Shown piece after piece: positions 1 through 64,000 of a DNA stretch of 64,000 bases. Made by a program: the position numbers and the translations under genes. This DNA is from an uncultured Tateyamaria sp. (lineage in GTDB: Bacteria; Pseudomonadota; Alphaproteobacteria; Rhodobacterales; Rhodobacteraceae), in contig NZ_CANNGP010000024.1 of NCBI RefSeq assembly GCF_947504105.1, forward strand, positions 1 through 64,000, given 5' to 3'. Each line of letters opens with the position of its first letter. Position 1 is the first letter of the stretch. The notes under the pieces are model-generated. The model saw only the letters and a program-made list of their open reading frames with translations, ran no database searches and was not told the origin of the DNA.

Positions 1-166
1 TGGGTACAAAAACCCGTTCGCCGGCTTGCGCGTGCTGTTCAGCGACGCCAAGACCCGGCGTTGGCTTGCGCCAACCGGATGGTTGGTTGATGTTAGACAT
101 ACCTTCACAGTTCTGAGGCATGCCTGTCTCAGGTGCTCCCCACGGAGCCTCGTCGAAGTTTTCCAT
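1..166 (-). CDS. repC: Probable RepC replication initiator, 5' end only
   Basis: A leftward reading frame opens with ATG at 166 and stays open for 55 codons to the window edge. The N-terminal part contains a Gly-Trp-Arg-Lys-Pro-Thr-Pro stretch followed by an Ala/Gln-rich segment, which I associate with the start of RepC-type initiators of alphaproteobacterial repABC plasmids. It lies downstream of repA-repB on the same strand after a gap of about 180 bases, as expected for repC. RepC would bind the origin inside its own gene and start replication. Internal ATGs at 121 and 100 are alternative starts, and no start has a clear ribosome binding site. With only 55 residues visible, another replication protein cannot be excluded. 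Confidence 0.55.
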   Translation of the reverse strand, partial: MENFDEAPWGAPETGMPQNCEGMSNINQPSGWRKPTPGLGVAEQHAQAGERVFVP

Positions 167-215
167 TGTTTTGTCAGCCGACAAAGAGATCCCTGTCGCT
201 CAAGAGCGTTTTTTC

Positions 216-244
216 TTGTTCGGTGATTCGGGGACTGCTAGACT
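216..244 (+). promoter_or_regulatory. Candidate promoter for the repB-repC counter-transcribed RNA
   Basis: TTGTTC (216-221) and TAGACT (239-244) are separated by exactly 17 bases, a sigma70-like arrangement reading rightward, against repABC. It lies just upstream of the hairpin-T run at 283-315. The hexamers match the consensus only at 3 of 6 and 4 of 6 positions. Confidence 0.4.
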
Positions 245-250
245 CTAGGT

Positions 251-315
251 GTCAAATCTAAGAGTTGCGTTCTGCGCAGCAGCCCTCAAAGCCTCGGTTT
301 TGGGGGTTTTTCTTT
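251..315 (+). ncRNA. Candidate ctRNA (antisense regulator of repC)
   Basis: In repABC plasmids a small antisense RNA is encoded between repB and repC on the opposite strand and represses repC. Here the repB-repC gap has a rightward promoter-like pair ending at 244. A strong hairpin follows, with stem CCCTCAAA (283-290), an 8-base loop and TTTGGGGG (299-306), one T-G pair, then a run of five T. The predicted transcript is about 65 nucleotides, in the range known for these RNAs. Position, strand and terminator fit; transcription is inferred. Confidence 0.5.
283..315 (+). terminator. Intrinsic terminator of the candidate ctRNA
   Basis: An 8-bp stem with one wobble pair and an 8-base loop is followed by TTTTTC. 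It reads rightward, away from repC and towards the repB 3' end. Confidence 0.5.
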
Positions 316-342
316 GTTCGCCTTTCTCCTTTCTGCTCATCC

Positions 343-1311
343 TCAGTTTTCATCCGACCGGTTTACAGCTGTAAACTCCGCGTAGGAATTCTTGATTATT
401 TCGGCCAAATTCTCATCCAACCATTCTGCGAACCCGGCATTTGCGCCCGACTTTTTCACCGACATGGACACGGAACTGCGGCCGGTCTTGATCGTTACGC
501 CGTCCACGGGCGAAACCTCGCTGGAACCCCTCCATTGACGGGTCCCACGCTTGGTGGCTTCCTTGATCAACATGTCCAAGCGATCGTCGGAGCTCACCCC
601 GGATCCGAGTTTCTCGAGGAACGTCACTGCCGCTTGCTGAGTCAGCTTTCCTGCAAGGAGAATCTCTGCAAGCGCCGTCCATTTTGGCCGTCCAGACTTG
701 GGTGCAGACCCCACGAGATCCCCAACTTTTGCCGGGACATTTTGGGTAACCTTTGCCAGGTGTGACAGGCCCGACTTGGACAGGTTTAAGACCTGCTTTG
801 CCGTTGCGCTATCATGCCCAGCTTCAAGAATGGCCTCGGCGAACCGAGCCTTTTCGTAAAACGAGAGATTGCGGCGCACGGCATTCTCCAGCCCCTTGGC
901 TAAGAGCGCGGTCGCATCATCGAGGTCCTGGACATTCGCTCGTACCTTGATGCCAAGCTCGCAGCAGGCTTTCAGACGACGGCGGCCGTAAATCGCCTCG
1001 AAACGGCCTTCCGTTTTCGAACGCCGCACTAAGATCGGAACCTGTTGGCCGCCTTCCCGGATGCTGTTTTTCAATGCCTCGAAGCTCTCATCATCATCCC
1101 CGGGGTTTACAGCTGTAAACTCGTCCAGCCGATCGGATGGCCCCCAGTCATCAACAAGGTCAGGGTCAATTTCGCGTATGGCCGCGAGCGACCCTTGCAG
1201 CGCTCCCAACGCGGGCGCGCTTGTTTTCGCGACCTTGTCGGTCGGCTTCGCACCGGAACGGGCAATCGTGCTCGCGATTCCAGACATCTCTTGCAGTGAT
1301 TTCCTGGCCAT
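343..1311 (-). CDS. repB: RepB (ParB-family) plasmid partition protein
   Basis: RepB binds parS and, with the RepA ATPase, segregates plasmid copies. The protein of about 322 residues has the ParB/RepB/Spo0J N-terminal domain: a YGRRRL arginine patch, then an ENAVRRNLSFYEKARFA segment equivalent to the ENxxRxxLSxxE motif. A helix-turn-helix region (LNLSKSGLSHLAKV) follows. I place the start at ATG 1311, which overlaps the repA stop as TAATG and has GGGGA about 9 bases upstream; an ATG at 1326 is also open. The tight overlap indicates translational coupling to repA. Unusually, two of the plasmid's parS palindromes lie inside this gene, and each encodes the peptide Phe-Thr-Ala-Val-Asn. Confidence 0.9.
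   Translation of the reverse strand: MARKSLQEMSGIASTIARSGAKPTDKVAKTSAPALGALQGSLAAIREIDPDLVDDWGPSDRLDEFTAVNPGDDDESFEALKNSIREGGQQVPILVRRSKTEGRFEAIYGRRRLKACCELGIKVRANVQDLDDATALLAKGLENAVRRNLSFYEKARFAEAILEAGHDSATAKQVLNLSKSGLSHLAKVTQNVPAKVGDLVGSAPKSGRPKWTALAEILLAGKLTQQAAVTFLEKLGSGVSSDDRLDMLIKEATKRGTRQWRGSSEVSPVDGVTIKTGRSSVSMSVKKSGANAGFAEWLDENLAEIIKNSYAEFTAVNRSDEN
361..376. promoter_or_regulatory. parS site 1 (within the repB 3' end)
   Basis: GTTTACAGCTGTAAAC is a perfect 16-bp palindrome. It matches the repABC parS consensus GTTNNCNGCNGNNAAC and is identical in its core to the sites at 1105 and 2644. Confidence 0.85.
1105..1120. promoter_or_regulatory. parS site 2 (inside repB)
   Basis: A second exact GTTTACAGCTGTAAAC palindrome lies within the repB coding region near codon 65. 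Confidence 0.85.
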
Positions 1312-2495
1312 TAAGTGCGTCCCCATGCTTGGTGGATCATACGCTCAACCTCGTTGCCAACGGCATCCATTGATCCCTTTGCACGATCATAGGTCGCGCG
1401 GGTCATCTCGGACCGAACGACCTCGTAAATCGACTGCTTGAGCATAGTGGCATCGCTGATCGCCGTGCTCTTAAGCGCGGTGGCCGAAATGACCCTTTCT
1501 TGAAATAGCGCGCGCATAAAGGAGGTGAGCTGCTGCGAGGGTACGTCCGTGGGTTCGTCCCGCGTAACGAGGAACTTGAAGTGATCATACTGCAAGGACG
1601 CACCCGCGTCTTCGATAACGCCCATGTAGGCACCCGCAAGTTCCAGGAACTGCGCGGTGGACGACACGTCCAACATCGATGGCGTGAGCGGCACGACCAG
1701 CGAACTCGCCGCCGCCATGCCCGCGATCGTGAGGAACCCGAGCTGGGGAGGGCTGTCCATCAGGACCAGGTCGAAATTTCCTTCAACCTGTGCAAGCGCA
1801 TTGCAAATACGCGTGAAGAACGGCTGGTCGGGGTTCGAGTGAACGGCTGATTCTGTTTCGAACTCGGAGAGGATCAGCCGCGATGGTGCAATGGACAGAC
1901 CCGGGAAATAGGTTTCCTCCACGATTTCCGCCATATCCACGGGATCGTCGTAACGGATCGCATCGTAGATCGTGAGCCCATCGAACTCGATCTCCGGGCT
2001 GATCCCGCACATCGAAGTAAGTGAACCCTGCGGGTCGAGGTCCACAACAAGTACCCGGTAGCCGCGAAGCGCGAAGTAATGGGCAAGGTGTATGGTCGTG
2101 GTGCTCTTGCTCGATCCACCCTTGAAGTTCATGAGCTGCCAGACTTGCAGCTTTTCTCCCGGAGATCGCCGGGGCACGTAGCGGCCCTTCGTACGCGACG
2201 ATCGCTCGAGAATGTCACGCGCATTCCAGATTTCCTGGGCGGAGTAGTAGCGACGGCCGGCACGGATTTCGATTGGCTCGGGCACCGTGCCCTCGGCGTG
2301 TACCTTGCGCATGAATTGGCCGGAGACACCAAGCAACTCGGCCACCTCGGGAGCTGCAAAGCTACGCAGGGACTTGGTATTGTCAGGCGCGAACGCCGCG
2401 AGCAAGTGCTCCCTTATCGCGGCGTTCAACCGTTCCGAAATCTCGGTTGCGAGGGTTGATGGCCTTTCGGTATCAAGTGGTGTCACGGGAATCAT
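1311..2495 (-). CDS. repA: RepA (ParA-family) plasmid partition ATPase
   Basis: RepA is the Walker-type ATPase of the repABC segregation system and usually also represses its own operon. The protein of about 394 residues has an N-terminal winged-helix segment (EVAELLGVSGQFMRKVH, roughly residues 50-70) typical of the plasmid RepA subgroup. A deviant Walker A (KGGSSKSTTT, about residue 125) and a DLDPQGSLT switch motif follow. I prefer ATG 2495, with GGGG a few bases upstream, over an in-frame GTG at 2537 that would add 14 residues. repB follows with a TAATG overlap. The end of the window holds a second, related RepA start. Confidence 0.92.
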   Translation of the reverse strand: MIPVTPLDTERPSTLATEISERLNAAIREHLLAAFAPDNTKSLRSFAAPEVAELLGVSGQFMRKVHAEGTVPEPIEIRAGRRYYSAQEIWNARDILERSSRTKGRYVPRRSPGEKLQVWQLMNFKGGSSKSTTTIHLAHYFALRGYRVLVVDLDPQGSLTSMCGISPEIEFDGLTIYDAIRYDDPVDMAEIVEETYFPGLSIAPSRLILSEFETESAVHSNPDQPFFTRICNALAQVEGNFDLVLMDSPPQLGFLTIAGMAAASSLVVPLTPSMLDVSSTAQFLELAGAYMGVIEDAGASLQYDHFKFLVTRDEPTDVPSQQLTSFMRALFQERVISATALKSTAISDATMLKQSIYEVVRSEMTRATYDRAKGSMDAVGNEVERMIHQAWGRT

Positions 2496-2639
2496 GTGGT
2501 TGCCCCAAATTCTAAAATGTAGCCTTTTTCGCGCCACTTAGGAACAAGTGGTGTGATTCACCCGATTAAGTCAAGATTTTTTGCTTATTTAGTGTCTAGT
2601 TAGGCAGGAACAGACTACATTCACGCCCCAACTAACCAT

Positions 2640-2663
2640 GTGGGTTTACAGCTGTAAACCCAC
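2640..2663. promoter_or_regulatory. parS site 3, extended 24-bp palindrome upstream of repA
   Basis: The core GTTTACAGCTGTAAAC (2644-2659) is extended by four matching bases on each side into a 24-bp perfect palindrome. It lies about 145 bases upstream of the preferred repA start, a usual place for a repABC parS. Confidence 0.88.
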
Positions 2664-2696
2664 CGCCGGGACCAAGCGCCCCGCAGGAGGTCATGG

Positions 2697-2960
2697 TCAG
2701 GTTTCCTTCGGCGCCCACGGAATCATGGCTTGCTGCGAGTCATTGTCCTGATAAGCGAGATTGGGGTTGAAGCGGTAGTCACAGATCGTCATCGTTAACT
2801 AGTCGGTGCCGGTGTCACGGTTCTGCTTCTTCCAGATACCGGCGCATTGAACCAGGCGGCCGCGTGGCGAGCGGCCGAGAACGTGGTGCGTGAGGGCTAT
2901 CGGATTATCGCTTGCAATCGGCTCGACGGTTATGTCGATTTCCGAGGTCAGGATGGAGAT
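2697..2960 (-). pseudogene. DUF736-like gene remnant with an in-frame stop
   Basis: Reading leftward gives a protein-like segment (residues such as GRSPRGRLVQ and GIWKKQNRDTGTD), one TAG at 2799-2801, then LTMTICDYRFNPNL continuing in the same frame to TGA at 2697. This resembles small plasmid proteins of the DUF736 type, which carry a conserved G-x-W-K-K followed by a D-Y pair. Here the expected Tyr codon is TAG, so one base change appears to have broken the gene. The N-terminal part upstream of about 2960 is degenerate and has no clear start. The family call is from memory of the pattern. Confidence 0.45.
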
Positions 2961-3329
2961 CGAACCGACACCATTGGCGGACTCGATACCGGCACCTGCG
3001 AATTTAGTACAGTTGGCGGTAATTGCTGCGCTCCTTCATCTGGTGTTGCAATGATGGTCAAAGTGCACGGGCCTAAGACCTAGGTACACCGAAGGCGCAT
3101 CGAAGCTCAGAAGGGCAGGGGGCCTGAACTATGTTCTGCACGGAATGACGCGACAGGGCAGGGAACAATTCCGGCAACTGACCTTCGTGTTCGGGACAGC
3201 CCCTGCGACCAGCATGTCATGCAACGCTATGTGAAGAATAGTGGCCCCATCTAGCGGCAAAGGCGAGGACGGCATATGAAAGCCGGCGAATAACTCTTGC
3301 CTGTACGCCCATCTCCGAAAACCGACATT

Positions 3330-3376
3330 GATAGGGCATAGCTAGATGGCAACAATGCGGACTTTTTTGCCCTATC
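3330..3376. repeat. Inverted repeat GATAGGGCA / TGCCCTATC
   Basis: Nine-base perfect inverted arms lie at 3330-3338 and 3368-3376, with a 29-base spacer that includes a T run. They sit just beyond the 3' end of the HxlR-type gene. On that gene's strand this could be a weak transcription stop. Nothing else supportable was seen between about 2960 and 3426. Confidence 0.35.
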
Positions 3377-3426
3377 CCATCAGACGTTGAATGTCTGCTT
3401 GCAAACATGGGCGGCCGTTGCACCTG

Positions 3427-4146
3427 CTAGCTTGTGAGCACAAGATCGTTGATCTGAGCGATATCATCGGCATGAGAGTGCATGCTGAACTTCAGCCACC
3501 TCTGGAACGTCTTGATGAACCTTTGATCGCCACTCATGAAGAACTTCTCATCGACCACGGCGCTTTCGAAAGACCTGCGAGCCAAGTAGAAGCTCGTCAT
3601 GACAGCGACTTCGGTTTCGATGTAGAGGTCGACGTCAAAACCGGGATCACTCGCGCATAGCTCGACGGTCTCGCCGGGCTTGGTGATCAGCCAATATGTC
3701 GATGCCGGGGATGTCACATCAGAGAAATTTAACCGCATTACGTTTTGCTTGGCCGGTAGTTCGTCAAGATCGATCTGGCGACGCACGTTCCACATCAGCA
3801 AATCTGCATCCCGGTCCGCCAGCGCGATCTCGGCCTTGATGTGATGCTGCGCCCATTTCGCCAGGCCTGCCAAAATTGAATCCAGTTCCGCCGCTTTCTC
3901 CGTTCGGAGATAGTCGATGTTGCCGGTCGCCTGATCTTCTACGCGCTGCAGAATTCCGTTCTCTTGCAGCTCTTTCAACCACTTTGTTAGCAGCGTGGGC
4001 GAAATCCCCGGAAGCCCGCGCCTTATCTCATTGAAGCGCGTTGAACCGCCCCAAAGCTCGCCCAAGATTTGGATTATCCAGCGCGGCATGAGAATGTCGC
4101 ATGCCTTCGAGGTGGGGCAAAAGAGGCCATAGGGTTTGGTTGTCAT
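3427..4146 (-). CDS. HxlR-family winged-helix regulator with C-terminal SCP2-like domain
   Basis: The first 95 residues match the HxlR/MarR-like winged helix: a CPTSKACDIL start, then GELWGGSTRFNEIRRGLPGISPTLLTKWLKEL with a recognition helix, then a wing. The remaining 140 residues form an alpha/beta domain resembling sterol-carrier-type domains seen in some HxlR proteins. It probably acts as a cytoplasmic transcriptional regulator. It is divergent from the DUF1127 gene at 4325, so the 180-base gap between them is a likely operator region. ATG 4146 is preceded by GGAGC. The inducer is unknown. Confidence 0.8.
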   Translation of the reverse strand: MTTKPYGLFCPTSKACDILMPRWIIQILGELWGGSTRFNEIRRGLPGISPTLLTKWLKELQENGILQRVEDQATGNIDYLRTEKAAELDSILAGLAKWAQHHIKAEIALADRDADLLMWNVRRQIDLDELPAKQNVMRLNFSDVTSPASTYWLITKPGETVELCASDPGFDVDLYIETEVAVMTSFYLARRSFESAVVDEKFFMSGDQRFIKTFQRWLKFSMHSHADDIAQINDLVLTS

Positions 4147-4324
4147 ATTCCAAAGCTCCAGCGCAGCGAGCGCGTGATCCCTGTAGCTTACCCGCGCAAC
4201 GCAATTTCAGGCTGGTACACTTTCTGTATCGGGGTCGGTCCAGTTTCTACACTGCCCGGTGACGGCGGGGGCATGCGAGGTTGATTGCATCAGAACAACG
4301 AACACCAACCCAAGGAGAAATCAG

Positions 4325-4588
4325 ATGACCTTCATTTCGCACACCGCACCGCTGAACCAGACCCGGATGACCGAGACGTTTGCAGGGTTGGTTGAGGCCG
4401 CCGCAGCAATGGTTCGCAAGTTCATTGATCGCCAGATAATGAAAGCAAGCCTCAAAAAGCTGTCCGACAAGCATCTGCGTGACATCGAGCTGACCCGGAA
4501 CGATGCATCCTCCATCGCCCACATGCCGCTGCCTTCCAACGGCGCGCTCGCATTGTCGGACATCGGCAAAACCCGGGCTGGCAATTGA
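4325..4588 (+). CDS. DUF1127 (YjiS-like) small protein
   Basis: This 87-residue protein has a basic helix followed by LKKLSDKHLRDIELTRND, the conserved C-terminal pattern of DUF1127 proteins. These are common in Rhodobacteraceae; several are small RNA- or protein-binding regulators, but a role for this one is not known. The ATG at 4325 is preceded by AAGGAG. A longer frame reaching back to 4259 lacks this signal. The next gene starts about 100 bases downstream on the same strand. Confidence 0.8.
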   Translation: MTFISHTAPLNQTRMTETFAGLVEAAAAMVRKFIDRQIMKASLKKLSDKHLRDIELTRNDASSIAHMPLPSNGALALSDIGKTRAGN

Positions 4589-4691
4589 TAAAACTGTTCC
4601 AGCATTCAATGGCGGCCGTGTTGGTCGCGATCTGGCCATCGAGACCCAACACGGTCCTTTTGACTATCAGCTAACTATCGAAGGCATAACC

Positions 4692-5240
4692 ATGGCGACA
4701 GGAAAGAAACTCAACGGAACACTTCGGAAATTTATTGAAAAGCAGCCCGTCTTTTTCGTGGCGACAGCGGATACGACCGGGCGTGTGAATGTCTCCCCCA
4801 AGGGAATGGACACGCTCAGGATCGAGGACGACAACCGGATTGTCTGGCTCAACCTGTCTGGCAGTGGCAACGAGACCGCTGCCCATGTGCAAGCGACTGG
4901 AGGCATGACCCTCATGTTTTGCGCATTCGAGGGCAATCCCATGATCCTGCGCGTCTACGGCCAGGCGAAAACCTATCATCCGCGCGATGCGGAATGGGGT
5001 TCACTGGTTTCCAAATTCGCCAAGATGGGCGGAAGCCGCCAAATCTTCGACCTGGATATCGACCTTGTTCAGACGTCCTGCGGCACGGGCGTGCCAGAGA
5101 TGGACCTGCGCCGATCACGCGGCGAAGAAGATCTTGAACCTTACTATGACAGGTTGAGGCCTGATGGCGTAACAGAATACTGGCAACGCAAGAATGTCGA
5201 AACGATTGACGGCCGACCCACCGACATTTTCGAAGACTGA
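4692..5240 (+). CDS. Pyridoxamine 5'-phosphate oxidase-fold flavin-binding protein
   Basis: The 182-residue protein begins with a helix and FFVATADTTGRVNVSPKG, the FMN-binding strand pattern of the general PNPOx-like split barrel. IVWLNLSGSGNETAAHV and MTLMFCAFEGNP strands follow. Such proteins are usually cytoplasmic flavin or F420 enzymes of unknown substrate. ATG 4692 is chosen because the homology begins there and GAAGG lies upstream; the open frame extends back to 4503 without similarity. It may be co-transcribed with the DUF1127 gene. Confidence 0.8.
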   Translation: MATGKKLNGTLRKFIEKQPVFFVATADTTGRVNVSPKGMDTLRIEDDNRIVWLNLSGSGNETAAHVQATGGMTLMFCAFEGNPMILRVYGQAKTYHPRDAEWGSLVSKFAKMGGSRQIFDLDIDLVQTSCGTGVPEMDLRRSRGEEDLEPYYDRLRPDGVTEYWQRKNVETIDGRPTDIFED

Positions 5241-5322
5241 CAGTGCCAGCTTTGTAACGGCAACCGGGAGGAACCGAACAACGAGCATTCTGAACACAGG
5301 CTTTGACACAAAGCCTATCGAG

Positions 5323-5460
5323 ATGGTGCCGATGTGGCAGGTCGCGTTCCTTGCCCCGGATGAGGACGTAGACCGTGTCTTCGATGCGTCGCCGAAGTTG
5401 CACCACTGGTCTATGGAGCGACTGACCGCTGAGCAGCCTAAGTCTTTAGGCAGCCCATAA
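5323..5460 (+). pseudogene. Possible gene fragment, conserved-looking short reading frame
   Basis: Within a frame open from 5194 to 5460, the stretch around MWQVAFLAPDEDVDRVFDA looks like the start of a small conserved protein but ends after about 30 further residues. There is no good ribosome binding site, and the frame overlaps the preceding gene if read from its first start. It is probably a truncated remnant, and the family was not recognised. Confidence 0.25.
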
Positions 5461-5493
5461 ATAACCCTGTAAATCTTCCATTAGATGGCATAA

Positions 5494-6678
5494 ATGCGAG
5501 GTATGATCACGCGAAATCACCTAAATCGGATCAACGAAGCCTTAGCCACCCAAGCGGGGGTCGTGCTTCTGGGACCTCGTCAGGTCGGTAAGACCACACT
5601 TGCGCAAGACATCGCAGATGCCCGCGATGCCATTTATCTCGATATGGAGCGTCAGTCGGACCGACAAGTTCTCGAAGAGCCGGATCTTTATCTCGATGAA
5701 CAAGTCGGCAAGCTCGTGGTCATCGATGAGGTTCAACTGATACCCGGGCTTTTTGGAGCTTTACGCGGTCAGATCGACAGGCGGCGTAGAACGGGATATC
5801 GCACAGGGCAATTCTTGCTCTTGGGCTCAGCCTCGAACACGCTCTTGCAGCAAAGCGCGGAATCCCTGGCTGGGCGGGTCAGCTATCATGAACTCACTCC
5901 GTTCACATTGGACGAGGTAGGCGAGGAAACCTTACCCGGGCTCTGGCTACGTGGCGGATTTCCAGACAGTTTTTTGGCGACATCAGATAGAACCAGCATG
6001 ACTTGGCGCGAGGACTTCATCCGTACCTATCTGGAGCGTGACATCCCAAGCTTTGGTTTACGTATTCCAGCAGAAACGCTGCGGCGGTTCTGGACGATGT
6101 TGGCACATGAGCAGAGTGGTTTGCTGAACGCTGCGAAGCTGGCTGCAGGACTGGGTGTTTCCGGGCAAAGCGTCGCCCGCTATCTTGATCTGATGGTGGA
6201 TCTGATGCTGGTCCGACGTTTGCCGTCTTGGCATGCGAATGCCGGCAAACGATTGGTCAAATCACCCAAGGTCTATATCCGTGATGCGGGTCTAACACAC
6301 GCTCTTTTGGGCATTGAGACCATGGAAGCACTGTTGGGCCACCCTGTAGTCGGCGGTTCATGGGAAGGTTTCTGTATAGAAAACCTGATCGCCGCAGCAC
6401 CGCGTGGGAGCGAAGCAAGCTTCTACCGTTCCTCCGCCGGAGCAGAGATAGATCTGATCCTGAAGCTCCCCGCAGATGTGATCTGGGCCATTGAGATCAA
6501 ACGTACGACCAGCCCAAAAGTCACACGCGGTTTCCATATCGCCGCCGAGGAATTGAATGCTGCAGAACGACTTCTGGTCTATGCATCTGACCGCGAAGTG
6601 CCGGGGCAGGGGGGTGTCCGTGCGATGCCTTTAGCTGCGGCTATCAAACGCTTGCAGGCTCAAGGAGATGGGAAGTAG
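5494..6678 (+). CDS. AAA-type ATPase with DUF4143 domain
   Basis: This 394-residue protein has a Walker A (GPRQVGKTTLA, about residues 27-37) and Walker B (LVVIDEVQLIP, about 74-84). A LLGSAS sensor, winged-helix region and C-terminal DUF4143 follow. The C-terminus carries a PD-(D/E)XK-like pattern (GAEIDLIL, then WAIEIKRT). The family is widespread and horizontally mobile, with unclear function; some members are discussed as toxin or defence-associated ATPases. A second ATG at 5503 is an alternative start. The 3' end overlaps the convergent YdcF-like gene by 19 bases. Confidence 0.85.
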   Translation: MRGMITRNHLNRINEALATQAGVVLLGPRQVGKTTLAQDIADARDAIYLDMERQSDRQVLEEPDLYLDEQVGKLVVIDEVQLIPGLFGALRGQIDRRRRTGYRTGQFLLLGSASNTLLQQSAESLAGRVSYHELTPFTLDEVGEETLPGLWLRGGFPDSFLATSDRTSMTWREDFIRTYLERDIPSFGLRIPAETLRRFWTMLAHEQSGLLNAAKLAAGLGVSGQSVARYLDLMVDLMLVRRLPSWHANAGKRLVKSPKVYIRDAGLTHALLGIETMEALLGHPVVGGSWEGFCIENLIAAAPRGSEASFYRSSAGAEIDLILKLPADVIWAIEIKRTTSPKVTRGFHIAAEELNAAERLLVYASDREVPGQGGVRAMPLAAAIKRLQAQGDGK

Positions 6679-7442
6679 GCGCTGATGTGCCCCTGATACC
6701 AATAGAGCGTGAGCCCTCTCCATTCCTTGACTGCCGCGTCTGTCATTCTCAGCCCGTCCGTCAGAGGATAAGTGTAGAGCGGGTCGAAAGGTGGAATCCA
6801 CCGGAAGTCGACCGGGTAGGGCAGGGGTTCCATCCCCATGGTCCGAAAGACACCCATCACCCTGGGCATGCGGTGGGCCGAGCTTATGACCCACCAAGTT
6901 TTGTCCTTATCCTCGCCGATCAAGTTGATGGCATTGCGCACACGCTCGACAGTGCTGGTGGAGGAGGGATCGATGGCAATCCGATCCTTGGCAACGCCAA
7001 ATTCCTGAAGGATGCGTTGAATGCCATGGGCAGGACCCAAAGGCGCAGGCAGTGTGCTGCCCGAACTGACGACAATGCGGGCCTGTGGATAGCGCTGTGC
7101 AATTAGTGCCGCGATCGGTACCGCGTCCCCGTTTTCCGTCAACTCCAATATGGCACCGGTGTGTTGGGCGTGTACTTCATTGACGCCACTGCCCACGATT
7201 ACAATGCCATGGGGCGCTGGGGCCGTGTCGATTGATACTGGCGGAAAGCGGGTCACAAGAGGCGCCATCAGCAACTCGCCGGCGGATGTGTAACCAAAGG
7301 TCAAAAGCCCCATCGTGCCGAGCGTGCTACATGACAAGCCCAGCCTTCGCGAGCGCATGAGCATTAGACCCAAACCCAGAACAATCAGGAGGACCAGGAA
7401 GTTCGATGGTGTCGTCAAAAAGACAAGACTGGATCTTAACAT
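6660..7442 (-). CDS. YdcF/SanA/ElyC-family (DUF218) membrane protein
   Basis: The 260-residue protein has two hydrophobic N-terminal segments (about residues 5-30 and 36-55), then the DUF218 domain. That domain shows GIVIVGSGV, ARIVVSSGS and WWVISSAHRMPRVMGVF, the usual conserved strands. DUF218 proteins are inner-membrane proteins tied to envelope or peptidoglycan/lipid-carrier metabolism. It lies downstream of the exosortase gene on the same strand after 160 bases. In this setting a role in polysaccharide or lipid-carrier handling is plausible but inferred. Confidence 0.82.
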   Translation of the reverse strand: MLRSSLVFLTTPSNFLVLLIVLGLGLMLMRSRRLGLSCSTLGTMGLLTFGYTSAGELLMAPLVTRFPPVSIDTAPAPHGIVIVGSGVNEVHAQHTGAILELTENGDAVPIAALIAQRYPQARIVVSSGSTLPAPLGPAHGIQRILQEFGVAKDRIAIDPSSTSTVERVRNAINLIGEDKDKTWWVISSAHRMPRVMGVFRTMGMEPLPYPVDFRWIPPFDPLYTYPLTDGLRMTDAAVKEWRGLTLYWYQGHISAYFPSP

Positions 7443-7602
7443 GGCGTACGCTCCAAATTACTTCGCAGCCGCTAAGCCCTGCAAGAGCGCTGTGGCTGCG
7501 GCAATCGATGCCAAGTGCCCCGTCAGAACATTCGCGATACAAAACCTGGCAAATTGCACGGCTTAGAGCCTTTTGAATACTTCCGACCCGCGTGTGCATG
7601 CT

Positions 7603-9207
7603 TCAGTCGATTGGGATGAACCGAGGCAAGGTAGGCATCAGATCGGCGACCATCCCGTTCAATCGTTTAGCGGCATTGGCGTCGCTTTCACCCGCGTCGA
7701 TCAGAGTTGTTAACCTGACGAGGGCCCCGTCCGTACGACCCGTACGAATACCATCCATCATCAGCCAGTATTTGGCTTCGAAATCCCAAGCGATGCGTCG
7801 ACCTTTCTGCTCGAACCAATAATAAACCATCATCCGGATTTCACCCTTCTGAATGATCGCCTTATTCAGCTCGAAGGGTGTGGTGCTGTTTAGTTCGGCC
7901 GTCATGTCCGTGCGTTCAAGCCAGGCAATTTCCCATCCGCCACCGGGCAGGCAAATCTCTGGGCTGTGTACGCCCCCTTTGGACTGATCATTGTACCAGG
8001 CCAAGAAAAGACCGATGTCGGGATCAGAGGTGTCTTTGTGAGCCAGATCGATCTGCAGATAATCATCCGCGCGTAGAACGGTTTCGACATCCGCCGAAAG
8101 GTACTGTTGCGGACCTACCTGTTGCCAATCTCCCAAGCTGCGCGGGAACAACGCAAAGCTGTCACGAGGCACCGTGTAGTCGCCGCGTTGGGGGACAGCT
8201 TGAAACAGCGCGATTGCTGCCAATATAGCCAGAGTAGCTCCGATCAACGTTGCTGACGGCTGCACCAATCGCAACCGCAACGCCTGTGTCACCAACCCGT
8301 CCGTATCCAGATCTAATGCCTGAGGCAGGCTCATTTTTCGCTGATGAAACAGCAGCATGATCTTGGCCAACAAGAACAGTAGGGCAATGCAGATCACAAA
8401 AATGACCCAGCCTTCGAAAAAATGGGTGAACCCGTCCAGCCAATCGGGGCCAAAGTAGTCCACGATTACGCCGGCTAGAGCAATCCGCACCGAATTCATG
8501 AGCACTGTGATGGGGGCGGCGGAAATCAGAAGAACCGCCTTGTGCCACATGGGGCCGCGGTACAGCACCGCGAAGATGTAGGAAAAGCTGAGGATCGGGA
8601 ACAGATATCGCAGGCCCGAACAGGCTTCGGCCACGTGCAGTTTCATGACGCCAAGATCGATGATGTTACCGTCAAGGAAGACCGGTATCGACATCAGTTT
8701 TAGTAACCACACCCCCAGTTCAGACGAGATGAATTGCAACCAGGTGGTCATCTTGTAGTAAAGTACGCCCGGCAGTGGGAGCATGTAAACCAAGTGCAAT
8801 ACGGGGGGCCAGAAATGCTTGCCCGTTCTCCAGCCAAAGCTGATAAGAAGGATGCCACCGACCCACAGGATCAGCGCATAGGCCACAATGTCATCTATGC
8901 TGGCTAGCTTGCCCAAGGTGCCAAGAGCTATTGCCGCAAGGATGACCACTATCCCCGGCCAGCGGGCACGCACCGGCCCAGGATTTTCTGGCACCGATTT
9001 CAGCTGGCGCAAGAACAGCAGAGCAGACAGGATTGGGATCAGTGGCCCGTGACTATATTCAGGAAGTTGCCAGGCCGCAAGAAGCGCGCGGGTGCCGTCC
9101 CAAAAGAACACCAAAGCCCCAAGAGCCATGATCAGCAGCCAGAATGTGCCCCAGTGCAGGAACGCCGTGCTGCGGTGCCAAAACGAAACGGTTTCCGAAG
9201 AATACAT
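7603..9207 (-). CDS. xrtD: Exosortase XrtD, VPLPA-CTERM-type, with fused EpsI domain
   Basis: This polytopic membrane transpeptidase-like enzyme recognises and cleaves a C-terminal sorting signal. The 534-residue protein has about eight membrane segments in its first 300 residues and the exosortase catalytic set: Cys196 in AEACSGLRYL, Arg241 in NSVRIAL, His262 in HFFEGW. Residues from about 320 form a soluble EpsI-type domain (GDWQQVGPQQYLS, then YNDQSKGGVHSPEICLPGGGW). The substrate in this window is the VPLPA-CTERM protein at 46419. The fused EpsI architecture and the VPLPA partner fit the Rhodobacteraceae exosortase D class. Confidence 0.93.
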   Translation of the reverse strand: MYSSETVSFWHRSTAFLHWGTFWLLIMALGALVFFWDGTRALLAAWQLPEYSHGPLIPILSALLFLRQLKSVPENPGPVRARWPGIVVILAAIALGTLGKLASIDDIVAYALILWVGGILLISFGWRTGKHFWPPVLHLVYMLPLPGVLYYKMTTWLQFISSELGVWLLKLMSIPVFLDGNIIDLGVMKLHVAEACSGLRYLFPILSFSYIFAVLYRGPMWHKAVLLISAAPITVLMNSVRIALAGVIVDYFGPDWLDGFTHFFEGWVIFVICIALLFLLAKIMLLFHQRKMSLPQALDLDTDGLVTQALRLRLVQPSATLIGATLAILAAIALFQAVPQRGDYTVPRDSFALFPRSLGDWQQVGPQQYLSADVETVLRADDYLQIDLAHKDTSDPDIGLFLAWYNDQSKGGVHSPEICLPGGGWEIAWLERTDMTAELNSTTPFELNKAIIQKGEIRMMVYYWFEQKGRRIAWDFEAKYWLMMDGIRTGRTDGALVRLTTLIDAGESDANAAKRLNGMVADLMPTLPRFIPID

Positions 9208-9361
9208 GCGCGTTCAAATCCAATAAAACCTTGTACGAATACTAGTCACTTTTGTGGCCTGACTATGGCCAGACTGCAAATACTGGGTCCAGTTTCGGGG
9301 CCCATCTGACGGAGTTTTTACTTGCGGCCCACAGTCTTCTACTTATGGGCGAGAGGTGTTT

Positions 9362-10198
9362 TCAGAACCCGATACGGCTGAGAGGCCCAGCCAGCTTGCG
9401 ATACATGATGGGCGGCAGAATGTCCTGTATCAGCGCGCGACGCGCGACCAGCCGGTCGGCCTTGTCCTTGGAGCCAGGGCGCGGCTTGAAGAGTGTGGTG
9501 TGTTCCTTGCGCGTCGCATCCCACGTGGCGGTGTAGTAATAGAGCGCTATCGATTGGCGTGCTTCGCCCTCGGGATGGTTCACCGGTTCAGGGTTCCCGT
9601 GAAACGTATCTGAGCCAGTAGAGAAACAGACCATCCGGTTGAATTTCGGCACGAAGCTGTTCATCTTCTGGGTCATTCCCTTGTCCCAGACCTCGAACGA
9701 GCCGCCGTATTCCTCTTTCCAATCCCGGTTGAGGTAGATCAGCACGTTTAGCCGACGCTCGACTTGCATGGGCCCATGCAGGTTGAAATCGGCGTGGATA
9801 TCCAGATGCCCGCCATTGAGCGTCTTGTGGATGCCGGCGCCCATAAAATAGGGATCAGGGATAAGCCCCTTGATACCGGTCATTTGCTCCAGAAACAGTA
9901 TGAACGGGCGCGAATTGAACGCATAGAACAGGTTCTTGGTGTATGCGGGCAGGCGTTCGGGAATGAAGGAGAACTTCAGGTTCTCCTGGGCGCGGCTGTA
10001 GCCTTCTTCTGGTTCTGGGAGAGTTTTAAGCTCCTCCAGAACCTTTTCGAGCAGGGCTTCGGGCAGGAAGTTATCGATGCATGCGTGGTGATAGGGTTCT
10101 GCGACCTGATAGATTTCCGCCTTGGCAGCGCCTGCGGCCTTGGCCGTTTCATTATCGATCAAAAGCGTGTCGGGGTCGATGTTGTAATAAGCGGTCAT
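9362..10198 (-). CDS. 2-oxoglutarate/Fe(II)-dependent oxygenase
   Basis: The 278-residue protein has the prolyl-4-hydroxylase-like double-stranded beta-helix signature. The iron ligands are His135 and Asp137 in HLDIHADFNLH and His200 in DTFHGNPEPV, with Arg214 as the probable 2-oxoglutarate ligand. The N-terminal YHHACIDNFLPEALL is typical of the family. It would hydroxylate a protein side chain or small molecule. It sits beside the exosortase and glycosyltransferases, so a surface-polymer or secondary-metabolite substrate is possible, but nothing in the sequence identifies it. Confidence 0.85.
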   Translation of the reverse strand: MTAYYNIDPDTLLIDNETAKAAGAAKAEIYQVAEPYHHACIDNFLPEALLEKVLEELKTLPEPEEGYSRAQENLKFSFIPERLPAYTKNLFYAFNSRPFILFLEQMTGIKGLIPDPYFMGAGIHKTLNGGHLDIHADFNLHGPMQVERRLNVLIYLNRDWKEEYGGSFEVWDKGMTQKMNSFVPKFNRMVCFSTGSDTFHGNPEPVNHPEGEARQSIALYYYTATWDATRKEHTTLFKPRPGSKDKADRLVARRALIQDILPPIMYRKLAGPLSRIGF

Positions 10199-10410
10199 CG
10201 GTCCTGCGTTCCCTGGAAATGCTATACTGTTTCAAAAAAATCGAAGTTTAACCGACACAACAATAGCTCAGTATGGAAACGTTGTTGAGACATTTTACAT
10301 GTCACCGACGCAAAAAAGAGACCACGTTGCCAGTCGGCAACCCTTGCAGGGACGGCTTCTAACGGGCAAGAACGTTGCCATTGATTAATTCGCATTAGGA
10401 CCGATGAACC

Positions 10411-11334
10411 ATGGCTGATCCTCTCGGGTATGTCCTGATTTCCCCATGTCGAAACGAGGCCGAATATATGCGCCGCACGTTGGACAGCGTGGTGGCTCAG
10501 ACTATCACACCGGCTTTATGGGTAATCGTAGATGACGGATCTTCTGACGAGACACCTCTGATCCTTGCAGACTACGCTGCGCGTCACGACTGGATCCGTG
10601 TTGTGCCCAAGCCCGACCGTGGCAAACGTGCTGTTGGTCCAGGGGTGATCGAGGCTTTCTATGTCGGTTACGACACGATCAATCCGTCTGACTACAGTTA
10701 CCTTTGCAAGCTGGATTTGGACCTGGATTTGCCGAACGGCTATTTCGAAGGTCTTATGGAACGGATGGAGGCAGATCCACGCATCGCTTCGTGTTCGGGC
10801 AAGGCTTACTTCGAGGATGAAAAGGGCAACATGGTATCCGAGAGTATTTCGGATGACATGTCCCTTGGCATGACCAAGTTCTATCGCGTTACGGCGTTTG
10901 AGGCCCTTGGCGGGTTCGTGCGCGAGGTCATGTGGGACGGGATCGACTGCCACAAGGCACGTATGTTGGGTTGGAAGGCGGTCAGCTGGGACGTGCCGGA
11001 ATTGCGCTTTAACCATCTGCGTCCGATGGGGTCGAGCCAAGCAGGCATTTTTACCGGTCGCCGCAGGCATGGGTTTGGTCAGTATTACATGGGCACGGGC
11101 CCTCTGTTTCTGGTTGCCTCTGCTATCAACAAAATGCGTCAAAAGCCCTATGTTTTGGGCGGTCTTGCGATCATGCAGGGCTACTTAGGTGCGATGCTGC
11201 GCAGTGCGGACCGCCACGCGGACCAAGAATTACGCGCCTTCATCCGTCGCTATCAGACGCGTGCTTTGATGGTTGGCAAGGCGCGTGCAGTTGCCGAGAT
11301 CGAAAAGGAGCGGTCGTCGCTTTGGCCGGGATAA
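10411..11334 (+). CDS. Family 2 glycosyltransferase
   Basis: This 307-residue GT-A-fold protein has YVLISPCRNEAEYMRRTLDSV at the N-terminus, the nucleotide-binding VIVDDGSSDET motif (about residues 37-47), and KLDLDLDLP as the DxD equivalent. A hydrophobic C-terminal helix region follows. It probably transfers a sugar to the EPS repeat unit or to a protein at the inner membrane. The 212-base region upstream, divergent to the oxygenase, contains the direct repeat ACGTTGCCA (10324 and 10372) and a GTTGCC-AGTC-GGCAAC hairpin, which may be regulatory. Confidence 0.85.
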   Translation: MADPLGYVLISPCRNEAEYMRRTLDSVVAQTITPALWVIVDDGSSDETPLILADYAARHDWIRVVPKPDRGKRAVGPGVIEAFYVGYDTINPSDYSYLCKLDLDLDLPNGYFEGLMERMEADPRIASCSGKAYFEDEKGNMVSESISDDMSLGMTKFYRVTAFEALGGFVREVMWDGIDCHKARMLGWKAVSWDVPELRFNHLRPMGSSQAGIFTGRRRHGFGQYYMGTGPLFLVASAINKMRQKPYVLGGLAIMQGYLGAMLRSADRHADQELRAFIRRYQTRALMVGKARAVAEIEKERSSLWPG

Positions 11335-11631
11335 GGTCGCGTACCGGCTTGCTCTTAATGCGCCCGTGCTCAGTCTAGGCCTTTGAAGCGCCTGGGGCGT
11401 TGTTCGGTCTGGTTGGTGCACTCTTTGGTCTGGGTTTTATCAAAGGGTACGTCTTGCGTAAAAGCTTGTGGCCCCCAGCGCGATGGACAGCCATGTTGAT
11501 TGTCATCAATGTGATGCTTTGGTGGGCTGTGAGGGCAAATGGCCTAAGAGGCGCATCTGTGTGGTTTTATCGTCGGTGGGGTTCTGGCTAGTGTGCCAAG
11601 CTCGCGCCTAGGGGTGGGCGCGAACTGATCC
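11335..11631. other. Intergenic region between two convergent glycosyltransferase genes
   Basis: It contains an open frame at 11400-11591 (TTG start, 63 codons, hydrophobic) with no convincing start signal or recognised family, so I do not call it a gene. It also holds the hairpin at 11602. Confidence 0.4.
11602..11623. terminator. Hairpin between convergent genes
   Basis: TCGCGCC (11602-11608) pairs perfectly with GGCGCGA (11617-11623) around an 8-base loop. There is no T run on either side, so it is only a weak intrinsic terminator candidate. Confidence 0.35.
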
Positions 11632-12603
11632 TCATTTGTATTCAATGAGCCCTCGAGGACGTCCGACCAACCGTCTGACATGAAATTCTACTACTCCAAG
11701 GGCTTCTGGAAATTTTCCGATGCTCAACAAGAGGGCTCTTTCCCATGCCTCGGCTGTTCCGCCCTCGCGCAGGCCAAAGCGTATGGCGCGTGTGGGATAG
11801 ACGGCAAGCAACACAAGCGCGATAGGACCTGTGGCAAGGGCGAGAGCGAAGATCATGAACGGAACGGCGATTCCCCAAATCAGAGCCTTTCGCATTTCTG
11901 GAACACTGTGCCGTTCCGGGCGAGCGCCATGCAAATAAGCACCTTCGGCCCAGGCATGGCCTGCTCGCCGCGCGCGCGACCAGAACTGGCCAAACCGGGT
12001 CATTGCCGCATCATGGAGTGTCATCTCGTGATCGATGCGCTGTATGGCCCAGCCTGCGGCCCGCAGGCGGACACACATTTCCGGCTCTTCCCCCGCTATA
12101 AGGCCGGGATTGTAACCGCCTATTGCGTCTAGCGCGTCCATCCGCATCAGAGCATCGCCTCCGCAAGACCGGGCCTCTCCCACGGGCACATCCCACTCCC
12201 AGTCGCAAAACCGATTGTATATCGTGGCTTCTGGAAAGCGTTCCCGTCGGCGGCCAAAAACGACGCCAAGGCCCGCATCCGCTTCGAGTACGGCGGCTGC
12301 GGCAGCCAGCCAACCTGCCTGCAGCTCGCAATCGCCGTCCATGAATTGCACGAAAGCCGGTCGTGAGCCTGTTGAGCGCAGATGGTCCAACCCTGCATTT
12401 CGCGCACGCGCGGCAGTAAATTGGCGCGTCATGTCCAGTGCGACGACTTCGGCTCCAGCGGCGAGTGCCGCGTCTTGTGATCCGTCTGTCGAGCCGCTGT
12501 CGACATAGATCACCCGCGCTACGCCCTGCAGAGAGGCCAATCCCCGCGGGAGACGATCTCCCTCGTTGCGGCCGATGATGATTGCGGCGATGGGATCAGT
12601 CAT
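11632..12603 (-). CDS. Family 2 glycosyltransferase with C-terminal membrane segments
   Basis: The 323-residue protein has AAIIIGRNEGDRLPRGLASL, VIYVDSGSTDGSQ and VQFMDGDCEL (DxD-type metal site), then GGDALMRMDALDAIGGYNPGLIAGEE, typical of GT2 enzymes. Two hydrophobic stretches follow at about residues 240-275. It would add a sugar to a lipid-linked intermediate on the cytoplasmic face. Its ATG overlaps the stop of the upstream polymerase gene as ATGA, so the two are translationally coupled. Confidence 0.87.
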   Translation of the reverse strand: MTDPIAAIIIGRNEGDRLPRGLASLQGVARVIYVDSGSTDGSQDAALAAGAEVVALDMTRQFTAARARNAGLDHLRSTGSRPAFVQFMDGDCELQAGWLAAAAAVLEADAGLGVVFGRRRERFPEATIYNRFCDWEWDVPVGEARSCGGDALMRMDALDAIGGYNPGLIAGEEPEMCVRLRAAGWAIQRIDHEMTLHDAAMTRFGQFWSRARRAGHAWAEGAYLHGARPERHSVPEMRKALIWGIAVPFMIFALALATGPIALVLLAVYPTRAIRFGLREGGTAEAWERALLLSIGKFPEALGVVEFHVRRLVGRPRGLIEYK

Positions 12604-14072
12604 GTGCGTCGTTCGATCCGCTTGCGTTGCCGGGTGTAGATGCTGACAGGGTCACCCGTATCATTGGGTTCTGCTTGCGTGGCCGGGTGCCGGGCGCCGA
12701 AGCGCAATGGTGGTGCGTCGACAGTTTGCTCCTCGCTTTCACTGATGCGCCCCAATTCCAGCCGTCCCCAAAGGGCCCCAGCGAGCAGCCATTTGTCCGG
12801 GGTCATACCTGAGTTGGGAATGAGATCGATCAAGCCGGCGGTCAGTGCTAACGCAATGATTGCGCTTTCCATTCCAATCCCGTCACGGCGAGCCCGCCAC
12901 CAGATAAGAATGATGGGAAGGCCCAGCAGCCCAAATTTAGAAAAGTAACCGACCCAACCGCTTTCGGCCATGTCGATGATCCACCCGCCATCAGCCACTG
13001 TATCTTGATCAGTGAGAAACCAGCGGCCATAACCGCCCCAACCAAATAGCGGGCGTTCTTCGACACGCTGCAGCAATAGTTCCTCGAAGTGGAACCGGAA
13101 ACCGAGTGATGCAGCACGGTCCGGATCAATGGACATGGCTTTCGCCAACAACCAGTCCACCGGGACAAGGTGGGCACCCCGGGCAACGGGATAGGACAGC
13201 GCGATCAACCCTATCAGCGCCGCAGCGAAGATTTGCAGCCGCTTTGGTAAGAACAGTACGAGCGGTATGAGTAGAACGGCGATGACCAGCGCCCCGAGGG
13301 ATTTGCTGAAAACCAAAATTACAAAGAGCATGCATCCAGTCACCAGAAATTTGGTGCGTGTCGGTCCCGTATTGAGACGGGCGAGTCCGAACGTTGCGAT
13401 TACGGCGGCTACAAGAAAGATGCTCAGGTAAAGCCCATGGTGCATAAAAACCACCGGGCGATATCCGTCGCCGCGCAAGTGTTGCAGCCAGGAATGCGGA
13501 AAGAAACCGTAGATCATGTTGTTGAGCTGTGGCGACATACGGAGTTCGAACAGGATCAGTGGCGTGTAGATCAGGCTCGCAATGCAAAAGCTCATAAGCA
13601 GAAGGCGATGCATTTTCGGATGAGCCAAGAATTTTCGCGCCAACAGCAAAGGCAGGATCGTGTAGATGGCTGCCAGAATGATGGCCCCCGCATCGTAGAT
13701 GCGCAGGCCTGGTCGGAACTGACCGTTGGAAAAGAAAGCGTCTGGATTCGTCAGGACCGTGAGAATGGGGCCGATAATAAGTACGCTGATCAATCCGATG
13801 ACCAGCATCTGTTTTGGCAGCCACCCCGTCAGAACAGTTATGTCTTTGGTCTGGCGCGCTTGGGCCATTGAGCAAAACAATAAAGCGCATAGAACCGGTA
13901 TTGTCAGCTTGTCCAACGCACCGGCTGCTGGCAGATCGATACCGCCCTGCTCCGGTAAAAACAGATAGCCACCCAGCACACAGAAAATCAGAATGAACGC
14001 TGGTTCACGCCCCCGCGCAGCGACCCAAACGACAAGGGGCCAGCTGAGTAGAGCTGCGACCGGTGGTATCAC
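12600..14072 (-). CDS. Wzy-like O-antigen/exopolysaccharide polymerase
   Basis: This 490-residue protein is made almost entirely of about a dozen hydrophobic segments. A long loop near residues 330-390 contains RVEERPLFGWGGYGRWF, resembling the conserved loop of O-antigen ligase/polymerase (Wzy_C) proteins. It would polymerise lipid-linked repeat units in the periplasm. It is the first gene of a coupled pair with the following glycosyltransferase. Sequence conservation in this class is low, so the call rests on topology, the loop and the EPS setting. Confidence 0.78.
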   Translation of the reverse strand: MIPPVAALLSWPLVVWVAARGREPAFILIFCVLGGYLFLPEQGGIDLPAAGALDKLTIPVLCALLFCSMAQARQTKDITVLTGWLPKQMLVIGLISVLIIGPILTVLTNPDAFFSNGQFRPGLRIYDAGAIILAAIYTILPLLLARKFLAHPKMHRLLLMSFCIASLIYTPLILFELRMSPQLNNMIYGFFPHSWLQHLRGDGYRPVVFMHHGLYLSIFLVAAVIATFGLARLNTGPTRTKFLVTGCMLFVILVFSKSLGALVIAVLLIPLVLFLPKRLQIFAAALIGLIALSYPVARGAHLVPVDWLLAKAMSIDPDRAASLGFRFHFEELLLQRVEERPLFGWGGYGRWFLTDQDTVADGGWIIDMAESGWVGYFSKFGLLGLPIILIWWRARRDGIGMESAIIALALTAGLIDLIPNSGMTPDKWLLAGALWGRLELGRISESEEQTVDAPPLRFGARHPATQAEPNDTGDPVSIYTRQRKRIERRT

Positions 14073-14368
14073 GATTTTTTATCCATTGGTTTGCAACTTC
14101 GCGTTTGCCCCTGCCTGCCGAGGAGCTCAATGACGGCAGTATATGCCACGTTTTTCCTTAAAAATTAAGCACAAACCATGATGATAGCACGGCGCTTCTT
14201 ATCAGGCCATGGGCCCTGCCCGATGTCTGCGAACGCTTCGTTAACCGCCTCAAAAAGAGTTGGGGCAATGCTTTGGTGCGATGCAGATACCGCTGTGCCT
14301 GCGGTCTTTATCAAATTGGCTTTCCAGCCGTTGGCGCAGTATTCCAAACGCATGAAGGGATTTTGCCC
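14073..14368. other. Intergenic region upstream of the repeat-protein gene
   Basis: This stretch separates divergent transcription units. I see no convincing gene, only weak overlapping short frames. It probably holds promoters in both directions. Confidence 0.4.
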
Positions 14369-14446
14369 ATGTCTGATGTTTTTATGTCCCACTGGACCAC
14401 ACCTGAACACTCAGGTGTCCATGTTGTAAGGGTCCTGTTCGGATGA
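14369..14446 (+). CDS. Possible 25-residue leader peptide
   Basis: ATG 14369 is preceded by GAAGGGA at good spacing. The 26-codon frame ends at a TGA that overlaps the ATG of the next gene as ATGA. A perfect 8-bp hairpin (ACACCTGA / TCAGGTGT, 14399-14418) lies inside it. Translation of this peptide could control access to the next start. The peptide itself is not recognised. It could also be a chance frame. Confidence 0.35.
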   Translation: MSDVFMSHWTTPEHSGVHVVRVLFG

Positions 14447-15744
14447 GCGCCGGGACTGGGAGTTCCGGCTTGCGTGCCACGGCTGACAGCCAATTGGTGA
14501 GAGATTTGTCGATCAGCTCTGATGTCGACAACATCGTACCGCTGCCAGTCGACCGTGCTGTGATGACAGTGCAGGTGGAGGAGCCGACGCGATACGCTGG
14601 CGAGTACAGCGTTGAATACAATCGGCTCGATTACCGCCCCACGTATCTTATGCGCCCGCAAATTGCCTATGATGCGGTGGCTGGCACGCTGTACCTGGTC
14701 CAGCCTGGGCTTTGGGCCCATGACGACAGCATTGAGCCTCCGAATCTCACCTATCGGTGGAGACGGGATAAGAAGAACATCAAAGGTGCATGGGGCAGGA
14801 CCTATGTCCTGCAGCCCGAGGATTACGGTCGTCCCATTCAGCTGCGCGAGCGTGGAATGAATACCCATGGCGGTCGGGCGCAAAACTCCCTCGCAATCAT
14901 AGTGCCGCCGCCTGGTCAGTTCGAGGTTGTGCTTGAAGCTGATGGCACGTTGCGCATCGACGGCAATGATGGCCGCCGCTTTGCGGTGGACCAGACGAGC
15001 GATGCGTATGCAGGCAACTACCGCGTTGACCCAGCGGCACTGGCAGCGGGCCCCGTGGTCCTGGTGCCGCCCGTGCTTGCGGTGTCGACAACCGCCGCGC
15101 CGGGCGAGGTGCTGGCCATCTCTCCGGCACTTTTTGCCTATGACCCGGATTTGGGAGAACCAATTATTGACTATTCCGCTGGAGTAGATGCGAGTGATCC
15201 CTCCAATCCAGTCTATATCGTGCAGGTCGGCGATCAAGGCGACACTGTCGCGATCACCGCGACGGCAACGCAAGGCGGGCTCGCCACAGATAGCATGTCG
15301 AACGCCGTGGACATTGGTGCCGCACCGCCGCCGCCTGACCTGTTCGAGGTTGTGCTTGAAGTTGATGGCACGCTGCGCATTGACGGCAATGATGGGCGTC
15401 GCTTTTCGGTGGACCAGTCGAGCGAAGCGTACGCGGGGACCTACCGCGTTGACCCATTGGTATTGGCAGCGGGCCCTGTAGTCCTGGTGCCGCCCGTGCT
15501 TGCTGTTTCGACGACCACCGCGCCGGGCGAGGCCCTGGCCATCACGCCTGCTTTGTTTGCCTATGACCCGGATTTGGGAGAGCCGGTGATTGCCTATTCT
15601 GCTGCGGTAGATGTGAGCGATCCGGATGCTCCTGTCTACGTGATACAGTCAGGCGATCAGGGCACCACCCTCCGCATTACTGCAACGGCCTCGCAAGGGT
15701 TCCTTAACACGGCAAGTAACTCAAACGGAGTGACCGTGCCCTGA
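14443..15744 (+). CDS. Cell-surface-type protein with 141-residue tandem repeat
   Basis: The 433-residue acidic protein has an N-terminal part of about 159 residues with Ig-like strands. Two nearly identical 141-residue units follow from residues 160 and 301, each starting FEVVLE(A/V)DGTLRIDGNDGRR and containing PPVLAVSTT(A/T)APGE. The strand-rich units look like Ig-type surface or adhesin modules. There is no signal peptide or sorting signal, so export is unexplained. It lies 55 bases upstream of the PKD/beta-helix gene and is probably co-transcribed with it. I recognise no specific family. Confidence 0.75.
   Translation: MSAGTGSSGLRATADSQLVRDLSISSDVDNIVPLPVDRAVMTVQVEEPTRYAGEYSVEYNRLDYRPTYLMRPQIAYDAVAGTLYLVQPGLWAHDDSIEPPNLTYRWRRDKKNIKGAWGRTYVLQPEDYGRPIQLRERGMNTHGGRAQNSLAIIVPPPGQFEVVLEADGTLRIDGNDGRRFAVDQTSDAYAGNYRVDPAALAAGPVVLVPPVLAVSTTAAPGEVLAISPALFAYDPDLGEPIIDYSAGVDASDPSNPVYIVQVGDQGDTVAITATATQGGLATDSMSNAVDIGAAPPPPDLFEVVLEVDGTLRIDGNDGRRFSVDQSSEAYAGTYRVDPLVLAAGPVVLVPPVLAVSTTTAPGEALAITPALFAYDPDLGEPVIAYSAAVDVSDPDAPVYVIQSGDQGTTLRITATASQGFLNTASNSNGVTVP
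14920..15741 (+). repeat. Tandem DNA repeat, period 423 bp, two copies
   Basis: Copies begin at 14920 and 15343 and encode the 141-residue units of the surface protein. They remain highly similar at DNA level with scattered differences, indicating a fairly recent duplication. The second copy is slightly shorter at its end. Confidence 0.85.
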
Positions 15745-15799
15745 ATGGGCTGGAACCCGTTGGCTTTCTTGCACAATCCAAACAGATAGGAGTATTCCA

Positions 15800-17872
15800 A
15801 TGCCATCCGTGTGCTTTAGTGGTTTTCCGATGGGCAGTGTCGTGTCTATTGACGGCGTGATGACAACATCATGGGGCCAAATGTCAGAAGGCGATTCAAT
15901 TTGGGACTTGGAGCCAACGCCGGGCGTTTCGGTTGAGATTAAAGCTCGCCGTAGTAATTTGCAGGCAGCGCCCGAGGCGTTCCAGTTCGATCTGACGCTT
16001 TCCGGGTTCGATACAAATACGCTCAGCGATGATGCGGCCTATGACCCCAGTTACCATGACAAGTGTGTTTTCTGGGACTATGGCGACAGTTATCAATTCA
16101 CGGCACCCGAAAAGGTGCAAGACGGCAATCTCGACAGCCGTTGGAGTCGTGGTCCGCTGGGGGCGCACACATATCGCGAGTCTGGTGATTTCGTTGTGCG
16201 TGTGGCTGTCGTCGAGCCGTCGTCCGGGAATATTGGGTTCGGTACGTTTCGGATTGGTGGAGCGTCAGCGAACACACCACGCATTCGACCCGCGTCCGAA
16301 GCGTTCGAGGGCGCTGCCACGCTGTTCGTTGATACCAATGGCTTGGCTGGCGGCTATCCCAATGCCCCTGCTGGCGCGGTACGCTATGACAATATCCAAG
16401 CCGCGATTGAGCAAATGCCCAGCAGCGCTGGCCCGCGCCGTGTAATCCTGGAGCGGGGGCAAACACATGTTGTTACGGCTGCCCGCAATCTAGCCCTTTA
16501 TAATACACCTCTTGGCCCGACCAGTTTCCGTATTGAGGCCAACTCCGGCACGGGCGCCAAGCCAGTTCTGACGCTGGAAAACGGTCGTTTTGGAAATGGT
16601 TCCTTGCTGTTCAATGATGCGCTGCGCGCTGGAACATCGCCCAATGCGGAAGCAGATATCGTTTTTGCCGGCCTTGATTGCCGAGGGCCTTGGGACAGTA
16701 CAACAGAGTCCGGGGCGGCTGTGACCTTTGCTCTGGCCGCAGAGGCGGGTTCCAACTATACGCTTTATGATGATTGTGAGTTTTCCGGCTGGGCAATTGC
16801 CTACCAATCGGCCAACAGCGATCGGGAAACCATCTACACGATCAACAACACGGCGATTTCCGACTGGCAGGCATACGCAGTGTTTGACAGTTCCACACAG
16901 GTTTCAAGTGCCTATACCGGCGCGCGGTTGACGCAGCATGTCAATGCCTCGAGCGGCGGGCCAAGAACGTCACCTCCACGGCACAACACCCAAGGTCCCG
17001 TCCGTTTTGGTGGCCCAAAACGTGCCCACATTTGGGCAACTGACATTTTCTCGCGGAATGGATGGTTTGGCCAAGGCTCCGTCTACGGCGTACAGCCCTG
17101 TATCCGTTTCGCAGATAGTGCATCGCGCGCAGGCGCGCGGCTTAACCTTGGTGCCAGCGTGATGGAAAGTGCTGGGCCCGTTGTGACCATGGCAAATGGT
17201 GATGGCAACAATCCGGACACTCATGTGAATGCTTTGATCGATGGAAACATTCTCTTGGGTGGCTTCATGTCTACCGATTTGGCTGTGGTTTCATATGGTG
17301 GTAGTACATGGCGCAACAATTTCCTGATCCAACCGGATGTGCAGCGTGACAACAGGTCTATCGGTGGGTTTGGGATCAACGCCAACGTGATGTTCGTGTT
17401 CCGTGATTCCGGTTCCGGGATTGCGGCGGGCAACCTGACAACTCCGAGTATCATTTACAATAATACGCTGGTGAACTTGTTGTCTCCTGGGAACCTGTTC
17501 GGCAGCACCGGAGAAACCCGGCCGCTTATCAACGAGAATGGTTTTACGATCACTTACGAAAACAATCTCTTGCACGAGCCGAACCGCGATGTGCCGCGGA
17601 CCCTTTATGGAACCGTCAACGTCTCGCCTCCCGATGGCACGCTGACACCCGTCTTTGCGTTCACGCCGCGCTACAATGGGTATCGGGATTTTGATACTGT
17701 CAGGACGTTGAATGCCGCATTTGCGACCCCTTCAGACAGTGGACGCATCTGGTTGCCAGAGGTCGGATCCCCAGCGCTTGGTGCAGCGATGGCCGAGCCC
17801 AACTCGATGATTTCCTTTGCCGGGACGCGCCGTCCCGAACTGCCATCAATCGGAGCGGCAGAAATCGAATAG
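15800..17872 (+). CDS. PKD-like domain plus right-handed beta-helix protein
   Basis: In the 690-residue protein, residues about 40-150 contain a PKD-type pattern (FWDYGD followed by HTYRESGDFVVRVAV). From about 175 a pectate-lyase-like segment follows (LFVDTNGLAGGYPNAP, then YDNIQAAIEQM). A long series of short beta-helix turns rich in Asn (such as IDGNILLG and NNTLVN) comes next. The C-terminal GSPALGAA and PSIGAAEIE are typical ends of such secreted beta-helix proteins. They usually bind or modify polysaccharide. No signal peptide is seen. AGGAG precedes ATG 15800. Confidence 0.8.
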   Translation: MPSVCFSGFPMGSVVSIDGVMTTSWGQMSEGDSIWDLEPTPGVSVEIKARRSNLQAAPEAFQFDLTLSGFDTNTLSDDAAYDPSYHDKCVFWDYGDSYQFTAPEKVQDGNLDSRWSRGPLGAHTYRESGDFVVRVAVVEPSSGNIGFGTFRIGGASANTPRIRPASEAFEGAATLFVDTNGLAGGYPNAPAGAVRYDNIQAAIEQMPSSAGPRRVILERGQTHVVTAARNLALYNTPLGPTSFRIEANSGTGAKPVLTLENGRFGNGSLLFNDALRAGTSPNAEADIVFAGLDCRGPWDSTTESGAAVTFALAAEAGSNYTLYDDCEFSGWAIAYQSANSDRETIYTINNTAISDWQAYAVFDSSTQVSSAYTGARLTQHVNASSGGPRTSPPRHNTQGPVRFGGPKRAHIWATDIFSRNGWFGQGSVYGVQPCIRFADSASRAGARLNLGASVMESAGPVVTMANGDGNNPDTHVNALIDGNILLGGFMSTDLAVVSYGGSTWRNNFLIQPDVQRDNRSIGGFGINANVMFVFRDSGSGIAAGNLTTPSIIYNNTLVNLLSPGNLFGSTGETRPLINENGFTITYENNLLHEPNRDVPRTLYGTVNVSPPDGTLTPVFAFTPRYNGYRDFDTVRTLNAAFATPSDSGRIWLPEVGSPALGAAMAEPNSMISFAGTRRPELPSIGAAEIE

Positions 17873-17905
17873 GTCAAAGATACATGCTTAGGTAGAAATT
17901 ATGAA

Positions 17906-17931
17906 GGTCCACTGGAAACAGTGGGCCTTTT
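17906..17931 (+). terminator. Intrinsic terminator after the beta-helix gene
   Basis: A 9-bp stem GGTCCACTG / CAGTGGGCC (one wobble pair) with a GAAA tetraloop is followed by TTTT. It separates the surface-protein genes from the PKS operon, so the PKS should have its own promoter within 17932-18110. Confidence 0.75.
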
Positions 17932-18110
17932 GACCGTTGATCGCAGCTTGGTCAGACATTTTTCCAACACCTGTCACACTCGTGCCGCATATCCGATAAT
18001 ATTGGCTGGCATGAGCGGCCACCATACTGGTATACCATTATTTATTTATAGCCCTGAGCGTTCTATGCTGGGCGAAGGTTTTTTTATTATTGATAGGCAG
18101 GTGGATTTCT

Positions 18111-21100
18111 ATGAGCCGTTCTGCATCGGATATGTCTGAAACAGATATTGCCATCGTAGGGCTGGCAGCGCACTTGCCGGGCGCTGATGGTGTCGAGGCT
18201 TATTGGGACAACTTGCGCCAGGGCATTGAGTCCATCCGCCACTATGCGCATCATGAACTCATAAATGCAGGTGAAGCGCCGCATTTGATTGAGCGGCCGG
18301 ACTATGTGCCTGCCGCGGCTCCACTCGACAATTTCGAAACCTTTGACGCGGATTTCTTCGGCTTGTCGCCCAAGGAGGCGGCGATCATGGATCCTCAGCA
18401 CCGCCAATTCCTGGAAGTGGCCTGGGAAGCGCTTGAGAATGCTGGTCACCCACCGTCTAAAACCACAGGGCCCATCGGGGTATACGCCGGTTGTGGCATG
18501 GGTAGCTATTTCTATTTCAACATCTGTTCCAACCGCGATCTGGTCGATGATGTTGGTATGTTCCTTCTGCGCCATACTGGCAATGACAAGGATTTCCTGG
18601 CCACGCGTGTCAGCCACATCTTTGACATGACCGGTCCCAGCGTGAACGTGCAGACCGCTTGTTCCACTTCGTTGGTGGCGACGCATTATGCAACACAGGC
18701 CCTGCTGAATGACGACTGCGACATGGCTATCGCAGGTGGAGTCACGATCGAGCTGCCACAGCATCGCGGCTATCTTTACAAGGAGGGTGAGGTTCTGTCT
18801 CCGGACGGCCACTGCCACGCCTTTGACCATCGCGCCCAAGGCACAGTGTTTGGCTCGGGTGCCGGGGCCGTGGTGCTGCGGCGCCTCAGCGACGCCGTGC
18901 GAGACGGTGATCACATTTACGCCGTGATCAAGGGATCTGCGATCAACAATGACGGTGCGGCCAAGGCAGGTTACCTCGCTCCATCGGTGGACGGACAGGC
19001 AGAAGCCATTGCAGAGGCGCACCTCATGTCCGGTGTGACAGCCGATACGATTGACTATGTCGAATGTCACGGCACGGGCACGTATCTGGGCGATCCCATC
19101 GAGGTGGCAGCCCTTACCCAGGCCTTTGAAGAGACCGCAGACGAGGCAGGCTTTTGCCGTATCGGTTCAGTTAAGACAAATATCGGTCACCTTGATACGG
19201 CGGCTGGGGTAGCCAGCCTGATCAAGACATCGCTCTCGCTGTATCACAAGCAGATCCCGCCATCTCTTGGCTATGAGAAGCCCAATCCGGCCATCGACTT
19301 TGAAAACTCTCCGTTCCGGGTCAATGACACGCTGAGCGATTGGATCAGTCACAAGGGCCCACGGCGTGCCGGGGTCAACTCACTTGGGGTCGGTGGCACA
19401 AACGCCCATGTGGTTCTAGAGGAAGCGCCCGAGCGTGCTGCGTCCGAGCCGTCGGATTGGCCATTCCAGATGCTGCTTCTGTCGGCCCGCTCCAAAGCGG
19501 CACTCGATGGCAATGCCGCCAATTTGGCTGCATATCTGCGCACCAATCCCGATAAGGATATGGCCGATGTGGCATGGACACTGAAAGAAGGGCGCCATGC
19601 ATTTGAGCGCCGCCGCGTGGTGGTGGCTGAAACCAATGAAGAGGCGGCTGAGACGCTGCTGGAAGGCGATCCCCGTAAGATTTTCACGCACACCGCGCTG
19701 GATCGCCCCGATACAGTGTTCATGTTCCCCGGCGGTGGGGCGCAATATGCTGGCATGGCGCGTGATCTGTATGAGACCGAGCCGGTCTTTGCCGAATGGA
19801 TGGACAAGGGGCTCGCAGTCCTTGCGCCCAAGCTGGACTACGATATTCGCGCGCTCTGGCTGCCTGAACCGGGGCAGGAGGCCGATGCCGATGCCCGGCT
19901 GACGCGGCCCTCTGTCCAACTTCCGCTGATCATGATCTGTGAGTACGCGCTGGCCCAACTGTGGATGAGCTGGGGGGTTCAACCTGCCGCCTTGGTTGGT
20001 CACTCCATGGGTGAAAACACGGCAGCTTGTGTGGCTGGTGTAATGCGCTTTGAGGATTGCATTGGTCTTGTTCACCTGCGCGGGCGGCTTTTCGACACTG
20101 TCCCTGCCGGTGGTATGCTGTCGGTGGCGCTGCCTGCAGATGCGTTGCGCCCTCTGTTGGGAGATGATCTGGATCTGGGCGCGGTCAATGCGCCCAACCT
20201 GTCGGTCGCCACTGGACCACAAGCGGCGCTTGATGCACTGCAAGACGCGTTGGCGGTCCGCGACGTGGATTGCCAGCGCATTCCGATCGATATCGCCGCT
20301 CACTCGCGCATGTTAGAGCCGATTTTGCAGAAGTTTGGCGACTATCTGCAATCGATCCAGCTCAGCGTCCCGCAGATTCCGTTTACCTCGAACCGTTCGG
20401 GCCAGATGATCACTGATGCCGAAGCCACTGACCCCGACTATTGGGTGGGCCACCTGCGCGGCACCGTACATTTTGTTGATTGTGTGGGTACTCTTGCGGA
20501 CAAAAACCGCATCTTTATCGAGGTGGGCCCGGGCAAGGCATTGTCGTCTCTGGCCGGTCAACACCCGAGTGTCGAGACCAATCAGGTGATTGGCTCGTTG
20601 CGCCACTCTGCCGATACTACATCTGATGATGCCTATTTCATGGCCATGTTGGGCCGTGTTTGGGCCCTTGGTGGTGATATCGACTGGGCTCAAGTGTGGG
20701 GCGAGGCGCGACGGGTCAAGCTGCCGCTGCCAACCTATGCCTTCCAGAGGGCGCCCTACTTCATCGAACCCGCACAACATCAGATCGAAGCGGCTGATAC
20801 CTGGTTGATGCGCAATGATGATCCCGACAGCTGGGGTTGGCGCCCATCTTGGCGTCCCGATTACGCCCCTTGCGATGTAGACGTGACGGGTGACCTGTCT
20901 GATGTGCCATCCCAGCGCTGGTTGGTCTTTGCGGATGAGGCCGGGCTGTGTGATCAGGTCACCGACCAATTGCGTGCGGCCGGCCATCAGATCGTGACCG
21001 TGCGACCAGGCGACACCTTTGCCCGATTGGACGAGGACAGTTACATCTTGTCGCCCGAACGAGGGCGCGACAGTTATGACGCGCTCGTGCGTGATCTGGT

Positions 21101-24100
21101 TGCCCGCGCTTTTCTGCCTGACCGGGTGCTGCATGGTTGGCTGGCAACCACCCGCGAAAGTTTCCGCCCGGGGTCGAGCTTTTTCCATCGCAATCTCGAA
21201 CAGGGCTTTTTCAGCCTTCTGTTCCTCGCCCAAGCCATGGGTGACGAAGGGTGGGCACAGCCGATACACATGGATGTGTTGAGCTCGGGCGCCGTGCAGG
21301 TGTTGGATGAGGCGCTTAGCCATCCCGAAAAGGCAACGCTGAGCGGGCCGGCCCGGGTCATGCCACGGGAATTCCCGCAGATCACCGTGGCGACGCTTGA
21401 TTTGGACCTGCCTCGGGCGAAGGGGCGGGCGTCGGCCGATATTCAGCCCTTTGTCGTGCCCGTGCTGGAAGAGATCCTGTCGCCCGCCAACAACCGCAGT
21501 GCGGCTGTGCGTGGGGATAAACGCTATGCGATGTCCTGGCGTCCGCAACCTCTGGCCACGCGCGAGGCTGGTTTGGACCGGCTGAAGAAGGGCGGCGTTG
21601 TTCTAGTGACAGGCGGGTTCGGTGGGATCGGTTTGACCTTGGCTCGCCAACTGATCGAAAGCGTGGGAGCACGCATTGTACTTGTATCGCGTGGCGGGCT
21701 GCCGCCGCGTGATGATTGGGACAAGGTGCTGGCCAACACCGCACCAGGGGATGCACTGCCCCGCCGGATCCGCGCTGTTCAAGAACTTGAGGCTGCTGGG
21801 GGTGAAGTGCTGTGCCTGGCGTCAGATGTCTCGAATGTCGAGGATATGACTGCATTGCGGGCCGAGATCGAGACGCGGATGGGACCGGTTTCGGGCATCA
21901 TCCATGCTGCGGGTGTGATTGAAGACGGGTTGATCCAGACCAAGACTATGACCGAAGTGGAAGATGTTTTTGCCCCCAAATTGCATGGCACACGGGTGAT
22001 CGAAGAGGTTTTTCCCGATGGCGAAATCGACTGGCTGGTACTGTTTTCCTCCAGCTCTACCGCTACGGCGCCGGCGGGTCAGGTGGACTATGTCGCGGCG
22101 AACGAATACCTCAACGCCTATGCCAAGTCGCGCACGGGCGACAAGACGCGTGTGCAGGCCATTGGCTGGGGCATTTGGGCCGATACCGGCATGGCCGCCG
22201 ATGCAATGGTCGCCCGCATCGGGGCAGGGGCCGGGGCGCCAGTACTGCCAGCTGATGTGCCGCTTCTGGATCTAAAAACCTTTGATCGTGCGGGTCACCG
22301 CATTTTTACCGCCGACTACACCGTTGCCGACCGCTGGGTGTTGAACGATCACCGAACCGGGGCAGGGGATGCGCTGATGCCAGGTACGGGCTATCTGGAT
22401 CTCGCCGCTCAGGCGCTGCGGGCGCAGGGCGAAACGGCAGCATTTGAAATCCGGGACCTGTATTTCTTGCGCCCACTTGCCGTGGGCGACGCGGAAGCAC
22501 GCGCGATTACATTGCGCTTGCCGCGCAGTGATACCGGTTATGACATGACTGTTGAGAGCGGGCCCGAAGGTGCGTTGGAAATGAATGCGCAGGCGCATCT
22601 GTCACTCCTGCCCATGCGGATCCCTGCGCCGCTAGACCTTGCTGCCATTGCTGCCCGCTGCACCACTCCGGTGCGTGCGCCCGAAGGCGGTGCGCTCAAG
22701 GGCGCACAAGAGGCACATCTGCAATTTGGCGACCGCTGGCGCGTGCTGCAATCCACGGCACTTGGAACAAGGGAAGGGTTGGCCGAATTGGCGTTGCCAC
22801 CTGTTGCAACAGATGATCCTGCCGCAGGTTATCGGTTGCATCCGGGTCTTATGGACTTGGCCACGGGCTGGGCCATGGATTTGATCGAGGGATATGACCC
22901 GATGGCCTACCTCTGGGTTCCGGTGTCTTATCGGTCGGTCAAGGTCTTTCGCGACCTGCCTGATCGGATATTGTCGTGGGTGCGCAGCTCCGGTGACAAT
23001 AAAGCCACGGGCGAGATCGCCAATTTTGACGTGACACTTGTCACGCCCGAGGGCGAGGTCTGTGTGGAGATCCGCGGGTTCTCCATCCGGCGGATGGAAA
23101 CCAGCGTGGGTTTTGCGGCGACCGAAGATGCGCCTGCCGCGACCAGCGGGGCGGACGTGATCCAACCGCTCTCGCCCGCCGAGGAACGGCTGCGCCACAA
23201 TGTTGGTCAGGGTATTCGGGCCGAGGAAGGGGCGGCGCTGTTCCTGCGAGCCCTCGCGCTTAATTCACCCCAAGTGGTTCTGTCATCGCTCGACATTCCG
23301 GGGTTGATCGAGCAGGCTGGCCAGATCCAAGACGGTAGTTCGAGCAGCGGGCAAACCTTTGAACGGCCCCAGCTCGACAGCGAATACGTCGAGCCGGAAG
23401 GGGCTATTGAGACCACTCTTGCAGGCTTCTGGGCCGAGCTTCTGGGCGTTGATCAGATTGGGGCCGAAGACAGCTTCTTTGATTTGGGTGGCCACTCGCT
23501 GATCGCGGTTCGACTTTTTGCCAAGATCCGAAAAACCTACTCCGTGGACTTCCCGATATCGGTCCTGTTCGAGGCGCCAACTATCCGCAAGGTGGCCGCG
23601 CTGATTGCCGAGCGGGGCGGTGTCTCTGAAGAGAACGAGACCGGCAGTGATGCAGCTGTTGACGCCGAGAAACGGCCAGCACGTCGCTTTACCCATCTTG
23701 TGCCGATGCATTCCGGCGAAGGGGGGCCGCGCCTGCCGTTCTTCCTTGTGGCGGGCATGTTCGGCAATGTCCTCAACCTGCGCCACCTCGCGCATTTGCT
23801 GGGCTCGGACAGACCGTTTTACGGGCTGCAAGCGCGCGGTCTTTACGGTGACGAAGAACCCCACCGTACCATCGAAGAGGCCGCCACCGATTACATCGCT
23901 GAAATGCGGCAAGTGCAGGAAAAGGGCCCTTATATGTTGGGTGGTTTCTCGGGGGGTGGAATTACCGCCTTTGAAATCGCCCGGCAGCTTGAGGCGCTAG
24001 GCGAAGAGATCATCTCGGTTGTTCTGCTAGACACTCCGCTGCCCGTACGTCCACCTTTGTCGCGGCGCGACCGGGTGATGCTCAACTGGCTCAACCTCAA

Positions 24101-24554
24101 GGACGACGGGGTGTCCTATGTCTCCACTTGGGCCAAGAACCGCATTGCCTGGGAATTGCAGAAGCGCCGAGGCAGCGGGGATGATGCCGCCGAAGAGGGT
24201 CAGCAGTTTCACGACGCAGCGATCGAAGCGGCGTTCCTGGAAAGCGTCGGTAAATATCAGGTGACCCCATGGGACGGGCCGCTGACCTTGTTCCGCCCGC
24301 CGCTGATGGCGCGGTGGGAGGTGGCTCCGGGGCGGCTGGTGGACAAGGATCGCCACTACATGTTCCCCGACAATGATTGGACGCGCTTCGTGCCCGGTCT
24401 TGTTATTCACGAGGTGCCGGGCGATCACGACTCCATGGTTCTTGAGCCGAACGTGCGGGTTTTGGCCGCGCGTATGAAAAAGGTGCTCGAGGCGGCTGAA
24501 ACGGCGTGGGCTACCGCGCCAACCCCGCCGAATTTCCGGGAGGCGGCGGAATGA
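18111..24554 (+). CDS. Type I polyketide synthase, KS-AT-KR-DH-ACP-TE
   Basis: This single-module megasynthase has about 2147 residues. The ketosynthase (8-430) has Cys184, His320 and His360. The acyltransferase (535-850) has GHSMGE with Ser632; the position of the usual HAFH specificity motif reads IAAH, so the extender unit cannot be read. The ketoreductase (1160-1370) has TGGFGGIG and Tyr1327. The dehydratase (1395-1690) has His1414 in DHRTGAGDALMP and Asp1582 in HPGLMD. The ACP has Ser1796 (DLGGHSL) and the thioesterase has Ser1947 (GGFSGGG) and His2106. KR lies before DH, opposite to the common modular order. ATG 18111 follows GGCAGGTGG; a TTG at 18090 is weaker. The next gene overlaps as ATGA. 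Confidence 0.95.
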   Translation: MSRSASDMSETDIAIVGLAAHLPGADGVEAYWDNLRQGIESIRHYAHHELINAGEAPHLIERPDYVPAAAPLDNFETFDADFFGLSPKEAAIMDPQHRQFLEVAWEALENAGHPPSKTTGPIGVYAGCGMGSYFYFNICSNRDLVDDVGMFLLRHTGNDKDFLATRVSHIFDMTGPSVNVQTACSTSLVATHYATQALLNDDCDMAIAGGVTIELPQHRGYLYKEGEVLSPDGHCHAFDHRAQGTVFGSGAGAVVLRRLSDAVRDGDHIYAVIKGSAINNDGAAKAGYLAPSVDGQAEAIAEAHLMSGVTADTIDYVECHGTGTYLGDPIEVAALTQAFEETADEAGFCRIGSVKTNIGHLDTAAGVASLIKTSLSLYHKQIPPSLGYEKPNPAIDFENSPFRVNDTLSDWISHKGPRRAGVNSLGVGGTNAHVVLEEAPERAASEPSDWPFQMLLLSARSKAALDGNAANLAAYLRTNPDKDMADVAWTLKEGRHAFERRRVVVAETNEEAAETLLEGDPRKIFTHTALDRPDTVFMFPGGGAQYAGMARDLYETEPVFAEWMDKGLAVLAPKLDYDIRALWLPEPGQEADADARLTRPSVQLPLIMICEYALAQLWMSWGVQPAALVGHSMGENTAACVAGVMRFEDCIGLVHLRGRLFDTVPAGGMLSVALPADALRPLLGDDLDLGAVNAPNLSVATGPQAALDALQDALAVRDVDCQRIPIDIAAHSRMLEPILQKFGDYLQSIQLSVPQIPFTSNRSGQMITDAEATDPDYWVGHLRGTVHFVDCVGTLADKNRIFIEVGPGKALSSLAGQHPSVETNQVIGSLRHSADTTSDDAYFMAMLGRVWALGGDIDWAQVWGEARRVKLPLPTYAFQRAPYFIEPAQHQIEAADTWLMRNDDPDSWGWRPSWRPDYAPCDVDVTGDLSDVPSQRWLVFADEAGLCDQVTDQLRAAGHQIVTVRPGDTFARLDEDSYILSPERGRDSYDALVRDLVARAFLPDRVLHGWLATTRESFRPGSSFFHRNLEQGFFSLLFLAQAMGDEGWAQPIHMDVLSSGAVQVLDEALSHPEKATLSGPARVMPREFPQITVATLDLDLPRAKGRASADIQPFVVPVLEEILSPANNRSAAVRGDKRYAMSWRPQPLATREAGLDRLKKGGVVLVTGGFGGIGLTLARQLIESVGARIVLVSRGGLPPRDDWDKVLANTAPGDALPRRIRAVQELEAAGGEVLCLASDVSNVEDMTALRAEIETRMGPVSGIIHAAGVIEDGLIQTKTMTEVEDVFAPKLHGTRVIEEVFPDGEIDWLVLFSSSSTATAPAGQVDYVAANEYLNAYAKSRTGDKTRVQAIGWGIWADTGMAADAMVARIGAGAGAPVLPADVPLLDLKTFDRAGHRIFTADYTVADRWVLNDHRTGAGDALMPGTGYLDLAAQALRAQGETAAFEIRDLYFLRPLAVGDAEARAITLRLPRSDTGYDMTVESGPEGALEMNAQAHLSLLPMRIPAPLDLAAIAARCTTPVRAPEGGALKGAQEAHLQFGDRWRVLQSTALGTREGLAELALPPVATDDPAAGYRLHPGLMDLATGWAMDLIEGYDPMAYLWVPVSYRSVKVFRDLPDRILSWVRSSGDNKATGEIANFDVTLVTPEGEVCVEIRGFSIRRMETSVGFAATEDAPAATSGADVIQPLSPAEERLRHNVGQGIRAEEGAALFLRALALNSPQVVLSSLDIPGLIEQAGQIQDGSSSSGQTFERPQLDSEYVEPEGAIETTLAGFWAELLGVDQIGAEDSFFDLGGHSLIAVRLFAKIRKTYSVDFPISVLFEAPTIRKVAALIAERGGVSEENETGSDAAVDAEKRPARRFTHLVPMHSGEGGPRLPFFLVAGMFGNVLNLRHLAHLLGSDRPFYGLQARGLYGDEEPHRTIEEAATDYIAEMRQVQEKGPYMLGGFSGGGITAFEIARQLEALGEEIISVVLLDTPLPVRPPLSRRDRVMLNWLNLKDDGVSYVSTWAKNRIAWELQKRRGSGDDAAEEGQQFHDAAIEAAFLESVGKYQVTPWDGPLTLFRPPLMARWEVAPGRLVDKDRHYMFPDNDWTRFVPGLVIHEVPGDHDSMVLEPNVRVLAARMKKVLEAAETAWATAPTPPNFREAAE

Positions 24555-25558
24555 GTGTGCCTGAGCCGACGGTCCTGACAGTCCTGCTGAACTACAAGAC
24601 CGCTGATATGACGTTAAAGGCTGCCGAAGCCGCGCTGGCGGCCATGACAGGGATCGCCGGCGGACTAGTGATTGTCGACAACGACAGCCAGGATGGCTCG
24701 TTCGAGACGCTTTCGGCAAACGTTTCGAACCAGGACTGGGACGCCGAGGGTAGGGTGCGTGTGATCCAGTCGGGCAGCAATGGCGGTTTTGGCGCTGGCA
24801 ACAACGTAGGCATCCGAGCTCGCCTCGCGGACGGAGCTGCGCCGGACTACGTCTACATCCTCAATTCTGATGCTTTCCCCGCCTCAGATGCCATTCGGGT
24901 GCTGTTGGAACATCTGGAAGCCATGCCGAAGGTCGGATTTGCAGGTAGCTACATCCATGGGCCCGAGGGCGACACACACCTGACCAGCTTTCGTTTTCCC
25001 TCTATCGCCAGCGAGTTAGAAGGATCGATCCGGTTTGGCCCAGTTTCCAGGCTTCTAAAGAACTACAAAGTCCCCATTGAAACCCCGACGGAAACCCGGA
25101 CCGTTGACTGGCTGGCAGGGGCGTCGATGATGATGCGTCAATCGGTACTGGATCAGATTGGACTTTTTGACGAAACCTTCTTTCTCTATTTCGAAGAAAC
25201 CGACCTGTGCTTGCGGGCTGCCCGCGCGGGGCACGCCACCAACTACGTGCCCATCAGCAAAGTTGCGCATATCGGATCAGCTTCCACCGGTATGAAAACC
25301 TGGCAGCGCGTGCCTGACTATTGGTATGACAGCCGTTGGTATTACTTCTCCAAAAATCACGGACGGGTTTATGCGGCGTCGTCCACGCTATTGCATTTGG
25401 TCGGTGGAGCACTGCATTGGTTGCGCTGCAAGGCGACAGGCAAGGCGTGTTCTATTGCGCCCGGGTTTCTGACCACGATGCTCCGCCATGATCTGCGGGC
25501 GCTTTTTGCAGCGTCCGCACCAGCACGCATTCCAACCATGTCACAGTCTCAAGCATAA
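24551..25558 (+). CDS. Family 2 (rhamnosyltransferase-like) glycosyltransferase in the PKS-NRPS operon
   Basis: The 335-residue GT2 has LTVLLNYKTADMTLKAAEA, the LVIVDNDSQDGS motif, SNGGFGAGNNVGIR and YVYILNSDAFP as metal site. DWLAGASMMMRQSVLDQIGLFDETFFLYFEETDLCLR follows the pattern of WcaA/rhamnosyltransferase-like enzymes. The ATG overlaps the PKS stop (ATGA) and is preceded by GGGAGG, so it is coupled to the PKS. The NRPS starts 14 bases downstream. This placement suggests that it glycosylates the product of the assembly line or uses it as an acceptor or donor component, which is inference. Confidence 0.88.
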   Translation: MSVPEPTVLTVLLNYKTADMTLKAAEAALAAMTGIAGGLVIVDNDSQDGSFETLSANVSNQDWDAEGRVRVIQSGSNGGFGAGNNVGIRARLADGAAPDYVYILNSDAFPASDAIRVLLEHLEAMPKVGFAGSYIHGPEGDTHLTSFRFPSIASELEGSIRFGPVSRLLKNYKVPIETPTETRTVDWLAGASMMMRQSVLDQIGLFDETFFLYFEETDLCLRAARAGHATNYVPISKVAHIGSASTGMKTWQRVPDYWYDSRWYYFSKNHGRVYAASSTLLHLVGGALHWLRCKATGKACSIAPGFLTTMLRHDLRALFAASAPARIPTMSQSQA

Positions 25559-25572
25559 GGTTCGGTACGGTT

Positions 25573-28500
25573 ATGTCTCAGTTCTCTGCGGTCCTGATTG
25601 GTCACGAAAGCCTTGTCATCCAATGCGGAGAGCTTCTGCGCACTGAAGGACACCGCATTGCGGCTATTGTCACACGCAATGCGGATGTGCGGGCCTGGGC
25701 GGCCGATGCGGCGGTGCCTGTACTGGAACCCGGCGTTGGTCTGGCCGCCCATCTTGAGGGGCAGGCGTTTGATTGGCTGCTGTCCATTGCCAATCTCGAC
25801 ATCATCCCCGATGCGGTTTTGGCCTTGCCGAAACGCGGCGCGGTCAACTTCCACGACGGCCCGCTGCCGAAGTATGCAGGACTTAATGCCCCGGTCTGGG
25901 CGGCCCTTGCCGGAGAAACGACGCATGGCATTTCCTGGCATTTAATCGAAGGTGGCGTGGATGAGGGTGATGTGCTGGCCCGCGCCTCTATCACCATCAC
26001 ACCTGAAGACACCGCGCTGACGTTGAACACGAAATGCTATGGAGCGGCGATCGAGAGCTTTCCGGCGTTGATGGCCGAACTGGCCAAGCCCGCGCCCAAT
26101 CGGCAGTCGCAGGATCTGAGCCAGCGCAGTTATTTTGCACGAGATGCACGCCCGTTGCCGATGCTGGACTTTACCCAACCCGCCGAAGTGTTGGTGCGCT
26201 TTATTCGAGCTCTGGATCATGGCGAGTATTGGAACCCGCTGACCTTGCCCTGCTTTGACGCTGGCGGCCAGCGATGGCTGGCCCGGACCGCACTGGTGTC
26301 GAACAGTGCCTCGGGCGCTGCGCCGGGTACGGTTGTGGTCGCGGACAACGATCAGCTGGTCGTGGCCACAGGGCAGGGTGATCTAGGGCTGACCCGGATC
26401 ACCGACACTCAAGGCCGTACCGTGCGCCCGGATACACTCGCCAGCAAAGGCACCTTGTTGCGTAGCCCTGCGGAGGCGGAAAAGGACGCACTGGAGACAG
26501 ATTTAGCAGCCTTGGCCAAGACTGATCCTGCATGGCGCAAAATCCTTGAGGACATGGCACCGCCAGACCTGCCCTTGATTTCCGCAGCCACAGAGCCTGC
26601 GCAGGTGCTGGCCCGTCCGGTCGCCGTGCCCACCGACATCACTCCTGATCAGATAAGGGCCGGTTTCGCCCTGATGATGGCCCGGATGACTGAAGATGCC
26701 TGTGTAGATCTGGCACTTGCCCTTCCGGGTCTCTCCCATGCTGCTGACTGGGTGCCGGTGCAGGCCGTACTGAGCGACAGTATTGCCCAGATGAGCGATG
26801 CGCTCGCTGCCGATATTGCCGCTGCAAAAGCTCGAGGGTCATTTGCAGCGGACCTGATCGCGCGCCTTCCTGGCAGTGATCCGGCCTTGCCGGTCGTGGC
26901 GCTGTCCGATGATATTGAAGCTGGGTTGGTTGGTCCCACTGCCCTGACCCTTGCAGTCACGCCGGACGGTACAACGCTTTTTGCGGACGCTACCCGCATG
27001 CCAGTCGAAGTGATCGATCTCTATGTCGCAAGACTGGCCCATGTGTTGGACAAGCTTGGCAGCAGTGATGACGCCCATGCCCTGCCGATCCTTTCACCTG
27101 CGGAACGTGAACTGACGCTCAAGACCTGGAACGAAACGGCCACCGACTACGACCCAGCTCAATGTGTGCATCAGGCGTTTGAAGCGCAGGTGGGACACAC
27201 GCCTGCAGCCGAAGCGCTTGCCTTTGAGGGGCACAGCCTGACCTACGATGCGCTCAATACCGCAGCCAACCGGCTGGCACACAAATTGATCGCATTGGGT
27301 GTCAAACCTGGTGTGATCGTTGGGTTGCATCTGCCCCGTTCGGCCGAGCTGGTGATCGCAGCCCTGGCGATCATGAAAGCGGGCGGCGCTTACCTGCCTA
27401 TGGATCCCGCCTTTCCCACTGACCGTATCGCGCTTTATGTCGAGGATAGCGAAGCCGGTTTGGTCATAACCAATGCTGAACTGGCAACGGCCCTGCCGGA
27501 AAGCGGCACACAGATATTCGACGTCGCCACGAGTGTGGCGGATCAACCTGATACAAACCCGGCAAGTGGGGTCAGCGGGGTGGATCTGGCCTACATGATC
27601 TACACCTCCGGCTCGACCGGGCGGCCCAAGGGCGTGATGGTAGAGCATCGCAACGTGGCCAATTTCTTTGTCGGCATGGACGACCGTATCGATCACGAGG
27701 CTGGCGGTGTCTGGCTGGCGGTGACCTCACTATCCTTCGACATTTCGGTGCTTGAGCTGTACTGGACATTGGCACGTGGCTTCAAACTTGTACTCTCGGG
27801 TGATGAAAACCGGGTGCTTGTGGCCGGAGAAGAGGTTGGTGCAGGCGCGGTGCCCGGGGGTATGGAGTTCAGCCTCTACTACTGGGGCAATGACGACGGA
27901 AAGGGGCGTGACAAATACCGTTCCCTCCTGGAAGGCGCGAAATTTGCCGACGAAAACGGCTTTGTCGCAGTCTGGACGCCCGAACGGCATTTCCACGCTT
28001 TTGGCGGCCCCTATCCTAATCCGTCTGTGACCGGTGCAGCAGTGGCCGGTATGACCCGCAATATCGGGGTGCGTGCAGGTTCGTGCGTCGCGCCGTTGCA
28101 CCATACCGCCCGCATCGCCGAGGAGTGGGCGGTGATCGACAACCTGACCAATGGGCGCGCCGGGCTGGCTATTGCCAGCGGCTGGCAGCCTGATGATTTT
28201 GTGTTGCGCCCAGAAAACACACCGCCTGAAAATAAGCCCGCCATGTTTCGCCAGATTGAAGACTTGCGCAAACTCTGGGCCGGTACGCCGGTGTCTTTCC
28301 CGCGCAAGGACGGGCAGATGCATGAAGTGGTCACACAGCCCCGCCCGATCTCTGACACGCCGGATTTGTGGGTCACGACCGCAGGCAATCCTGAGACTTG
28401 GAAAGAGGCTGGGCGCAATGGGTGTCACGTACTGACCCATCTCTTGGGGCAATCGGTGGACGAGGTTGGTAAAAAGATCAAACTCTATCACGGAGCCCTA

Positions 28501-30219
28501 CGCGAGGCGGGCTACGACCCGGCGCAGTTCAAGGTGACGCTAATGCTGCACACCTTCCTTGCCGCTACCCGGGATCAAGCCCGTGAGATCGCGCGCGAAC
28601 CGATGAAGGACTACCTGCGCTCAGCCGCCGGTTTGATCAAGCAATATGCCTGGGCCTTCCCGGCCTTCAGGAAACCCGAAGGGGTGGACAATGCGTTCCA
28701 GCTGGACCTCGGTTCACTGACTGACGACGAGTTGGAGGGCATTCTGGACTTCGCCTTCGAGCGTTATTTCAACGACAGTGGTCTTTTTGGTACCGTCGAA
28801 GACGCGCTGGCGCGGGTGGAGCAGGTCAAGGGCATCGGGGTTACCGAAGTGGCTTGTCTGATTGACTACGGGATCAATGTGGACACGTTGTTGGACGGGT
28901 TGACCCCGCTCGCGGAGGTTGTGCGCCACGCAAATGCAGATACCGCGCCGGCAGCAGATGACTTCTCGATCGCGGCTCAGATCGCGCGCCACCACGTTAC
29001 CCATCTGCAATGCACTCCCTCCATGGCGCGCATGCTGGTGATGAACGACGCAGCCAGCGCGGCGCTACGCCCGATCAAGTATATGATGCTGGGGGGTGAG
29101 GCGCTGCCTGGTGCATTGGTGCGCGATCTGAATGCGCTCACCGGTGCGCATATTGAAAATATGTACGGTCCCACGGAAACCACGATCTGGTCGACGACCG
29201 GTCCCGCGTCCGCGGACGCGGGTGTGGTGGGCATTGGCTCGCCGATTGCCAACACGCAGGTCTATATCCTTGATGGTGCTATGCAGCCACAGCCCATCGG
29301 TGTTGCAGGTGAGTTGTATATCGGTGGAGACGGCGTGACCCGCGGGTATTGGCAGCGTCCCGAGCTTACCGTAGAACGCTTTGTCCATGATCCATTCCGT
29401 ACCGATGTCGAAGCGCGGCTATATCGCACCGGCGATCTGGCGTGCTGGCTGCCAAACGGTGAACTGGATTTCCTCGGTCGGGCCGACTTTCAGGTCAAGC
29501 TGCGTGGATACCGGATTGAGTTGGGCGAAATCGAGACAGCCATCGACGCGCTCGACGATGTGCGTCAGTCTGTCGTGCTGGTGCGTGAAGATGTTCCCGG
29601 TGTGCAGCAGCTGGTCGCGTATCTGTTGACAGACGGGGCGGTGACCGAACCGGCGTTCAAGGCAGCATTGGCTGATGTGCTGCCTGCCCACATGATCCCG
29701 AACCGCTTTGTGACTCTGGATGCTTTCCCCCTGACGCCCAACAAGAAAGTCGACCGCAAGGCCTTGCCTGCACCGGGCGCACCTGCCCGCGCCGCGGCAG
29801 CATCCGTTCCGGCGCCTCAAGGCAATTCGCATGCCGCTACTTCAGACGCAGGAACCGGCTTCGACGGTGATGTCACAGAAGCAATTGCGGGGATCTGGGG
29901 TGCGATCCTCGGGTTGGTGGATATCACTGCGCGGGATAATTTCTTTGATCTCGGCGGGCATTCGATCTTGGCGGTCCAGGCGCACCGGGAAATCAAGGTA
30001 CAGCTGGGGGTGACGAAACTGTCGATTACCGACATCTTCCGCTTCCCCGTTCTTGGGGATTTGGCGCAAGCGGTCGAAGCCAAGTTAGGGCCTACCCAAT
30101 CTGCGCCTGCTGTAGCCTCGGCACAGGTTACCGTTCCTGCAGCGGAACCTCCGACGGGGCGCGCCGACGCTACGGCGCAAAGGCGTGCAATGCGCGCGCG
30201 CCGGCGTCAGGGCAGATGA
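25573..30219 (+). CDS. NRPS: formyltransferase - C remnant - A (with inserted luciferase-like monooxygenase) - PCP
   Basis: This assembly-line enzyme has 1548 residues. Residues 1-300 form a methionyl-tRNA-formyltransferase-like domain with Asn92, His94 (NFHDGPLPKYAG) and Asp130. Residues about 340-510 keep only the end of a condensation domain, without HHxxxDG. The adenylation domain starts near 535, with YTSGSTGRPKG at 677 and FDIS, is interrupted at 764-1113 by a MupA/Atu3671-type FMN monooxygenase, and resumes to MYGPTE, YRTGDL and NKKVDR. The carrier domain has Ser1464 (DLGGHSI). There is no release domain. It would load an amino acid, formylate or otherwise acylate it, oxidise it and pass it to the PKS. 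Confidence 0.93.
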   Translation: MSQFSAVLIGHESLVIQCGELLRTEGHRIAAIVTRNADVRAWAADAAVPVLEPGVGLAAHLEGQAFDWLLSIANLDIIPDAVLALPKRGAVNFHDGPLPKYAGLNAPVWAALAGETTHGISWHLIEGGVDEGDVLARASITITPEDTALTLNTKCYGAAIESFPALMAELAKPAPNRQSQDLSQRSYFARDARPLPMLDFTQPAEVLVRFIRALDHGEYWNPLTLPCFDAGGQRWLARTALVSNSASGAAPGTVVVADNDQLVVATGQGDLGLTRITDTQGRTVRPDTLASKGTLLRSPAEAEKDALETDLAALAKTDPAWRKILEDMAPPDLPLISAATEPAQVLARPVAVPTDITPDQIRAGFALMMARMTEDACVDLALALPGLSHAADWVPVQAVLSDSIAQMSDALAADIAAAKARGSFAADLIARLPGSDPALPVVALSDDIEAGLVGPTALTLAVTPDGTTLFADATRMPVEVIDLYVARLAHVLDKLGSSDDAHALPILSPAERELTLKTWNETATDYDPAQCVHQAFEAQVGHTPAAEALAFEGHSLTYDALNTAANRLAHKLIALGVKPGVIVGLHLPRSAELVIAALAIMKAGGAYLPMDPAFPTDRIALYVEDSEAGLVITNAELATALPESGTQIFDVATSVADQPDTNPASGVSGVDLAYMIYTSGSTGRPKGVMVEHRNVANFFVGMDDRIDHEAGGVWLAVTSLSFDISVLELYWTLARGFKLVLSGDENRVLVAGEEVGAGAVPGGMEFSLYYWGNDDGKGRDKYRSLLEGAKFADENGFVAVWTPERHFHAFGGPYPNPSVTGAAVAGMTRNIGVRAGSCVAPLHHTARIAEEWAVIDNLTNGRAGLAIASGWQPDDFVLRPENTPPENKPAMFRQIEDLRKLWAGTPVSFPRKDGQMHEVVTQPRPISDTPDLWVTTAGNPETWKEAGRNGCHVLTHLLGQSVDEVGKKIKLYHGALREAGYDPAQFKVTLMLHTFLAATRDQAREIAREPMKDYLRSAAGLIKQYAWAFPAFRKPEGVDNAFQLDLGSLTDDELEGILDFAFERYFNDSGLFGTVEDALARVEQVKGIGVTEVACLIDYGINVDTLLDGLTPLAEVVRHANADTAPAADDFSIAAQIARHHVTHLQCTPSMARMLVMNDAASAALRPIKYMMLGGEALPGALVRDLNALTGAHIENMYGPTETTIWSTTGPASADAGVVGIGSPIANTQVYILDGAMQPQPIGVAGELYIGGDGVTRGYWQRPELTVERFVHDPFRTDVEARLYRTGDLACWLPNGELDFLGRADFQVKLRGYRIELGEIETAIDALDDVRQSVVLVREDVPGVQQLVAYLLTDGAVTEPAFKAALADVLPAHMIPNRFVTLDAFPLTPNKKVDRKALPAPGAPARAAAASVPAPQGNSHAATSDAGTGFDGDVTEAIAGIWGAILGLVDITARDNFFDLGGHSILAVQAHREIKVQLGVTKLSITDIFRFPVLGDLAQAVEAKLGPTQSAPAVASAQVTVPAAEPPTGRADATAQRRAMRARRRQGR

Positions 30220-30857
30220 CCCATTTCGAAGTGTTGCGCCAGCAAGTGCAGGTGCATTTGAGCCGCGGCGTGGGTGTTGGTGTGGCGAATCCAAGGGCCT
30301 CGGCCACCGGCCTTTATCCCGCCGAAGAAACTGCCACCCTCCGTATGGTCGACAAACGCTTGCGCGAATTTTGCGCCGGGCGCCTTGCCGCGCGGCAGGC
30401 GATGGAGGCCATTGACCTGCCGCTGGCACCCGTGCCGATGGGTCCGGACCGTTCGCCATGCTGGCCTGAGGGTGTCTTGGGATCGATCACCCATTGTGAA
30501 TGCGCTGCTTTGGCTGTGACCGCGAGGGCCGATACCGTTCGCGCCCTCGGAATTGATCTGGAAGAGGCTGAACCGTTGGAGCGGGATCTTTGGGACACGG
30601 TTCTGACCACAGCCGAGCGGGAACGGACCAGCGACGGCCTAACCGCTAAGTACATCTTCTGTGCGAAAGAGGCGGTCTACAAAGCACAGTTTCCAATGAC
30701 CGGGCAACAGCTGGGCTTTGATGATGTGGAGGTCACGTTGCAAGGTGCGCAATTCACAGCCAGCATTCCAGATGCAAAAGGTACTTGGTCTGGTGTGATT
30801 TCAAATGCTTCGGTCCTATCTAGGAACTTGATTATCAGCATTGTGACTTTGCACTAA
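30216..30857 (+). CDS. 4'-phosphopantetheinyl transferase
   Basis: The 213-residue EntD/Sfp-type protein transfers phosphopantetheine from CoA to carrier-domain serines. Visible motifs are GSITHCE (about 89-95), Asp114 and Glu116 in GIDLEEAE (metal binding), and KEAVYKA (Lys151, Glu152, Lys156). The ATG overlaps the NRPS stop as ATGA. Direct coupling to the NRPS marks it as the dedicated activator of the two carrier domains in this operon, Ser1796 of the PKS and Ser1464 of the NRPS. Confidence 0.93.
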   Translation: MTHFEVLRQQVQVHLSRGVGVGVANPRASATGLYPAEETATLRMVDKRLREFCAGRLAARQAMEAIDLPLAPVPMGPDRSPCWPEGVLGSITHCECAALAVTARADTVRALGIDLEEAEPLERDLWDTVLTTAERERTSDGLTAKYIFCAKEAVYKAQFPMTGQQLGFDDVEVTLQGAQFTASIPDAKGTWSGVISNASVLSRNLIISIVTLH

Positions 30858-30868
30858 GGATTTTTTCC

Positions 30869-31810
30869 ATGCACAAACGTCTGTTGCGCAAATCTACGGC
30901 TTCCTTATTTCTGCTGCTTTCGGCCTGCGGTTTGGTCAGTCGTTGCGGCACACCGGACCCGGTAGACGAGGCGACGTTCAGTGCCCTCTACACCAAACCA
31001 GCCGATCTACCGGACGCACCGCTCAAAGTTTATCATCTTGGTCACAGCTTGGTTGGTCCCTACATGCCCGTGATGCTGAAACAGCTTGCTGGTGAGGGCC
31101 ATGGTTTCAACAGCCAGCTGGGGTGGGGATCTCCTCTTGAGCAGCATTGGGAACCGGATGTGCCGATCAATGGCTTTGACGAATCCAATGGACCACCGGC
31201 CTACCGCGACGCAAAGGAAGCGATGGTATCGGGTGAGTATGACGCGGTTGTTCTGACCGAGGCCGTCGAAATTCGCGATACGATCAAATACCATGATCCG
31301 CATGACTACCTGCGCAAATGGGCGGCAGCGGCTTGGAACGGAAATCCGGACGCTCGCGTCTATCTTTATGAAACCTGGCATAACCTCGATGATTCCGAAG
31401 GCTGGTTAAACCGGCTCGACCTTGATCTAGAGCGCTATTGGGAGCGTGAAATCTTGAAACGCGCTCAAGCCTACGGGGAGATCGATAAACCGATCTACGT
31501 CATTCCGGCAGGTCAGGTGATGGCAGCCTTTGTGCGCAAGGTAGAGGCCGCCGGTGGAATCGGCCCGATCCAGGATCGTGCTGACCTTTTTGACGATACG
31601 ATTCACTTTAGTCACTACGGCGGGTACCTGGTGGCGTTGACCCATTACGCCGTGCTTTATGGACGCTCGCCTGTTGGCCTGCCACACCAGATGCAATTGG
31701 CCGACGGCAGCCCAGCGGATGATCCTGGGCCAGATGCGGCGCGGGCGATGCAGGAAACGGTTTGGGAGGTTGTGACGTCCTATCCACCCAGCGGCGTAAA
31801 ACAGAACTGA
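30869..31810 (+). CDS. SGNH/GDSL-like lipoprotein
   Basis: The 313-residue protein starts with a lipoprotein signal peptide ending LLLSAC (lipid-modified Cys20). The mature part has LGHS with candidate nucleophile Ser60 and, near the C-terminus, D243-T-I-H246, the DxxH block of SGNH hydrolases. It would be anchored in the outer membrane facing the periplasm or outside. It starts 11 bases after the PPTase with AAGGA upstream, so it is the last gene of the PKS-NRPS operon. A role as esterase acting on the operon's product or on acylated EPS is plausible. Its stop is one base from the convergent prsT-like gene. Confidence 0.72.
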   Translation: MHKRLLRKSTASLFLLLSACGLVSRCGTPDPVDEATFSALYTKPADLPDAPLKVYHLGHSLVGPYMPVMLKQLAGEGHGFNSQLGWGSPLEQHWEPDVPINGFDESNGPPAYRDAKEAMVSGEYDAVVLTEAVEIRDTIKYHDPHDYLRKWAAAAWNGNPDARVYLYETWHNLDDSEGWLNRLDLDLERYWEREILKRAQAYGEIDKPIYVIPAGQVMAAFVRKVEAAGGIGPIQDRADLFDDTIHFSHYGGYLVALTHYAVLYGRSPVGLPHQMQLADGSPADDPGPDAARAMQETVWEVVTSYPPSGVKQN

Positions 31811-31811
31811 G

Positions 31812-34256
31812 CTATTCGTCTGTTGCGGGTAATTGTTCGATGCGGGTAATTTCAGCACGGGCGGTTTCGAACTGTGGACGCGGATCATTTTCGTCAGCGA
31901 GCTCAAGCATCCGGCGATATTGTGCGATGGCTGCATCCCGTCGATCAAGCGCGCCATAGACCTGTCCCAGATGGAACTGCACGATTGCATCCGATGTCAG
32001 AGCAGTTGCAGCCGCTTCCAGATAAGACAGGGACTCTTCAACATTACCGCGTCTGAATGTAATCCACCCGTAGGTGTCTTGCAGCGCCGGCACGTCAGTG
32101 TCGCGCAGGCGTCGAGCCACGATCCAGGCACGTTCGAAGCTGTCGGCATCAGTCTTGTAGGTGGCCAGCAGGCTGGCCAAATTGTTGGCTGCGATCAGAT
32201 CGCCGGAGTTTCGTTCGTAAATCCGTTCATAGTTCGCAATTGCGCCGTCAATGTCACCCGCAACCTCAAGCTCGGCCGCTTGCAACCAGAGAAGGTCGCG
32301 GTTGTCCGGATCGATCGCAAGCCCATCCTGCAGGGTCCGGCTGGCCACAGTATCTCTGCGTTGAATACGCTGCAGGCGGTAGAGCTCGCTCCAGATCCGC
32401 ATGCGATTGCGATCTTCTTGCAAGAGCGCGCTTAGCAAGGTTTCAGCGACAGCCAAGTCGCCGTTGGCGGCATGAGACGTTGCAAGGATGAACCGCAGGG
32501 ACAGGTTTTCGGGGTGCTCGGCTACCAGGGCCGTGGCCTGTTGCAGCGCTTGTGCTGTCTGACCCGAACTTAGCTGTGCCCGCAACAACGCCATTTGAGT
32601 GTTGAGGCCGGAGTCTTCGCGAGCTGCCAACTCCTCCAGATAACCAAGTGCCTTTTCAAGACCCTCTCGGCTGCCAAGAAGGCGCGCTTGTAAAGCGTCC
32701 ACCACGGCCAGAGTCCGGTCCGTACCGATGCTGCGTAGGTGTTTGATCACGTGATCGGCGCGCGAGTAGTCTTCGGAGGCCAAATAAATCTCGCCCAAGA
32801 GCACCAAGAGATCGGTATTTGATCTGTCGCGACGCAATGCGGAGAGCAAGACTTCCTCCGCAGCCAGATAACGTTCATCGGCGGCCAGCACGCGAGCATA
32901 GCGCAGCGTAGGGGCTGCAGCATTGTTGGACGCGTCCACCGCCAGAGCCATGAAATCCCAGGACAAGTCACGATTGCCTGCACGCGCATTGGCCTCTGAC
33001 ATTGAGGTAAGTGCAGCCACATCGTTGGGGGCTTTGTCCAGAGCTAGACGCAGGCCCGCAATGGCGGCATCCGTGTCATCGGTTGCGATCTGCCAGGCGG
33101 CCTGCATCTTGAGAGCATCAACATTGCCGCTATCGGTGCCCAAAACCTCATTAACCAGGCGTTGCGCCTCAACCACATTGTTCGTTTGGGTCTGCATCTG
33201 CGCCAGCGTGATCTTGATGTCGCTGGCCTGCGCCGTGGGCGTATCCTGATCAAGAAGGGCTTGTAGATCAGCAATCGCCTTATCTTGTGCTCCGGCTTCA
33301 AAATCGAGCACCGCCAAAAGGATCTTGAGTTGATCAGGTTGTGGTGAAACCGTCAAAGCAGTGGTGAGTTCGGCCCGCGCCATCTCGGGGTTCCGCATGT
33401 CGCGCAAGAAACGCACCAGCCCGATAAACAGCGTTGGATCTTCGGCGGCGGGATCGGCAATTTCGCGAAAGAACGACTCGGCTTTGTCGATCTGTTTGCG
33501 CGCCACATAGAACTGGATCAGGTCCTTCTTGGGACCATCTTCATCGGCAAAGAGGTCCACCATGTTCAGCAGCTGGACTTCCATCGCAGAAAAATCCTGC
33601 AATTGGTTCAGTAACCCGAGACGTTGAGTATAAAGCGTTCGGTTTTCTGGTTTGAGGGCGATCATACGGTCCAATTGACCCAATGCGAGTTCCGGTTTTC
33701 GGTCGCGCATATAGGCATCAAAGAGGACTTGCTGCAGCACATCGCTGTCAGGCCTGTCCGCAGCGAAATGTTCTGCTGTATCGCGCAGCGCGTCCCGGGC
33801 AGGACCATCGCGGGCCTCAATGGCTTCCTGATAGCGTAGTGCGAGGTCGATGATCTGGCTTCGCGGTGCATCGGGGGCTAGCGTGACCGCATGTGTGGCA
33901 TGGCGCGAGAATTCCTGCCAGTTGCGGGCTTCAAAGGCGATTTCTGCGAGTACGGTGCGTCCTTCGATATGATCGGGCTGCTGTTCGACAAGTCGCAGAT
34001 AGTGTCCATAAGCTGCGCTCTTGTCGTTCTTGTCCAGCATCAGCCGCGCCATGGTTTCGCGTGCTTCAACATGGTTGCTCATCAGCTCGAACACATTGCG
34101 CAGCTCGATGGCGGCCCGATCCAGATCGCCTGCGTCGATCAATTCAAGCGCCGAGGCGAGATACTTTTCTGCCCGCTCCTCAGCAGAATCGCAGGCTACA
34201 AGGAAAAGGCACATGCCCAGAGCCATGACAAAGTTGCGCACGAATGATGGCCACAT
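31812..34256 (-). CDS. prsT: TPR-repeat lipoprotein, PrsT-like (exosortase-associated)
   Basis: The 814-residue lipoprotein has signal peptide LFLVAC with Cys22, then roughly twenty tetratricopeptide-type helical pairs throughout (for example AEKYLASALELIDAGDLDRAAIELRNVF). Large TPR lipoproteins of this kind accompany PEP-CTERM/exosortase EPS loci as PrsT. They probably scaffold polymer export or surface-protein assembly in the periplasm. I use ATG 34256 because it begins the signal peptide; the frame extends upstream to 34388 without signal features. It is transcribed with, and downstream of, the initiating sugar transferase after 139 bases. Confidence 0.85.
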   Translation of the reverse strand: MWPSFVRNFVMALGMCLFLVACDSAEERAEKYLASALELIDAGDLDRAAIELRNVFELMSNHVEARETMARLMLDKNDKSAAYGHYLRLVEQQPDHIEGRTVLAEIAFEARNWQEFSRHATHAVTLAPDAPRSQIIDLALRYQEAIEARDGPARDALRDTAEHFAADRPDSDVLQQVLFDAYMRDRKPELALGQLDRMIALKPENRTLYTQRLGLLNQLQDFSAMEVQLLNMVDLFADEDGPKKDLIQFYVARKQIDKAESFFREIADPAAEDPTLFIGLVRFLRDMRNPEMARAELTTALTVSPQPDQLKILLAVLDFEAGAQDKAIADLQALLDQDTPTAQASDIKITLAQMQTQTNNVVEAQRLVNEVLGTDSGNVDALKMQAAWQIATDDTDAAIAGLRLALDKAPNDVAALTSMSEANARAGNRDLSWDFMALAVDASNNAAAPTLRYARVLAADERYLAAEEVLLSALRRDRSNTDLLVLLGEIYLASEDYSRADHVIKHLRSIGTDRTLAVVDALQARLLGSREGLEKALGYLEELAAREDSGLNTQMALLRAQLSSGQTAQALQQATALVAEHPENLSLRFILATSHAANGDLAVAETLLSALLQEDRNRMRIWSELYRLQRIQRRDTVASRTLQDGLAIDPDNRDLLWLQAAELEVAGDIDGAIANYERIYERNSGDLIAANNLASLLATYKTDADSFERAWIVARRLRDTDVPALQDTYGWITFRRGNVEESLSYLEAAATALTSDAIVQFHLGQVYGALDRRDAAIAQYRRMLELADENDPRPQFETARAEITRIEQLPATDE

Positions 34257-34395
34257 GGTTAGATCCCGTAAAGATGTCCGGCAAAAAAGACCCGCCATGC
34301 GGATCATGCCGGAACTCACCATCTTTTTAGCGGGTTGGCTGCGCCCGGGCAATTTATTCCCAAGGCAGACGCCCTTTATGTAGATCAAGTTTGTA

Positions 34396-35076
34396 TCAGT
34401 GCCCAGTCGCGTTGATCACCACAGACACAGTCTTGGCCAGAATGTTCACGTCGGTGCCGAATGAAACCGAGCTTGCGTACTGGTCGTCGTATTGAGCTCT
34501 GTCAGCAAAGTCGCAGTTGTTGCGGTCAGAAATCTGCCAGAAGCCAGTGATGCCCGGACGAAGCCAGTAGTATGCCACTCCAGGGTACTGTGCTTTCTGG
34601 CACACCATCATGGGCCGGGGTCCAATAAGGGACATCGACCCGACGAGCACATTCCAAAGCTGCGGCAACTCATCAAGAGATGTCTTGCGCAGAATGCGCC
34701 CAACCTTGGTGATCCGGGGGTCGTTTTTCAGCTTTTGCGTACTATCCCACTCAGCGCGCGCGGCAGGGTTTGCCGCAAGGTAGCTTTCCAGGCGGGCGTC
34801 GGCGTCGGCCGTCATAGTGCGAATTTTCCAGATGCGGAACGTGCGCCCATTCCGTCCAACACGCAGTTGCGAATAGAACGGTTTACCACCGTCCAACGCC
34901 ACAAGCGCCGCCATCGAAAGAACGATGGCGATGATGATGGGTGCTGATGCGATAACCAAGAAAAGGTCCAGGGAGCGCTTCACATAGGAATGGTAGAAGC
35001 CGCCTACGCGAAAGTTGCTGCGCCCCCTGAGATAAACTGAAATTTCATTATGAAAATCGTGTGACTGAATAGTCAT
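34396..35076 (-). CDS. Initiating polyprenyl-phosphate sugar transferase
   Basis: The 226-residue protein has one N-terminal membrane segment ([18 protein letters not shown]) followed by the bacterial sugar transferase core: [44 protein letters not shown] and [10 protein letters not shown]. It places the first sugar-1-phosphate on undecaprenyl phosphate, starting the EPS repeat unit on the cytoplasmic membrane. It is the short WbaP/PglC-type form without extra membrane helices. ATG 35076 is preceded by GGAAGG. The 35077-35555 region upstream probably holds its promoter. Confidence 0.92.
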
Positions 35077-35555
35077 TACAAAACACCTTCCGGCTAAGCC
35101 AAGAAAAGGACCAGCCAATAAAAAAGTTACACTACACTACTTATAAAATTCGATATTCTACGCGACGGGAGCAGATGTGCCGCCACGTCACCTGTTTACC
35201 ATTTGTTAACCCGGCGCCAAAGGAAATTAAGCGCGAATCCGCCCAAAGGCGTGATAAACTTCAAAAAGATTTTGCTCCCGATCTGGAATTCTCAACCGAA
35301 GATAGAGTGAGCACATCTATTTCGGGAAATTTATACAAAATTTTTTCTAACGTCCAGCATATCAAGAGAATCGGTTGAGACTTGGACATCATCCTTTTTG
35401 GTACGACGACCTGCACAGTGGTTCGTCTTCGATGTTGGGATCTGCATCACTCAGTGATATTTTGCCGATCAAACCAACATGTCGGTTGTAACGGCGTCAT
35501 CTTGCCGATAGGCCTATCGATACATTTTTTACACGTATCAAGGTGGGTATGCATC
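35077..35555. other. AT-rich divergent intergenic region
   Basis: The region between the sugar transferase and the rightward glycosyltransferase is clearly richer in A and T than its surroundings. I see no gene. The open frame from 35382 to 35555 continues into the next gene but lacks similarity. Divergent promoters are expected here. Confidence 0.5.
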
Positions 35556-36617
35556 TTGCCTTTCATAAGCCGCGTAATTGACAAGCTGCGCTATGTTTAT
35601 GCGCAACGAGCGAAAAAAGCTCGGATCAAACGCGCCTCAAAACTCGTTTCAGGTCCGCAATCGATCATCTTGGGCGACGCAGATGTCGCGATGGTTTGTC
35701 TGATCCGAAACGGTATGTATTATCTGGACACGCTGTTGTCGCATCATCGGGGCATCGGAGTTCAAAAATTCCTGTTCATCGACAATGGATCGGACGACGG
35801 AACGCTGGAACGGTTGGCACATGAACCGGGCGTCACCGTCATTTCTAACTTGCTGCCCGTTGCGACATACGAATGTGACATGCGTGCCGAGATCGCGCGC
35901 GAGGTTATTCGCGGCGGTTGGTTTCTGTTCCTTGACAGCGATGAGTTGCTGGACCTGTCCCATGGAGAGGGGCGCGACATTGCCGAATACGCAGCCTATT
36001 GCAAAGCGCATGGCGCGACATGTGTCATCGCGCAACGTCTGGACATGTATGCGCCGCACCCGTTGGCGGAAACTGAGTCCTGGAAATACGAAGATTCTGT
36101 ACGTCTTTTTGACCGTTTCAGCGAACACGGGATCGACGAGTTCGAATATCACGACCAGGACAATGTCGATGTCTGGTGGTTTCTAAGCTCGAATATCGTG
36201 ACCAACTCGGACATCAAGCTCAAATTCGGTGGCATTCGTGGCGAGATCTTTGGCGAAGATTGCGGTCTGACCATTCACCCCTTGGTCAAGAACCTGCCAG
36301 GGATTGACCTGCGTCCACATCCTCATTTTGCCAGCCGTGTGACATGCGCCGACTTTGCTGTTCTTGTGCGGCACTACAAGTTCGCGGGACCTTTCTTAAG
36401 TCGGGAACGTCAACAGGTCGCCCGTGGTACATGGCAACATGGCGAAGGTGAAAAGCGTTTGAAGGTCATTCACGACTCCGATTTCTGCATCTCGAGCGTG
36501 GAAGATCAACACTTTATCGGCACAACAAACTTGGTTGCGAGTGGGTTTCTGGCCTGTTCCGAGCGCTTCTTGTCGCAATTTCCGGCTCCAAAGCAGGGCG
36601 CAGAGCACACACGTTAG
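35556..36617 (+). CDS. Family 2-type glycosyltransferase
   Basis: The protein of about 353 residues carries VAMVCLIRNGMYYLDTLLSHHRGIGVQKFLFIDNGSDDGT, then GWFLFLDSDELLD (DxD). This is the pattern of the Glyco_tranf_2_4 subgroup, which often adds sugars in capsule and EPS clusters. The reading frame is open from TTG 35382. I favour TTG 35556 because AGGTGG lies nine bases upstream and similarity starts after it. The start remains uncertain. It is followed after eight bases by the gene at 36626. Confidence 0.78.
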   Translation: MPFISRVIDKLRYVYAQRAKKARIKRASKLVSGPQSIILGDADVAMVCLIRNGMYYLDTLLSHHRGIGVQKFLFIDNGSDDGTLERLAHEPGVTVISNLLPVATYECDMRAEIAREVIRGGWFLFLDSDELLDLSHGEGRDIAEYAAYCKAHGATCVIAQRLDMYAPHPLAETESWKYEDSVRLFDRFSEHGIDEFEYHDQDNVDVWWFLSSNIVTNSDIKLKFGGIRGEIFGEDCGLTIHPLVKNLPGIDLRPHPHFASRVTCADFAVLVRHYKFAGPFLSRERQQVARGTWQHGEGEKRLKVIHDSDFCISSVEDQHFIGTTNLVASGFLACSERFLSQFPAPKQGAEHTR

Positions 36618-36625
36618 GACGACGA

Positions 36626-37708
36626 TTGAAAGTTCTTCTTTTTCTGATTTACGGCGATCAGCGCGTCTATCATCTGGAATTGACGTACAGCATTTTGTCT
36701 GCTTGGCAGTATCTGAAGGACGACCCGGCTGGAATCCGTATTGTCCTGGCGTCGGATGAAGCCAATCAAAGGCCGGACCTGCCCGTCGAGCCCTTGCTTT
36801 TGTCGCCGCGAATGATGGGGGATTGGAGCATGCAAGGCACCTATCATCATGCGATCAAGCTCCATGTTTTGCGTCATGCGTTGCAACAGTATGACGTCCC
36901 CACGGCGTTTATCGATAGCGATACAGTGTTCAAGGCGCACCCAAAGCGCTTGTTTGAACGCTTCGGTCCCGGACAGGCTTTAATGCACGCCTGCGAAGGT
37001 CCACTGGAAAACAGTGCCGAGTGGCCGGAGTGGGAGGCCTTGATTCAGAACTGTGGCGCGCGCGTGGCTGGACGCCCCGTAACCTCACGGACGACAATGC
37101 ACAATGCTGGCGTCTACGGGTTGATGCCTGAACATGGCCCCCTGATGGAAACGGCTGTCTCTATCTTGCAAGATCTCCGCAAACACGGTTCGGTCTTTAC
37201 TGCGGAACAGCTGGCAGGCTCTATGGCCCTCGGCGAGGTGCTCGAAATTTCGGAGTGCCGGGATCTGATCGAGCATTATTGGCACGGGCCACGTGCCTAT
37301 TTTCACTATCAGATGGGTCAGATGTTTCCCCATGTGCGGGTAAGCGGTGGCATTGCAGATGTGAATATGTCGCTTCCGTCCTTGCGGCGTCACATCCCCA
37401 GCAAACCGGCGCATCAAATTGCCGCGCGCCTCAAGCGATTGTGGCGGCGCGCGCCTTCTGAATACGAATTTGCCTACCGCGCCTATCTTGGCGCATGTTC
37501 GACCCGCGTGTCAGACCCTGAACTGGCAAATGTCTGGGCCTTGACCGCGCTGAATATGCTGACTTGGGGAATGTCAGACAGGCAGCCCTCATCGCGTATC
37601 ATCCAAAAAGACTTTGTTTTGTTTGCAGCATCCACACTGCGCGATCAGGGTTGGATGGAGCCTGGCCTGCAAAAGCGATGGGAGGCCTACTGGTCCACGC
37701 GGGCGTAA
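36626..37708 (+). CDS. Putative GT-A-like glycosyltransferase, unrecognised family
   Basis: The 360-residue protein starts KVLLFLIYGDQRVYHLELTYSIL. It has PTAFIDSDTVFKAHP, where Asp-Ser-Asp fits a GT-A metal site, and HNAGVYGLMPEHGPLM, resembling the acceptor region of family 8- or 77-like transferases. I do not recognise a named family. The TTG start at 36626 is preceded by AGGACGA. It follows the previous glycosyltransferase closely and ends five bases from the convergent flippase gene, so it likely adds another sugar to the EPS. Confidence 0.6.
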   Translation: MKVLLFLIYGDQRVYHLELTYSILSAWQYLKDDPAGIRIVLASDEANQRPDLPVEPLLLSPRMMGDWSMQGTYHHAIKLHVLRHALQQYDVPTAFIDSDTVFKAHPKRLFERFGPGQALMHACEGPLENSAEWPEWEALIQNCGARVAGRPVTSRTTMHNAGVYGLMPEHGPLMETAVSILQDLRKHGSVFTAEQLAGSMALGEVLEISECRDLIEHYWHGPRAYFHYQMGQMFPHVRVSGGIADVNMSLPSLRRHIPSKPAHQIAARLKRLWRRAPSEYEFAYRAYLGACSTRVSDPELANVWALTALNMLTWGMSDRQPSSRIIQKDFVLFAASTLRDQGWMEPGLQKRWEAYWSTRA

Positions 37709-37713
37709 GCCGT

Positions 37714-39066
37714 TTAGAAGGTGGTGAGCACCTCAAGTCCACCGCGATGGAACCACAGCATGAAACTGGTCAGACCGGCTGCGATGATGGCGTAGAAAAG
37801 ATCGTGCCATGGATCCCATGCGCCGTGTTTGTAGGCAAGTCGCGCCACCAAAGGATGCACGAGTATCTGGGATAGCCACAGCCCAATCAACGCTCCGGGC
37901 AATCCGTAATACTCCATCCCCAAGATGAACAAGGCGATCTGTGTTGATGCCTTTGCCAAGAGAAGGAAGAAGACCCCGCGGGAATCCCCGCGTCCGAGTG
38001 CCGAGAAATCGTATGTCATGCCGATGAGGTAGGGCACGCCCATACAGGCGATGGCGACGACGACACCACCTGCCGCCAAGAACCGATCATCATATAGAAA
38101 ATCGACGACCCAGATGCCCAAGAATGCGGCCGTGAACTGCATGGAAAACACTGCGGCGGTCATCATGAACCGCATCTTGCGCACCTTGTTGAAGTTCTCG
38201 CGGGTTTCGTGCGGCGGGCATTCACGATGGAGCGGGATCATCACCCGGCTCATCACCATCGCAGCGAGCGCCTGCGGGAAGCTGGCAAGAAAATACCCGA
38301 TATTATAGATGCCAAGGCTTTCCAGCGTCAGGTATTTGCCAAGGATCGCCTTGTCACCTTGGGTTAGTAAGAAACCGCAGAGCGTGCTGAGAAAAATCCA
38401 CTTTCCGAAATTGATCAGATCCCAACCTGCTTCGGGGTCCCAGCGGAACCGGTTTGGAGCGCCCGGCAGGAAGAGATGCATGATGCACAGACGAATGATC
38501 GCACCCGTAGCGCTGCCGATGACCAACGCCCAGATCGAGCGCAGTGTCCATGCCAGTATCAGCATCACCAAGAGACTGAAAACCTGCGAGATGATATCCA
38601 GCACAGTCATGCGCCCCACCATCAGATGTCGGCTGGCGCTTTCGATCCGCGTAGGATTGAACCCAGCAATCAACAGGCTCAATCCGGCCACGGGCAACAT
38701 CATCGTCAGCCGGTCATCTTCATAAAACCAAGCCGCCAGAGGGCCCAGCCCACAACACATCAGCCATAGAATCCCCCCGCGGATTGCTTGCACAGTCCAC
38801 GCTGTGTTCAGGAAATCGGTATCGTCCCCTTTGGGGCTTTGCTGAATTGACGGCGCAATTCCGATGTCCGACAGCATGGTCAGACCCACCAGGAAAACGG
38901 TGATGATCGCCATGAGACCAAAGGCTTCGGGAAACAGTAGGCGCGTCAGAACCAGGTTCGACGCCAGACGCAGCACCTGCGCGGCGCTGAATCCGATAAA
39001 CGTCCAGCCCGTGCTGCGCAAAAGCCGGGCTTTCAGCCCGTCGCCGCCTAGCATGCGTTGCAACAT
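37714..39066 (-). CDS. Wzx-type polysaccharide flippase
   Basis: The 450-residue membrane protein has about twelve to fourteen hydrophobic segments. The N-terminal TGWTFIGFSAAQVLRLASNLVLTRLLFPEAFGLMAII is typical of the oligosaccharide flippase (MATE/MVF) family. It would move the lipid-linked repeat unit across the inner membrane for the Wzy-like polymerase at 12600. AGGTAGGG precedes ATG 39066. It lies 15 bases downstream of the AsnB-like gene and probably shares its transcript. Confidence 0.9.
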   Translation of the reverse strand: MLQRMLGGDGLKARLLRSTGWTFIGFSAAQVLRLASNLVLTRLLFPEAFGLMAIITVFLVGLTMLSDIGIAPSIQQSPKGDDTDFLNTAWTVQAIRGGILWLMCCGLGPLAAWFYEDDRLTMMLPVAGLSLLIAGFNPTRIESASRHLMVGRMTVLDIISQVFSLLVMLILAWTLRSIWALVIGSATGAIIRLCIMHLFLPGAPNRFRWDPEAGWDLINFGKWIFLSTLCGFLLTQGDKAILGKYLTLESLGIYNIGYFLASFPQALAAMVMSRVMIPLHRECPPHETRENFNKVRKMRFMMTAAVFSMQFTAAFLGIWVVDFLYDDRFLAAGGVVVAIACMGVPYLIGMTYDFSALGRGDSRGVFFLLLAKASTQIALFILGMEYYGLPGALIGLWLSQILVHPLVARLAYKHGAWDPWHDLFYAIIAAGLTSFMLWFHRGGLEVLTTF

Positions 39067-39081
39067 CGCTCTATGCCCTAC

Positions 39082-41034
39082 CTAGTTGCCCATCGGGCCA
39101 AATTCTTCCAGCCAAGCCTGGAACATAAGCACATTCCATAATTGCAGCCCCCAATTGTGGCTGCCCTGCTGGTGCTGATCCCACATCTGACGGATCAGAA
39201 CGGACTCCAGAAAACCCTCGCGCGCCAGTCGGTCGGGTGCAATCAACGCTTCGGCCCAGTCGCGCAAGCCACCGCGAAGCCAGAGCCCAATGGGCACTTC
39301 GAACCCCATCTTGGGCCGTTCGATCAACTCTCGCGGGACATGGCGATAGAGTACCTGACGTAAGAGCCATTTCGACTTCCCGTCGCGGATTTTCATGTTG
39401 ATCGGTAGAGGCCAGATGAATGCTGCCACCCTATGATTCAGAAGAGGTGCTCGACTTTCCAACGCCACGGCCATCGTTGCTCTATCGACCTTGGCCAGGA
39501 TGTCGTCCGGCATGTAGGCCAGCATATCAAGCTGCATCATCCGTTCAATATCGGTCAGGCCGCCGCGCAGGGGCAGGTGGTCGGCCAAGATGGAAGGTGG
39601 GTTTGTGCCATTGATCACGGCAGCCTCCGGAAAGCGCCAGACCGACACCATCTTGCGGTGCAGTTCATCGACGTTCCGGCTGCGGGCATAATTGGCAATA
39701 CGGTGCAGGCGCTGACCGTTGGGTTCCTTGCCTTGCGGCGTGGGTCGGATCGGTTCCATCAGGGTATTGAGCACCCGGGCTGGCACGGCGCGGATGGCTC
39801 CTGCACCGAGGCTGCGGAGTGGTTGGGGCAGGGCGCGCAGGATCTTAAGAAAGCTCGCTCCCTGGCGATAGCGGTCGTATCCGCCAAACAGCTCATCGCC
39901 CCCGTCCCCTGACAGTGCCACGGTCACGTGTTCGCGGGCCAGCCTGGCCACCAAGTGGGTGGGGATTTGCGAGCTGTCGGCAAAGGGTTCGTCATACATC
40001 ACCGGCAAGGCAGGGATCACGTCGCGCAGATCGTTGTCGCCCACGTAAAGCTCGGTATGATGAGTGCCAAGATGCTTGGCGATGGCCTTTGCAAACTCTG
40101 CCTCATTGTAGCGCGCTTCATGAAACCCGATGGAAAATGTATGCACTGGCCGGTCTGACAGGTGTTGCATCAGCCCCACGATGGTCGAGCTGTCGATGCC
40201 GCCTGACAGAAATGCGCCCAATGGAACATCCGACATCATCTGATTGCCTACCGCGTCCAGTAACAGCGCTTCGAGTTGATCAATCGCCTCCTGGTCCGAG
40301 GGCGCGGGCCCTTTGGGCGCAGTAGCCACAGCCCCTCCGTCCCAATAGAACTGGCGGTGTGGCTCGGGGGTGCTTTGTGACAGGGTCGCCATCTCGCCCG
40401 GCCGCAGTTTGTGCACACCTGTGTAGATGGTCAAATCTTCGGGCACATGGCCATGGCGCAGCATCGCCGTGAGTGCATCGCGCCGCACTGTACCCTGAAA
40501 GGCGGGATGGGCACGGAGGGCCTTCAGTTCAGAACCAAAGAGGAATGCAGTCCCCTGCCAGCCGTAGTATAGTGGCTTTTCCCCCAGCCGGTCACGGGCC
40601 AGAGTTAGGGTGCGATCCTTGCGGTCCCAAAGCGCAATGGCAAACATGCCCTCTGCGCGGGCCAAGGTATCCTCAAGGCCCCAGGCCGTGACGCCTGCCA
40701 GTAGAACCTCTGTGTCAGAACTGCCACGCCAAGGTGGTGCATGACCGGCTTCTTCCAAATCTCGCCGCAAAGCGGCGTGGTTGTAAATTTCGCCATTGTA
40801 AACAATCTGATAGCGGTCGCAGGCTGACACCATTGGTTGATGGCCTGCTGGTGACAGGTCCACGATGGCCAGCCGCAAATGACCAAGGCCAACCCCGGCT
40901 TCGGGGTCAACCCACAGTCCCTGACTGTCCGGGCCACGATGGGCAATGGCATTCATCATTGCCTTCAAATGTGGCTCGGATCGCGCTCTGTATTCAGACT
41001 GTCCGGAGAACAAAAATCCGGTAATGCCGCACAT
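39082..41034 (-). CDS. AsnB-like glutamine-dependent amidotransferase
   Basis: The 650-residue protein begins Met-Cys-Gly-Ile, so Cys2 is the N-terminal nucleophile of the glutaminase domain (AHRGPDSQG, YNGEIYNH). The synthetase domain has the PP-loop SGGIDSS (about residue 268) and SGDGGDELFGGYDRY. Enzymes of this type are common in exosortase-linked EPS clusters, where they probably amidate a uronic acid or similar group instead of making asparagine. The genomic context favours that role here; the substrate is inferred. Confidence 0.93.
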   Translation of the reverse strand: MCGITGFLFSGQSEYRARSEPHLKAMMNAIAHRGPDSQGLWVDPEAGVGLGHLRLAIVDLSPAGHQPMVSACDRYQIVYNGEIYNHAALRRDLEEAGHAPPWRGSSDTEVLLAGVTAWGLEDTLARAEGMFAIALWDRKDRTLTLARDRLGEKPLYYGWQGTAFLFGSELKALRAHPAFQGTVRRDALTAMLRHGHVPEDLTIYTGVHKLRPGEMATLSQSTPEPHRQFYWDGGAVATAPKGPAPSDQEAIDQLEALLLDAVGNQMMSDVPLGAFLSGGIDSSTIVGLMQHLSDRPVHTFSIGFHEARYNEAEFAKAIAKHLGTHHTELYVGDNDLRDVIPALPVMYDEPFADSSQIPTHLVARLAREHVTVALSGDGGDELFGGYDRYRQGASFLKILRALPQPLRSLGAGAIRAVPARVLNTLMEPIRPTPQGKEPNGQRLHRIANYARSRNVDELHRKMVSVWRFPEAAVINGTNPPSILADHLPLRGGLTDIERMMQLDMLAYMPDDILAKVDRATMAVALESRAPLLNHRVAAFIWPLPINMKIRDGKSKWLLRQVLYRHVPRELIERPKMGFEVPIGLWLRGGLRDWAEALIAPDRLAREGFLESVLIRQMWDQHQQGSHNWGLQLWNVLMFQAWLEEFGPMGN

Positions 41035-41100
41035 ATCTAAATTGTAACCCTAAAATAAACTGGAAATATTCGTGGTCCGCGTGGACCGGAGAAGAACTGT

Positions 41101-41934
41101 TTAATTGATGTCATTGGCGGATAGTGCGCTCCGGCGACACCCGTTTAGTGCAACACCCAAGACATTGGTATTCGCGGCAACTTCGGTTTCGCAGCGGTCC
41201 AACAGGCGAAAGCGGGTCTGCTCGGCGCGCGCAACAATCAGCGCGCAATCAACATGCTTCAGAAAAGCCAGGGCCTTGTCCGATGACAGTGCAGAAGGCA
41301 GGTCAAAGATCATGATATCAGGGGCAAAATTCTGTTGCATCTCGTTCAGAAAGCCAACTGTTCGGTCCATCATCAGATAGCGTGTGGGGTCCCGTTCAGG
41401 GTGAGGCGAGACGGAAACTGCTACGTTGTCGGTCACGCGGACGGCTTGTTTGGCAAACTCAACGTTCCCGATAATTACTTCTGGCAGGCCATAGCGGATC
41501 TTGAGATCAAAAAACGTGTGGACTGAGGGTGATCCAAGATCGAAGTCGAAAAGCATCGAGCGCATGCTCGATTGCCGAGCCAAACCCAGCGCGAGATTGC
41601 ATGCAAGGGTTGTCTTGCCACTGTTGGGTTCGGGCGAGGTGATGGCAAGCCGGGTCCAGCCGTTCTGCTGCATCTGCAGTACGATCTTGGTGCGCAAAAT
41701 ATCAAAAGGCGTGGCGTCGGTGGTCGCCTCACGCGATACGATCCGATGGCGGCGCAGCACGGCCGGTGCCAGATCCACGCGCTGCAATGCATCCCATGCT
41801 GGTGTGGGGCCGTCCGGAGCAGGGGTCTTGGGCGTTTGCAGTCGCCGGGGTGTGACCGGGGTAGCAGTTGCCGAAAGACTGGTCTCTTGACGGGTGATGC
41901 GAGCCTTGGCGAGGGCTGCCTGAAGCTTTTCCAT
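41101..41934 (-). CDS. CpsD/Wzc-type P-loop ATPase of EPS synthesis
   Basis: The 277-residue cytoplasmic ATPase has Walker A TSPEPNSGKTTLACNLA, a Walker A' of DFDLGSPS and IMIFDLPSAL (Walker B), the layout of bacterial tyrosine kinases. The C-terminus (NGCRRSALSANDIN) has no tyrosine cluster, so autophosphorylation in the usual way is doubtful. It lies 27 bases downstream of the chain-length gene, giving a Wzc split into two proteins. It would regulate polymer length through contact with that partner. Confidence 0.87.
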   Translation of the reverse strand: MEKLQAALAKARITRQETSLSATATPVTPRRLQTPKTPAPDGPTPAWDALQRVDLAPAVLRRHRIVSREATTDATPFDILRTKIVLQMQQNGWTRLAITSPEPNSGKTTLACNLALGLARQSSMRSMLFDFDLGSPSVHTFFDLKIRYGLPEVIIGNVEFAKQAVRVTDNVAVSVSPHPERDPTRYLMMDRTVGFLNEMQQNFAPDIMIFDLPSALSSDKALAFLKHVDCALIVARAEQTRFRLLDRCETEVAANTNVLGVALNGCRRSALSANDIN

Positions 41935-41961
41935 GTGATGATTACCCCCTACATCCGCTGC

Positions 41962-43500
41962 TCATGCGAGTCCCAGCTGGGCCAGGACCCGGTTCGCGAT
42001 GATTTCGAGCGGCATGAACTCAGTATGCACATAATATAGAGCAGCAGGCACGCCCACGATGACGGCGGTCAACGCTGCCATCTGCATGATCCTGCGGCGC
42101 CAGCGTTCAGCTCGACTGTCCAGGTAAGGGATGACACCTATGGGCATGATCTGGAACCGCGATTGCAGCTCCGCCGGATGGCGTACCTTCTGGTTGAGAA
42201 TTTCAAGCAGCACGAAATAGGCGAGAGCGAGCCCCATGCCGATGGCAGCCCCCATTGCCGCAATGCGCTTGCGCGGAGGTCCCGACGGTTCTTGTGGTAC
42301 GCTTGCCCCCTCGATCAGGCTGATCCGCTGACCCTGGGCGTTGATTTCTATACGCTCCGCCATGCGGGCTTGATTGAGGTTTCCCAGAACCGTGTTGTAC
42401 CGCACGCGGGCGCTTTGCAGGTCCCTGTCCAACCGCTCCAGCGTGATGGAATTGGTGGCCGTCGCCGCAATCGCGCGGGCCAGTCGCTCGAGCTCATCAT
42501 TGACGCGTGTGATTTCCAAGTCGATCTGTTCGACCCTCTGATCCATCTCCGCCAGTGTGATATCCAGAAATGAGGGTTCGAATTCTTCTTCGTTATCGCC
42601 TTCTCCTGGTTGGGAACCTGCGATGCTGAGCTCGAGCTGTTTGATCTGACCACGAAGCTGAACAACCCGTGGGTTGGCCTCGGAGTATATCGTTAGCGCT
42701 TCTGCCAGCTGCACTTCCAACTCTTGCACGCGAAGCTCTTCAGGGGAAAGTGTTCGGCGGGTGTTATTGCCCAGGCGACCGGTCGCCTCGAACACGGCAA
42801 TCATCTCGCTACGCTGACTGACAATCGAAGCACGGTCTTGTTCAAGGCGCCCCACACGCTCTTGCAGTGTGGATTGGCGATCCTGCCGATAGAGCAGGTC
42901 CTCGGGCAGTGCATCTACGTTCTGGTTCTTGAAGGCGATGATGCGATTGGATTGGGTGTCTATCTCGGCTGCAAGCCGCTCCGCCTCCTGTTCAAAGAAG
43001 GACAGTGTATTCTCCGCGCGTTCGCGGCGGAATGAGCTGTTGGCTTCCAGAACTAATGTCACATAGTCATTCACGACGTTGGCTGCGGTTTGCCCGCCCG
43101 AGGCTTCAAAGGTCAGTGACATCAGTGTGGCTTGACCCCGGCCACCGCTGCGAAAGATACGGGTGCTGTCCCGCATACCTTGCACAACTCTATCCGGTGT
43201 CATCGCGCTCATGTTGTCAAACACTTGATATTTTTGCGCGATCTCGATGAGATTGGCGCGGGTCATCAATTGCTCCTGGATCAGTTGCAACTGTTCTGCC
43301 GCTTCTGTCTGAACCATCGAGACCACCATTTCGTCCGGTATTTGCGGCGGATCAACTTGCAGGCGGGCGGTAGATTCATAGGTTGGCGGCAACTGGAATG
43401 CGATTATGACCGCAAGGCAAGAGCATAGCAGAAACAGGGCCATCATTGCTGGCATGCGGCGTATGAGCAGTGACCAGTAAAAACGCAGCGGAAGGTTCAT
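41962..43500 (-). CDS. Wzz-type polysaccharide chain-length determinant
   Basis: The 512-residue protein has an N-terminal membrane helix (MPAMMALFLLCSCLAVIIAF), a long periplasmic region with coiled-coil segments (about residues 160-390), then PSGPPRKRIAAMGAAIGMGLALAYFVLLE, the proline-rich second membrane helix of Wzz/Wzc proteins. A third hydrophobic stretch lies near the end. It matches the form found in exosortase-associated EPS loci. The ATG overlaps the stop of the ExeA-like gene as ATGA, and the ATPase gene follows, so three genes are coupled. Confidence 0.92.
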   Translation of the reverse strand: MNLPLRFYWSLLIRRMPAMMALFLLCSCLAVIIAFQLPPTYESTARLQVDPPQIPDEMVVSMVQTEAAEQLQLIQEQLMTRANLIEIAQKYQVFDNMSAMTPDRVVQGMRDSTRIFRSGGRGQATLMSLTFEASGGQTAANVVNDYVTLVLEANSSFRRERAENTLSFFEQEAERLAAEIDTQSNRIIAFKNQNVDALPEDLLYRQDRQSTLQERVGRLEQDRASIVSQRSEMIAVFEATGRLGNNTRRTLSPEELRVQELEVQLAEALTIYSEANPRVVQLRGQIKQLELSIAGSQPGEGDNEEEFEPSFLDITLAEMDQRVEQIDLEITRVNDELERLARAIAATATNSITLERLDRDLQSARVRYNTVLGNLNQARMAERIEINAQGQRISLIEGASVPQEPSGPPRKRIAAMGAAIGMGLALAYFVLLEILNQKVRHPAELQSRFQIMPIGVIPYLDSRAERWRRRIMQMAALTAVIVGVPAALYYVHTEFMPLEIIANRVLAQLGLA

Positions 43501-44405
43501 TCGGCGGCCTCCCCCGGGAAGCCATCAGGTACCACAGTATACCTATTCGACAAAAAAAACTGGTGCGCGGGTGCCGACAAGATGACCCCATCGGCCAGAA
43601 GCTCGTCAACCAAGCGCTTTTCTACGACCGTTGTATCCGCACTGACCGCATAAACCAAAGAAAGATCACATATCTTATTGATCTCTCTAGGTATTCCCCC
43701 GCTGACCCGATGTATTTCCATCATTGCAGCTTCGGTAAATTCCTCGCCTGTTCCACCTGCATGTTGCAACCGCGAACGGATGTAGTCGCAACTGGTAGTG
43801 TGATCCATCGGGTCCAGGTGATAGCTGACCGACACACGCTGTGCGAATTGGCGCAGTTCCGGTCGTGCAATGACCTCCCGCAACTCGGGTTGGCCCAAAA
43901 GTACCAGTTGTAAAAGCTCGTCTTTACCCGAGTTGATATTGGTGAGCATCCGTAACTCTTCGAGCGTCTCCGGCGACAAGTTCTGAGCTTCATCTATAAT
44001 GAGCAGGACCGACAATCCGGCTGCGTATTGCTCTAGTACGAAATCAACGAATTGTTGGAACAACGAGACATAGTCCGCCTGCGGCTCAGCAGGTTGATCA
44101 AAGGCGTTCAGCACCCAACGCAGCAGTTCGCCTCGCCCCCCTTGTGCATTGGAGATAAGCCCAACCACCACGTCATTTGGAATCTGGGAAATGAGCTCTT
44201 GCAACAGTGTGGTTTTACCTGCGCCTACTTCCCCGGTAAGCACGGTGATAGGCGCTTGCGTCATCAGGCCATACTCTAAGACAGAAAAGGCACGGGTATG
44301 GCCCCGGGACCAGAAAATAAAATCAGGATCGGGCAGCAGCGCGAAAGGACGCTCCCGGAACTGGAAGTGCTTGAGGTACAAATCCGCTTTCAAGGGTCTA
44401 CCCAA
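43497..44405 (-). CDS. ExeA-like AAA ATPase (exosortase/EPS-associated)
   Basis: The 302-residue AAA protein has an N-terminal YLKHFQFRERPFALLPDPDFIFWSRGH segment, Walker A GEVGAGKTTLLQ (about residues 57-68), Walker B LLIIDEAQNLSPETLEELR and the sensor region ELLQLVLLGQPEL. This is the family of the secretion ATPase ExeA, whose homologues lie beside Wzz and tyrosine-kinase genes in PEP-CTERM EPS loci. It probably energises or regulates polymer assembly at the membrane. No peptidoglycan-binding domain is present. It is first in the coupled three-gene run. Confidence 0.92.
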   Translation of the reverse strand: MGRPLKADLYLKHFQFRERPFALLPDPDFIFWSRGHTRAFSVLEYGLMTQAPITVLTGEVGAGKTTLLQELISQIPNDVVVGLISNAQGGRGELLRWVLNAFDQPAEPQADYVSLFQQFVDFVLEQYAAGLSVLLIIDEAQNLSPETLEELRMLTNINSGKDELLQLVLLGQPELREVIARPELRQFAQRVSVSYHLDPMDHTTSCDYIRSRLQHAGGTGEEFTEAAMMEIHRVSGGIPREINKICDLSLVYAVSADTTVVEKRLVDELLADGVILSAPAHQFFLSNRYTVVPDGFPGEAAE

Positions 44406-44554
44406 ATAAATTAGCCTAGCGCAGCTACAAAATTAACTCACATAAGAGTGCGCGGTTATATCACTTGATCCGCCAGAATTATAGAGCTGCGCGGTACATT
44501 TACGGTAAGTGTGGCATAGAACTACGGCAAAATCGCGGCTTTGTCATGCAAGCA

Positions 44555-45850
44555 TTACGCGCTTTCCCGCGTCGCGAGAGGGTCGGGTTTGCCTTGGCTA
44601 TGACCAAGCACCCAGTCATAGATTTCGATGATCTGTCTTGCCTTGGCCGACCAAGTGAAATGCTTCAGAGCCAGGGACTGTGCAGCTTGCCCAAGTTTTG
44701 GCAATACAGTTGGATCAGCCGCAATGTCCTCAAGTTGTTTTTGAAGCGCTGCGATCACCGCAGATCGATCGTCAATAGCCACCTTGAACCCTGTTCCCGG
44801 CACAACCAGTTCACCTGGTCCACCATAGTCCACGACGAGAGGCACGACACCCAGTGCCATTGCTTCCAACACCACACCACCGCCAAATTCACGAATACTG
44901 GGGAACGTTAGAAGATGGGTTTTGGCAGCAATCCCCTGTACCGTTTTGTGATCGACCCAACCATGAAACGTGATCGCGTCGGCAACGCCCAATCGATCCG
45001 CCAGCGCGCGCACCTCTGGCATCATTGGACCATCCCCGATCATGTCGAGCATCATGCGACCGTCCTTCAAAAGCGGTGCTGCGGCTTCAACAAGCATGTC
45101 AGTCCCTTTGCAAGGGTCCATGCGGGCAATGAAACAGGCGCGCAACGGCAACGTCCCTGGTTGCTCTGCCGTCTGATTGAAACGTGCAGGGTCGATGGCA
45201 TTCTCGGGCAAGTGCACGCATTTGTGGTGATGGGCCGAGGGGATCTCTCGGAAAGTCGATTGAGAGCCTGTGATTATTGCGGACGCAGCGCTCAGCATGG
45301 CTCTGCGGCCCGGAACAAGCCGATATGTCCAGCGAATATAAGACAGCCAGTCCCGTTCACGCCGTCTTTCGCGTTGAAAACCCTTTGGCCAGGGCACACC
45401 GCCATTAAGGGGGCCCACGACAAAAGGCACACCCGCCTTCGCGCATTTCGGCGCGAGCGAACTGTTGGCTGATTGGGACAGCGGCGTGACACGGTGTACT
45501 ACATCATACTTACCGGCCATTATGTCTGCACCGAATTTTCGCCAGACCAGACGCTCGAAGTAGGGATAGGTCACGGCCGCAATTGCCGTTGTTCCGGACC
45601 AGCCCAATTTTATTTTCTGGGAAAGCGCGTACATCGGGCCAGCCAACGCTTCTGTATCGATGGCGGTGAAATCGACACCTTCCACCCACCCCGCGCGCAC
45701 GATCGCATCGCGGTTGCGTACCTGGGTTACGAGATGCGCATCGGTCGCATCATGCAATGCCGAGGCAAGAGACCAGCCAACCAACGGCACGCTTGTCCAT
45801 TCCGGATTGGCCGCTTCTGCAATCACGAGAACCCGGTGTTTGCGCTCCAT
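44555..45850 (-). CDS. Family 4 glycosyltransferase
   Basis: The 431-residue GT-B protein has an N-terminal domain with FVVGPLNGGVPWPKGF and a C-terminal nucleotide-sugar domain with ACFIARMDPCKGTDMLVEAA and FGGGVVLEAMALGVVPLVVDYGGPGELV, the E-x7-E motif of GT4 enzymes. It is probably a cytoplasmic EPS sugar transferase. It stands alone on the leftward strand, 149 bases upstream of the ExeA-like gene. Confidence 0.9.
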   Translation of the reverse strand: MERKHRVLVIAEAANPEWTSVPLVGWSLASALHDATDAHLVTQVRNRDAIVRAGWVEGVDFTAIDTEALAGPMYALSQKIKLGWSGTTAIAAVTYPYFERLVWRKFGADIMAGKYDVVHRVTPLSQSANSSLAPKCAKAGVPFVVGPLNGGVPWPKGFQRERRRERDWLSYIRWTYRLVPGRRAMLSAASAIITGSQSTFREIPSAHHHKCVHLPENAIDPARFNQTAEQPGTLPLRACFIARMDPCKGTDMLVEAAAPLLKDGRMMLDMIGDGPMMPEVRALADRLGVADAITFHGWVDHKTVQGIAAKTHLLTFPSIREFGGGVVLEAMALGVVPLVVDYGGPGELVVPGTGFKVAIDDRSAVIAALQKQLEDIAADPTVLPKLGQAAQSLALKHFTWSAKARQIIEIYDWVLGHSQGKPDPLATRESA

Positions 45851-46047
45851 CTCGTTCCCACCTTTTGAATGTTTGTGGAACGCACAGCCCGTGCGAGTGT
45901 CAAAGGTCTAAAGTCAAATACTTGGATTTGGTGACATAAATCGTTCTATTCGACAAGAGGTGTGACCTGCAGACAGTCGCGAAGTTAAGGCCGGATAACT
46001 CACTTGATGCGCCGCCTGTCAAAAGATGGGACTCGCGTCACCCTCAT

Positions 46048-46070
46048 CGGAACACTGCGCAGATGTTCCG
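46048..46070. promoter_or_regulatory. Dyad CGGAACA-N9-TGTTCCG, possible operator
   Basis: Seven-base perfect inverted arms flank a spacer that itself contains the palindrome CTGCGCAG. It could be a binding site controlling the divergent glycosyltransferase or the VPLPA-CTERM gene. No regulator is identified. Confidence 0.35.
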
Positions 46071-46244
46071 AACGCCGCCAACTGCCTTCCGTTGTATATG
46101 TCATACCATCAATGAGGCAGCTCATTTGGAACGGGCACGCACCGCGCCTCTGGCGGAACACTCTGATTCTTTTGATGAACAATGATCAATGCACTGATTC
46201 GTTCACAATCCAGCGTAGCGGATCGGCAACCTGAGGTAGGAGAT

Positions 46245-46271
46245 ACGGGGGTGCGCCCCACCCACCCCCGT
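46245..46271. terminator. GC-rich hairpin ACGGGGGTG / CACCCCCGT
   Basis: A perfect 9-bp stem with a 9-base loop lies 148 bases upstream of the VPLPA-CTERM start. The T run of an intrinsic terminator is absent, so it may be an attenuator, an mRNA 5' structure or a weak terminator. Confidence 0.35.
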
Positions 46272-46418
46272 CAATTATTCAACTGATGCGTGAAAAAACT
46301 GTCTTTATCAGGTGTTTGCCGGATTCCGGACTTGGATCAACGCATGACACCCATTAGAGTATGGAACTGTATAGATGGCGTTATAGATCGTCTGGCATTG
46401 TATGAAGTGGTACGAAAA

Positions 46419-47123
46419 ATGAGTTTGAATTTATTCAATAGTATTAAGGCGGGTGCGGTCGCCGTAGCGATCACATGCGTCGGATCTGCAGCAAGCGCTG
46501 TCACAATTAACTTCGACGTTGATCGGTCTTACACGTCACTGACAAACACGTACACCAGCACAGATGACTCAGTGAGCGTTGAAGTGGACGGCGTACGCGT
46601 TAATGGTGGCGGGACACTTGGCAGCAACACGAATAATTTCTGGACTGCAAGTTGGAGCGACAACGGCTCGGGCGGCGGTTTGGGTGTTTACACTTGCAGC
46701 TGGTCCAACTTGTGCGTGGACAACGGCCAGATCGATGGCGGGGGTCCAAACGAAATGGCAATGATCGACTTTGGCGATCTGATAGTTGAGATCACTTCGA
46801 TCACGTTCTCATTCTGGGACAGCAATGATACGTTCGCTTACGGCGTTTACGACGACGCAGGACCCGGTGCGACGCCCGTCGTGTATGATGACAATGTTGG
46901 CGGCAGTGCCAGCAATCCTTATACGTTCGGATTTGGTAGTGGTGATCTGCAGGGTTCCATAATTGGTTTCGGTGTCGACAACTGGCGTGATAACTTCCTT
47001 CTGCAAAGTATCAGTTTTGATGTGATCGCAGCAGTACCTCTTCCGGCTGGTGGTCTTCTGATCTTGACTGGCCTGGGCGGGCTGGCGCTGATGCGCAGAC
47101 GTCGGAGCGTTGCAGTCGCCTAA
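46419..47123 (+). CDS. VPLPA-CTERM sorting-domain surface protein
   Basis: The 234-residue secreted protein has signal peptide NSIKAGAVAVAITCVGSAASA, a Gly/Asp/Asn-rich beta-strand body and a C-terminal sorting signal made of VPLPAGG, a hydrophobic helix and RRRR. This is the tripartite signal recognised by XrtD, encoded at 7603. After cleavage the protein would be released or attached to the cell surface or EPS. I use ATG 46419 because the signal peptide starts there; the frame extends to 46290. A strong terminator follows, so it is a single-gene unit. Confidence 0.92.
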   Translation: MSLNLFNSIKAGAVAVAITCVGSAASAVTINFDVDRSYTSLTNTYTSTDDSVSVEVDGVRVNGGGTLGSNTNNFWTASWSDNGSGGGLGVYTCSWSNLCVDNGQIDGGGPNEMAMIDFGDLIVEITSITFSFWDSNDTFAYGVYDDAGPGATPVVYDDNVGGSASNPYTFGFGSGDLQGSIIGFGVDNWRDNFLLQSISFDVIAAVPLPAGGLLILTGLGGLALMRRRRSVAVA

Positions 47124-47148
47124 ATCGGAAAAAGAACTCAAGAATTGG

Positions 47149-47175
47149 GGCCAGCCTTTGAGCTGGCCTTTTTTT
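47149..47175 (+). terminator. Intrinsic terminator after the VPLPA-CTERM gene
   Basis: Stem GGCCAG / CTGGCC with an 8-base loop is followed by seven T, 26 bases after the stop codon. Confidence 0.88.
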
Positions 47176-47317
47176 ATGCCTTGTTCATTGTCCCGCTTGC
47201 AGCGGCACCTTCTGCTCTAAGTGGGAGGGTTCAACTTAAGGGATGGCCTCACGGTATATCCCATCCCTGTCTTCGGGTTTTGTGTCGGCTCGGTGAACGT
47301 GCAGCTGTGATTGCGCG

Positions 47318-48511
47318 TTAGATCTGTGTCTGTGGCATGGCGATTTGCATCAAATGTGCGATCCGCCGTTCCTCTGTCCTTTCAAAACAGTGTTGCAGCG
47401 CGAAATCGCGGGACAGCTGTGCCATCTGTGCAATTTCGTCTCGTGCCGTGTGTAGTCGGGCTATTTCTTTGGCCAACGCTGAGCTGTTCTGTAAAGGAAC
47501 ACTCCAACCCGCATCCGACTTGCGTAGAACGCCTGCCCAAGCTTCATTGGCATAGCCAACAATCGGTGTCCCGCATGACATGACCTCGGGATAAGTGCTG
47601 GATGGGTCGCCTTGCGGGTGGCAGCAAACAAATAGGTCCGCCTTTTCGCGGAGAAAAGGCACCCAGCCCGTTTTGAAATCCATCGATGGGCGCAACCGTA
47701 TGTTAGGGTCACCCAAGGACGAAACCTCGCTCTGCAAAGCCTGCTCCAAGGGACCACTGCCCACGATATCCAGCGTGAAGGGTACATCAAGATCGCGCAA
47801 AGCACGGGCCACTTTCGGCAGATCCAGAACACCTTTCATCGCCACGAGGCGCCCACCAAATACAAGTCGCAAGGGCTCGCCTTCCTTAACTCGTCTTGCT
47901 TTGGCGGCGAGATCAGCCTCGGAAATGACGTGCGCATCACGCACCCGATTATCAAAGAAGAGATGGGCGTCGGGAACCAAAGTCCTGTAATGATCATAAG
48001 TAGGCGTTCCGCTGCACTGCAGCCCGGCAGCATAATTGCGCAGTATATATGTGCGTGTTTTTTCAGCCCATCGGATCCATAGCTTGCGCCTCAATCTCAA
48101 CACCGGATTCGCTGTTGTGGCATCCACAATCTGCGCCTCTGTCTTGGGTGTATATTCACTGGTGAAAACAATCGGCACCTGGATCTGGTGGCATATCTCG
48201 GCCGTTTCAGCCTCCTGAGGCGCGAGATGGGCCAATACGGCCGCCGCGTTGCGTAGTCTTTGACACAAACCATCTCGCGTCTTTGGGCGACGTTCGAGCG
48301 TCGGCGATGACGCCTTCAAATCGATTTCGACCAAATCCATTTCCGAGTTCGGCTCTTTATCCACGGCGATCAAGGATGTCACATTGCCGGGCCACAGCTT
48401 TTCAAACTCGGCAACGCCGTCCAGGTACTTTTGCGTCAGAAAAAGTGAACCACTTCCGTCCTGATGCGCCGCAAGGCTTGGCAGCAGGATTAATTCCGAC
48501 TGCTGTGTCAT
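47318..48511 (-). CDS. Family 4 glycosyltransferase
   Basis: The 397-residue GT-B protein has LRLVFGGRLVAMKGVLDLPKVA, FTLDIVGSGPLEQAL and DLFVCCHPQGDPSSTYPEVMSCGTPIVGYANEAW in its C-terminal domain, matching GT4 enzymes although the usual second Glu region is altered. ATG 48511 overlaps the stop of the GT61-type gene as ATGA, with GGTGG upstream; an in-frame ATG at 48517 is possible. It is the last gene of the aminotransferase-GT61-GT4 run. Confidence 0.87.
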   Translation of the reverse strand: MTQQSELILLPSLAAHQDGSGSLFLTQKYLDGVAEFEKLWPGNVTSLIAVDKEPNSEMDLVEIDLKASSPTLERRPKTRDGLCQRLRNAAAVLAHLAPQEAETAEICHQIQVPIVFTSEYTPKTEAQIVDATTANPVLRLRRKLWIRWAEKTRTYILRNYAAGLQCSGTPTYDHYRTLVPDAHLFFDNRVRDAHVISEADLAAKARRVKEGEPLRLVFGGRLVAMKGVLDLPKVARALRDLDVPFTLDIVGSGPLEQALQSEVSSLGDPNIRLRPSMDFKTGWVPFLREKADLFVCCHPQGDPSSTYPEVMSCGTPIVGYANEAWAGVLRKSDAGWSVPLQNSSALAKEIARLHTARDEIAQMAQLSRDFALQHCFERTEERRIAHLMQIAMPQTQI

Positions 48512-49572
48512 GCGCATGCCACCAAATCCAGAATATGTTTGAGATCGTCAGGGTCGACGGTAAACCCATCTTGCGCCGGGTGACCAACGATGAAAGCAAA
48601 CCCAAGATCCAGTCGGTCGGTAAACTCCTTGTATGGCAGGGCAAATCGATCCGGTGGCTGAATGACGACAAGCGTGCCCATATCGGCCAGCGTATACATC
48701 GTATGGGCCAGATGGCTGCCCTCAACGCCAACAATGATCGGTGCATCAAGCAAGCGTTTTACAATCTCATCGGCGGTCAGTTTTGCCGGCTCGACAATAT
48801 CAAAACCCATCCCTGAAAGAAGTTGTTCAATGACTGCCTCGTTTGCAACCACGCGTCGCTCTCCCGTCGCCCCACGCTTGAGGTAGACCCCAGTTGGCGC
48901 GCTGGTGCTCAAATCTTTAAAGTAGTCCCTTAGCCGCTGTCGTAGTTGCCTATAGCGGGCCGCTTTTGAACTGTTTTGGGCGTAATCCGAATATACAGTC
49001 AGCTCATCGATCCGCGCAGCCGCCATACGGGGTGGACGGGGCAGGGACAAGATCTTGCGGTAACCTGCCTCGTGTTCGTACGTGTTGGTGGACACCGTGA
49101 TGCATGGAGCCCCTTCAGGCGGCAAGAGGCCCAAGGGCAACTCATCACGCATGTAACTTCCAAAGTAGTGACTGCCCGCCCATTGAGACATCATATGAAC
49201 CGCCTCGAACCTCTGCACAGGTCCTGCTTCGTTCGCTGGATGTCGCTGCGTCCTGAATCCGGGCTGTGCCTTGGCTGCGCCGCAGTAGAGAAAGGCGCCG
49301 CGCAGGTCTACGTTCCTGATTAAATATGCCCGCGAGGCCGCATGGTCTGCCCACCCACCCTTTACAAGAAATTGCTGCCGTCCCCAATCACACCAGGGCG
49401 AGATACCCGTAACCCGTTCCATTGACCCATCCAAATGGATGGCGGGTGGAACTTCCACTGTTTCTGCCGGGCAGATCTCCCAACTGTGATCCGCTTGCGA
49501 TAACAAATCCCTTCCGCTGCCCGCCAGTAATCGCCTGATGCCCCACTTCAGATAGGGCGTATTCAGGCGCAT
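48508..49572 (-). CDS. GT61 (DUF563)-type glycosyltransferase
   Basis: The 354-residue protein has C-terminal VYLKRGATGERRVVANEAVIEQLLSGMGFDIVEP, then APIIVGVEGSHLAHTMYTLADMGTLVVIQPP, the conserved nucleotide-sugar region of family 61 transferases. It likely acts on the EPS repeat unit in the cytoplasm. ATG 49572 overlaps the end of the aminotransferase gene by ten bases; an upstream TTG at 49587 is an alternative. Coupling to both neighbours suggests that the three act on the same aminosugar-containing unit. Confidence 0.85.
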   Translation of the reverse strand: MRLNTPYLKWGIRRLLAGSGRDLLSQADHSWEICPAETVEVPPAIHLDGSMERVTGISPWCDWGRQQFLVKGGWADHAASRAYLIRNVDLRGAFLYCGAAKAQPGFRTQRHPANEAGPVQRFEAVHMMSQWAGSHYFGSYMRDELPLGLLPPEGAPCITVSTNTYEHEAGYRKILSLPRPPRMAAARIDELTVYSDYAQNSSKAARYRQLRQRLRDYFKDLSTSAPTGVYLKRGATGERRVVANEAVIEQLLSGMGFDIVEPAKLTADEIVKRLLDAPIIVGVEGSHLAHTMYTLADMGTLVVIQPPDRFALPYKEFTDRLDLGFAFIVGHPAQDGFTVDPDDLKHILDLVACA

Positions 49573-50678
49573 GGGTCGCAAATGCAAGCAATGACCCTGT
49601 CCTGATCCTCGGGGGCTAGGTCAGGATAGAGCGGCAGGCACAACACTTGTTCTGCCGCCGTCCGCGCGGCCTCTAAACCGTCGGACGACGCGTCGCGATA
49701 CATCGGAAGGTCTGTCAAAAGGGGATAGAAATAGCGCCGCGCCTGAATGCCCGCATCCTGCAGTTTCTGATATAAAATATCCCGTGACATCGGATAGTTC
49801 GCACCCACCAAGATCGGAAAGGAGTAGTAGTTCTGTCCTTCCCGGTTGGGTGGACAAACACATCGAATGCCCGGTATCTTTGAAAGTCGATCCCAATACC
49901 GCCGCACAACCTTGGCTCTGTTCTCGATATCTCTAGCCACGTAAGGCAATTGCGCGAGGCCAAGCGCTGCATGAATTTCACTCATCTTGGCATTGAGTCC
50001 CAACGCTTCAATGTGCGTTTGATCCACGATGCCGTAGTTGCACAGTCGGTCGAGTGCCTGTTTGGTCTCAATATCGTGCGATATGATCGCCCCACCCTCA
50101 AAGGTGCTGAAAACCTTGGTGGCATGAAAACTGACTACGGACAGATCGCCATGTCGCAACAAACTGCCATCTTGGTCAGAGGCGCCAAAGCAGTGTGCCC
50201 CGTCATAGACCACAGGGATTTTGTAGCGGGCACCGATCTCGGCTAAAGCCGCGACATCGCAAGGATTGGCATAGCAATGGACCGGTAAAATCGCACGGGT
50301 GCGCGATGTAATGCGCCTTTCGACATCACTAGGGTCCAGATTCAACGTTTTGGGATTAATATCAGCAAAGACAATGTCATGCCCAAGCCAGCGGGCTGCA
50401 TGTGCGGTGGCTACGAAGGAAAAGGCAGGCGTTATAATTTCGCCCTGATCAGCGCCCAGACTCCGCAACGCGACCATGCAACCCAATGTAGCGTTGGCCA
50501 CAAGCGAGACATGCGGCACATTCAAGTAACGCTCAAGATCAGCTTCAAAACGTTGCAGGATGGGGCCGCGATTGGTCAAGAAGCGGCTATCCCAGACTTC
50601 TCTCAGAAGATCCTCGATATCATCGCGCGGCGGCAAGGTAGGACGCGTGACATATAATGGATCTTGAGACACCAGCAT
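49563..50678 (-). CDS. DegT/DnrJ/EryC1/StrS aminotransferase
   Basis: The 371-residue PLP enzyme has FLTNRGPILQRFEADLERYL, VSLVANATLGCMVALRSLG, AILPVHCYANPCDV, and SFHATKVFSTFEGGAII with the PLP lysine. It would convert a nucleotide-linked keto sugar to an amino sugar for EPS. AGGA lies just before ATG 50678. A GTG at 50693 would add five residues. GT61 and GT4 genes follow in an overlapping run. Confidence 0.93.
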   Translation of the reverse strand: MLVSQDPLYVTRPTLPPRDDIEDLLREVWDSRFLTNRGPILQRFEADLERYLNVPHVSLVANATLGCMVALRSLGADQGEIITPAFSFVATAHAARWLGHDIVFADINPKTLNLDPSDVERRITSRTRAILPVHCYANPCDVAALAEIGARYKIPVVYDGAHCFGASDQDGSLLRHGDLSVVSFHATKVFSTFEGGAIISHDIETKQALDRLCNYGIVDQTHIEALGLNAKMSEIHAALGLAQLPYVARDIENRAKVVRRYWDRLSKIPGIRCVCPPNREGQNYYSFPILVGANYPMSRDILYQKLQDAGIQARRYFYPLLTDLPMYRDASSDGLEAARTAAEQVLCLPLYPDLAPEDQDRVIACICDPCA

Positions 50679-50693
50679 TCCTAGAAACAGCAC

Positions 50694-51064
50694 AATTTAT
50701 TTTTAATATTCCCCGGTTATACAACGTTCCTAATTCTTGAGCGAGATAAAATGTCGTGCCACACTGCTTCTGACGCTTGGGAAGAGGATAGTGGTTTGCC
50801 ACCGTCTTTTCATAGCGGATTGTGTCAGAGATATTTGTTGAGGCGCATGCTTTCAGTGTTCGACGCTGCAATGTTCTTCAGTCCCCGGGCGCGCCCAAAC
50901 AATGCATGTGAGATTTTCAAAAGGATTAACTATATGTTTTTAATATAACTTTTTGACAGAGGGTTTGACGTTCAACCGTCAATCTTGCCGGTAATGATGG
51001 TTATGTTATTTTTATTGAGGCAAGCTTAACATGCGCTGAGTTCTGCACTGGATGCTCGAAATGC
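50694..51064. other. Intergenic region, AT-rich
   Basis: The 371 bases between manC (upstream operon end) and the aminotransferase start are richer in A and T than the flanks. No gene or clear hairpin was seen. It probably holds the aminotransferase promoter. Confidence 0.45.
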
Positions 51065-52480
51065 TTACCCTCGCGCGTAGACGTCTTCGTAGCGAATGAT
51101 ATCGTCTTCTCCGAGGTAGCTGCCTGTTTGTACCTCGATCAGCACCATGGGTACTTTGCCAGGGTTTTCCATGCGATGCTTGGCACCAAGAGGGATGTAA
51201 ACGGACTCGTTTTCGCTTACAAGTTTGACCTCCTCATCGATCGTCACTTGGGCTGTACCTTCGACAACAATCCAGTGTTCAGAGCGGTGATGATGGCTTT
51301 GCAGGCTCAAGGCGGCTCCGGGATGCACATGGATGCGTTTGACCTGAAAGCGCTGGCCGATCACAAGGCTTTCAAACCAGCCCCAAGGACGATGATCTTT
51401 GGGGAATGTCGTCGCCTGAAGCGCTTGTTTTTCCTTAAGGGCGACGACGGCATTCTTCACATCCTGAGCGCGAGATTTGTCGGCAACAAGCACTGCATCG
51501 GGCATGGCTACCGCAACGATATTGTCCAGGCCGATACCCACAAGTTCAAGTGTTTCGACCTCGGATCGCAACAGCGTATCGTGGCAATCAATGGCCGTGG
51601 CCCCGGTTGAGGTGGCCACACCGTTCGCATCGGGACCCGTTTCACGCCACACAGCGTCCCAGCCACCCAAATCGGACCAGCCAGCGTCGAAGGGCACAAC
51701 GCTTAAATTGCTGGCGCGCTCCATGACGGCATAGTCGATCGAGATTTCTTCGGTCTTGGCCCAAGGCTCCGGCGCGAGCCGCAAAAAGCCCAAATCCGGT
51801 TCAGCCATTTCAAAGGCTGCGCGCACAGGCGCCATGAGAGCGGGCGCATGCGCTTCGAACGCGGCAATGATATCGCAAGCACGAAATAGGAAGATCCCAC
51901 CATTCCACAAATGCCGCCCATCGGCCACCATGGCCGTGGCGCGTTCCATATCAGGCTTTTCAACAAACCGGGTAAGCGGAACCGGCGCACACCCCTGCGG
52001 AATATCGGCCAACTCCAGGTAACCATAGCCCGTTTCGGGATGGGTTGGCGCGATTCCAAATGTCACCAATTGACCGTTCTGTGCAGGTTCAGCCCCCGTA
52101 TCCACGGCTGCGCGGAAGGCATCCGCATCAGGGACAACATGATCCGAAGGGGCGACCAGCATCAGTCCATCCGGATCACTTGACGCGACCTGCAAGGCTG
52201 CTGCCAGAATGGCCGGTGCGGTATTGCGACCTTCTGGCTCGATCAAGATCGCACCCGGATCAATGCCGATGTCGTGCAACTGCTCTGTCACGATAAAGCG
52301 GAAGTCAGAAGCGGTGACAACGACAGGCGCGGCATATTCCGGACCTGCAAGACGCCGCGCCGAGGCCTGAAACAATGTCTCTTCACCGAGGATCGCAGCA
52401 AATTGCTTAGGATAGGACTTACGGCTCAACGGCCAAAGACGCGTGCCAGACCCCCCGCAGAGTAAAATGGGGGTAATCAT
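51065..52480 (-). CDS. manC: Mannose-1-phosphate guanylyltransferase / mannose-6-phosphate isomerase
   Basis: The 471-residue enzyme has the nucleotidyltransferase start LLCGGSGTRLWPLSRKSYPKQF, VVTASDFRFIV and FVEKPD. A C-terminal cupin follows with HPGAALSLQSHHHRSEHWIVVEGTA, the type II isomerase domain. It makes GDP-mannose from mannose-1-phosphate and may also interconvert fructose- and mannose-6-phosphate. This implies mannose or a derivative (such as fucose or rhamnose) in the polymer. AAGGAC precedes ATG 52480. It is the last gene of a leftward run starting at 56231. Confidence 0.96.
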   Translation of the reverse strand: MITPILLCGGSGTRLWPLSRKSYPKQFAAILGEETLFQASARRLAGPEYAAPVVVTASDFRFIVTEQLHDIGIDPGAILIEPEGRNTAPAILAAALQVASSDPDGLMLVAPSDHVVPDADAFRAAVDTGAEPAQNGQLVTFGIAPTHPETGYGYLELADIPQGCAPVPLTRFVEKPDMERATAMVADGRHLWNGGIFLFRACDIIAAFEAHAPALMAPVRAAFEMAEPDLGFLRLAPEPWAKTEEISIDYAVMERASNLSVVPFDAGWSDLGGWDAVWRETGPDANGVATSTGATAIDCHDTLLRSEVETLELVGIGLDNIVAVAMPDAVLVADKSRAQDVKNAVVALKEKQALQATTFPKDHRPWGWFESLVIGQRFQVKRIHVHPGAALSLQSHHHRSEHWIVVEGTAQVTIDEEVKLVSENESVYIPLGAKHRMENPGKVPMVLIEVQTGSYLGEDDIIRYEDVYARG

Positions 52481-52550
52481 GGTTTGTCCTTAGAGGTTGA
52501 ATGCATCTGAAAAGACATCATGCACTTCCTTTCGCCAAAGCGCCCTTTCC

Positions 52551-53423
52551 TCAACGCGCTGCCTTCAGCTTGAGCAGGTCCTGAAGGTGTTCTTGACGCT
52601 CACCGCCCACGTATGTGTTGTATGCAGGGTGCTCAAACAGGTGCGCATAGTAAATCTGGAATCGATAGGCCAAGTGATCAAAACTTAGCAGGTTCTGGTT
52701 CCGGTGAATCTTGACCGCGTCCTGTTTCGCATTGAATTCGTTGATCGCCAGAATTTGACCGTTATGAGGCCCGTACATCTCGGTTTCCGAGCCAAGTACG
52801 TCGTCAAAATACATGAACTGGCGTGGCAGGAAGGCATCGGGATGCGACTTGATCTTGTCATAGAGCCGGAAGCTTTCCCGGGTCGACGACCAGTAGTCGG
52901 TATCGTTGAAGATCGCACCGATCGGTGCCGGGTTATATTCTTCGATGAACCCGTCGATGCTGTCGCGGATATTGCCCAACACCAGCTTGGCTTGCGGGAC
53001 ACGTGCCTTGAGTGCAGGCACATCCATCCGGTACTGCGCCGCTGCGAACCAATAGGGCAGATCGGCCTCACCTTCGGGGTCCGGCATGCCTTCACCGGTA
53101 TCAAAGCCATAGCAGTCGACCGTGACACCGGTCATTTTCTTCACCTCTTCGGCGAATGCGCACATGTAGACAAGACCATTGCCACCCGCGACGCCAAATT
53201 CGATGGCGGAAATCCGGTCATGCCCCAATCGAACGGCCAGTTCGGCTGCCTTTAGCATGCAGTAGGAGTAGTGCGGCCGCTCAACGACCTGCATGTCCAT
53301 CTTGAACGCCGATGAATACTTCATGAAACCGTCTGTTGCGCGCACCATGGCGCGGACCGGCAACGCCAGCAGGGAACGCTGGAATTCCGGAGATACCAAA
53401 AAGCTGCCAATAAACTTCTTCAT
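52551..53423 (-). CDS. SAM-dependent methyltransferase-like protein
   Basis: The 290-residue protein has AIEFGVAGGNGLVYM (about residues 72-86), a motif I-type glycine loop, and YGFDTGEGMP with the following acidic position, as in class I methyltransferases. LVLGNIRDSIDGFI and IFNDTDYW follow. It resembles TylF-type sugar O-methyltransferases only loosely. In this cluster it may methylate a sugar of the repeat unit. I am fairly sure of the fold but not of the reaction. Confidence 0.65.
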   Translation of the reverse strand: MKKFIGSFLVSPEFQRSLLALPVRAMVRATDGFMKYSSAFKMDMQVVERPHYSYCMLKAAELAVRLGHDRISAIEFGVAGGNGLVYMCAFAEEVKKMTGVTVDCYGFDTGEGMPDPEGEADLPYWFAAAQYRMDVPALKARVPQAKLVLGNIRDSIDGFIEEYNPAPIGAIFNDTDYWSSTRESFRLYDKIKSHPDAFLPRQFMYFDDVLGSETEMYGPHNGQILAINEFNAKQDAVKIHRNQNLLSFDHLAYRFQIYYAHLFEHPAYNTYVGGERQEHLQDLLKLKAAR

Positions 53424-53474
53424 TACACTGTCCCAATGTTTTTCTTTAGTATGATGTGACCGGGTCTGTCGCTT

Positions 53475-54275
53475 CTATGTGTCCTTGAACGGATCCCTGT
53501 AGCGTCCCAGCTTTTGTTTCAGAACCGCCCACAAGAACGGCGGCTCGTGCACCACGTAGCGGTGAAAGCGCGCGCGGGGCTCCTTCAGCAAACGATAAAG
53601 CCATTCGAACCCCCATTCGGTGATCCAGGCCGGCGGGCGAGCAAAAGTACCGCTTTCGTAATCGATCGTGCCCCCAAGGGGCAGCCACAGCTTCACGCCG
53701 GGCATGCGAGCGCGGTACTTCATGATGAACTTTTCCTGCCGTGCCCCTGCCAGCCCGACAAGGCAAACCGTTGCGCCGCTGTCATTGATGGCCGCGATCA
53801 TCCGGTCGATCTCGGCTGGGTCTTTGTCAAAGGCAAAGGATGGACTGTCCGTGCCCACGATCATCTCGCGCCCAACCTTGGCATTGATATTCTTTGCAGC
53901 AAGCTCGGCGATGCCGGGCTTCCCGCCACACAAGAACACGGTCATCGATGGGTCGTCCGCATAGCGGGTGTAGAATTTCGGGAAATAATCCGAACCGGAA
54001 ACACGCTCGCGCACCGGAGTACCGAGCCACTTGGTGGCGAAATACATGATCTGGCTGTCACAGGTGATGACATCGAACTGATCCAGCAGATCGTAGAATT
54101 CGCTGTCCTGCTGCAGTTTCATGATCATGTCCACGTGCAGTGTCAGCATCACGCCCTCGCGGAATTGCTCCACAAGGTCATCCATGGAGATGTCATGCAC
54201 CCAAGCGTTCAGCATCGGCACGCGTTTCATTTGTCCCAGACCCTGGTCCGTGTCCATGTTGCTCCCATCAGCCAT
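53475..54275 (-). CDS. WecB/TagA/CpsF-family glycosyltransferase
   Basis: The 266-residue protein has LTLHVDMIMKLQQDSEFYDLLDQFDVITCDSQ with the family Asp, GSDYFPKF, VFLCGGKPGIAELAAKNI and VCLVGLAGARQEKFIMKYRARMP, the conserved blocks of the N-acetylmannosaminyl-type transferases. It would add the second sugar to a lipid-linked intermediate at the membrane. ATG 54275 overlaps the previous stop as TGATG; a GTG at 54278 is an alternative. It is coupled to the gene at 54275-55144. Confidence 0.88.
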   Translation of the reverse strand: MADGSNMDTDQGLGQMKRVPMLNAWVHDISMDDLVEQFREGVMLTLHVDMIMKLQQDSEFYDLLDQFDVITCDSQIMYFATKWLGTPVRERVSGSDYFPKFYTRYADDPSMTVFLCGGKPGIAELAAKNINAKVGREMIVGTDSPSFAFDKDPAEIDRMIAAINDSGATVCLVGLAGARQEKFIMKYRARMPGVKLWLPLGGTIDYESGTFARPPAWITEWGFEWLYRLLKEPRARFHRYVVHEPPFLWAVLKQKLGRYRDPFKDT

Positions 54276-55144
54276 CACACTGCCTCGCCCATATACCGAT
54301 CAACCAATTCCTTTGTGCCCCGGATGTTACCTGCAGACGACGCGCCAAAGACAATACTTTCCACTCCGGGCAATTCAGAAATCCAGTGGATCGCCTCGTC
54401 TGCGGGGATCGCGCCAGACGCATAGACCGACATGGCTACCGCACGCACCCGTCCCGATTTGAGCGCATCAAGATACGCATCGAAACCGCCCGACATACGA
54501 AACCCGATCTTGTTTATGTTGGAACAGATGATCGGTCGCTTGATCCCTTCCTTTTCCAACGCATCCAGAAGGACAGGCATGTTCATGGTGATGTAGGCTG
54601 GCTCTGCACCCCAGCTTTCCCGCACATGATCATCAAAGATCTTGAAGGCCCGGGTGAACCCCATGCCAAGCAGCAGATCAGTAAAAACATTCTGGATGAA
54701 CACAACAGGGGCCTTGGCGCCTTCGAACATCTTCATTTCCATGTCGATCAGCACCTTGGAGATGCCATCCACCTCTTTTGTGGCCAGTGCCTTGCCTCCT
54801 GCCAGCGCCGTCGACAAAAGGCCATCCTTGGGCATGAACTCTCGCAGGGCACCCACCATGCCGTGCTCGGTCACCGCGTTGGCATATTTGTGGGCATAAG
54901 GCATGCACGGATAGAATTGGAACTGACCGTACTTCACCGGATCCGCTTTCACCCGCTCGACCACCTCGGCGATGCGGTCGTGGGTGGTACACATGAATGT
55001 ATGGATGCCCGCCTCATAGGCGGTGTCGAGCACGTCCATGATCGCATCGGTTTTCTGAAACCGCATGGCTTGGGCACGGGCCTTTTCCTCGGACATGTGG
55101 TTGATGCCGAAAAACTGGTTGTCGCCAAATAAAAGCTTGTCCAT
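54275..55144 (-). CDS. Aldo/keto reductase-like TIM-barrel protein, function unknown
   Basis: The 289-residue protein begins KLLFGDNQFFGINH. It has alternating strands and helices (DTAYEAGIHTFMCTTHDRIAEVVE, RPIICSNINKIGFRM, VRAVAMSVYASGAIPADEAI, VESIVFGASSAGNI) recalling the order of an aldo/keto reductase barrel. The Tyr/Lys catalytic pair is not obvious. It lies between a Gfo/Idh oxidoreductase (5-base gap) and the WecB/TagA transferase (TGATG overlap), so it probably acts on a nucleotide sugar for that transferase. The specific reaction is not known to me. Confidence 0.5.
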   Translation of the reverse strand: MDKLLFGDNQFFGINHMSEEKARAQAMRFQKTDAIMDVLDTAYEAGIHTFMCTTHDRIAEVVERVKADPVKYGQFQFYPCMPYAHKYANAVTEHGMVGALREFMPKDGLLSTALAGGKALATKEVDGISKVLIDMEMKMFEGAKAPVVFIQNVFTDLLLGMGFTRAFKIFDDHVRESWGAEPAYITMNMPVLLDALEKEGIKRPIICSNINKIGFRMSGGFDAYLDALKSGRVRAVAMSVYASGAIPADEAIHWISELPGVESIVFGASSAGNIRGTKELVDRYMGEAV

Positions 55145-55148
55145 CGCC

Positions 55149-56231
55149 CTACCTCCCGAACCAACCGCGTTTCTTCACCGCCTCCGGCATCGCTGCACGC
55201 GCCTCGCCCACGGGCATACCGGTCTCGGAGTTTTCGATGATCATCGCCATGGTCTTGTCGGTCTGCGTGGCCGATGCAAAATCATTTTGTCGTGCTGTTG
55301 GCTCACCCGCTTGAATGGCGCTGACGAACTCGTCGAGTTGAGCGGAGTACTCCTCGCCTCGCAGATAGAACCAGCAGTCCTTGGTAAGTTCCGTTGTGTA
55401 TTTCACCGTCCAACCGGCGTCATAGCCGTCCACGGGTTTGCGCAGATAGGCCTGACACTCCTGTCGATCCGCATAAAGCCGCCCGTTGGTACCGATCAGG
55501 CTGATCTTGGTCGACATCTTGCGGTGGCTTTCATCGGACCAGTTGACCGACAACTGAGCGGTCGGCCCGTCGCTCCAGCGCAGGGTCGAAAAGACCTCGT
55601 CATCAGTCCCTTCGGAAAACACCTTCCCCAGATGGGACCCAATTACCTGATCCGGTGTGCCGAAAAACCAGTTCAAAAGGTTCAGCGGGTGTGCGGCATA
55701 GTCATAGAGACATCCCCCGCCTTCGGCTTTCTCTGTCCGCCAGGTTGCCTTTTTCGAGCGCAGCACCACGGGACCGTAGGCCTCGGCCAGCACGTGGGTG
55801 ATGCGCCCGATGGCGCCCGCTTCGATCAAGCGCTTCATCTCGCCAAAGGCACCCACATAACGATAGTGATAGCCTACCTGCGCCACGCGGCCCTTTTCCT
55901 TAGCCAGATCGGTCAAGCGCTGGCTGTCAGTCCAATTCAAGCAGAACGGCTTTTCGCAAAAAACGTTTAGACCTTTGTCCAAGGCGGCCGTAACCATCGG
56001 CGCGTGCAGACGCGACGGTGTTGCAATCACAACCGCGTCCAACGGCTCTTGCGTCAGCATGGTGTCAAAATCCTTGTAGATGGGCGTGTCTAGGTTCTTA
56101 CCCAGCACATCGACCATAAAGCCCGCGCCATCGCAGGCGACTGTGTCCACGCCAGGATGCGCGTTGACCATAGAAAAATGGCTTAGGCCCATCTTGCCCA
56201 GTCCAACGACGGCAACTTTGAGTTTTTGCAA
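55149..56231 (-). CDS. Gfo/Idh/MocA-family NAD(P)-dependent oxidoreductase
   Basis: The 360-residue protein has a Rossmann start KVAVVGLGKMGLSHFSMV, AVVIATPSRLHAPMV, VFCEKPFCL (the EKP motif) and GYHYRYVGAFGEMKRLIEAGAIGRI, all typical of the family. Such enzymes oxidise or reduce sugars, often UDP-sugars in polysaccharide clusters. The start is TTG 56231 with AAGG closely upstream. It is the first gene of the leftward run that continues through the AKR-like, WecB-type, methyltransferase-like and manC genes. Confidence 0.92.
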   Translation of the reverse strand: MQKLKVAVVGLGKMGLSHFSMVNAHPGVDTVACDGAGFMVDVLGKNLDTPIYKDFDTMLTQEPLDAVVIATPSRLHAPMVTAALDKGLNVFCEKPFCLNWTDSQRLTDLAKEKGRVAQVGYHYRYVGAFGEMKRLIEAGAIGRITHVLAEAYGPVVLRSKKATWRTEKAEGGGCLYDYAAHPLNLLNWFFGTPDQVIGSHLGKVFSEGTDDEVFSTLRWSDGPTAQLSVNWSDESHRKMSTKISLIGTNGRLYADRQECQAYLRKPVDGYDAGWTVKYTTELTKDCWFYLRGEEYSAQLDEFVSAIQAGEPTARQNDFASATQTDKTMAMIIENSETGMPVGEARAAMPEAVKKRGWFGR

Positions 56232-56671
56232 AACCTTGCCTTATCTCTTTGTTCAAAAATCTAATAAAATGCACGCTTCGAATATAGCGCTATTAACGTG
56301 AAGAAATGTATCTGTCATGCACATCGCCATGCAACTGTTATTGGTCAGTTTTATGACCACAAGATGAGCATTGCGGGGCGGCCGCTCGTGAATCGATTAC
56401 CTTCTACACTACATCACGGGCAAATGGGCGTCCGTTACAACAGGCAGATACAGCCGTACAAGACACCCCAAATACCAGCCAGCATGGAAATCCCTGCCCT
56501 GTTATCGCAGTCCTGAAGGTCCTGCTCAGGTCACTTTGGGCCCGGATCACGCGCCAGTCTGAGCCCTATCCAGCGTGTCAAATAGAGAACATATGCCCAA
56601 TAAACCCCGTTGGTAGGCGGAAACATGCTTTCCAGAAGGCGAAACTGCCCCTAGGACAAAGAAGAACGAGC
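56232..56671. other. Divergent promoter region between EPS operons
   Basis: This 440-base gap separates the leftward nucleotide-sugar run from the rightward export genes. It contains the dyad at 56342 and the palindrome ATAGCGCTAT. No gene was seen. Confidence 0.5.
56342..56359. promoter_or_regulatory. Dyad TGGTCA-N6-TGACCA, possible operator
   Basis: Perfect six-base inverted arms with a 6-base AT-rich spacer sit in the divergent intergenic region, where a shared regulator of both EPS operons could bind. Confidence 0.35.
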
Positions 56672-57301
56672 ATGGTCCGAACCGGGAACCAACCTGTGAC
56701 GCGCATCATTTTTATTATTTCGCTGGCGTTTGCCATCGTATTTAGCACTTTGACCGGAGCCGACGCGCAAAGCAACTACCGCGTGCGCACGGGCGACACA
56801 CTGGAAATTCAGGTGCTTGAGGATCCGAGCCTCGATAGGTCGGTGCGGGTGCTGCCTGACGGTCGCTTCAGCTTTCCGTTTGCGGGAACGTTGCGCGCCG
56901 CTGGGCTGACCACACCCCAGATCGAACGTAACATCCGTATTGCGATCGCCAGTAACTTTGCTTCTGACCCAAATGTATTCGTTTTTGTCGTACCGGAAGA
57001 GCGCGAGCCGCTCGAACCGCAAACGATCAACGTCTATTTGCTGGGCGAATTCAACACGCCGGGTCTTGCCGAAATGCCGCCCGGTACAACTATCTTACAG
57101 GCGCTTTCCATGGGGGGCGGTATGACACGGTTCGCTGCTGTCAAACGGCTGCAACTGCGTCGCACAGATCATAAAACGGGCGTCCAAACGGTCCGCAAAA
57201 TTAATTACAAAGCCCTGGCTGAAGGGGCTGCATTGAGCAACGATATCGTGCTGAAGGACGGGGATGTCATTCTTGTACCAGAAAGACGCCTGTTCGAATA
57301 A
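56672..57301 (+). CDS. Wza-like polysaccharide export protein (short form)
   Basis: The 209-residue periplasmic protein has a signal-like segment (TRIIFIISLAFAIVF) ending ADAQ, a Poly_export domain (NYRVRTGDTLEIQVLEDPSL) and an SLBB-like domain (INVYLLGEFNTPG to SMGGGMTRFA). It is short, lacks a lipobox Cys and the C-terminal helix of classical Wza, and matches the form in exosortase-linked EPS loci. It probably forms the periplasmic/outer-membrane export conduit together with the next gene. A GTG at 56696 is an alternative start. Confidence 0.88.
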   Translation: MVRTGNQPVTRIIFIISLAFAIVFSTLTGADAQSNYRVRTGDTLEIQVLEDPSLDRSVRVLPDGRFSFPFAGTLRAAGLTTPQIERNIRIAIASNFASDPNVFVFVVPEEREPLEPQTINVYLLGEFNTPGLAEMPPGTTILQALSMGGGMTRFAAVKRLQLRRTDHKTGVQTVRKINYKALAEGAALSNDIVLKDGDVILVPERRLFE

Positions 57302-58685
57302 GTCCCGCGAACAGGGTATTGGAGGCGCAGCGCTATATTGGGTGCGCCTGGTGGGAACAGGTTCGATTTGTAGTTTTGTACTGGCGTTCAACAGCCAGGC
57401 CCAAGACGTGCCAGAGGGCGCTCAACGCATTATCCTCGATCTCCGCAATGGCCTGGAGTGGTCGGACAACCCCGATTTGCTTGTCGATGGAGAAAGTCGT
57501 CTGATCAATCGGACGCGCTTGGATTTCTCACTGGAACGACGGGCATCCATCGACACGCTGACCGTGGGGCTGGGTGGGGATCTGTTGCTGGGCGAAGACA
57601 GTGACGACACCGTGGAAAATGCCGACGCGCGGCTGCGGTGGGACCGGGATGTCGGGCGGTCACGCCTCGGCCTTGGCCTCACCTTCGAAAGCACAGCGCT
57701 GGACAGCACTAGCTTTGCCACGGGCGAGAGCGTTGACAGTGTGGATTTTGACACCTTCGATGGCGGCACGCGTCGCAGCTCGGGGATCGTACTGGACGGC
57801 GCGTTCGGTATTGAGAGCCCTCTGGGCGCCAGCTACAGCCTGTCACAAACCCGCATCAGATATAGGGACACGGCCGACCCCTCGCTGTTGGATGCAGATC
57901 AGAGTGATCTGAGCTTTTCCATTACGGCTGCTGTGGATCGGACGACAACCGTGGGCCTCATCGGCAGCCTGTTCCGCTTTGACGAGAAAGGCGCCGGTGC
58001 CCTTGATACTCAATCGGTGCGGCTGGGCGGTGAGCTGCGCACGGAAATAACGCCCGCCCTTTCCGGTCGATTTGCCGTGGGTCAGCAAGAGACCGAGCAG
58101 TCCGGCGCCGAGACAAGTAGTACCGATGGTATTTTCGTCGATGGAGAACTCACCTGGATACGCCCCAACGGTACGGCCGGATTGGTGTTTGACAGCCCCA
58201 TCGAAGCCAACGGGCGGCGCACCACGGTGCAAATCCAGAGGGAGCTGGAGTTGCCGCGCGGCGGGTTTGGCTACTCAGTGGGTCTATCCCGCGCCGAGGG
58301 GCTTAGCACCCGTCCACTCTTTGGCCTGAACTGGGAATATGAAATGCCGCGCGCCACGTTCACTGCGGACCTTTCCCAGACACCCACGACCACACGTGAC
58401 AATGTCGAAACGATCAACTCGGTGCTCAGCCTGAATTTCAATCAACAGCTCAACACTAGAAGCTCTCTGGATGTGTTACTGTCGCTACGCGATGCTGATG
58501 AAGAGGGTATTGGGGCCAGCGACACGCGCCGCGTCGGGCTTGATCTAACCTATCGTCAGGACTTGGCCCAGGATTGGAACCTGGTTGGACAATTTTCGAC
58601 AGTGCGCATTATCGAAACGGGAAGTGCCGATCGCAACGCCAACACAGTTTTCCTTGGGCTGGAGAAGCGGTTTGGCTGGAACTAG
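57264..58685 (+). CDS. Outer-membrane beta-barrel protein (exosortase/EPS-associated)
   Basis: This 473-residue protein has a hydrophobic N-terminal segment ending SQAQD, then many amphipathic strands with alternating residues. It ends in ...ANTVFLGLEKRFGW-N, close to the terminal aromatic typical of porin-like barrels. Its ATG lies 38 bases inside the preceding gene, with GGACGGGG upstream. Proteins of this kind accompany the Wza-like export protein in exosortase EPS loci. It is the likely outer-membrane exit pore or an accessory to it. Confidence 0.8.
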   Translation: MSFLYQKDACSNKSREQGIGGAALYWVRLVGTGSICSFVLAFNSQAQDVPEGAQRIILDLRNGLEWSDNPDLLVDGESRLINRTRLDFSLERRASIDTLTVGLGGDLLLGEDSDDTVENADARLRWDRDVGRSRLGLGLTFESTALDSTSFATGESVDSVDFDTFDGGTRRSSGIVLDGAFGIESPLGASYSLSQTRIRYRDTADPSLLDADQSDLSFSITAAVDRTTTVGLIGSLFRFDEKGAGALDTQSVRLGGELRTEITPALSGRFAVGQQETEQSGAETSSTDGIFVDGELTWIRPNGTAGLVFDSPIEANGRRTTVQIQRELELPRGGFGYSVGLSRAEGLSTRPLFGLNWEYEMPRATFTADLSQTPTTTRDNVETINSVLSLNFNQQLNTRSSLDVLLSLRDADEEGIGASDTRRVGLDLTYRQDLAQDWNLVGQFSTVRIIETGSADRNANTVFLGLEKRFGWN

Positions 58686-58697
58686 GCAAAGCGCGCC

Positions 58698-59984
58698 ATG
58701 CCGCTGAAGGATCACGCCATGCCATCCGACTCCCCTGCCCTGCCCCGCATTGCCTATCTGACCGGGCTTTACCCTCTCGTTTCACTGACTTTCATCGAAC
58801 GGGAAATCGCCGCTTTGCGGGCGTTAGGCGCCGAAATCCATACCGTGTCGGTGCGCGAAACCACGGAAAGCCAGCACAGCGGTCCAGAGGGTCGCGCAGC
58901 TGCCGCCTCTACCCATTATCTGCTGCGTGAGGCCAAGAACCCCCTGAAGCTGCTCACAGCGCAGCTGCGGCTCTTCAAAAACCCGTCGCGCTACTTCCAA
59001 GCCTTGCGAATGGCGTGGCGCCTGCGCAACCCCGGGCTGAAGTCGGTGATCTACCAGATAATCTATTTTCTGGAGGCCACCTTGATGGCCGACTTCGTTG
59101 ATCTGCAGAACATCGGGCATATCCACAGTCACTTCGCCACCAACGGCACGATGGTGGCACTGTTGACCAAAGAACTGACCGGCGTACCCTACTCGTTCAC
59201 CTTGCATGGGCCGGTTGACCTGTTCGAACCCGAAGGTTTGAAACTGGGTCCCAAGGCCGAGAACGCAGCGTTCGTCGCTGTGATCAGCCACTTTGCACGT
59301 TCGCAACTGATGCTCTTTGCGGACCGCGCGCACTGGAAACGCTTCCGTATCATCCATTGCGGTGTGGATCCCGCCCGCTATGCCGACGCCCCTGCCCTGC
59401 CAGAGGACGCGACTGGGTGCCGTCTGCTCTTTGTCGGGCGCTTTGATCCGGAAAAGGGGGTGCACGTGCTGTTCGAGGCGCTTGATACGTTGATGCCCAC
59501 CCATGCGGGCCTGACTTTGACAATGGTGGGAGATGGCCAGGACAGGCCTGAATTAGAAGCCGCGGCCGCACGGTTCGGCGACCGTATCCACTTTACCGGC
59601 TACTTGGATCAGGCTGGCGTGGCTCAAGCGCTTGCCGAGCACGATGTGCTGGTCCTGCCCAGTTTTTCCGAAGGTCTTCCGGTGATTTTGATGGAAGCCC
59701 TCGCCAGCGCACGTCCTGTAGTGACAACCCAAGTTGCAGGGGTAGGAGAACTGGTCCAGCACGGGGAAACTGGTTTGATCGCACCGCCAGGAGATGTTCA
59801 TACATTACGCCGCCACCTGGAAACACTCATCAAGGACAGCAGTCTGCGCGCGCGTATGGGCGCCGCCGGCCCGGCTGTGGTCATTTCAGATTTCAATGTC
59901 GCACAAGAAGCCGCAGAGCTCGCAAAACTGATCGCCGGGAAGTTGGGCGAAAATCCGCACCATACGGATACGGATTCGACCTGA
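58698..59984 (+). CDS. Family 4 glycosyltransferase
   Basis: This 428-residue GT-B protein has RIAYLTGLYPLVSLTFIEREIAALRALGAEIHTVSV, HIHSHFATNGTMVALL, LLFVGRFDPEKGVHVLFEAL and LVLPSFSEGLPVILMEALASARPVVTTQVAGVGELV, a full set of GT4 motifs with the E-x7-E pair. It is co-transcribed after the outer-membrane barrel (12-base gap). ATG 58719 is an alternative start seven codons in. It is probably an EPS sugar transferase. Confidence 0.92.
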   Translation: MPLKDHAMPSDSPALPRIAYLTGLYPLVSLTFIEREIAALRALGAEIHTVSVRETTESQHSGPEGRAAAASTHYLLREAKNPLKLLTAQLRLFKNPSRYFQALRMAWRLRNPGLKSVIYQIIYFLEATLMADFVDLQNIGHIHSHFATNGTMVALLTKELTGVPYSFTLHGPVDLFEPEGLKLGPKAENAAFVAVISHFARSQLMLFADRAHWKRFRIIHCGVDPARYADAPALPEDATGCRLLFVGRFDPEKGVHVLFEALDTLMPTHAGLTLTMVGDGQDRPELEAAAARFGDRIHFTGYLDQAGVAQALAEHDVLVLPSFSEGLPVILMEALASARPVVTTQVAGVGELVQHGETGLIAPPGDVHTLRRHLETLIKDSSLRARMGAAGPAVVISDFNVAQEAAELAKLIAGKLGENPHHTDTDST

Positions 59985-60297
59985 ATTACGGCAAATTTCG
60001 GCCTTGAGACCCCTTAACTAGCAAAACCTCGCCGAAACGACGCAAGTTCGTCCGCCCTCAAGCAACGCTGCCTTGCTCGGACCATTCATTGCCGTATTAC
60101 AGCCATAATCTCGCGCTAAAAACAGCACGTTTGAGTAGTATCAGTTAACGCAGGGTCAGAGCAGTATCTGACAAAAAATAGCGCACCGTCGGCGCAGGCC
60201 GGTGCTGTGCGCAGGGAATCGGGGTTTGCCTTGGCAAGCCTCCAGGACACTTCTGCCGGTCGTTTGACGTCTGGCCTTGATACGAAAAGAGGCATCC
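59985..60297. other. Intergenic region upstream of the large beta-helix gene
   Basis: This 313-base region has an inverted repeat GCACCG-N11-CGGTGC near 60183. It probably contains the beta-helix promoter. No gene was seen. Confidence 0.4.
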
Positions 60298-63231
60298 ATG
60301 CCGCTGACAGTTACAACGCAAACGACCGCCGAAATCTCTGGCGGACGCACCACAACACTGCAACCGGAAAACTTCGATACGGCGCAGTCGATCACTGTAA
60401 TCGACAGCCCAGACCACGGACGGCTGACCGTTAATCCCGACAACTCCTTGGCGTTGGTGATGACAGAGACGGACTATACCGGATCGCTTGATTTCACGAT
60501 CGAGGTGACGGATGCCAATGGTGCGACCTCACAGCAAACAATTTCAATGAACGTCGTCCCCGGCAGCCAGGCCGCCGGTTGGGCAACAGGCGCTGACCAC
60601 TACATGCTGGAAACCGACGATGACGGCGAGTTGGTTATCGAAACAGGCGACAACCATCGTGAAGTCTTCGTCTCCGGCTCAGCAGACGCCTTAAGTGTTG
60701 CCGACATCGCTGCAGCTGAAGGGCTACAGGAATGGCAGATCACCGCACAATGGCTGACGGACAACCCGCAATATGGGTCCAGCGCCGATACCGCGCTGGA
60801 CATGGATGCTGGCATGATGCTGTGGGGCGAACTGGTCGGCACAGGGTCCGAACCATCATCCCACTGGCTGCGCTTTGAGGCCGGCTATACCTACCAGTCG
60901 CGTGGAGAAGATATCTCGACCCGCGGCATTCAAGGCGAAAGCCCGCTGCACCCGGTTGTCATCACCTCTTACGGCGACGGTGAGCAGCCAGTCATCGAAG
61001 GCGATATTTACTTTATTGCCAATGATTTCAGTAATTTAGTTGTACACGACCTGCACTTTGTGAATACCGTTCTGGTAGCGGGTCCCGGTGACAACAGCAA
61101 CAATGTGATCTTCGACTCCATAACAGGCACCCAAGAGGGCCGCCTTGTCGTGCAGAACGTCGACAGCTTCACCCTGCACGATTCCAACTTCTATAACTTG
61201 AGCCGGGACGAGCCCGTGCACGGTGGCACCTGGCACGCATTTGATGACCGGATTCAAGGCATCTACGCACAAGGTGGCGTCGGCCTTTTGATCGAGGGAA
61301 CGCGCTTTACCGAGATTGGTTGGGAAGACGGCTATGCCTACGACCGCAGCGCAGACTCTCCGCAGGCACCCGGCATGTTCAGCCACGCGGTGTATGTGCA
61401 GAACGACAACCTTGATGTGACGTTCCGTGACAATATCATGGGACAGGCTTCGTCTTTTGGCGCACAAATCCGCACCGGTGGTTTCGTCGAAGACAACCTG
61501 TTTTTCGACAACAACGCCATGCTCAACGTACTGGGTGGTGGCGACGGTGGGCCGATCGGGCACTATTCCCTCGTGCAGGGCAATGTGGTGACGGATGCCG
61601 GATATCGTGACGCCGTAACGGCAGGCGCCTTATCTTTAGGAATCGACAATGACGGATATCAAACGGCCCTGATCGGCAATATCGTGGCACACTTGACCGA
61701 TCCTGAAGCACCTTGGGAGTTGGACAGCCACTTTTACAACAACGGCGGGCTGAACAACCAGCAAACTGCATTCTACGACGACACGATCGTCTACAACTGG
61801 TTCAGCGGCGAAGACGTTCTGTATGACCGCGAAGAGTCCCATGACCGAAACGTGGGTGGGCTTGATCGAGATCTGCTGGATCAAACGACCATGAACAATC
61901 TGGCGCGCGTGCTCCTCAATGACCCCAATGCGACCACCGATGACCTGGTGCAATGGATTCAAGTCAACGAGGTCACGGCTGATGAACTCAACGCCTTCTT
62001 CCAAACCGCCTTTGGTATTCTTCCGACAGAGCGCACCGACGCCCTCGATGTTCGATTTGTCCCCGATGAGCGGGGCGACGGTGTCCGTTGGGACAACCGT
62101 CTGAACTGGGACAGCGGCGATATCGCTGGCAGTGTCGACGGTGACAGCGTCGATCTTGGTGGCAACCTCGTGATCTATGGCGGCACGCAAACCATCTCTG
62201 CGCTGGATATGGGCGAAAGCGGACGGCTCGAGATCTCGCATGGGCGGCTTGATGTCACCGGTTTGACCACAGCGGGCGCAACGGGGGGTGAAATTGCCAT
62301 CACCTCGGCGGGCCAGGTCTGGTTGGGCGGTTACAACGGTCCAGGTGTTCTGAGCATTGCACAGGACGGTGGGCGCTTTGCGAATACCGGCTCAATCAAC
62401 GGCAACGTCGACCTGGTTATCGAGAGCGGTCAAGCGATCCTGAGCGCCAATGGCGGAACCTACGTCGTTGGCCGGGACGAGGAACTGGTGATCGACGGGG
62501 CCGATGCTCTTGCCGGATTTGATGGCAGCGGTGCAGATCGCGGCACTATCCGGTTCGAAGCCGGGGCCGACCTAATCATCGCCAGCGACGGCGGTGGTCT
62601 GGGAAGCATTGCGGAATTCCGGTCTGGCGCTTTCGGCGATAATCCAAATGTGACATCTCGTCTTGAACTGGGTGGTCTCGACTTGACGGTGGACCTGACC
62701 CAAGCGTCCATGAACAATGGCAACTACTTGTTGATGACCGCGGACGAAGTTTCCGGTACCTTGGGCAGCTTCGACGTATTAGGTCTGGGTGGCCGCAGCG
62801 CGACGGTTACTGTGAACTACAACACCGATCAGGTCTGGCTTAACCTTGGCTCGGGCTCCGGGACTTCCATCAACACAATCGGGAGCGATCAGGATCTTGG
62901 AGACATCAATGGTCTCGACAGCGATGGCGCTGATCAGAGCAACGGCCTGAGGGGTTCCGACGCTCAAGGCAGCGATGACAGCGCTGACATGTTCGTTTTC
63001 TCGCAAGATCGCCGTGATGCGCCCACAGCAGTCGAAATGGACGCAGACGGTGCCAAGATGAATGAGGTGGACAGCGACTTTAGCCCCGCCGGCAATGCGA
63101 TCACCCGTGACGACAAGGTCGAGGCCGAGGTACCGGCGCTTTACATGCACAAAAGTTTTGAGGACTTTTTGGCCGCGGAAGTGCTGGAGCATGCTGGCAG
63201 CGCCTTTGGCTGCTATCCTGATTTTATCTAA
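60298..63231 (+). CDS. Large right-handed beta-helix surface protein
   Basis: The protein of about 977 residues begins with a cadherin/Ig-like unit (SPDHGRLTVNPDNSLALVMTETDYTGSLDFTIEVTDANG, about residues 40-85). A long parallel beta-helix follows (YFIANDFSNLVVHDLHFVN, DSFTLHDSNFYNLS, GLLIEGTRFTEIG, residues about 200-550), then a G/D-rich strand region to 860 and an acidic C-terminal tail. It resembles secreted polysaccharide-binding or lyase/epimerase-like beta-helices. No N-terminal signal or VPLPA signal is present, so export is probably by a C-terminal signal or non-classical. AGAGG precedes ATG 60298. Confidence 0.8.
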   Translation: MPLTVTTQTTAEISGGRTTTLQPENFDTAQSITVIDSPDHGRLTVNPDNSLALVMTETDYTGSLDFTIEVTDANGATSQQTISMNVVPGSQAAGWATGADHYMLETDDDGELVIETGDNHREVFVSGSADALSVADIAAAEGLQEWQITAQWLTDNPQYGSSADTALDMDAGMMLWGELVGTGSEPSSHWLRFEAGYTYQSRGEDISTRGIQGESPLHPVVITSYGDGEQPVIEGDIYFIANDFSNLVVHDLHFVNTVLVAGPGDNSNNVIFDSITGTQEGRLVVQNVDSFTLHDSNFYNLSRDEPVHGGTWHAFDDRIQGIYAQGGVGLLIEGTRFTEIGWEDGYAYDRSADSPQAPGMFSHAVYVQNDNLDVTFRDNIMGQASSFGAQIRTGGFVEDNLFFDNNAMLNVLGGGDGGPIGHYSLVQGNVVTDAGYRDAVTAGALSLGIDNDGYQTALIGNIVAHLTDPEAPWELDSHFYNNGGLNNQQTAFYDDTIVYNWFSGEDVLYDREESHDRNVGGLDRDLLDQTTMNNLARVLLNDPNATTDDLVQWIQVNEVTADELNAFFQTAFGILPTERTDALDVRFVPDERGDGVRWDNRLNWDSGDIAGSVDGDSVDLGGNLVIYGGTQTISALDMGESGRLEISHGRLDVTGLTTAGATGGEIAITSAGQVWLGGYNGPGVLSIAQDGGRFANTGSINGNVDLVIESGQAILSANGGTYVVGRDEELVIDGADALAGFDGSGADRGTIRFEAGADLIIASDGGGLGSIAEFRSGAFGDNPNVTSRLELGGLDLTVDLTQASMNNGNYLLMTADEVSGTLGSFDVLGLGGRSATVTVNYNTDQVWLNLGSGSGTSINTIGSDQDLGDINGLDSDGADQSNGLRGSDAQGSDDSADMFVFSQDRRDAPTAVEMDADGAKMNEVDSDFSPAGNAITRDDKVEAEVPALYMHKSFEDFLAAEVLEHAGSAFGCYPDFI

Positions 63232-63851
63232 ATCAGAAACTATCTTTGTACACTCAAGGAAACATCGGGGGCTGCAGCAAAAAATGCGCGGCCCCTGCCC
63301 TGTTTCCGGCACCATGTCGCTCGGCATTTATCGGGTTAGTTTAACGACACGCCGAGTACTCAAGAGACAGGTCCTTTTTGCAATCTGACTAGTAGGTAAG
63401 GCCACGGGGAGCACCAATCCTTGCCGTGTCGCCAACTCTGCGACAGCCAATCGTTCGGCAGCAAGCATACGTTTGTTCGTGTCTATTCCGCTCTATGAGT
63501 TGTCGCTACGGCTATTGTGGACGAGCCAAGCGCACCTTGCGCCGTCAGGCTCCGGGCTGCAGCTGTACTTGGCACCCTCGCAAGTGCTCGCAATATATGC
63601 TCGCGGCTTGAGTTTGCTCGGCCGCACGGGTCATGTATTCGGGCGTTGAGAAATACATATCCATCGTCAAACGCCGTGCGTCTTTTTGCGACGGTAGGTC
63701 GACCTACTCCGCTGTTAACAGCTGTTAACACCGCGCGGATGTTGTGGTTGCTGTCGAACACACCACGACCTTTGGACATTTTTCTTAACTCGGCATCTGG
63801 AATCGCGTGTTAAATCCGGTAGTTGCGCAAATAAGAATAAAAGAGCAACCA
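63232..63851. other. Intergenic region between the cargo and the second partition module
   Basis: About 620 bases without a convincing gene. It contains a weak hairpin near 63268-63295 (GGGGCTGC / GCGGCCCC, one wobble), without a T run, and the second-type parS at 63713. Confidence 0.5.
63713..63730. promoter_or_regulatory. parS of a second type, upstream of the second repA
   Basis: TGTTAACAGCTGTTAACA is an 18-bp perfect palindrome whose core, GTTAACAGCTGTTAAC, fits the parS consensus GTTNNCNGCNGNNAAC. It differs from the left-end sites only at the fourth base and its mirror (A instead of T). It is 122 bases before the second repA. Confidence 0.82.
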
Positions 63852-64000
63852 ATGTTTCAGACCGCACCGATCTCGGCGGCGACGCAGAGCGATGTAACCA
63901 AGGAAATGGCTGAGCGGCTGGACACTGCTTTGTCGACCCATCTTGCGCAGGCGTACACTCCTAACCAACGCAAAAAACTGAGGCTCTTTAGCGTGACTGA
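63852..64000 (+). CDS. Second RepA (ParA-family) partition ATPase, 5' end only
   Basis: The 49 residues from ATG 63852 to the window end align with the N-terminus of the RepA at the left end: VTKEMAERLDTALSTHLAQAY matches LATEISERLNAAIREHLLAAF, then KLRLFSV matches SLRSFAA. The parS-type palindrome lies just upstream, as in other repABC modules. The gene points outward to the right and continues beyond the window. The upstream ribosome binding site is weak. Confidence 0.78.
   Translation, partial: MFQTAPISAATQSDVTKEMAERLDTALSTHLAQAYTPNQRKKLRLFSVT

Follow-up and report, generated by a model that had tools for sequence, protein, structure and literature searches.

Architecture of the operon

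The window, that is, the whole 64,000-nt stretch of DNA analyzed, contains a five-gene operon encoded entirely on the + strand, in the order PKS (18111..24554, start ATG at 18111), glycosyltransferase (GT; 24551..25558, start ATG at 24551), NRPS (25573..30219), PPTase (30216..30857), and a fifth gene (30869..31810). The initial annotation had described these genes as coupled by ATGA overlaps or gaps of less than 20 bases, and this is what was observed: ATGA overlaps link the GT with the PKS stop and the PPTase with the NRPS, 14 bases separate the NRPS from the GT, and 11 bases separate the fifth gene from the PPTase. This coupling is not a chance arrangement, as PKS and GT genes recur as neighbors on one strand, in 83 adjacent and co-directional pairs among 88 loci, with a median gap of −1 (gaps were counted from the last sense codon, −1 being an ATGA overlap, and ORF starts were the first in-frame start, which biases the counts toward overlap). 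The same median was obtained for GT-NRPS and NRPS-PPTase in these loci. Gene counts across loci were taken from the protein search. A scan for promoters and terminators returned sites no more numerous than in shuffles.

The PKS is mono-modular, with the Pfam domains KS (18141-19418), AT (19716-20618), KR (21594-22184), DH (22260-23099), ACP (23418-23606), and TE (about 23757-24449) in the order KS-AT-KR-DH-ACP-TE, in agreement with the earlier description of a protein that starts with a KS and finishes with a TE; no enoylreductase domain was found with Pfam. Residues KS C191/H327/H367, AT S639/H738, KR Y1334/N1338, DH H1421/D1589, ACP S1803, and TE S1954/D1981/H2113 are invariant in 81/81 full-length PKSs. 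KR columns 1321 and 1323 are also Ser in 81/81, with S/T/C at column 1322 and S/A at column 1320. The AT motif places checked (GHSMG, IAAH) fit neither of the two textbook substrate patterns.

The NRPS consists of a formyltransferase (FT, 25573-26436; Pfam), a C-domain remnant (about 26470-27162), an A domain split into an N part (27178-27810) and a C part (28951-29748), and a PCP (29881-30075), all on the + strand. An FMN luciferase-like monooxygenase (MOX, 27868-28920, +), which scores above the TIGR04020 cut-off, is inserted into the A domain between A4 and A5. The formyltransferase and flavin monooxygenase previously assigned to this protein hold as domain calls, as does the lack of a release domain and of a functional condensation domain: no C, TE, or R domain was found in the NRPS at E 0.001 (Pfam), the FT-to-A spacer contains no HHxxxD motif, and PF00668 has no match anywhere in the source genome. 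With the FT Asn/His/Asp residues, the PCP Ser, and no upstream C domain, the NRPS has the features of an FT-A-PCP initiation module; a glycine-type A domain carrying a MOX between A4 and A5 is, in turn, the hallmark of MOX-bearing glycine modules of the myxothiazol type. FT residues N92, H94, and D130 and the PCP Ser are each found in 88/89 NRPSs (with one gap), and the Lys of the A-domain code in 89/89. The code of the window protein, DILQMGMIWK, predicts glycine. It is shared by 54 of the 89 NRPSs and differs from DILQLGMIWK (21 NRPSs) by having M instead of L at position five; DILQFGMIWK was found in 10 and other codes in 4.

The GT belongs to family 2 (Pfam) and is translationally coupled to the PKS; rhamnosyltransferase and MftF models match it far below their cut-offs. 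A GT homolog was detected in 85/89 loci, although in some Hyphomicrobiales loci the match is a separate GT. The PPTase is an Sfp-type 4′-phosphopantetheinyl transferase (Pfam), and elsewhere in the genome PF01648 matches only a 143-aa frame, located on a different contig.

The fifth protein has no Pfam match at 0.001 and no match among PDB sequences better than E 0.36. DUF4886 is weakly detected in 9/22 members of this protein family (best 0.0006; window member 0.037). Alignment of 25 homologs revealed invariant G58, H59, S60, and L61 (GHSL), as well as D243 and H246 (D243-x-I-H246), corresponding to the block I Ser and block V Asp-x-x-His that form the SGNH signature. The protein is probably exported, with SGNH-hydrolase-like motifs and a putative fold of that kind. 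It had been proposed to be a lipoprotein, and the window protein does possess a lipobox-like LSAC, but inspection of the alignment by eye revealed many homologs without such a motif. The initial annotation had overlooked the SGNH-type motifs, the placement of the MOX inside the A domain, and the glycine code.

The cassette lies among EPS genes

The operon had been placed within a polysaccharide island, and the surrounding genes agree with this. On the − strand, the window encodes an EPS glycosyltransferase family 2 protein (11632..12603; cluster in 38/88 loci), a Wzy/O-antigen-ligase-like protein (12600..14072; PF04932 E 3e-6, below cut-off; 40/88), an initiating sugar-phosphate transferase (34396..35118; PF02397), a Wzx-type flippase (37714..39066; PF13440; 46/88), a tyrosine-kinase-like EPS protein (41101..41934; PF01656 above cut-off, EPS kinase models below theirs), a Wzz-type chain-length determinant (41962..43500; PF02706; 48/88), and a WecG/TagA/CpsF glycosyltransferase (53475..54278; TIGR00696 above cut-off; 29/88). 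A Wza-like EPS export protein is encoded on the + strand (56672..57301; TIGR03027 E 7.5e-28, below the equivalog cut-off) and was found near the cassette in 4/88 loci.

At least one EPS marker was present in 31/35 cassette-centered regions and in 1/35 random regions of the same contigs, and at least two in 25/35 and 0/35, respectively; the marker queries were drawn from the window and from cassette neighborhoods, which favors the test set. Taken singly, Wzz (23 vs 0), BYk (17 vs 1), Wzx (13 vs 0), and Wzy (11 vs 0) were significant in this comparison of 35 with 35 regions, whereas WecG (4 vs 0), the sugar transferase (4 vs 0), and Wza (1 vs 0) were not. Regions devoid of any EPS marker amounted to 4/35 in this test and to 5/88 of the loci L007-L094. 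The order Wzx-PKS-GT-NRPS-PPTase-Wzz is recurrent: among labeled pairs, Wzx immediately precedes the PKS in 27, and the PPTase precedes Wzz in 24. The association extends to many genera and to distant versions of the cassette. These data support the conclusion that the cassette belongs with Wzx/Wzy-type EPS genes.

The same did not hold for the exosortase, to which the operon had also been tied. A VPLPA-CTERM exosortase XrtD is encoded at 7603..9207 on the − strand (TIGR04152 above cut-off), and its cluster lies inside the flanks of 3/88 loci, including the window. In a sample of 394 genomes of the family Rhodobacteraceae, containing as a rule one genome per genus, XrtD was found in 93; 22 genomes encode both XrtD and the NRPS, 123 the NRPS only, 71 XrtD only, and 178 neither. 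Co-occurrence is therefore below expectation (odds ratio 0.45, P 0.003; this statistic ignores kinship). On the basis of this negative association, we judge XrtD to be a neighbor and not part of the cassette system.

Distribution of the cassette

The NRPS was identified in 145/394 of these genomes, a count obtained from 152 by removing seven with E values between 1e-100 and 1e-120; the family is largely marine. NRPS and PKS distances are correlated (r 0.898, with 0/999 permutations as high; Aliiroseovarius locus L014 was left out). Distant versions of the cassette lie among polysaccharide genes in Aminobacter, Shinella, Neorhizobium, and Rhizobium, as well as on one Deinococcus plasmid, and the polysaccharide link of the Methylobacterium version is weak. 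In two loci (L167 and L168), the NRPS gene is found immediately upstream of the PKS gene.

A predicted pathway to a glycine-derived acyl group

The gene architecture supports the previously suggested route, in which the NRPS would load and modify an amino acid, the PKS would extend it, and the TE would release the product. The NRPS-to-PKS order is inferred from an NRPS that lacks a C domain, a PKS that starts with a KS, and the precedence of the NRPS over the PKS in L167 and L168. With moderate confidence, we propose that this dedicated two-protein line supplies the EPS repeat unit with a small acyl group derived from glycine. The PPTase would arm both carrier domains, the A domain would load glycine onto the PCP, the FT would N-formylate the bound glycine, and the inserted FMN monooxygenase would hydroxylate its alpha carbon. 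The resulting carbinolamide could be retained, or the amide, here formamide, could be lost to leave a glyoxylyl thioester, as in myxothiazol-type modules. The PKS would then add one C2 unit (malonyl is assumed), reduce, and dehydrate it to yield a four-carbon enoyl thioester. The TE would pass the acyl group to an acceptor. The likeliest one is a sugar of the EPS repeat unit, amino sugars included, and possibly the residue that the coupled GT adds; transfer would precede Wzx flipping and polymerization. The GT may also glycosylate the product, as the initial annotation had suggested. Trimming or relocation of the acyl group outside the cell may fall to the SGNH-like protein. The gene content, the coupling, the conservation of active-site residues, the glycine-type code, and the EPS linkage were observed, and the reaction outcomes, the single extension, the acceptor, and the attachment to EPS are inferred. 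Against this proposal, TE domains more often hydrolyze or cyclize than acylate a sugar, and genes for EPS and for metabolites may reside on a common accessory replicon without contributing to a common product.

Parts of this pathway resemble known systems. AlmEFG transfers carrier-protein-activated glycine to lipid A, a cell-surface glycan, a destination similar to that proposed here, but it is not known to involve formylation, oxidation, or ketide extension. LgrA, of linear gramicidin synthesis, is not known to have a monooxygenase or a PKS partner. It shares with the cassette an FT-A-PCP start module and is the best PDB match for both parts of the A domain; the FT of the cassette matches LgrA as well, although its scores against Met-tRNA formyltransferase and ArnA are higher. 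MtaG and MelG are the MOX-bearing proteins of the myxothiazol and melithiazol systems, in which, as in the cassette, a flavin monooxygenase interrupts a glycine A domain between A4 and A5. This insertion site is indicated in a passage on both synthetases (PMC10204066), and DILQLGMIWK, the code of 21/89 NRPSs here, is that of all four MOX-carrying glycine domains covered by the survey passage of PMC12283262. In those systems, however, hydroxylation releases the preceding chain in the form of an amide and what is left is hydrolyzed, whereas the cassette NRPS is a first module, has a formyltransferase, and would be followed by a PKS. Solanimycin SolF is likewise an NRPS module for glycine that contains a flavin monooxygenase, and its alpha-hydroxyglycine is described as retained (PMC10204066), but the insertion lies between A8 and A9 and the product is a free antifungal.

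Alternative products

A possible, though rather unlikely, alternative is that the line makes a free diffusible metabolite (a signal, an antibiotic, or a protective compound) that is merely co-located and co-regulated with EPS genes, for example for surface life. NRPS/PKS lines with a TE normally release free products, and Aliiroseovarius L014 encodes a related NRPS with a larger PKS-NRPS-TE and no EPS markers, which indicates that the parts can serve elsewhere. Similarly, no polysaccharide genes are annotated around the A-MOX module of Streptomyces L169, and such clusters are classed as secondary metabolism in the genome literature, as in a passage of PMC4062626. Against this, linkage to EPS genes is seen repeatedly, in two orders of Alphaproteobacteria as well as on one Deinococcus plasmid, and no transporter or export, resistance, or regulator gene was recognized among the 19 neighbor clusters present in at least 10/88 loci, one of which (c10) had no Pfam family in three members.

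We regard it as improbable that the PKS builds a lipid-like molecule to carry or anchor the polysaccharide, acting iteratively on a starter supplied by the NRPS, similar to the rhizobial RkpA, a PKS that builds such a carrier or anchor. The PKS studied here is likewise mono-modular, and the type I PKSs RkpA and WcbR, compared by description only, are encoded within capsule polysaccharide clusters, with no NRPS partner mentioned in the corresponding passages (PMC3908369). The absence of an enoylreductase, however, argues against a saturated chain, the protein ends in a TE, and the Wzx/Wzy-type genes of the window and of many loci, together with the initiating sugar-phosphate transferase of the window, imply a polyprenol carrier. 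A metal-binding, siderophore-like metabolite is very improbable: Atu3671, from which TIGR04020 takes its name, is presumably part of a siderophore cluster, but no TonB receptor or siderophore transporter was recognized among the clusters present in at least 10/88 loci, and the predicted product is very small.

Discussion

Each half of the NRPS-PKS line proposed to decorate EPS has precedents, namely the MOX-glycine modules and the RkpA/WcbR PKSs of capsule loci. The comparison with described clusters that the initial annotation had called for returned no description of the NRPS-PKS-EPS combination in the literature searched, which was mostly open-access. Genome papers on related bacteria report, in the passages concerned, type I PKS and NRPS or NRPS-like clusters (PMC11225332, PMC10221251, PMC12735020, PMC5940937) or a PKS (PMC5064897), with no product and no EPS link given there. 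For Phaeobacter inhibens, PMC4062626 lists Inhi_1972 as a PKS and counts Inhi_1974 among the NRPSs, with PGA1_c04930 and PGA1_c05350 of strain DSM 17395 given alongside. These genes may correspond to the cassette, which is carried by Phaeobacter loci L065 and L092. The chromosomal exoY of P. inhibens is given as PGA1_c05320 in one place and as PGA1_c05260 in the primer table of PMC10984933, whose passage on gene content reports that no sugar-modification genes were detected around the two EPS clusters. If P. inhibens has the cassette beside its EPS genes, the cassette would be a candidate for this missed sugar modification.

A broader and unlikely extension is that the cassette defines a widespread, undescribed class of EPS decorated by an NRPS-PKS line with a reactive four-carbon substituent. 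In its boldest form, the formyl group would be sacrificial: formylglycine would be alpha-hydroxylated and shed formamide to give a glyoxylyl starter, which the PKS would turn into an aldehyde-bearing enoyl group on a sugar, able to cross-link the matrix. 

If the main proposal of an EPS substituent is right, it would join assembly-line enzymology to polysaccharide structure and open to direct chemical testing a type of cluster that has been reported without a product in genome papers. The NRPS is encoded in over one-third of the genomes sampled from this large family, and its genes lie beside the surface-coat machinery.

A conserved PKS-NRPS operon

The five genes, all on the + strand, encode a PKS (18111-24554; KS-AT-KR-DH-ACP-TE), a glycosyltransferase (GT; 24551-25558), an NRPS (25573-30219) that matches TIGR04020 above cut-off and comprises a formyltransferase (FT), an adenylation (A) domain, a luciferase-like monooxygenase (MOX) and a PCP, a PPTase (30216-30857), and a fifth protein (30869-31810). 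The coupling of these genes proposed in the initial annotation was confirmed: two junctions are ATGA overlaps, and the other two are gaps of 14 and 11 bases. The domain order likewise bears out a PKS that starts with KS and ends with TE, and the proposed lack of a functional condensation domain agrees with zero condensation-domain matches across the whole genome of the organism. This genome has a single long type I KS frame, the one in the window, and its five other PF00109 matches fall in frames of 395-430 aa. RepA and RepB genes (343-2537) mark a repABC replicon, and the NRPS was also present on multi-megabase contigs in other genomes among the 394 family genomes scanned. Just 5' of the operon (14443-17872) are two + strand proteins of 433 and 690 aa that match no Pfam or NCBIfam model. 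The interval between them and the operon holds a hairpin seen by eye, GGTCCACTG-GAAA-CAGTGGGCC followed by TTTT (17905-17932), which looks terminator-like and is absent from the output of a promoter and terminator scan.

The A-domain code, read at the standard positions, is DILQMGMIWK. Among 89 NRPS sequences, this code occurred in 54, DILQLGMIWK in 21, DILQFGMIWK in 10, and DILQLGMVWK in 2; of the last two sequences, one carries A and one Y in fifth place. DILQLGMIWK is the reported code of all four MOX-carrying glycine domains surveyed in PMC12283262. As in the window NRPS, the MOX of the myxothiazol and melithiazol synthetases is inserted between a4 and a5; in those synthetases it acts on the glycine alpha carbon, and the peptide is consequently freed as an amide while a glyoxyl thioester stays behind (PMC10204066). 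The closest solved structures are PuwE (6ket, E 2e-95) for the MOX, LgrA for both A-domain parts, and Met-tRNA formyltransferase for the FT, for which the LgrA FT ranks lower. The FT Asn/His/Asp and PCP Ser were kept in 88/89 NRPSs (each with one gap), and the checked KS, AT, DH, ACP, and TE residues, together with the KR Tyr and Asn, were identical in 81/81 full-length PKSs. Of four KR Ser columns, two were invariant and two variable. These residues fit an active enzyme set.

The fifth protein, initially called a lipoprotein, carries a GHSL motif close to its N-terminus and D-x-I-H close to its C-terminus, both invariant in 25 homologues with identity down to 24%. The Ser and the Asp-His match the SGNH hydrolase signature, and by these motifs the product is probably SGNH-hydrolase-like. 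A homologue was found in 36/89 loci, window counted. Another neighbor cluster, c10, was found in 37/88 loci and directly follows the fifth gene (gap of 50 bases or less) in 14/14 such neighbor pairs. Two full c10 sequences that were inspected (L064, 18398-20962; L065, 18367-20982) are large, with an SGNH-like start (GHSLFG...DDIH) and no Pfam match in their long C-terminal part.

Distribution and correlated NRPS and PKS distances

The NRPS was matched at E 1e-100 in 152/394 Rhodobacteraceae genomes, or 145 once seven weak matches were removed. A class-wide sample gave 8/385 genomes at E 1e-150: five from Rhodobacteraceae (own genome included) and three from other families, including one partial match. 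Named genomes, when scanned, provided at least 80 loci as the best among the matches listed; judged from their names, 79 of the 80 best listed were Rhodobacterales-type organisms. The remaining one is Hydrogenophaga pseudoflava (L024), a betaproteobacterium; its cassette (56% NRPS identity, with an SGNH-like gene close by) may have been transferred horizontally, or the record may be mislabelled or contaminated. NRPS and PKS distances correlated at 0.898 over 80 loci, a value reached by 0/999 permutations and to which shared descent contributes. The median gap was -1 for each of PKS-GT, GT-NRPS, and NRPS-PPTase, with gaps of 50 bases or less in 81/83, 82/83, and 75/76 pairs, respectively.

The cassette is linked to exopolysaccharide genes

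Around the operon, the window encodes Wzx, Wzz, a kinase-like protein, an initiating sugar transferase, and Wzy-like, WecG, and Wza-like proteins, some of these calls falling below curated cut-offs. Neighbor clustering of 88 loci (the window, plasmid loci L007-L012 and L014, and 80 named loci) recovered Wzz in 48, Wzx in 46, Wzy-like in 40, the kinase in 33, and WecG in 29, often in the order c10-gt4-gtA-Wzx-PKS-GT-NRPS-PPTase-Wzz-kinase (gt4 and gtA being further neighbor clusters). At least one exopolysaccharide (EPS) marker was found in 83/88 loci (L007-L094), the others being L014, L016, L017, L053, and L086.

As a control, the 20 kb around the NRPS were set against a randomly chosen 20-kb stretch of that contig, placed at least 100 kb lower in coordinate, for those 35 of 55 family matches with the cassette more than 320 kb into the contig. 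One or more of seven EPS markers occurred in 31/35 cassette regions versus 1/35 random regions (Fisher P 4e-14), with marker queries drawn from the window and cassette neighborhoods and thus biased towards cassette regions; at least two were present in 25/35 versus 0/35. Such EPS genes are thus rare elsewhere on the contigs, and the placement of the operon in an EPS island, as first annotated, holds beyond the window. Individually significant were Wzz (23 versus 0), the tyrosine-kinase-like BYk (17 versus 1), Wzx (13 versus 0), and Wzy (11 versus 0); WecG (4 versus 0), the sugar transferase (4 versus 0), and Wza (1 versus 0) were not. The marker-free cassette regions were L144, L151, L157, and L164.

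Distant versions of the cassette

Divergent transcription of PKS and NRPS, with Wzx and other EPS genes nearby, is seen in Aminobacter (L010), Shinella (L012, L170), Neorhizobium (L013), and Rhizobium (L166). In Methylobacterium (L167), the NRPS lies immediately 5' of a KS-AT-KR-DH-ACP-TE PKS, and a downstream 785-aa protein matches Wzz slightly under the cut-off. A Deinococcus plasmid (L168, 14785-26770) carries a split cassette, surrounded by genes annotated or matched as capsule/polysaccharide genes: the FT is a gene of its own, a second protein is A(MOX)-PCP, and the PKS (KS-AT-KR-DH-ACP) closes with a condensation-family domain in place of the TE. This end would fit transfer to an acceptor, although its motif, HHLAADALSW, is as similar to epimerisation domains as to condensation domains. 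In Aliiroseovarius (L014, 18004-31743), the NRPS is followed by KS-AT-KR-DH-ACP-C-A-PCP-TE, whereas the window PKS passes directly from ACP to TE; this locus is close to xrtD and a VPLPA-CTERM protein, and no EPS marker was found there. A Streptomyces plasmid (L169) carries an A-MOX module whose surroundings have no annotated polysaccharide genes. These last two loci count against a universal EPS role.

Predicted product and relation to known systems

Gene content, active-site conservation, A-domain code, and linkage are the observed basis for reading the cassette as EPS-decorating; from them we infer the chemistry and acceptor. The line would run from NRPS to PKS: glycine would be loaded, N-formylated, and alpha-hydroxylated on the NRPS, then extended by one C2 unit, reduced, dehydrated, and released by the TE, and the product would be transferred to one of the sugars in the EPS unit. 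The transferred group would be formamido-hydroxy-butenoyl or, on carbinolamide collapse, formyl-acryloyl. Architecture and variants favor the initially proposed NRPS-to-PKS order; a single extension is suggested because the PKS has one module, and iterative extension may occur instead. A sugar aminotransferase-like protein (49563-50693) matches DesI/PseC models below cut-offs, and an amino sugar could be the acceptor of the acyl group.

Each of the separate ideas is already known: glycine modules with a MOX, start modules with an FT, and capsule clusters that contain PKS genes. Like the window PKS among EPS genes, rkpA and wcbR are PKS genes inside capsule clusters (PMC3908369), and rkp clusters are also described in PMC7902896. 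The literature searched gave no description that places this NRPS-PKS cassette in EPS loci. Phaeobacter inhibens PKS and NRPS genes are listed under secondary metabolism (PMC4062626), and the main text describing its EPS clusters does not contain "polyketide" or "NRPS" (PMC10984933). Product-less PKS or NRPS-like clusters of related bacteria appear in PMC11225332, PMC10221251, PMC12735020, PMC5940937, and PMC5064897; nothing on the cassette was found in PMC12016528 and PMC4359443.

Exosortase XrtD and the cassette

The window also encodes XrtD (7603-9207). Several EPS genes at 31812-45850 match XrtA/PEP-CTERM-type models (PrsT, chain length, ATPase, amidotransferase) below cut-offs, next to this XrtD-type exosortase. 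The suggested coupling of the operon to the exosortase did not extend to the family: XrtD was present in 93/394 genomes; across the 394, 22 had both NRPS and XrtD, 123 had the NRPS only, 71 XrtD only, and 178 neither, a negative association (odds ratio 0.45, P 0.003, uncorrected for phylogeny). In the flanks of the 88 loci, the xrtD cluster was confined to the window, L007, and L014. The window is thus one of the fewer places where XrtD and the cassette meet. This pairing is not unique, since on a 52-kb plasmid of Tateyamaria omphalii XrtD lies near a region that shares 76% identity with the PKS. It is as if XrtD and the PKS-NRPS cassette were, perhaps, markers of alternative surface types.
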